IMG/VR virus record: IMGVR_UViG_3300036651_002509
Span: 1 to 23,215 of that record
DNA from: a virus
DNA length: 23,215 nt
Direction: 5' to 3' (one strand)
Below are positions 1 through 23,215 of the stretch, one piece after another (the first letter of the stretch is position 1; each line of letters starts with the position of its first letter). The notes beneath the pieces were generated by a model. It was not told the DNA's origin. It searched no databases and saw only the letters and a list, made by a program, of their open reading frames with translations. The position numbers were made by a program, and so were the translations under genes.

Positions 1-1
1 A

Positions 2-262
2 TTAGACACGTTGCTAATCCACCCGCGCGAGGTTTTCAAGCCTGCCATCGTGCTTGGGGCCGCCGCTATCGTTCTTGCACACAATCATCCGAGCGGTGAT
101 CCGAGCCCATCGGAAAGCGACATTAAGGTTACGCGCGATCTGATCCGAGCTGGGCAGTTACTGAAAATCGAAGTGCTGGATCATGTCATCCTCGGGAGCG
201 CGACGCCTGAACGCACCAAGGATTATGCCAGTTTGCGGGAATTGGGATACTTCGCTATATGA
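2..262 (+). CDS. RadC-like JAB/JAMM domain protein, 3' part
   Basis: The frame is open to the left edge, so the N-terminus is missing. A TTG at 11 is only an internal codon. The visible 86 residues are the C-terminal half of a RadC (MPN/JAMM) domain: the family opening LIHPREVFKPAI, then the metal-binding HNHPSGDPSPSESD segment, whose H-x-H...S...D ligands are the JAMM signature, then the closing LDHVILG strand. Family members are predicted zinc metalloproteases or isopeptidases. Despite the name, a direct repair role is not established. RadC-like genes are common on phages and other mobile elements. The stop overlaps the next start by 4 bases. The family call is firm and the function open. 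Confidence 0.9.
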   Translation, partial: LDTLLIHPREVFKPAIVLGAAAIVLAHNHPSGDPSPSESDIKVTRDLIRAGQLLKIEVLDHVILGSATPERTKDYASLRELGYFAI

Positions 263-504
263 TCACTAACCCCATGTGCGACGGGTCCGGGCCGTGCTCG
301 GCTCTGGAAGTGCGGGTCCTGCCCTTGGGCAGCATTCCCGATCACGGCAACCTTATCTTGTGCCGCTATTGCTTTGAGCGGGAACTGGCCTACCGGCGCC
401 TGCGCAATCTCGACCTGGCCAAAGAGTGCGCCTATAAGCTGCCGCTCTGGACTGATTGCGAGGTGTACGGCCAGCCTGAGCATCAAGTGCAACGCCGGGA
501 CTAA
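259..504 (+). CDS. Small Cys-rich phage protein, unknown function
   Basis: An 81-residue protein whose ATG overlaps the RadC stop (ATGA), so it is probably translationally coupled. It has Cys-rich spacing: C-x5-C near residues 7-13 (MCDGSGPC) and a C-x2-C in LCRYCFEREL near residues 35-38. This suggests a small zinc-binding fold. The segment RYCFERELAYRR is typical of short phage hypothetical proteins near recombination and regulatory genes. No catalytic motif is visible. A reverse-strand frame overlaps it but lacks these features. Confidence 0.7.
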   Translation: MITNPMCDGSGPCSALEVRVLPLGSIPDHGNLILCRYCFERELAYRRLRNLDLAKECAYKLPLWTDCEVYGQPEHQVQRRD

Positions 505-521
505 TCAGTAAAACTACGGTC

Positions 522-549
522 TTGACACTTCTCTAAGCTCTGCTAATGT
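522..549 (+). promoter_or_regulatory. Candidate sigma70-type promoter with extended -10
   Basis: A perfect TTGACA at 522-527 is followed after 16 bp by TAATGT at 544-549. A TG dinucleotide one base upstream (541-542) gives an extended -10 arrangement. It lies in the only gap between 504 and 691, just upstream of the folded leader at 586-669. Transcription would start near 556. The -10 itself matches the consensus at only three of six positions, so this is a candidate. Confidence 0.4.
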
Positions 550-585
550 GACTTCGCCAATGCAGTATCAGTCAAACCTAAATCT

Positions 586-669
586 CCCTCGCCTTGGGAA
601 AATTCTTGCGCGTTTCGAGTCGGCAACCAATGCCCGCCGGCGCGCCTGCATTGGCACCCGGGGCGAGGG
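586..669 (+). ncRNA. Folded 5' leader: three-way-junction RNA, class unknown
   Basis: Positions 586-598 pair with 657-669 in an uninterrupted 13-bp helix of eleven Watson-Crick pairs plus U594-G661 and U595-G660. Inside it two further hairpins abut: TTGC 606-609 with GCAA 623-626, and CCAATGC 627-633 with GCATTGG 648-654. Together they form a three-way junction. The G-U pairs exist only if the + strand is transcribed. The element lies between a candidate promoter and the start codon at 691, so it could be a cis-regulatory leader (riboswitch-like or protein-binding) or a small RNA. I do not recognise it as a known riboswitch class. Confidence 0.55.
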
Positions 670-690
670 GTTCAAACGAAAGAAAAGCCA

Positions 691-972
691 ATGCCAAAAC
701 ACACACCGCCCTTTGTAGTTCTTGATCCTTACACTAATCGGAATGTTTACCCGATAGGCCATAAGCGCGCCGATGGCGCCTTTGATATTGTTGGCGAGAT
801 CAACTCGGAAGGGGGCACACCCGATCAGCAACGCGCCCTTGCGGATTACTTCGTTCGCGCTTGCAATTCGCATTACGCGTTGATCAACGCACTCCGCGAA
901 GCGGTACTGAAATTAGATGATGGTTCTGCCGAAGCTGCCGCCCTTGCAATGGCTGAAAGCGAGGTCGCATGA
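691..972 (+). CDS. Phage protein of the RACNSH/ALxxAL type, unknown function
   Basis: A 93-residue protein with no cysteines of note apart from ACNSH. The C-terminal helix DYFVRACNSHYALINALREAV matches the recurring phage pattern in which an (A/R)(A/C)xxH/L-heL-xxAL helix closes a small protein of unknown function. The first ATG after the folded leader is used. It is preceded by an A-rich stretch and only a weak purine motif. The stop overlaps the next start by 4 bases. Family resemblance is from memory of phage genomes, and no function is known. Confidence 0.75.
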   Translation: MPKHTPPFVVLDPYTNRNVYPIGHKRADGAFDIVGEINSEGGTPDQQRALADYFVRACNSHYALINALREAVLKLDDGSAEAAALAMAESEVA

Positions 973-1595
973 ACCCGGCTCTTGCCAAATTCATTCTGGC
1001 CCGGCCATTCGGCTTTATCACCGATGATGACCGCCGGGAGTTACTCGAACTGGACCGCCTTTGCCCTTTGGTTGTGCGCTGCGAATGCTGCCGCTTTATA
1101 TGCGCGGTGCAGGACCTGCCCGTGCTCCTGGGTTATGTGCGCGCCGGCGGTGGGCATTTGCGCGACGTCAGCATTCACCCGGACACAATCAAAGCCGCCC
1201 GGGCGCCGATGCAAGCCACGATCAACGCGATGAAGCCGGCGCCACCGCCGCGGCTGGAAAAATGGGCCGATTGCGCAGCTTGCGGAGATCGCATCGTGCC
1301 AAAGGAAAACTACCCTTTCAGCCTCGCCGGCCAACCCCATACTCAACTTGTGCTTTGTGGCGCCTGCCTGGATTGGGCGCAAGCCGACCTCGCCAACCTG
1401 ACAGCCGATCTTGAAAATACTTCCGAGCTATCGCCGGCGGACTGGTACGTTGTCAAAGGCTGGATACATGACGCAAAAGCCGACCTGAAAGCCCAAGCTG
1501 CCGACCGCCCGCAAGCGCCACCCTTCAACGAATCCGATTGCGGTGGGGCGTTTGACGGCACCCAGGTAACCAGCGACGCCGATCCCGGGTTATAA
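969..1595 (+). CDS. Cys-rich phage protein with two CxxC-type clusters
   Basis: A 208-residue protein starting at an ATGA overlap. It contains a CECC cluster near residues 38-41, then CAACGDR (about 101-107) and LCGACLDW (about 128-135). The last two look like the two halves of one zinc ribbon, C-x2-C...C-x2-C. The C-terminus is Pro/Asp rich and probably disordered. It could be a nucleic-acid-binding accessory protein, but no catalytic residues are evident. A probable terminator follows directly, so this gene likely ends the first transcription unit. Confidence 0.75.
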   Translation: MNPALAKFILARPFGFITDDDRRELLELDRLCPLVVRCECCRFICAVQDLPVLLGYVRAGGGHLRDVSIHPDTIKAARAPMQATINAMKPAPPPRLEKWADCAACGDRIVPKENYPFSLAGQPHTQLVLCGACLDWAQADLANLTADLENTSELSPADWYVVKGWIHDAKADLKAQAADRPQAPPFNESDCGGAFDGTQVTSDADPGL

Positions 1596-1616
1596 AAGCA
1601 CCCCTTCACCCCCCAA

Positions 1617-1657
1617 CCCGCCCTTTGGCCCAAAGCCACTGCGGCGGGCTTTACTTT
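1617..1657 (+). terminator. Probable intrinsic terminator
   Basis: CCCGCC at 1617-1622 pairs with GGCGGG at 1643-1648. An inner hairpin (CTTTG 1623-1627 with CAAAG 1631-1635) sits inside, and CTTTACTTT follows the stem. It is 21 bases after the stop at 1595. The T-run is interrupted, so strength is uncertain. Confidence 0.6.
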
Positions 1658-1692
1658 AACGATACGTTTGGACCACCCGCAGCTTTTAGCCC

Positions 1693-1721
1693 TTGACCCT
1701 TACCACAGCATGGGGGATAAA
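1693..1721 (+). promoter_or_regulatory. Weak candidate promoter before the Pro-rich gene
   Basis: TTGACC at 1693-1698 and GATAAA at 1716-1721 are separated by exactly 17 bp. Transcription would start almost at the ATG at 1729, giving a near-leaderless message. That does not fit with the GGGGG-A purine run at 1712-1717 acting as a ribosome site. Only one reading can be right. Confidence 0.2.
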
Positions 1722-1728
1722 GCCGCTT

Positions 1729-2328
1729 ATGCCTCGCTCGTCCACCACCTGGGACCCGGTCAAGGCCCGGTCCGCATCCATCGCCGGCGTTGAAGCCCGG
1801 CGCCGCAACCGGGCATACCGGCTTGCAAACCCGCCGGCTATCCCGTCCAATAACCCGGTTGCACCCGGTTTGCCACCGGCTGAGCCCCAATCCTTCATTT
1901 CCAAGAGACTCGCCCGCGTGCGCGCGCAACTTGATCGGCTCGATGCCCTGCTCGCCAATGCCACCGAGCCCAAAGCGATCAAAGAGCTGGCCGATGCAAC
2001 CACACGCCTGCAGGCCCAGGAGCAGCAGCTTGCCGGCCGCCCCGGTCCTGGCACACTGAAGCCAGTGGCACCTGGCGCCGCTCGAACACCAGCTTACTCG
2101 CCGGCTGTCCCTCTACCACCGCTGCCTAACGCACCCAATCAATCGAGTAGCTCCGCTCTTCCTACCTTCGGAAGGGATGCTCTATGCATACCAACGCCCC
2201 TGCCGAAGGTAGATAGAACGCCTGCCACACATACCAAGAGTGCGCCCGAGCCTCAGCCTCTCACACCCGGCGCCGATGATAGTGACGAGCAGGACGATCC
2301 CCCCCTCGACTACGGCCCGGCTGAGTAA
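1729..2328 (+). CDS. Pro-rich protein with central coiled coil, unknown function
   Basis: A 199-residue protein. I chose ATG 1729 over the upstream TTG at 1693 because a GGGGGA purine run lies about 12 bases before it. A basic N-terminal segment (residues ~1-30) is followed by a Pro-rich linker. A heptad-like charged helix RLARVRAQLDRLDALL...ELADATTRLQAQEQQL comes next (about residues 50-95), ending in GRPGPGTLKP. The remaining half is Pro/Ala/Ser-rich and acidic at the end, so likely disordered. A helix followed by a G-R-P-x-P-G-S/T turn recurs in phage proteins near packaging genes, but I cannot call it a small terminase subunit. Confidence 0.6.
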   Translation: MPRSSTTWDPVKARSASIAGVEARRRNRAYRLANPPAIPSNNPVAPGLPPAEPQSFISKRLARVRAQLDRLDALLANATEPKAIKELADATTRLQAQEQQLAGRPGPGTLKPVAPGAARTPAYSPAVPLPPLPNAPNQSSSSALPTFGRDALCIPTPLPKVDRTPATHTKSAPEPQPLTPGADDSDEQDDPPLDYGPAE

Positions 2329-2708
2329 GGAATCTCTTTTTGCTCCCGGACCGTCCCGGGCACCCCCCACCCCGGGGGGCCACCGATGCGCGTGGGATTG
2401 TCCAACTGTGGGTTTGATTCGCGGGACAAATTTCCGGTACTTTTTCCTGAGAGGCTGGTAGGGAAGCCAAAGGCATACAGCATGTTTTTGCGTAGGTACA
2501 ACAAGTCCCGGCGAGATTTTTGGGACTACTGCGATTGGCGTACCCTGAAGTTTACCTCAGCCTGGGGTTGGCCTTTAACGTGGCCTGCCGATCGGAGTGC
2601 CGCGATTACTTCACCGGACCACAGATAAGGATTCCCGGAAGGTCCGCGACTTTATTAAGCGCCGTTGGACAAAAGCCGGCGCGCTTCGAATTCCCGTGGT
2701 TACAAGCG
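2329..2708. other. Non-coding gap between converging operons, several hairpins
   Basis: No frame in this 380-base gap has convincing protein character. Two adjacent GC hairpins follow the stop at 2328: CCCGG 2345-2349 with CCGGG 2356-2360, and six C at 2363-2368 with six G at 2374-2379. They could terminate the + operon, though no T-run follows. Further stems are TTGTCC 2398-2403 with GGACAA 2424-2429, AGTCCC 2504-2509 with GGGACT 2522-2527, and AAGCGC 2657-2662 with GCGCTT 2681-2686. They are local and do not nest into a clear architecture. The gap may hold terminators only, or a second structured RNA. Confidence 0.4.
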
Positions 2709-2972
2709 TTATGTAAGGACGGTACACGCATCCCGGCTATCAGGCGGGGATGGGGCTGGCGCGTTCACCGCAGCGCGAGCGGTTTTGGGTCGGTTCTTCG
2801 ACCAGAAATCGTTGGATGCCTGAGCGGCGAGCCAGGCAGCGCGGTCGGGCGAGGTTGGGCGCCGGGACATGTGGACACCCGCCGGGGTGCCTGCAAATTG
2901 CGGTACCGGCGTATCGTAGCGCGCCCGGGCCTTGATGGCCTTGCGGTATTTCCTATGCCATTTGGGGCTCAC
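2709..2972 (-). CDS. Small basic protein, unknown function
   Basis: An 87-residue protein. A TTG at 2996 would make it longer, but GTG at 2972 gives a GTGA overlap with the upstream stop (2969-2971), the pattern used throughout this cluster. The N-terminus is strongly basic (SPKWHRKYRKAIKARARYD), followed by DRAAWLAAQASNDFW and a Pro/Ala-rich tail. The composition suggests nucleic-acid contact, but no family is recognised. It is the last gene of the 3695-to-2709 unit. Confidence 0.5.
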   Translation of the reverse strand: MSPKWHRKYRKAIKARARYDTPVPQFAGTPAGVHMSRRPTSPDRAAWLAAQASNDFWSKNRPKTARAAVNAPAPSPPDSRDACTVLT

Positions 2973-3196
2973 GGCTTGCCCTCCAATCCCTTCCAAAACT
3001 CACCGAAGCCCTGAAATCGTTCAAAATCAAAGGGGCCAGAGTTGGGAAACAGGGTGCCTTTGGAGGCGTTCGCGAAGCGCGGCTCGAGGAAGGAGAGCGG
3101 GTGCGCCGCGGGGTTGGCGCTGTGGCGCTGGTGGTAGAAATTGCGCCAGCGCTCGATGGCGTCGATACTCAGGCCGGGTTGGAAGGTGCTGCTCAT
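2969..3196 (-). CDS. Small protein, unknown function
   Basis: A 75-residue protein. ATG 3196 forms an ATGA overlap with the previous stop and is preferred to ATG 3214. The sequence FQPGLSIDAIERWRNFYHQRH is rich in aromatic and charged residues and looks like a compact helical protein. The C-terminus has an aromatic run (FDFERFQGFGEFWKGLEG). I do not recognise the family. It lies in the middle of a four-gene coupled cluster. Confidence 0.6.
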   Translation of the reverse strand: MSSTFQPGLSIDAIERWRNFYHQRHSANPAAHPLSFLEPRFANASKGTLFPNSGPFDFERFQGFGEFWKGLEGKP

Positions 3197-3462
3197 GCGG
3201 ATCGTGGATTGCATGACGGGCAGCGTGGATACTCGCGCTGTGGAACATCGGCGCCCTTGCTGTAGAAGTCTATTGCCTTACGCACCGAAGCGTGCGCTGC
3301 GTTGTATGCAACATGTTCAAGGAACGCTACTTGTCCATCGGTTAACTCCTTGCATTTGAGCTCAATTTCGAGCTGAAAATCGAGTTCTGGATGTGGAACA
3401 ATGGCGGGTTTTCGAGCCGCTTTTCGTTCGGCCAAAAGGTTGATCATGGCCTGGTCGATCAT
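3193..3462 (-). CDS. Small protein with C-terminal CxxC, unknown function
   Basis: An 89-residue protein whose ATG overlaps the stop of the gene before it (ATGA). It is helical and charged (MIDQAMINLLAERKAARK), with a middle segment ELKCKELTDGQVAFLEHVAYNAAHASVRKAIDFY. A terminal CPSC near residues 82-85 could hold a metal with other residues. No known family was recognised. Composition and coupling support a real gene. Confidence 0.65.
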   Translation of the reverse strand: MIDQAMINLLAERKAARKPAIVPHPELDFQLEIELKCKELTDGQVAFLEHVAYNAAHASVRKAIDFYSKGADVPQREYPRCPSCNPRSA

Positions 3463-3695
3463 GTGCCAGGCGCCGGCGGGTTTACGGTGTCGATTTCGGG
3501 TGCGGGTGCCAATTCCACCTTGGCCAATTGGTAAGCCGCAAAGTATTGAGCCAGAAGGGTTGGCAGCGCCGCCTGGATCTCCTCGACCGATTTGAACACC
3601 GACAGTACGGGCTCATTTACCACCGAGTGCCCGGAATGTTGAGCAAATCCCACTATCCAGCCGTTGCTGGCCTGTTCAATGGTTATATTTATCAT
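3459..3695 (-). CDS. Small protein, first gene of the 3695-2709 cluster
   Basis: A 78-residue protein. The frame stays open upstream to 4511, but ATG 3695 is the likely start. A GGGGA motif lies about 8 bases before it on the minus strand, and protein-like composition begins here. The sequence MINITIEQASNGWIVGFAQ...VFKSVEEIQAALPTLLAQYFAAYQL has a beta strand-turn-strand start followed by an amphipathic helix. This resembles small phage proteins of unknown function (strand-turn "GWIV" then F.S..E.L..L..). The upstream part of the frame lies in the folded region described next. Confidence 0.65.
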   Translation of the reverse strand: MINITIEQASNGWIVGFAQHSGHSVVNEPVLSVFKSVEEIQAALPTLLAQYFAAYQLAKVELAPAPEIDTVNPPAPGT

Positions 3696-3703
3696 AAAGT
3701 AAT

Positions 3704-4508
3704 CCCCGGCAATAGGTTGAGTGCGAACTCTGGGGTATAGAAACGACTTTTGGATTCCTGTTGGCAACTCGACAATGATCGGTTCCGGGGAAAGTAATGG
3801 GGCTTGGCACTTGGCGGTTAGCTTCATCGGGTCCATATCCGGTTTTAACGCTTCGGCCAAAACCGACCGGCAAACGCCCCTTCTTGTGAAGGATCTGGGA
3901 TTCCTTGCTAGCATATAACCCATCTCGCTCCCGATGATATTCGCCGTTGCTGCCAAGCCCCGCGTGTTTTGGGAAATTGGACCCGGCACCGGGGCATGGT
4001 ACCGGGATGGCGCGGGAGAGAAGAAACCCCAAGACCGCGCCAAAAGAGACACCCGACAAAGCCGAGTCACTACGCTATCGGCAAGCCTTGCAGGGTGTGC
4101 CTTGTCGCTGGCCCGGTTAGGGTGCAAGCAGTCGCCTATGAGCCGGCTATCCAGCTTCCCGTCACGCGCACCGGGCCTTACGACGCGACAAGCCGCCGTT
4201 TGTTTGCGCTGGAAAATGTTCCCGGCAGTATCCCTATCGGCGCGGCCCTCAACAGGGGCTCTAGGCTTTTGCATCAGTGGCTTATAAACCTCGCAACCCA
4301 GTCCTTTGGGTGAGCCTGCTCCAACACTACAGCCGGGAACTGTGCGGCATCGGCTCGCGGTCTTGGGAATTACGAAAAGAGCCCCATCACTGTTACGAGC
4401 AGCGATGGGATTGCCAGCAGAGGGGCGACCTCGACTGGCGGTTGTATTTCGGCAGGGAGCCGAAAGGGATTCGGATGATTCCCTGCCACCGCTCTCGTAA
4501 AGCGCTTT
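3704..4508 (+). ncRNA. Large structured non-coding RNA (about 800 nt), class not assigned
   Basis: The gap between minus-strand genes holds complementary segments that nest without conflict. Arm 1: GGGGCTTGGCA 3799-3809 pairs with 3951-3961 (11 bp). Inside it come 3813-3817/3941-3945, then 3824-3831/3930-3937 (8 bp). That encloses hairpins 3840-3865 (cUUCGg tip), 3879-3892 and 3896-3922. Arm 2: 4101-4107/4186-4192 and 4110-4116/4171-4177, beside 4049-4054/4093-4098 enclosing 4061-4065/4078-4082. Then contiguous helices: 4239-4245/4035-4041, hairpin 4246-4257, 4258-4262/4378-4382, 4263-4267/4313-4317, hairpins 4296-4311, 4383-4409, 4413-4439 and 4451-4487. The 7-nt loop 4393-4399 pairs with 4494-4500. 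UUCG and GNRA tips (GCGA 3723-3726) and G-U pairs favour the + strand. Size and phage setting recall GOLLD or ROOL. Boundaries are approximate. Confidence 0.7.
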
Positions 4509-4521
4509 CATGTTTCAGCTT

Positions 4522-4761
4522 TTACACCCGCACCCCGGGGGTGTGGCAAGAATTATTTTTGGATTTTTTTTCATCCATTTGCATCGTCCAGTCGCAGAAC
4601 GATTTACTGGGAGTTGTACCGCGGCCGATTATTCCGGTCTTCGGAAAGCAGTCAGGGCACTTGCAGCAGCATATTCCGGTGCAGGCAAAGGCGATGACCT
4701 CGGTTGAGAAACAGAGCGCACACTTGCACGTCGAACAAATATAGGGTGTGGGATCGTTCAT
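4522..4761 (-). CDS. Small Cys-rich protein, unknown function
   Basis: A 79-residue protein overlapping the methyltransferase stop by 4 bases (ATGA). It has ten cysteines in its first 40 residues, arranged as CSTCKCALC and then CTGICCCKCPDC, which suggests one or two zinc-binding knuckles. The C-terminus is polar and lysine-rich, and its Lys codons account for the T-runs near 4553-4570 on the + strand. No family is recognised. Coupling to a DNA methyltransferase suggests shared expression. Confidence 0.6.
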   Translation of the reverse strand: MNDPTPYICSTCKCALCFSTEVIAFACTGICCCKCPDCFPKTGIIGRGTTPSKSFCDWTMQMDEKKSKNNSCHTPGVRV

Positions 4762-6008
4762 GCTAGGGCGAGGCCGGGAGTGACGTCGGTTCTGCGCTCA
4801 ATCAGCTTGGCGTACTCGCCCGACAGGTCGATCCCGATGCAATGGCGGCCGTGTTCCAGGGCCACTTGGGCCGTGGTGCCGCTACCCAGGAACGGGTCAA
4901 GGACGGTGCAGGGCACGGTTTTGGTTTCGCCGCATTGGCAGGTGGGTTGCCAGCCCATGGTTTTTGCCCCTTGATACGTGTCCCAAACGGCTTGCCCGTG
5001 ACTTCCTTGGTCATTGCCTCGTGCGGCGTCGTCAGCATGGTCGTGCCATGATTTGCCCGTGGTCCCGCCTGTTGGTTCTGACAAAATCCGCTCCCACGGC
5101 GCACCGCACTTTGGGCAGCAACCGCGCGCCGAGGTTCCGGCCAGGATACAGGGCAGCACGAGCGCCTTGGGAAACGTGGCGAAGTGTGCGCCCTTAAACG
5201 GCTCGGTGGCGATGGTCCAGACTGAGCGTTTGTTACGGCTGGAAACGAGACCGCTGCAGGCTTCCTCGAAACCCTTATTGTTTTTGATGCCGCTGCCAAC
5301 TTCCGCCGCCTTGCGCTTTCCATAAGCCAAAAGACCAGCCTTGGTGCGTTGTCGGTGGTCGCCATCAGCGTATGCTTGTGCACCTTTTGACGGGTTCACA
5401 TTGCCCGGTAAGCGAGCGTGCGCACCGCCGTTCACCGGCTCCTTCACCGCCTCAGCGTCGTAGAAGTAGTGCGGGCTTTTGGTGATCAGGAACAGGTATT
5501 CGTGCGATTTGGTTGGCCGGTCGGTCACGCTCTCAGGCATGGGATTGGGCTTGTTCCAAATAATGTCCGAGCGCAGATACCAGCCATCGGCGCGGAGTGC
5601 GAATGCGACGGCCCATGGGATTCCAACCAAGTCCTTTGATTTAAGCGTGCCCCACTCTTTGCGCTCTCGGATGTAAGCACCGGACTCCTTACAGGCTTGG
5701 TTTTTGCCACCGGATGAACCACCCCACTTGCCAACCGATGCGAATGAATCACCGAGATTGATCCAGCAAACGCCATCGTCCCTGAGCACCCGGCGCACTT
5801 CACGGAAGATTAAAACCTCGTGCTCGATGAAAAGCTGCGGTGTGGGCTCAAGACCGTGGCAACCCGTCCAGCCGGTGGGCCATGTCACCGGTGGGAGCTT
5901 GTAGTCGCGCAAACCCCAGTACGGCGGCGAGGTCACGCAGCACTGGACCGACTCATCTGGCAGCCCGGCGAGCATGTCCAGAACGTGGCCTTGGAGGAAG
6001 CGGAACAT
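4758..6008 (-). CDS. Beta-class DNA methyltransferase (N4-cytosine or N6-adenine)
   Basis: A 416-residue SAM-dependent DNA amino-methyltransferase. Catalytic motif IV, TSPPYWGLRDY, is at residues 26-36, and the SAM-binding motif I, DPFLGSGTT, is at about 371-379 near the C-terminus. This order defines the beta class. IIWNKPNPMPESVTDRPTKSHEYLFLITKS (positions ~150-180) is the usual central region. A Cys-rich insert (CCPKCGAPWERI, later CQCG) is typical of phage members. S-P-P-Y leans toward m4C, but the base is not decided by sequence. No restriction endonuclease is nearby, so it is an orphan enzyme that probably masks phage DNA from host restriction. The start (TAATG) touches the stop of the coiled-coil gene. 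Confidence 0.93.
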   Translation of the reverse strand: MFRFLQGHVLDMLAGLPDESVQCCVTSPPYWGLRDYKLPPVTWPTGWTGCHGLEPTPQLFIEHEVLIFREVRRVLRDDGVCWINLGDSFASVGKWGGSSGGKNQACKESGAYIRERKEWGTLKSKDLVGIPWAVAFALRADGWYLRSDIIWNKPNPMPESVTDRPTKSHEYLFLITKSPHYFYDAEAVKEPVNGGAHARLPGNVNPSKGAQAYADGDHRQRTKAGLLAYGKRKAAEVGSGIKNNKGFEEACSGLVSSRNKRSVWTIATEPFKGAHFATFPKALVLPCILAGTSARGCCPKCGAPWERILSEPTGGTTGKSWHDHADDAARGNDQGSHGQAVWDTYQGAKTMGWQPTCQCGETKTVPCTVLDPFLGSGTTAQVALEHGRHCIGIDLSGEYAKLIERRTDVTPGLALA

Positions 6009-6334
6009 TAGTCCCCGGTGCTTTCTTCAACCTCTTCTTCTTCTTCAGCTTTCGGATCTTTGTGACGTCGCACGTACGCGCGTTCCTCGGGCTTTTCGAG
6101 AAAGGCGTCGAGTTTCACGGTTTCGCCGTCCTCTTCGCATTCGAAGATGTACGGCCGTTTCGCTGTGAACCGGTGTTCTTTGAGAAGGTCGCGCAGCTTT
6201 TGTTGCGCCTCTTCCTCATCGGCGGCCAGCTTTTGGCGCCGGGTGCGCAGCTTGCGCAATTCTTCAGCCGCGTCTTCGATTGCCGGGATTTGTTTGGGTA
6301 GTACGCCGGGCAGGCGTTGTTGTTTTTCAGCCAT
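6008..6334 (-). CDS. Acidic coiled-coil protein, unknown function
   Basis: A 108-residue protein. ATG 6334 is preferred over 6472, because the extra residues (Ser/His/Leu-rich) do not look coding and would overlap the preceding gene. A helix of heptad character, EDAAEELRKLRTRRQKLAADEEEAQQKLRDLL, spans about residues 20-52. A short beta segment (YIFECEEDGETVKLDAFLEK) and a Glu-rich tail follow. The 19-base leader has no Shine-Dalgarno motif and is A/C-rich. Layout resembles small phage proteins that accompany nucleases or recombinases, but no function can be assigned. Confidence 0.7.
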   Translation of the reverse strand: MAEKQQRLPGVLPKQIPAIEDAAEELRKLRTRRQKLAADEEEAQQKLRDLLKEHRFTAKRPYIFECEEDGETVKLDAFLEKPEERAYVRRHKDPKAEEEEEVEESTGD

Positions 6335-6353
6335 GTGTTTGTGTTGTTGATGG

Positions 6354-6938
6354 TTATGGACGTTGTGGTGGTGAAAGGAAAGGCAGGCCGACAAACTCGA
6401 AGACGTCAGCCTCGGAAGTGGTTCGGTGGTGTGGCTGGCACCCAAGGCAAAGGCTTCGGAACCCGGTGCCATAAGCTTCGAGCGAGTACCCCTTTTTCTG
6501 AGCCGCGGTCGCTATGGCAATGTTGGTTTTCTTGCCGCCGGTGCGAACTACCAGCGAATTCCACCATTTGTCCTCGGTGGTGGCGAAGAAATCGACGGGG
6601 ATGCCAGTCTCGATGTGCACGGCCAGCTTGTTCTCTTTGCCCCAGGCCGGCACGCCGGTAACGCTGAGCCGCTTTCTGAGCACAACCGTTTCCTCAAGCG
6701 AATTGATAAAAGCATCCGCCAAATCCTTCATTTCCGAGGCTTTAACGCTAAAGAGATCCGCCGATTTGAGCGCGTACTTGGGGATGAAAAGCAGCTCGAC
6801 GTCCTTGGGAAACGGCCTGCGCCGCCGGATGGACCCGACAATTTCGATGCGCTCGACAAAGGGCAAGAGCATCGCCTTGAGCACATTGGCCACGCGCAGC
6901 GCGTCTTCGAGGGTGTGTCTGCGGGCCTCGGTGGTCAT
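6354..6938 (-). CDS. PolX / DNA polymerase beta-like nucleotidyltransferase domain protein
   Basis: A 194-residue protein starting at ATG 6938, which overlaps the upstream stop by 4 bases. A longer frame to 7085 is only a shadow of the neighbour. The motif VGSIRRRRPFPKDVELLFI (residues 34-52) is the helix-turn G-S-x-R-R-x(6)-D-x-E/D of the pol-beta fold, with D46 and E48 as metal ligands. D116 in GIPVDFF is the third acidic residue. The later RTGGKKTNIAIATAAQKKGYSLEAYGTGF matches the family's GS-x(2)-(H/N)N-x(2)-R-region. There is no N-terminal HhH or C-terminal PHP domain, so it is a minimal phage form, perhaps a gap-filling or end-processing enzyme. Confidence 0.85.
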   Translation of the reverse strand: MTTEARRHTLEDALRVANVLKAMLLPFVERIEIVGSIRRRRPFPKDVELLFIPKYALKSADLFSVKASEMKDLADAFINSLEETVVLRKRLSVTGVPAWGKENKLAVHIETGIPVDFFATTEDKWWNSLVVRTGGKKTNIAIATAAQKKGYSLEAYGTGFRSLCLGCQPHHRTTSEADVFEFVGLPFLSPPQRP

Positions 6939-7387
6939 GCGGCGGCTTTCTCTGGGAGCGCTTTGAATCCACCGCCCTTGAGCCGGTCGTAATAAGTCTG
7001 CTCGCCGTCCCACACGAAACCCATAAAGACCTGAATAAAATCGACCTGCTTTAGTTTGATGAGACTCATTTGCACCTGAACCCAATCCTGCTGGATCTTC
7101 CAGGCAGTTCGAGCGGCTTGGTCGCGGAAATCATCTTTTCCCTTTTGCGGCCGACTTCGGCTACTCACGTATTCGCGCCAAAGAAACTCGTGAACTTCAT
7201 CGACCTTGGCTGGCAGCCGAATCGTAAATCCTTTGCCACCAACATCGACATGAAAGAACAGAGCCACCGGAAACCCATCGGCGAATTGCTTCGAAATACC
7301 AGTCACGCCGCACTCAGCGAGGTAGGTCTCGATGTAAGAGATCGTGGTGTTGACCGCGATGGACGAAGTATAGTTTTTGAGGTTCAC
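6935..7387 (-). CDS. Conserved phage protein, unknown function
   Basis: A 150-residue protein that starts with GTG at 7387, immediately after the TAA of the regulator gene. The opening KNYTSSIAVNTTISYIETYLAECGVTGIS and the central QAARTAWKIQQDWVQVQMSLIKLKQVDFIQVFMGFVW are hallmarks of a widespread phage family of unknown function. It is often found in early regions with recombination and replication genes. The middle has a strand-rich segment (ALFFHVDVGGKGFTIRLPAK). No catalytic residues are evident. The family call is from memory of motif patterns. Confidence 0.8.
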   Translation of the reverse strand: MNLKNYTSSIAVNTTISYIETYLAECGVTGISKQFADGFPVALFFHVDVGGKGFTIRLPAKVDEVHEFLWREYVSSRSRPQKGKDDFRDQAARTAWKIQQDWVQVQMSLIKLKQVDFIQVFMGFVWDGEQTYYDRLKGGGFKALPEKAAA

Positions 7388-7570
7388 TTAATCTTTGACC
7401 GGCCGAAATAGATTCTCAAGCTGCGGAAGCGTCATTTCAAGCGCGCGGTAAACAAGGAAAGTCATGCTCGGCACTACGGCGTCCTTCGCGCTTTTGCAGT
7501 CGCGCCGAATCGCCTGTAATCGGCGATGATGTTTGGCGTCAATTTCTACGAACTTACGTTTTGCTGCCAT
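7388..7570 (-). CDS. Small DNA-binding-type protein, possibly ribbon-helix-helix
   Basis: A 60-residue basic protein from ATG 7570. An in-frame ATG at 7600 would begin inside the palindrome at 7593-7608, so the shorter form is preferred. The pattern KRKFVEIDAKHHRRLQAIRRDCKSAKDAVVPSMTFLVYRALEMTLPQL reads as a short strand, a helix, a linker and a second helix, as in ribbon-helix-helix repressors. No signature residue proves it. As first gene of the minus operon beside an inverted repeat, it is a plausible autoregulator. Confidence 0.5.
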   Translation of the reverse strand: MAAKRKFVEIDAKHHRRLQAIRRDCKSAKDAVVPSMTFLVYRALEMTLPQLENLFRPVKD

Positions 7571-7592
7571 CGGGCTATGTTTTCCAACAGGC

Positions 7593-7608
7593 GTTGACAA
7601 ATGTCAAC
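7593..7608. promoter_or_regulatory. Inverted repeat, candidate operator in a divergent gap
   Basis: GTTGACA (7593-7599) and TGTCAAC (7602-7608) form two perfect 7-bp arms separated by AA. Each arm contains TTGACA, the -35 consensus, in one direction. The site lies between the minus operon start (7570) and the terminase start (7655). No matching -10 at normal spacing was found on either strand, so the operator reading is stronger than the promoter reading. Confidence 0.45.
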
Positions 7609-7654
7609 AACTTTCTGCTTGCATTAAATTTCCACCTGTGAGCAAATCGCGGGC

Positions 7655-9445
7655 GTGGCGAGCAAAACAGTTTACGGATTGCCGTGGTCTGAGGGTGAAG
7701 ACCTGCTCGCAATCGAACTGGCCATGATCGCTGCGGGCGGGTTTATCGAGCGCTACGGCCGGAAGCACGGGCAAGGGGTTTTCCATCACCAGCGGGCCGC
7801 TCAATCACTTTGCTGGCCTAACGACGATCACCATCGCTGGTCAGACCTCTCTCTCAGAACCATTTGCGAGGAACGTATAACCGTCCTGCAGGGGACCAAG
7901 GATTCGTCAAAAACCCGCACAATTTCCAAGTGGGGACTCATCGACTACTGGGCCAGCCCGAGCGACACGCTGACCTTGGTTTCCTCGACCGGTATCCGCG
8001 AACTCAAGCTGCGCATTTGGGGCGACATTACTAGCCTGTTCAAAGAGGCCAAAGACCGCTACCCGTGGCTGGCCGGGCGCATGTCCAACACGATGACCGG
8101 CATTTTCACCGATTTGCTCGAAGACACCGGCGACGTTCGCGATATCCGCCGCGGGATGATAGCTGTGCCGTGCGTGGGTGGTGAAGGCGAGTGGATAGGC
8201 ATGGACCGCTACGTTGGGATCAAGCAGAGGCGCCGCCGCATCCTGGGCGACGAGCTCCAGTTTATGGCGCCGATGTATGTGAACGTGCTCGACGCCATGG
8301 ACAAAGGCGATTTCAAAGGCGTTTTCGCTGGCAATCCCATCGGCGGTAACGGTAAAGCTCTCGACAAAATAGCTGAACCTTTGGCCGGCTGGTCGAGCCT
8401 GGGCGAGATCACCAAGACCACCACCTGGCGCAACAAGTACGACGGGGTAACCGTCCAGCTTGTCGGCAGCGACAGCCCCAACTTCGATAAGGACCGGCCC
8501 AAGTATTACCCCTACCTCACCGATGAAGCCGATTTAAAGAAAATCGAGCAGCGCAACGGGAAAGACTCGGCGCAGTATTGGACCCTGGGGCTGGGTGTGC
8601 GCAAGATTGGCGCCGATGCCTACCGGGTGCTCACGGTCGAGATGTGCGAGCGCTGCGGGGCGTTCAAAGACGTCATCTGGCGCGGTGGCGAGCGCACCCG
8701 GGTTTACGCGATTGACGCGGGTTTCGGTGGTGACCCGTGCGAAGTGATGGATTTGGAGTTTGGCGAGGACGTTGAAGGGCGGCAGGTCATTCGCTTCAAC
8801 GAGACCCGCTCAATTCCCATCGAGGTAAGCTCGCGCATTACGGCCGAGGACCAAATTGCCTACTTTGTGAAAGCCGACGCCGAGCGGCTCAAGGTGCCAC
8901 CGCAAAACATCTTCTTCGACGCTGGTATGCGGGCCACCCTGGCAATCAGCATGGCGCGAGTTTGCGGCAACGCGGTAAACGCGGTGAACTTTGGCGGCCC
9001 GGCGACTGATCGGCCGGTGGACGATGGCAGCTTTATCGACGACCCCAAGACCGGTGAGCGCCGGCTGATGAAGTGCAACGAGCTCTACAGCAAATTTGTT
9101 ACGGAAATGTGGTACTCGATCCGGAAGGCGGTCGAGTGCAAACAGGCGCGGAATTTTCCAAAGAGCGCCGCCGAGGAATTCTCGCAACGCGAATGGCGTT
9201 GGGTGCCCGGGCCATTGGGCGAGCGCTACGAGCTGGAAACCAAGCCAGAGTACAAGTTGCGTAACAGCGGCCACAGCCCGAATAAGGCTGACGTGCTCAG
9301 CATCGGTGGCGAGGGCGCGCGCCGGTTGGGCTTTGTGATTCAATCGGTGAAGGAAGGCGCGGCGGTCGAGGAAGATAATTGGCTGGAACGCGAGCAGGAG
9401 AAATGGCGCAAGGTGGTCAAAAAGAGCGAGTTGAAATATGGCTGA
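7655..9445 (+). CDS. Phage terminase large subunit
   Basis: A 596-residue packaging motor and nuclease. HHQRAAQ (44-50) sits ahead of the Walker A GTKDSSKT (80-87), and Walker B is RRILGDE (194-200) with the catalytic Glu. GNPIGG (226-231) is the coupling motif III. The RNase H-like nuclease follows, with D354 in YAIDAGFGGD, D422 in IFFDAGMR and D546 in NKADVLSIG as metal-binding acids. Length is normal to long for the family. The start is uncertain: GTG 7655 gives protein-like sequence but lacks a clear Shine-Dalgarno site. It moves DNA into the prohead through the portal encoded at 19060-21417, an unusually distant 10 kb downstream. Confidence 0.93.
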   Translation: MASKTVYGLPWSEGEDLLAIELAMIAAGGFIERYGRKHGQGVFHHQRAAQSLCWPNDDHHRWSDLSLRTICEERITVLQGTKDSSKTRTISKWGLIDYWASPSDTLTLVSSTGIRELKLRIWGDITSLFKEAKDRYPWLAGRMSNTMTGIFTDLLEDTGDVRDIRRGMIAVPCVGGEGEWIGMDRYVGIKQRRRRILGDELQFMAPMYVNVLDAMDKGDFKGVFAGNPIGGNGKALDKIAEPLAGWSSLGEITKTTTWRNKYDGVTVQLVGSDSPNFDKDRPKYYPYLTDEADLKKIEQRNGKDSAQYWTLGLGVRKIGADAYRVLTVEMCERCGAFKDVIWRGGERTRVYAIDAGFGGDPCEVMDLEFGEDVEGRQVIRFNETRSIPIEVSSRITAEDQIAYFVKADAERLKVPPQNIFFDAGMRATLAISMARVCGNAVNAVNFGGPATDRPVDDGSFIDDPKTGERRLMKCNELYSKFVTEMWYSIRKAVECKQARNFPKSAAEEFSQREWRWVPGPLGERYELETKPEYKLRNSGHSPNKADVLSIGGEGARRLGFVIQSVKEGAAVEEDNWLEREQEKWRKVVKKSELKYG

Positions 9446-9659
9446 AATTAAAAGTGCAAAGGAGTGGATTACTCACATTGCCAAAACACGCGGTTTTGCG
9501 ACAGAGGAAACTGTGCAAAACATTCAGGCCGATGCCCTGCGAGGCGCGGCATGGATTGCTCAAGCGGAAGCGCAGGGGCGAGATCCTGAATTAGCTCAGC
9601 GACTATTCGCTATTTTCCAGGGGAAAGCAGACTCACTTACACTCATGCGTCATGGCTGA
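9438..9659 (+). CDS. Small helical protein, unknown function
   Basis: A 73-residue protein beginning inside the last codons of the terminase gene (8-base overlap) and ending inside the start of the helicase-loader gene. Its sequence MAEIKSAKEWITHIAKTRGFATEETVQNIQADALRGAAWIAQ looks mostly helical. It has no cysteines or catalytic motif. Position and overlap on both sides support it as a genuine coupled gene. The function is unknown. Confidence 0.7.
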   Translation: MAEIKSAKEWITHIAKTRGFATEETVQNIQADALRGAAWIAQAEAQGRDPELAQRLFAIFQGKADSLTLMRHG

Positions 9660-10344
9660 AACCGTCGCCGTTCCATGCACCGGTTGCACCGCTTTGGTGG
9701 AAGTCGAAGCGGGAAGTGAGGTTGCCAGACTGGCTCAGGAAGTGGGCATTTACTGCGACACCTGCATGGCCGCTCAGTCCGAGATTGCCCGCGAGGAACT
9801 ATTGCCCAAACCGCTGCCGTTCAGCACCTATTGCCCACCGTGCTTCGAGGACACCGCTTTCGAGAATCTCCCATGCCCGGCCAAATCCAAACAGGCACTG
9901 GAATGGTGCTTTGGCCATTCGGGCTTGAACCTGTGGGGTTACCCTGGCACCGGCAAAACCCGCACGATGAGCCTCGTTATTAAAGGGATGCTGGAAGGTG
10001 GCCTGTCAGTGGTGGCGTTTGGCCCCGGCGATTTTCGACAGAACTGCGAGTTGAAGGAGTGGAAGCGCGGCCCCTGGCTCAAGAAGCTCTCAAGCGTGGA
10101 CGTGCTCTTCATCGATGACCTCGACAAAATGAACCTCACCCGCGAGATGGAGAAAGACTTTTTCGCCGTCTTGAGCAACCGCATGGGGCGCAAACCCGTG
10201 CTGATGACCGGCAACAGCACCGGCGAGGAGATCACTTACACCTTCAAGCTCGGGTACGCCATGGTGCGCCGCATCCGCGACCACTGCCTTTCGATTCACT
10301 TTGGACAAAACGACATTAACCCGCTACCAAATGGCCATGAGTGA
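9652..10344 (+). CDS. IstB/DnaC-like AAA+ ATPase, probable helicase loader
   Basis: A 230-residue protein. An N-terminal zinc-finger-like pair (C9, C12 and C35, C38) precedes the ATPase core. Walker A GYPGTGKT is at 96-103, Walker B LFIDDLD at 152-158, a sensor-1-like MTGNST at 185-190, and arginines in YAMVRRIRDHC (202-212) fit the arginine-finger region. This is the DnaC/IstB arrangement. Such proteins load the replicative helicase onto DNA or aid strand exchange. No helicase gene is visible in the window, so the partner lies outside it or belongs to the host. The HNH gene overlaps its 3' end. Confidence 0.85.
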   Translation: MAETVAVPCTGCTALVEVEAGSEVARLAQEVGIYCDTCMAAQSEIAREELLPKPLPFSTYCPPCFEDTAFENLPCPAKSKQALEWCFGHSGLNLWGYPGTGKTRTMSLVIKGMLEGGLSVVAFGPGDFRQNCELKEWKRGPWLKKLSSVDVLFIDDLDKMNLTREMEKDFFAVLSNRMGRKPVLMTGNSTGEEITYTFKLGYAMVRRIRDHCLSIHFGQNDINPLPNGHE

Positions 10345-10864
10345 AATGAGAAAAATAGGCAGGCCCAAAGGGTCGAGAAACCACAAAGACCTGACGCCGG
10401 AAGAAATTAAACGGCAATTTTGGAGCCACGTTAAGGTCGGCCTACCACACGAATGCTGGCCATGGACCGGATATGTCGAGCGAGAGACCGGCTATGGAAA
10501 ATTCACTTGGAACACCAGACCGAGTTCCGCCCATCGCTTTGCGTGGATAGCCACCTTTGGAGAAATACCGTTTGGTTTGCTCGTGTGCCACAAGTGCGAC
10601 AACCGAGTTTGCCAGAATCCTTCCCATTTGTGGCTGGGCACCATTGCAGACAATAATCGCGATATGAGAGAAAAGGGACGCGGGGCAAAGCCGCCGAGGA
10701 ACGACAAGATCACTCGCGAAGAGGTGAAGTTGGTTCGCAAACTTTGGGTTCCTTACAAAGTTAGCGTGCGAAAAATATCAACCATGCTCAAACTTCCCTA
10801 TAAAAGCGTGGAAACCGCAGTAAGCAAAACTCACTGGAAAGAAATACCATGGACACCATCATAA
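10331..10864 (+). CDS. Free-standing HNH endonuclease (HNH_3 type)
   Basis: A 177-residue protein from ATG 10331; ATG 10337 is equally possible. ECWPWTGYVERETGYGKF (41-58), SSAHRFAWIATFGEIP (65-80) and VCHKCDNRVCQNPSHLWLGTIADNNRDM (85-112) are the complete HNH_3 core. The first H is in AHR, with metal ligands in CHKCD...C and the NxxH of NPSHL. A C-terminal helix-turn-helix-like part (REEVKLVRKLW...VRKISTMLKLPYKSVETAV) may bind DNA. It overlaps neighbours at both ends and has more A-rich codons than the flanking genes, fitting a recent insertion of a homing-type nuclease. Confidence 0.9.
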   Translation: MAMSEMRKIGRPKGSRNHKDLTPEEIKRQFWSHVKVGLPHECWPWTGYVERETGYGKFTWNTRPSSAHRFAWIATFGEIPFGLLVCHKCDNRVCQNPSHLWLGTIADNNRDMREKGRGAKPPRNDKITREEVKLVRKLWVPYKVSVRKISTMLKLPYKSVETAVSKTHWKEIPWTPS

Positions 10865-11523
10865 GTCGTAGTCAATTTCCCCCATCGGGTTGGGTTTTTT
10901 TTGAGCCCAGCACAGGCTGGTCGGCGCCGATGCCTAAGGCCACCACCTTCGACACCACGGTTACCCAAATCATCCAGCACCGCCTCGCTAACCCGGCATT
11001 GATGCTGCGCCACAAGCTCTCGACCGATCGCACGGTCGTCGCCAACGAGCTTGAAAACTTCACCCGGGCGAGGCTCGGGATGCAACCACTGGGGGCCGGT
11101 AACCCAAAACCGATGCCCAGCCGGACACTGCCACAAGCCGTGCTCGGGCAAGTTGCTGCGGTGGCTAAGATGGCCGATGGGATTGGGCTGCTTTTGGACT
11201 TCATTCCCAACGGGACACCGGTTGCGCCTGAGCTTGCGGCCAAACGCGCCGAGGTCTGCTCGACATGCCCAAAGAATTCGGAGAAAGCCTTCCTCTCGTT
11301 CTTCACGCAGCCGGCGAGCGAGCGGTTGCAGAAGATGGTCGAGGCGCGAACCGAGTTGCATCTTTCAACGCCATACGACGAAAAGTTAGGAATTTGCCAG
11401 ATCTGCCTTTGCCCAATGCGGCTTAAATGTCATTTGCCCATGGACGTAATTCTGAGCAAGACAAAACCCGCAACCATGGCTGAGTTTCCAGACCATTGCT
11501 GGATAAAGCGGCAAGACCAATGA
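10849..11523 (+). CDS. Phage protein with C-terminal Cys cluster, unknown function
   Basis: A 224-residue protein. The N-terminal half has helical stretches (VTQIIQHRLANPALMLRHKLSTDRTVVANEL) of a kind often seen in small phage accessory proteins. The C-terminal part holds CSTCPKN (about 137-143), LGICQICLCPMRLKCH (about 180-195) and DHCWI near the end. Those seven or so cysteines and a histidine could bind zinc or an iron-sulfur cluster. It overlaps the HNH gene by 16 bases and the cytosine methyltransferase by 4. No function is known. Confidence 0.7.
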   Translation: MDTIISRSQFPPSGWVFFEPSTGWSAPMPKATTFDTTVTQIIQHRLANPALMLRHKLSTDRTVVANELENFTRARLGMQPLGAGNPKPMPSRTLPQAVLGQVAAVAKMADGIGLLLDFIPNGTPVAPELAAKRAEVCSTCPKNSEKAFLSFFTQPASERLQKMVEARTELHLSTPYDEKLGICQICLCPMRLKCHLPMDVILSKTKPATMAEFPDHCWIKRQDQ

Positions 11524-12755
11524 ATTACGGCACGGTATGCAGCGGGATTGGTGCGCCGGAATGCGCCTGGTCTGACCTCGGCTGGAAGTGCCAGTTCGCC
11601 GCAGAGATAGACGTTTTCCCTTCCGCCGTTCATGCTCACCGTTTCCCTGGAGTACCAAACTATGGCGACATTACGAAATTCAAAGAATGGCCAGAGCAAT
11701 CAATCGACATTCTCGTTGGAGGCACACCATGCCAGAGCTTTTCCGTCGCCGGACTCCGAAAGGGACTGGCTGATCCGCGTGGCAACCTTATGCTCACCTT
11801 CCTGGCCATCACTGGCCGCTATGCTCCCACCTGGGTCGTTTGGGAAAATGTGCCTGGCGTGCTGTCCATCGACGGAGGGCGGGCTTTTGGAGCCTTCCTC
11901 GGAGGGCTGGCAGAACTCGGGTATGGGTTCGCCTACCGAGTTTTGGACGCTCAATTCTTCGGAGTGGCCCAAAGACGCCGCCGTGTGTTCGTTGTCGGAT
12001 GTGCTGGAGGACAATGGCAGCGTGCCGCAGCGGTATTATTTGAGCGCGAAAGCCTGTGCGGGAATCCTGCGCCGCGCCGAGAAACGCGGGAAAGACTTGC
12101 CCCAACAATTAGCGCACGCACTAAAGGCGGTGGCGGACTTGGGACAGACGCGGACTTAGACGGGGCGCTGATCACCCACAGCCTACGCGCCGATGGCTTC
12201 GACGCGAGCGAGGACAGCACCGCGCGGGGCACGCCGGTGGTTGCCGCATTTGGCGGCGATAACTGTTCGGGGCCAATAGAAATTGCTACTGCGTGCAGGG
12301 CGCACGGCTCATTTCATGGAGACTTTGAAACAGAAACAATGCTCGCGTTCAGTTCCAAAGACCACGGCGCGGATGCGGGACACACCGCACCAACACTGCG
12401 AGCCGCGCCACACGACAAATCGCACGCCAATTCGGGAGCGCCACCGGCGATTGCGTTTAAGCCAAACCAGGGCGCTAAGAGCCGAACCTTGGGAGCTTCC
12501 GAGCACGTTGCGCCAACACTCGAAAGCGCGATGGGAGGGAACAATAAGCCAGCCGTGCAACAGGGCTACGCTGTGCGCCGATTGACTCCAACCGAGTGCG
12601 AAAGACTCCAGGGCTTTCCAGATGGCTGGACGGCGATCCAATACCGAGGCAAACCCGCCGCCGATGGACCGCGCTACAAGGCACTGGGCAATTCGATGGC
12701 GGTACCGGTGCTAAAGTGGATCGGGCAGAGGATTGAGATGGTGCATAAGCTGTGA
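11520..12755 (+). CDS. DNA (cytosine-5)-methyltransferase
   Basis: A 411-residue enzyme. ATG 11520 forms an ATGA overlap and begins directly at motif I (GTVCSGIG). Motif IV GGTPCQSF carries the catalytic Cys (C71). Motif VI is WENVPG (108-113), motif VIII QRRRRVFVVG (151-160), motif IX LTPTECERLQGFPDGW and motif X YKALGNSMAVPV. Motifs VIII and IX are ~190 residues apart; this target-recognition zone carries variants of the repeat APTL, as in other phage Dcm-like enzymes. It methylates C5 of cytosine at an unknown site. No partner endonuclease is present, so it is likely an orphan anti-restriction or epigenetic enzyme. Confidence 0.95.
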   Translation: MNYGTVCSGIGAPECAWSDLGWKCQFAAEIDVFPSAVHAHRFPGVPNYGDITKFKEWPEQSIDILVGGTPCQSFSVAGLRKGLADPRGNLMLTFLAITGRYAPTWVVWENVPGVLSIDGGRAFGAFLGGLAELGYGFAYRVLDAQFFGVAQRRRRVFVVGCAGGQWQRAAAVLFERESLCGNPAPRRETRERLAPTISARTKGGGGLGTDADLDGALITHSLRADGFDASEDSTARGTPVVAAFGGDNCSGPIEIATACRAHGSFHGDFETETMLAFSSKDHGADAGHTAPTLRAAPHDKSHANSGAPPAIAFKPNQGAKSRTLGASEHVAPTLESAMGGNNKPAVQQGYAVRRLTPTECERLQGFPDGWTAIQYRGKPAADGPRYKALGNSMAVPVLKWIGQRIEMVHKL

Positions 12756-13465
12756 AGGTCCTCCTTACTTACATTTCTGTGACCGGCGGCCTCGTTACGC
12801 AACAATTTGCCAGCCGATTCGCCGCGACCTACCTGCAATTTCCGCCGGGTTACCCTCACAAGCTGCTCGTGGTTTGCAATGGCGGGCCGCCCGCAACCGA
12901 GCTTGGCCTGCTATTTCGACCGTTCGAAGCCGCGTTCTACCCGCGGCCAAACGACCCCGGCTGGGACGTGAGCGCCTTCGTGGACGTCGCCCGCAACATG
13001 GCCACCGATTACGATCTGATGATCTGCTGCGGCGAGTCGTGCTATTTCCATCGCCCTGACTGGCTCGCGCGCCTGGTCGAAGTGGTCGAGCGCTATCCCC
13101 GCGGCATGTATGGCTTCTTTTCCAGCCACGTCGTACGGCCGCACCTGAACACCACCGGGTTTGCCGTGTGGCCAAAGTGGCTCACCGATTACCCGCGCCA
13201 GGTGCGCTCACGCGACGAGCGCTACCACTTCGAGCACGGCGAATTCAGTTTCTGGCGCCATGTTCACGCCAAGGCGGGTCCGGTTAAGCTGGTGACCTGG
13301 GACGGCGACTGGAACCCGGGCCAATGGCGCTTGCCGCAGAACATCTTGTGGCGCGGCGACCAGTCAAATTGCCTGATTTGGTGCCGCCATAACGACATTT
13401 ACCGAGACGCAGAGAAAGCGCGGCAGCTTAATTGGTCAGCGTCGATTGATCGGGTGGCGGTATGA
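12752..13465 (+). CDS. Glycosyltransferase-like protein, paralogue 1
   Basis: A 237-residue protein that starts with GTG in a GTGA overlap with the methyltransferase stop. It opens with a Rossmann-like strand (KVLLTYISV). GWDVSAF (70-76) corresponds to the G(W/R)D(I/V)GAF signature shared with rhamnan-synthesis RgpF-like proteins. ESCYFHRPDWL (95-105), HFEHGEFSFW (159-168), TWDGDW (182-187) and LWRGDQSNCLIWCRH (199-213) recur in two downstream genes. This family is treated as GT-A-type sugar transferases, though the donor and acceptor are unknown. No signal peptide or membrane segment is visible, so it acts in the cytoplasm. Confidence 0.7.
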   Translation: MKVLLTYISVTGGLVTQQFASRFAATYLQFPPGYPHKLLVVCNGGPPATELGLLFRPFEAAFYPRPNDPGWDVSAFVDVARNMATDYDLMICCGESCYFHRPDWLARLVEVVERYPRGMYGFFSSHVVRPHLNTTGFAVWPKWLTDYPRQVRSRDERYHFEHGEFSFWRHVHAKAGPVKLVTWDGDWNPGQWRLPQNILWRGDQSNCLIWCRHNDIYRDAEKARQLNWSASIDRVAV

Positions 13466-13650
13466 AGGACGATACCCGATATAAATGTCCGAAGTGCGGG
13501 ATGGCTCTAAAATTTGAGCAGTTGCCGGACTTTAGTTGCGTCTGTCGGTGCCCCACATCCTATTGCAAAGGGGTTTCCGATCCTGGATTTGGTAAAGACG
13601 CCGCTACTGCCCACGCCGATTGGCTCAGGCGAAACGGATTTGTGCAATGA
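13462..13650 (+). CDS. Small zinc-ribbon protein
   Basis: A 62-residue protein in an ATGA overlap after paralogue 1. It has a clear zinc-ribbon arrangement: YKCPKCGMALKFEQL near residues 8-22, then CVCRCPTSYC near 26-35, followed by a short helix (AATAHADWLRRNGF). Its role in the glycan cassette is unclear. It may simply be one of the small accessory genes that separate the larger ones. Confidence 0.65.
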   Translation: MKDDTRYKCPKCGMALKFEQLPDFSCVCRCPTSYCKGVSDPGFGKDAATAHADWLRRNGFVQ

Positions 13651-13850
13651 AGGTCATCACGATTACATGTCCTGAACCGATGAGCGACTACAAGCGACGG
13701 GTGGCTCGCTGGCTGGCTTGGGATGGTTACCAAAAGCGCCGGCATGAAGTCCAAGGCCCGATGTTCAATGACGAAAATAAGGTTGAAGCAACGCAAGAAT
13801 TTAACGATTTGCTTCTCAAAAATCTCAGAGACTATCCCGAATGCGCTTAG
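13647..13850 (+). CDS. Small protein, unknown function
   Basis: A 67-residue protein. ATG 13647 overlaps the previous stop by 4 bases, so the earlier in-frame start at 13620 is rejected. MKVITITCPEPMSDYKRRVARWLAWDGYQKRR combines a beta strand and a basic amphipathic helix, and the remainder is polar. It overlaps the next glycosyltransferase start by 10 bases. The family is not recognised. Confidence 0.6.
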   Translation: MKVITITCPEPMSDYKRRVARWLAWDGYQKRRHEVQGPMFNDENKVEATQEFNDLLLKNLRDYPECA

Positions 13851-14521
13851 CAATAGTTTACGTCTTTCCCAACACCGCCGAAGCGCAGCGCACCGAGCAG
13901 GCTGCGCGCTTCGTTACCAGCTACGGCGCTAACCCGCCGGGCATGGACCATGAATCTATCGTAGTGCTCAACGGCAGTAGCGGCGGCGGGAGCGGGTTTG
14001 CCCAGGCGCTCTTTGCCGCTTTGCCAAATCTGCGCATTCTCCAGCACGATAACAGCGGGTGGGACATTGGCGGGTTTCAAAAGGCCGCACGCGAAGTGCC
14101 GTGTGATTTGATGGTGTTCTTTGGCGCTACGGCGTGGTTCCCGAAAGAAGGCTGGCTCAATCGGGTGGTCGAGGCGTCGAGATTGCGCGGGTTGGGCCTC
14201 TTTGGTGCTCATGGCAACCAGGGCGATAAGAATGTCAGCGTATGGCCACACGTCAGGACTACGGGCTTCTGGTGCAACCCGGCGCTAATGAATCGTTACC
14301 CGATCCGGGTTACTGAGCCTGGCCAACGGTACCCATTCGAGCACGGCCCGCAGTGCTTCGCCAACTGGATTAAAGGCGAAGGTATGAAGGTGTGGGTTGT
14401 AGGATTCGATGGCGAGTACGAGGTCGATGTGTGCGACGCGATGCCAAACGGGTTCCACCGGGGCGACCAAAGCAACCTGCTATTTCGAGACCGGCTTAGC
14501 GATCCTCCCTACTACGCATGA
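13841..14521 (+). CDS. Glycosyltransferase-like protein, paralogue 2
   Basis: A 226-residue relative of the gene at 12752. It has the same scaffold: strand MRLAIVYVFP, GWDIGGF at 73-79, ATAWFPKEGWLNRVVE (96-111), RTTGFWCNP (139-147), FEHG at 166-169 and HRGDQSNLLFRDR at 206-218. The aromatic-F-x(2)-EGWL and RGDQSN blocks are almost identical across the three paralogues, which implies duplication within a lineage. The reaction is inferred as sugar transfer, but donor and acceptor are unknown. It overlaps genes on both sides by 4-10 bases. Confidence 0.72.
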   Translation: MRLAIVYVFPNTAEAQRTEQAARFVTSYGANPPGMDHESIVVLNGSSGGGSGFAQALFAALPNLRILQHDNSGWDIGGFQKAAREVPCDLMVFFGATAWFPKEGWLNRVVEASRLRGLGLFGAHGNQGDKNVSVWPHVRTTGFWCNPALMNRYPIRVTEPGQRYPFEHGPQCFANWIKGEGMKVWVVGFDGEYEVDVCDAMPNGFHRGDQSNLLFRDRLSDPPYYA

Positions 14522-15198
14522 GACCTATTGCTATCTTCTTCCACTGCCTCTTTTATATGGCCGATGAATTTCGGCCTCGTGCTTTGGAGATCGTTACCCA
14601 CCAAATGAACCTGCTCAAGTCCTCGGGCTTGGCCGATGCCGCGAGCGAGATAGTGATCGGGATTAACGGTGGCGATGAGAGCCGGAACGTGGCCAGCATC
14701 GTTTGCCCGGCCAAGGCGCGTTTTGTCATGCACGGCTTAGCCTCGCACGCTGAGAACCTCACCATAGTTGAGCTCGAACGCTGGGCGCCGACGCACCCTG
14801 ACTGGTACGTGCTCTACTTTCACGCTAAGGGTTGCACCCATCGGCCCGGAGAGTCCTACGGCGACAATGTATCTGGTCCTTGGCGCGAGGGCATGACAGC
14901 AGACCTAGTGGAAGGCTGGCGACAATGCGTTGTGGACCTCGACGCGGGTTTCGATATCGCCTGTTCGCACTGGATGTGGAATATGGCCGATGGCACACAG
15001 CACATTCCGGCGGGTAATTTTCTTTGGGTAAAATCCAACTTCGTTGCTAGGCTGCCGAGCATCTACCTGCGTGAGCGTATCAAAATGTCAGGCATATCGG
15101 CGGCCGAGAGCCGCTTCGAAGCCGAGGTTTATTGGGGCAACGGGCCGAGGCCGGCGGTTAAAGAGTATCGACCCAGTGGCGGCGGGGGTGTTCCGTGA
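14518..15198 (+). CDS. RgpF-like glycosyltransferase family protein
   Basis: A 226-residue protein distinct from the three paralogues. IAIFFHCLF opens the sequence, followed by EIVTHQMNLLKSSGLADAASEIVIGING, typical of sugar-transferase folds that track surface glycans. The block YVLYFHAKGCTHRPGESY (residues ~99-116) corresponds to the yyHsKG signature of this family, and NFLWVKSNFVARLPSIY (about 162-178) to its wWaks-yl-L block. It is likely to act on sugar acceptors together with its neighbours. It lies in a tight operon with 4-base overlaps. Confidence 0.75.
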   Translation: MRPIAIFFHCLFYMADEFRPRALEIVTHQMNLLKSSGLADAASEIVIGINGGDESRNVASIVCPAKARFVMHGLASHAENLTIVELERWAPTHPDWYVLYFHAKGCTHRPGESYGDNVSGPWREGMTADLVEGWRQCVVDLDAGFDIACSHWMWNMADGTQHIPAGNFLWVKSNFVARLPSIYLRERIKMSGISAAESRFEAEVYWGNGPRPAVKEYRPSGGGGVP

Positions 15199-15911
15199 AA
15201 GTGGCGCTTGTCTATCCCTACATCGTTCCGAGAGCCGATGAGTACCGACAGGACGTTAGGCGATTTTGCAATACTCTGATGAATTTTAGCGCGGGCACCG
15301 ATTTCGACATTTTTATCCAAACCTGCAACGGCAGAGAATTTGTCGGTGATGACGGCGAATGGTTGGGAGAGCTTTACTGGATGGGCGGTGAGTACTTTGG
15401 TGATGGATTCGACATTGGAGCCCACCAACACGCGGCAAACTCAATCCCACCCGAGTATGACTTCGCCGTGTTTTGTTCAACTCAAGTTCACTTCCACCGC
15501 GAAGGCTGGCTCAAACGCATGGTCGAGGCGCGCGAACAGTTTGGCCCAGGTCTCTACGGCGCTATGGCCAGCCGCGAGAACCATCCGCACCTGCGCACCT
15601 GCTTCTTTGGCTGCGACCCAGCCGACTTTCGGGCGTATCCGTGGGTAATCAACAGCAAGGCGCTGTCGCTGGAATTTGAGAGCGGCAAGACCGGCTTCTG
15701 GACGTGGATACGGGCCAATGGCCGAAAAGAGGTACTCGTCGCCTGGGACGGGTTTTACGATGAGCGCAAAGACTGGCGCAAACCGGACAATATTTTTAGG
15801 CGCGGCGATCAATCCAACTGCCTCGTGTGGGACCGGCACACCGAGCTTTACGCCAAGGCTACACCCGAGGAAAAGGCGATGCTTGAGCAGCTCGCGGATG
15901 GGATGGCATGA
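15195..15911 (+). CDS. Glycosyltransferase-like protein, paralogue 3
   Basis: A 238-residue protein that starts at GTG 15195 (GTGA overlap). Shared blocks are GFDIGAH (71-77), HFHREGWLKRMVE (99-111), RTCFFGCDP (134-142), FESGKTGFWTW (161-171), AWDGFYDE (183-190) and FRRGDQSNCLVWDRH (201-215). It is closest to paralogue 1 in its tail, including the extra helix after DRH. The repeated WDG and RGDQSN elements probably form the conserved core of a GT-A-like fold. Experimental activity is not known for close relatives. Confidence 0.72.
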   Translation: MKVALVYPYIVPRADEYRQDVRRFCNTLMNFSAGTDFDIFIQTCNGREFVGDDGEWLGELYWMGGEYFGDGFDIGAHQHAANSIPPEYDFAVFCSTQVHFHREGWLKRMVEAREQFGPGLYGAMASRENHPHLRTCFFGCDPADFRAYPWVINSKALSLEFESGKTGFWTWIRANGRKEVLVAWDGFYDERKDWRKPDNIFRRGDQSNCLVWDRHTELYAKATPEEKAMLEQLADGMA

Positions 15912-16471
15912 ACAGTTACAGTGGCTATGGCGAGGACAAGTGGATTTACGAGAATATCAATCCACCAACGGGTGTGTTCTGCGAAGTCGGCGCTTACGAC
16001 GGCATTAGCTCGTCGAACACGCTGGCTTTTGAACAAATCGGCTGGACCGGAATGCTGGTAGAGCCTGACCCGGCGAGTGCCGCCAAGTGCATTATTAGTC
16101 GCAAAGGGCCTGTTTGGTGCTGTGCCGCCGGTCGTGCGGGATTTCGACCATTCTTTCTCAACGAGGCTGACCGGGGAAGATCGAGTTTTGCGCAGTATGA
16201 CGGCAAGGTTATCCCGGTCATCGTATGCCCATTGATCGAGCTTCTATTTCACGCCGGTTTAACGTCGCTAGACCTGCTTAGCATCGACACCGAGGGCACC
16301 GAATTGGAGGTTTGGGAAACTCTTGGTACCCATCGGCCAAAGATCGTGATTATGGAATTCCTGACCTGGGGTAGCCCGCCTCGTGACAAAGAGATCGTTG
16401 AGCGCATGGTCGCCGATGGTTACCGCGAAGCCCACCGCACCGAAGCCAACCTGATTTTTGTAAGGCGATGA
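15908..16471 (+). CDS. FkbM-family SAM-dependent methyltransferase
   Basis: A 187-residue protein. FCEVGAYDG at 24-32 is motif I, binding SAM. VEPDP at 51-55 is the acidic loop for ribose, and LLSIDTEGTELEVWETL (123-139) is the FkbM hallmark (IDxEG-xE). The family is named for FkbM, which O-methylates a hydroxyl in macrolide (FK506/FK520) synthesis. Phage and bacterial members methylate sugars on glycans. The position among glycosyltransferases supports methylation of a glycan made by this cassette. Confidence 0.9.
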   Translation: MNSYSGYGEDKWIYENINPPTGVFCEVGAYDGISSSNTLAFEQIGWTGMLVEPDPASAAKCIISRKGPVWCCAAGRAGFRPFFLNEADRGRSSFAQYDGKVIPVIVCPLIELLFHAGLTSLDLLSIDTEGTELEVWETLGTHRPKIVIMEFLTWGSPPRDKEIVERMVADGYREAHRTEANLIFVRR

Positions 16472-17100
16472 AAACCCTGGATCAAATTGGCATCGAACAG
16501 CAAACCGACAAGGCGAGCCAGTTCAGCCGCACCTACGCTAAGCCACACGATTATCTGCGGCACATGGAGTTATTCTTTGCACCGCTGCGCGAAACGCCGA
16601 TCAAGCTGGTTGAGATCGGTGTCGGTGGCGGGGAGTCGGTGCGAACGTGGTTGCAGTATTTTAAATGGGCGTGGGTGCTGGGCATAGACAATGTTCACGA
16701 TACCAACCAATGGAACACCCCTAAGAAGTGGTCAGCGTCATCTGACAGCCGCGAGGTGGACGGGTACGACCGCTACGCCTTTATGGCGGCCGACCAAAAC
16801 GACCCTGTGTTTTGGGCCTGTTTTGCTGCCGACCTTGGCAAGACCGTGGATATCGCGATTGACGATGGCTCTCACGAGCCGCAAGGAATTATCACGAGTT
16901 TTAACGGCCTCTGGCCCCTGGTGAAGCCGGGCGGTTATTATTGCATCGAGGACCTTGGGTGCGGCTTTTCGAGCCCGTGTTTCCCAAGTCATTACGAGTG
17001 GCTCAATTCGCTGGTTAACGAAATAAACCGGGGCACCTTTGGTATCGATTCGATGTACTTCAGTAAAGAGTTGTGCGTGCTCAGAAAAGCGGGCATCTAA
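16468..17100 (+). CDS. MycE-like class I SAM methyltransferase
   Basis: A 210-residue protein. TDKASQFSRTYAKPHDYLRHMEL (13-35) is the usual TDK...H-x-Y entry region, LVEIGVGGGES (47-57) is motif I, and VDIAIDDGSHEPQ (127-139) and VKPGGYYCIEDLG (152-164) complete the pattern. In characterised relatives (sugar O-methyltransferases such as MycE) the D-x-G-S-H segment helps bind metal. It probably methylates a sugar hydroxyl. The gene has a 4-base overlap with FkbM and a 6-base gap to the C-methyltransferase. Confidence 0.82.
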   Translation: MKTLDQIGIEQQTDKASQFSRTYAKPHDYLRHMELFFAPLRETPIKLVEIGVGGGESVRTWLQYFKWAWVLGIDNVHDTNQWNTPKKWSASSDSREVDGYDRYAFMAADQNDPVFWACFAADLGKTVDIAIDDGSHEPQGIITSFNGLWPLVKPGGYYCIEDLGCGFSSPCFPSHYEWLNSLVNEINRGTFGIDSMYFSKELCVLRKAGI

Positions 17101-17106
17101 CCCACT

Positions 17107-18405
17107 ATGTATCGCGAACACACACGCTGCAGGGCCTGCGGCTTTGGCCAGCAACCCAACCCAGGCGGTATCAAATCCGCGCCATCAAACGAGAGGCTGT
17201 TGCCCGTCTTCGATTTGGGCACGCAACCCCTCGCCAATGACTTCGCCAGGGACACCGACGAGCGCGCCGGGTTCGCGCCGCTCAAGGTGTTGCTCTGCCC
17301 GCGGTGCTCGCTCGCGCAGCTTTCGGTTGTGGTACGGCCTGAGATCCTTTACCGCCACTACCTCTACGTCACCAGCCCGAGCGATACGATGCGGGCGCAC
17401 TTCGACACGATTGCCCAAGGCATGGCCGCCGAGGCTGGCAGCAAACGGCTGCTCGAAATCGGCAGTAACGACGGCGCCTTCCTCGACTACCTCGCAGTTC
17501 GCGGCTGGCAGGTGATGGGAGTTGACCCGGCTGAAAACCTGTGCGCCAAAGCCAAAGAGAAGGCCCTGGACGTGGTTTGCGAGTACTGGGGCGCTCAAGC
17601 CGGCTCCAACCTGGCCGGGTTCAAACCGGGCATCGTGCTCGCTCGACACGTTTTCTGCCACGTTGATGACTGGCGCGATTTCATTCGCGGCCTCGAATTG
17701 GTTGCGACCGACGACACCCTGGTTTGCATCGAAGTGCCATACGCGGCCGACCTGCTCAGCAAAGGCGAATTCGACACCATCTACCACGAGCACACCAGTT
17801 ACCTCACGGTCAAGGCCATGTCGGCGCTCCTGGCCGAGAGCCGCTTCCGGTTGCACAAGGTTATTCACATGCCCATTCACGGCGGGGCCCTCTTTCTGAT
17901 GTTGCGCACCAAAGGCCACGAGGCCCACCCGCACAAGAGCGTGAGTGAGTTTATGAACCGCGAGGAGTGCGGAGAGGAGGCGTGGAAGACTTTTAATTAC
18001 GAAGCAACGGTCAAAATCCGCAGTGTCATAAACCTTGTTTGTAATCTTCGAGATCAGGGCAAACGAGTTGTTGGTTACGGCGCTTCGGCCAAATCAACGG
18101 TGTGGATCAATGCGTGCAGGTTCACCCGAAACCAAATCGAGGCGGTTTACGATTGCACCACCGAGAAGCTCTACCGGTGCATCCCAGGCACCGATATTCC
18201 CATCGCGCACGAGGGCGGTTTCTATGTCGATGGACCCGATTACGCCATCTGCTTCGCTTGGAATTTCCGCGAGGAAATACTCGCCAAGCAGGCCAAATGG
18301 CTAAAGAGCGGTGGCAAATTCATCTTCCCGCACCCGTCAATCGAGGTCGTAGGAGCCAACGGACCTATAGCGTTTGAACTTGCTACCGCACCAGCAGGGG
18401 TGTAA
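17107..18405 (+). CDS. Three-domain sugar C-methyltransferase (TylC3/NovU type)
   Basis: A 432-residue protein with the full three-domain layout. The N-terminal zinc domain uses C8, C11, C64 and C67, with the family's DLGTQPLANDF (36-46) between. The SAM domain starts with LLEIGSNDG (115-123). IYHEHTSYL (225-233) carries the Glu-His pair thought to act in catalysis in the TcaB9/NovU group. The C-terminal Methyltransf_14-type Rossmann domain contains VVGYGASAKSTVW and ends in FPHPSIEV. These enzymes C-methylate a 3- or 5-carbon position of an NDP-4-keto sugar, so an NDP-keto sugar is likely supplied by the host, since no sugar epimerase or dehydratase gene is nearby. Confidence 0.92.
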   Translation: MYREHTRCRACGFGQQPNPGGIKSAPSNERLLPVFDLGTQPLANDFARDTDERAGFAPLKVLLCPRCSLAQLSVVVRPEILYRHYLYVTSPSDTMRAHFDTIAQGMAAEAGSKRLLEIGSNDGAFLDYLAVRGWQVMGVDPAENLCAKAKEKALDVVCEYWGAQAGSNLAGFKPGIVLARHVFCHVDDWRDFIRGLELVATDDTLVCIEVPYAADLLSKGEFDTIYHEHTSYLTVKAMSALLAESRFRLHKVIHMPIHGGALFLMLRTKGHEAHPHKSVSEFMNREECGEEAWKTFNYEATVKIRSVINLVCNLRDQGKRVVGYGASAKSTVWINACRFTRNQIEAVYDCTTEKLYRCIPGTDIPIAHEGGFYVDGPDYAICFAWNFREEILAKQAKWLKSGGKFIFPHPSIEVVGANGPIAFELATAPAGV

Positions 18406-18418
18406 AGCGGGTAACGCG

Positions 18419-19063
18419 ATGAACGCAACACAGCCAAAAGACCGCCGAGAATACTTTCGGTTGTGGCATTTGAGAAATCGAGAACGGAGGCTCGCCGCGC
18501 ACAAATTGAGGTATCGAGCGAAATGGGCTGAAATCCAAAGGCAGAACAAGACATACCACGAAGCGCATCCCGAGGTCGCAGAAAGGGCGAGGAAAAAATA
18601 TTGGGCAGCAAATCAAGAGAAGTGCCGAGAGGCTAATCGCAAGTGGCGAGAAGAGAATCTAGAAGAGCAGCGATCAAGAGAACGGCTGGTTCGTAAAAAG
18701 GCATTTGCTAAAGATCCCGAAAAAATTCGCGCAGCTAATCGTGCATGGGCGGCTCGCAATAAGGACAAAATCCGGCTGCGCGATTTGCGCCGAAAGGCGT
18801 TGAAAAAAGGCGCGAGGGTAAATCTCGCCCACATGCAAGAGTGGATGGATTCGGTGAAGTCAAAACGCACAGCGACTTGCTATTGGTGCGACAAAACCAT
18901 TCTCAGTAAAGACCTTCATTTCGATCACATCGTTCCACTCTCCAAAGGCGGGGAGCACTCCGTTGAAAATCTTTGCGTTTCTTGCGAGGCGTGTAATTGC
19001 GCAAAGCAGGCAAAGTTGGTTACCGCCTGGGTGAGAGTCGGTCAGCAAACCCTAACATTATGA
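18419..19063 (+). CDS. Free-standing HNH endonuclease, long basic helical N-terminus
   Basis: A 214-residue protein. Residues 1-140 form a long Arg/Lys/Glu-rich helical region with repeats of the W-x-A/E-N(Q/R)-E/D-K type. The zinc-stabilised HNH core follows: CYWCDKT (154-160), LHFDHIVPLSKGGEHSVENLCVSCEACNCAKQ (167-198), with D169-H170, N184 and the CxxC pairs. It is separated by 13 bases from the C-methyltransferase and overlaps the portal start by 4 bases. Its codon use is richer in A than its neighbours. It looks like an inserted homing-type nuclease, possibly targeting the intron-free portal locus of related phages. Confidence 0.88.
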   Translation: MNATQPKDRREYFRLWHLRNRERRLAAHKLRYRAKWAEIQRQNKTYHEAHPEVAERARKKYWAANQEKCREANRKWREENLEEQRSRERLVRKKAFAKDPEKIRAANRAWAARNKDKIRLRDLRRKALKKGARVNLAHMQEWMDSVKSKRTATCYWCDKTILSKDLHFDHIVPLSKGGEHSVENLCVSCEACNCAKQAKLVTAWVRVGQQTLTL

Positions 19064-21417
19064 GATTTGACAAGGTTGGGACTTGCGAAGAATTGGTTTG
19101 GAATATGCGCCTTGCAGATCAACCGCGGGGCGAAAATCGCACCATCATCAATCGGCTCTACAACGGCGATCCGCCCTTCGACGAAGCCACCGCCGAAGAG
19201 AACCAGATCCAAATTAACCGTAACGACCTCGAAGGTGTCAACGCCATGTCCCAGGCCCGCCGCCAGTGGATGCAGGCGTTTTTGAGGCCCGGCAACAATT
19301 TCAGCGTCTCCTACGACAGCGGCCCGCCGCGCAAACGACGCGAGTGGGCCCACAGCGTCACCCGCCACTGTAACCGCGTGCTCAAGCGCTCGCGCAATTA
19401 CATGGAGCAGAACCGCGGTACCGGCGCCAACGTGATGCTGCACGGTCCCGGCCCGGTGCTCTGGAAAGACCGGCGCTCGCCCGTCCCGAGGGTGCTGCCG
19501 ATTTCCAGCGTGATGATCCCAAGTGAGACCGACATCGACTTCGACAACCTTTCGTATATCGCCTTCTTTCAGGAGTGGACGCCAGCGCAGCTTTACAGCC
19601 TCACTCACGGCGACCTGGTTGACCCTGGCTGGAACATGCCGTTAGTCCAAGCGCAGTGGAAGTACGTGAGCGAGCAATACCAGAAGCAACCCAACGCCAC
19701 CGCGTTCCAGTACATGCCCGAGCGCATTGAGGAACTCATTAAGCAGGACATGGGCATGTGGGGCAGCGATGCGGTTCCCACAATCGATGTTTGGGATTTC
19801 TACTTCCGCGAGGGCGAGGATGGCGATGGCTGGTACCGCCGGGTGTTCCTCGACTGGGGCGTGGCGCAGTCCGAAGTCTATGGCTACAAAGACAAAATGC
19901 CTGACTCGCGCAACAAGGTGGGTGGCAAATTTCTTGGCACCGATAAGGACGGGCGCGGCGGCTTTCTCTACAGCTCGGGCAAACGAATGTTCGCCAAATC
20001 GCTTAACGAATTTTTTCACTGCCAGCACGGCGATTGCTCGGCGGTGGCACCCTTCAAATACCATTCCGAGCGCTCGCTGGGCTGGATGCTCTGGGGTGTG
20101 TGTGACCTTGAGAACCGGTTGCACTGCAAGTTTTCCGAGGCGCTTTTCGAGTCGCTCATGTGGTTTTTCCGGGTGGCCAATAACGAGCAACTCACCCGGT
20201 TGCGCAAGGCTGACTTCCTGAATATGGGCGTTATTCCCAATGGTGTTGAAATGCTTAAAGCCGCAGATCGTTACACGCCGGATGCTCAACTCACAACCAT
20301 GGGCTTTGCTCGGTTTAAGCAGCTCATTTCCCAAAACTCGGCCGCGTTCACCCAGGATTTTGACAAGGGCGACACCGGCAAAGAGATGACGGCGACCGAA
20401 ACCATGGCCCGGGTGAACGTCACTAACGCCCTGGTGTCCGGTTTGCTCTCGCTCGCCTACTTTTACGAAGAATTCAAAGACCGCGAAGTGCTGCGCCGGC
20501 TGTGCGTCAAGAACAACCCGCATCCGATGGCCCGCAAATTCCGAAAGGGCTGCCTTGAGGACGGTGTACCGCCGGAAATGCTGGACGTGGAGCGCATGGA
20601 TGTGTCACGCGAGCGTGCGCTGGGCGGTGGCAACAAGACTCTGGAAATGGCGCAAGTGCAGTTCCTGCAGGGCATTCGCAAGAACCTCGGGCCGGATGGC
20701 CAGCGCCGGGTTGACCATATCTCCATCGAATCGGCGACCGATGATGCGAATCTGGCCGAGGACCTCGCGCCGCTCGATGATCAGAAGATCGTTACCAACT
20801 CGATGCACGATGCGCAGCTCGCCACCGACCGGCTGATGCGCGGGTTGCCCTTCAGCGAGCGGCCGGAAATGGTTTACGAAGATTACGTCAAGGTGTGGAT
20901 TGCGGATCTTACGCTGCTCATTCAAAAGAACGTCCAAAATGGCAACATGGCCACCATGGAACAGATCGCCGGGTACCAGAATGTAGGGCAGGAGATTGCC
21001 AAATTCCTCAAAATCATGTCTTCGGACCCTGAGGATAAAGATCGCGTCCAGAAGCACGCGAAAGACCTCAATGCCCTGATGAAGCTGGTCAAGGGCTTCG
21101 CGCAACGCCTGCAGCAGCAAATGAAGGCTGCGGCCAAACAAGGCGCGGGCGGGCCTGACCCGAAGGCTGCGGCTGCGGCTCAGTCCACCATGATGCTCGC
21201 GGGCGTCAAAGCGAAGGTGACAGCAGACAAAGCCGCGCAGTCCCAGGCGCAGAAGCAAATCGCTTTCGACCTGAAAGAACAACGCGCCGAGCGCGAGCAC
21301 CACGCTACCTTGCGCCGGATGCAAACCGAGCACTCTCTTGACCTGCTCACTGGCCACATTGAACGATTGGCTGAACTGAGCGGGCCGGAAGGCAACGGAA
21401 AACCAGAAAACCAGTAA
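19060..21417 (+). CDS. Phage portal protein
   Basis: A 785-residue protein. ATG 19060 overlaps the HNH stop by 4 bases, so the longer frame from 18997 is rejected. The early region NQIQINRNDLEGVNAMSQARRQWMQAFLRPGNNF (about 43-76) is characteristic of portal proteins that settle into the vertex of the capsid. The stem region includes TATETMARVNVTNALVSGLLSLAYFYEEF, a common portal helix. The tail (about 680-785) is Ala/Gln/Lys-rich and helical, of barrel or crown type. The length is near that of P22 gp1-like portals. It would dock the terminase; no capsid or protease gene is in the window. Confidence 0.9.
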   Translation: MRFDKVGTCEELVWNMRLADQPRGENRTIINRLYNGDPPFDEATAEENQIQINRNDLEGVNAMSQARRQWMQAFLRPGNNFSVSYDSGPPRKRREWAHSVTRHCNRVLKRSRNYMEQNRGTGANVMLHGPGPVLWKDRRSPVPRVLPISSVMIPSETDIDFDNLSYIAFFQEWTPAQLYSLTHGDLVDPGWNMPLVQAQWKYVSEQYQKQPNATAFQYMPERIEELIKQDMGMWGSDAVPTIDVWDFYFREGEDGDGWYRRVFLDWGVAQSEVYGYKDKMPDSRNKVGGKFLGTDKDGRGGFLYSSGKRMFAKSLNEFFHCQHGDCSAVAPFKYHSERSLGWMLWGVCDLENRLHCKFSEALFESLMWFFRVANNEQLTRLRKADFLNMGVIPNGVEMLKAADRYTPDAQLTTMGFARFKQLISQNSAAFTQDFDKGDTGKEMTATETMARVNVTNALVSGLLSLAYFYEEFKDREVLRRLCVKNNPHPMARKFRKGCLEDGVPPEMLDVERMDVSRERALGGGNKTLEMAQVQFLQGIRKNLGPDGQRRVDHISIESATDDANLAEDLAPLDDQKIVTNSMHDAQLATDRLMRGLPFSERPEMVYEDYVKVWIADLTLLIQKNVQNGNMATMEQIAGYQNVGQEIAKFLKIMSSDPEDKDRVQKHAKDLNALMKLVKGFAQRLQQQMKAAAKQGAGGPDPKAAAAAQSTMMLAGVKAKVTADKAAQSQAQKQIAFDLKEQRAEREHHATLRRMQTEHSLDLLTGHIERLAELSGPEGNGKPENQ

Positions 21418-21421
21418 CTAT

Positions 21422-21455
21422 TGCAACGCTAAATCGAATGTGATATACCGTTGCA
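21422..21455. repeat. Inverted repeat ending at the HNH start codon
   Basis: TGCAACG at 21422-21428 and CGTTGCA at 21449-21455 are perfect 7-bp arms around a 20-base A/T-rich loop. The second arm touches the GTG at 21456. In RNA it could fold over the start region and reduce translation. The loop contains GATATA, a weak -10-like sequence. It may also mark the edge of the nuclease insertion. Confidence 0.4.
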
Positions 21456-21884
21456 GTGCGTCAGTGTAAAAAGTGCAGACAGCTCAAGCCGATTTCAGAG
21501 TTCTACGTCAAAAGCACGAGAAATAGGGTGTGGAGCTGCCACGCGTGCAAAGAATGCGTTAAAGCTTATGAACGAAAACGCCACCAAACTTGGTACAGGG
21601 ACAAGCACCGACAGATTCAAAAAAAATACCATCGAAAGCTCAAATTGGAACTGGTTCAGGCGTACGGCGGTAAATGCAAATGCTGTGGCGAAAATCGGTT
21701 CGAATTTTTGCAAATTGATCACATCAATGGCGGTGGCCTAAAGCACCGTCGCACTCTGACAATCCATATGTCGGCGCACCTTAAAAAGCTGGGTTACCCA
21801 AAACAAGGATACCGATTGTTGTGCGCCAACTGCAACTCGTCGCTCGGGTTATATGGATACTGCCCCCATGAAAATCATCATTGA
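21456..21884 (+). CDS. Free-standing HNH endonuclease (double zinc type)
   Basis: A 142-residue protein starting with GTG 21456. CKKC (4-7) and CHAC (28-31) build an N-terminal zinc finger. The nuclease core is KCKCCGENRFEFLQIDHINGG (73-93) with D88-H89, followed by H97, YRLLCANCNSSLGLYGYCPH (119-138). This is the widespread phage HNH type with C-C-N-G-x-C-P-H closure. It differs from the other two HNH genes in the window, so three lineages inserted separately. It lies just after the portal and overlaps the next gene by 17 bases. Confidence 0.92.
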   Translation: MRQCKKCRQLKPISEFYVKSTRNRVWSCHACKECVKAYERKRHQTWYRDKHRQIQKKYHRKLKLELVQAYGGKCKCCGENRFEFLQIDHINGGGLKHRRTLTIHMSAHLKKLGYPKQGYRLLCANCNSSLGLYGYCPHENHH

Positions 21885-22311
21885 GACCATTCCTCACGCT
21901 TCCCATCGTTATAGCACCGTAGGCGATTGGTACACCCGAACCGAGATGGTGGAGTCATCTCGTATCGATGACACGAGCGCCACTTCGAAAGAGGTCCTGC
22001 ACATTCGAGTCAGCCAGGAACTTGCTGACCAAAACCCGCTCTTCGCCGTCCTTGTAGCCGTTCACGAATTGGTTGAGCAGCAGCTTTGCGCTCACGATGG
22101 CGTGACTGAGCAGGCAGTTGATGAATTCGACAAAAAATTCGAAGCCGACCGCGAAGCCGGTTTGCACGGGGAAACCGATGAGCCTGGGGATGCTTCCGAT
22201 GCTCCCTACCGCGTTCAACATGGTGTAGCCAGTGGGGTAGAGCGGCTTTTGGGCGCGCTCCTGGGCGTGGACTGGAACAAATACGATGAAGCCGTCAATG
22301 CGCTGCCGTGA
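21868..22311 (+). CDS. Conserved phage protein with HELVE motif, unknown function
   Basis: A 147-residue protein from ATG 21868; the upstream in-frame ATG at 21853 is less likely because it lies within the HNH gene. The pattern KIIIETIPHASHRYSTVGDWY, then VLVAVHELVEQQLCAHDGVTEQAVDEFDKKFE (about 61-92), and GDASDAPYRVQHGVASGVERLLGALLGVDWNKYDEAV is a recurring phage family of unknown function. HELVE (66-70) resembles half of a metalloprotease HExxH but has Glu where the second His should be, so activity is not implied. Confidence 0.75.
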   Translation: MKIIIETIPHASHRYSTVGDWYTRTEMVESSRIDDTSATSKEVLHIRVSQELADQNPLFAVLVAVHELVEQQLCAHDGVTEQAVDEFDKKFEADREAGLHGETDEPGDASDAPYRVQHGVASGVERLLGALLGVDWNKYDEAVNALP

Positions 22312-22493
22312 ACTGGATCAAAAAACTATTTTGCCGAGTCCATATCCATTCGTGGTCTAAGTGGAAAACTAACCCCGGTTGGAAAAGTATCTGGGCACAA
22401 GAACGGCACTGCATGACGCAAGGGTGCGATACGCGTCAATTCCGCCGAGTCAGGAGAGGCCCGCCGCCTCCTTGTTGTTGTGAAATGGATTAG
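22308..22493 (+). CDS. Small zinc-binding-type protein
   Basis: A 61-residue protein that starts with GTG in a GTGA overlap. The order H-x-W-S-K-W, then ERHCMTQGCDTRQFRRVRR, follows the small phage family H(K/S)WxxW...R-x-C-x(2/4)-C-x(2)-x-Q-x-R-R-V, which probably forms a mini zinc finger. A Cys-rich end (PCCCE) adds potential ligands. The function is unknown. It precedes another short gene with a 4-base gap or overlap depending on start choice. Confidence 0.6.
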   Translation: MNWIKKLFCRVHIHSWSKWKTNPGWKSIWAQERHCMTQGCDTRQFRRVRRGPPPPCCCEMD

Positions 22494-22497
22494 CGCC

Positions 22498-22710
22498 ATG
22501 AGAACCTTTTACGCTGGATCGTGGCGGCACCGACATGGGGATTCGGATTTGACTGATCGCTGGTCTTACAGCATTCGCAAACTCAAAGGCTTCATATTGG
22601 GAGTTGGCTACGGGAAAGGCGGTAAGCTCTCGCCCCCGTTTGTGATGCTCTACCTTGGTTTTTGGTACGTCCTATTCGTGAAAGACGCGCCTTTAATTCC
22701 AGACCCGTGA
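22498..22710 (+). CDS. Small protein with a hydrophobic C-terminal stretch
   Basis: A 70-residue protein. ATG 22498 is chosen over the GTG at 22480, which lies inside the previous gene, although that start is possible. RWSYSIRKLKGFILGVGYGKGGKL is basic and flexible. FVMLYLGFWYVLFV (about 50-63) is hydrophobic enough for one short membrane segment but may be buried core. The function is unknown. It ends in a GTGA overlap with the following ATP-grasp gene. Confidence 0.5.
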   Translation: MRTFYAGSWRHRHGDSDLTDRWSYSIRKLKGFILGVGYGKGGKLSPPFVMLYLGFWYVLFVKDAPLIPDP

Positions 22711-23215
22711 AAGAACTTAGCGAAATCACTTGCTGCTTTATCGACCATAGCGGGCTCTACCAACCCCTGGCCGAGTGCCTCGCCGAGTCGTACAAGCGGG
22801 TGCTCTACTACGACCCAAACGCTGAGGATTCCGAGACCGTCAATGATGACGTGATCGGCGATGAGTTTCCCGACAACCCGCGTTTCGAGCGCATTGATGA
22901 CTACTGGCTGCGCAAGAAGGAGATTGACCTCTTCGTGGTGCCCGACTCCAAGCACGCGGGCGAGCAAATCGAGCTGCAATCCCAGGGTTACCCGGTGTGG
23001 GGCTCCTTCCGCTCCATCTTCCTCGAAAAGTCCCGCGAGACCTTCGTGCGCGTGCTGCATGACCTCGGGTTGGAAGTGCCGAAATACAAGCAAATCATCG
23101 GCATCGACGCGCTACAGGAATACCTCAAGCCGCGAGAGAACCAGATCGTCAAAATCTCGAAGAACCGCCGCACAATGGAGACCAAGAAATGGTCTTCGTG
23201 GGATGAGGATGACCT
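22707..23215 (+). CDS. ATP-grasp-like phage protein, 5' part
   Basis: The gene starts with GTG in a GTGA overlap and runs off the right edge, with 169 codons visible and no stop. EITCCFIDHSGLYQPLAECLAESYKRVLYYDPNAE opens like the pre-ATP-grasp Rossmann part, and NDDVIGDEFPDNPRFERIDDYWL is a linker. EIDLFVVPDSKHAGEQIELQSQGYPVWGSF reflects the region ahead of ATP-grasp subdomain A, and RVLHDLGLEVPKYKQIIGIDALQEYL marks the start of that domain (family resemblance PurD/carboxylate-amine ligase). ISKNRRTMETKKW resembles the family's K-x-S-x(2)-R-G-x-M-E-T-x(3)-W segment. The substrate is unknown. The start codon is supported by the shared overlap pattern. Confidence 0.75.
   Translation, partial: MKELSEITCCFIDHSGLYQPLAECLAESYKRVLYYDPNAEDSETVNDDVIGDEFPDNPRFERIDDYWLRKKEIDLFVVPDSKHAGEQIELQSQGYPVWGSFRSIFLEKSRETFVRVLHDLGLEVPKYKQIIGIDALQEYLKPRENQIVKISKNRRTMETKKWSSWDEDD

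Follow-up and report, generated by a model that had tools for sequence, protein, structure and literature searches.

A strongly folding, mostly non-coding region between two minus-strand phage genes as a candidate large structured RNA

The locus and its domains

The window, by which we mean the whole 23,215-base virus record analysed here, is identified as phage by its terminase-like gene (7655-9445); relatives of the phage also carry a second large gene homologous to 18997-21417, which is portal-like by its position. The same phage is present in two further IMG/VR contigs, identical to the window at 100% over 14.8 kb and at 99.99% over 22.2 kb, and the three known copies of the gap considered here, those of the window and of the two sister contigs, do not differ in sequence. 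The IMG/VR contigs were assembled separately and contain the gap in the same form, so it is not an assembly artefact. Elsewhere in the window, inspection of the translations by eye finds three plus-strand ORFs with HNH-like Cys/His motifs (10301-10864, 18374-19063 and 21456-21884) and, at 12752-18405 on the plus strand, a long series of glycosyltransferase- or methyltransferase-looking genes that possibly forms a glycan-modifying cluster of the phage.

The genes flanking the gap, from 7600 to 2969, lie on the minus strand. On one side is the gene for a Cys-rich protein of 79 aa (4522-4761, minus strand), whose ORF overlaps the stop of the methyltransferase gene by 4 nt and whose product has no match in Pfam or PHROGs; on the other is a second gene of 79 aa (3459-3698, minus strand), with an ATG at 3698 and a positive coding score, whose start may reach to about 3837. 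The outer limits of the gap are 3699-4521, and on the strictest reading it extends over 3834-4521.

The complementary segments within the gap are arranged in successive domains. D1 (3703-3791, read on the plus strand) is an imperfect long hairpin with a 7-bp closure, TCCCCGG/CCGGGGA (z against shuffled sequence -2.78 on the plus strand and -0.88 on the minus strand); alternatively, it may be coding sequence at the 5' end of the minus-strand gene 3459-3698. D2 (3799-3961, on either strand) is closed by an 11-bp stem, 3799-3809/3951-3961, with an 8-bp stem, 3824-3831/3930-3937, nested inside it, and a linker (3962-4027) joins it to D3. The latter (4028-4367, on either strand; z -2.6 on the plus and -1.82 on the minus strand) is multibranched, with inner stems at 4049-4054/4093-4098, 4110-4117/4170-4177 and 4218-4226/4332-4340, and its perfect 12-bp closing stem, 4028-4039/4356-4367, is the longest of the region. 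D4 (4370-4500, 131 nt, on either strand) is a four-way junction closed by TTACGA-AAA-GAGC/GCTCTCGTAA, that is, by TTACGA/TCGTAA and GAGC/GCTC with an AAA bulge between them, and it holds three hairpins (4383-4409, 4410-4442 and 4451-4487), the first two of which abut directly (4409|4410). The word TTACGA can be read twice in D4, in the closing stem at 4370-4375 and again in the loop of the first hairpin, and possibly this loop copy pairs alternatively with the 3' closing strand at 4495-4500.

Much of this pairing had been proposed in an initial annotation of the sequence. The two stems of D2 and the hairpins in 4383-4409 and 4451-4487 lie where it placed them, its stem 4110-4116/4171-4177 is present in the slightly longer form given above, and its suggestion of abutting helices is borne out at 4382|4383, and likewise at 4409|4410, in the four-way-junction model; the 12-bp stem of D3 had escaped it. 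Other pairings fared less well. The words at 4101-4107/4186-4192 are complementary, but the ensemble prefers 4104-4107/4181-4184; the same holds for 4258-4262/4378-4382 and 4263-4267/4313-4317, for which other partners (4379-4382/4491-4494) are preferred. Of the two proposed tips, both can be found, cUUCGg at 3851-3856 and, flanked by GAGU and ACUC, GCGA at 3723-3726, but the GNRA hairpin gives way to a longer pairing in the fold of minimum energy.

Folding beyond chance and the two strands

The 805-nt stretch folds better than shuffled sequence on both strands (z -2.93 on the plus strand and -3.35 on the minus strand), while 27 other 805-nt plus-strand windows of the same genome have a mean z of 0.21 (sd 1.0, range -1.41 to +2.1). 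Among the 1,539 windows of a 135-nt scan that moved along in 15-nt steps, 4366-4500 comes out on top with a z of -6.1, and the best window outside the gap region reaches -3.96. The region contains two perfect Watson-Crick stems that are 11 bp or longer (p 0.0045 in shuffles), and none of 103 overlapping windows elsewhere has more than one. On the plus strand D2 and D4 both fold better than every one of 200 shuffles, with z values (-4.64 on the plus and -3.93 on the minus strand for D2; -6.78 and -6.16 for D4) that are inflated, their bounds having been picked after the fold was viewed, so that the scan value is the fair one.

The two strands fold about equally well, so that the RNA could be read from either; the plus strand, which the initial annotation had chosen, is slightly favoured in our view by D1, by the T-runs downstream and by the wobble pairs that extend two of the D4 hairpins. 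On the plus strand D1 folds better (z -2.8 against -0.9), as does 3834-4521 (-3.8 against -2.9), wobble pairs lengthen the two D4 hairpins, and a TATCAT word at 3690-3695 stands about seven bases before D1, for which no -35 partner was found. Favouring the minus strand are the direction of the operon, the z of 3796-4502 (-4.1 against -3.65 on the plus strand) and the helix 4383-4409, which is unbroken there, with a G-U pair in place of A-C, and is followed by a U-rich tail. Scans for promoters and terminators gave results at chance level and no convincing promoter. A GC hairpin followed, after a gap, by T-runs (4524-4571, plus strand; z -1.72 on that strand) lies within the 3' end of gene 4522-4761 and, judged by its sequence, is a possible plus-strand terminator; the terminator scan did not pick it.

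The minus-strand evidence is what a different account of the gap would build on. By analogy with known elements, the region could belong to the methyltransferase operon as an intercistronic element ahead of gene 3459-3698, where it would control read-through as a structured leader, a terminator or a site of processive antitermination, with no separate RNA gene involved. Processive-antitermination RNAs such as EAR and put are multi-hairpin RNAs of about 100 nt that act inside long operons, and D4 read on the minus strand resembles one of these. It ends there with its terminator-like first hairpin (4382-4410, minus strand), which has 11 pairs and then the U-rich tail, CTCTTTTC. The common direction of the flanking genes and the minus-strand z values of the 805-nt stretch and of 3796-4502 are also consistent with such an element. 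Against this, 700-800 nt is long for an element of this kind and much larger than EAR or put, it is not evident what D2 and D3 would do in termination, Rfam has no matching model, and the terminator-like site falls within chance numbers (8 such sites in the scanned stretch, 6.4 expected). We regard an operon element as unlikely, while taking it as the most serious of the alternatives.

It is also conceivable that the gap is a non-functional spacer, DNA of old or foreign origin in which D4 is a single strong cluster of hairpins and the remaining complementarity is due to chance. Conservation cannot be demonstrated for the region, D1 and 3962-4027 are not outstanding on both strands, and D2 and D3 folded jointly are unremarkable (z -1.3 on the plus strand), all of which would suit a spacer. 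The performance of D2 and D4 against their shuffles and the rarity of the 11- and 12-bp stems argue the other way, as does the economy of compact phage genomes, in whose operons 700 nt of idle sequence are seldom retained, and we consider an idle spacer quite unlikely.

Coding potential

The codon model used to assess coding was trained with 21 of the phage's own genes, nearly all of which score highest in their own frame, with the other five frames spread widely. Over 3699-4511, by comparison, the score lies between -0.14 and -0.18 in all six frames, and 3834-4511 is likewise flat; a flat six-frame score of this kind is the mark of non-coding DNA. The one part that departs from it is 3699-3833, which scores 0.066 in the minus frame and -0.06 to -0.26 in the other five frames, so that gene 3459-3698 may start near 3837 and D1 may be partly coding. 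Given this possible coding, the safest non-coding core is 3834-4521, which has flat six-frame codon scores and folds better than shuffles on both strands. Of the initial annotation's proposal, the part supported is a gap that for the most part lacks coding character and is structured to an unusual degree; an RNA that fills all of it is less well founded, given the weak minus-strand coding signal at 3699-3833.

One frame nonetheless spans the structured region. A 350-codon open frame on the minus strand (3459-4511) begins 10 nt beyond the stop codon of gene 4522-4761 and is in phase with gene 3459-3698, into which it continues, and in 6,000 dinucleotide shuffles of 3699-4511 this frame was never kept open (any frame was open in 0.15%). 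With this openness in view we have kept translation as a rival: the frame could be a real, atypical protein gene, with the structure as a by-product or second constraint. Such a gene would also account for a weak 3-base periodicity in the minus frame (p 0.04) and for the coding-like score over 3699-3833. The first 271 codons, however, are without codon bias, scoring -0.144 in frame and -0.139 to -0.182 in the other five, unlike nearly all genes of the phage, and by this codon-score test of gene membership the 350-codon ORF does not share the codon usage of the phage's genes. Searches of Pfam, PHROGs and PDB found no relatives of the frame, and those of phage records nothing noteworthy (best tblastn E 0.1). 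In a single-sequence structure prediction of the 350-aa product, confidence rises only near residue 271, the start of gene 3459-3698, a weak point that is uninformative alone, a real control protein having also stayed at a pLDDT of 31. Taken with the codon scores, these results make a protein gene very unlikely.

Relatives, known large RNAs and interpretation

Searches for relatives of the gap returned the phage itself. In Rfam there was no match at the gathering score for the whole window, nor at E<=10 for 3400-4800, and blastn against INPHARED and PLSDB up to E 10 gave chance pieces of 24-46 nt only. IMG/VR was searched through the neighbouring genes, the terminase, the RNA as peptide patterns and two linker 16-mers, and among the matches listed there was the same phage only; contigs found with the 16-mers were checked by nhmmer, and those outside the phage also by a covariance model of D4. 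Since exact-pattern scans of this kind would pass over homologues in which no run of some 16 bases is conserved, they do not prove absence. The D4 covariance model found itself only in 91 sources (the window and 90 loci; best other match in locus L047, E 3.7); run over 26 whole viral contigs it picked out the two sister contigs alone, and one MAG gave no match. Across PLSDB, INPHARED, the IMG/VR matches listed and the contigs of related phages, then, there was no diverged homologue, and the known copies, being identical, supply no substitutions from which covariation could be judged. In the related phage L016, whose methyltransferase is 56% identical in its best segment, three ORFs follow that gene and no comparable gap or element is present after it. 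The element is lineage-specific at the depth searched.

Two structured segments in related phages were considered as equivalents and rejected, neither resembling the gap region: L122 19584-20446 (z -6.2), which contains an ORF for an HNH-type endonuclease, and L126 16115-16654, which includes a run of GGCGGAT-type repeats. The ORF in L122 lies at 19820-20430 with a strong hairpin ahead of it, and L126 16115-16280 is a series of short inverted repeats around GGCGGAT/ATCCGCC.

The window itself contains a second structured zone without codon signal, at 2330-2930 (plus strand), where plus- and minus-strand operons meet. It has stems at 2398-2406/2664-2672, 2505-2513/2860-2868 and 2728-2737/2881-2890, its 2392-2930 part folds better on the plus strand (z -2.9 against -1.3 on the minus strand), and it shows no similarity to the gap region. 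Its beginning, 2327-2396, is 73% identical over 70 nt to the distantly related phage L016 at about 11665-11734 (minus strand), with GGAATCTCTTTTT followed by a GC-rich hairpin; the L016 counterpart also lies within a structured gap, preceded there by an element (11745-11862, about 120 nt) that folds strongly. This zone may be the better entry point for homologues.

Among known large RNAs, GOLLD assembles as an RNA-only multimer, a 14-mer cage, and ROOL as an RNA-only octamer with conserved kissing loops. Both form RNA-only cages and are often found near tRNA islands, and many GOLLD members exceed 800 nt (Kretsch et al. 2025, PMC12286853). The candidate resembles GOLLD in being phage- or prophage-borne, in its size, its several helix domains and its unknown function, and ROOL as a putative large phage-borne non-coding RNA with an elaborate fold. 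The initial annotation had offered membership of one of these families or a new class, and membership is not supported: comparison with the Rfam covariance models of GOLLD, ROOL, HEARO and OLE gave no match at E<=10, and no tRNA or tmRNA was found in the window or either sister contig, three contigs of the phage that may be incomplete. Nor could a conserved 3' region as in GOLLD be recognised in the candidate, and the Rfam model recognised none of the published ROOL stems P1-P19 there. OLE and HEARO are likewise large structured bacterial non-coding RNAs; HEARO, in addition, needs an adjacent HNH endonuclease ORF, and none overlaps or adjoins the gap. A self-splicing intron or a palindromic DNA-level element such as an origin or packaging site is extremely improbable, for although the size would suit an ORF-less intron and HNH-like ORFs, typical companions of mobile introns, occur elsewhere in the window, no group I or group II model matches at E<=10, the flanking genes appear complete and not split, and stems 140-330 nt apart fit RNA better than DNA dyads.

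Overall, the region is real, unusual, mostly non-coding and strongly folding, and in being non-coding and folding beyond chance it shows what is generally looked for in a large structured non-coding RNA. We see in it a credible candidate, short of a demonstrated case, for a large phage RNA of a new kind, and the argument rests on one sequence. Our preferred reading, to which we give somewhat less than an even chance, is an orphan, lineage-specific, non-coding and strongly structured phage RNA of about 700-800 nt; it is based on a gap that mostly shows no codon signal and on the excess of foldable structure there. The gap would be transcribed as one RNA of three or four helix-closed domains in series, perhaps D1, then D2, D3 and the four-way-junction D4, whose product would be a tertiary fold and not a peptide, and which would stand alone as an architectural RNA, as GOLLD and ROOL are thought to do; by this analogy it may also work as they do. 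Against an RNA of this kind weigh the lack of a homologue among the matches listed, the missing element in L016, the similar folding of both strands, the one open frame and the lack of a convincing promoter in the scan.

The new class that the initial annotation had named as its second option is possible, and in its fuller form it is a more doubtful proposition than the orphan RNA: a class of giant phage RNA that shares no sequence relationship with GOLLD or ROOL, has a four-way junction as its 3' domain and is so far confined to one lineage, whose genome would hold another large structured RNA at 2330-2930, about 1 kb distant. RNA classes of such size and complexity are few, and both of the phage ones are RNA-only cages of unknown purpose. 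If the candidate is what we tentatively propose, an independent phage RNA of like size would show large architectural RNAs to have had more than one origin, and it would provide a new system in which the function of such RNAs could be studied.
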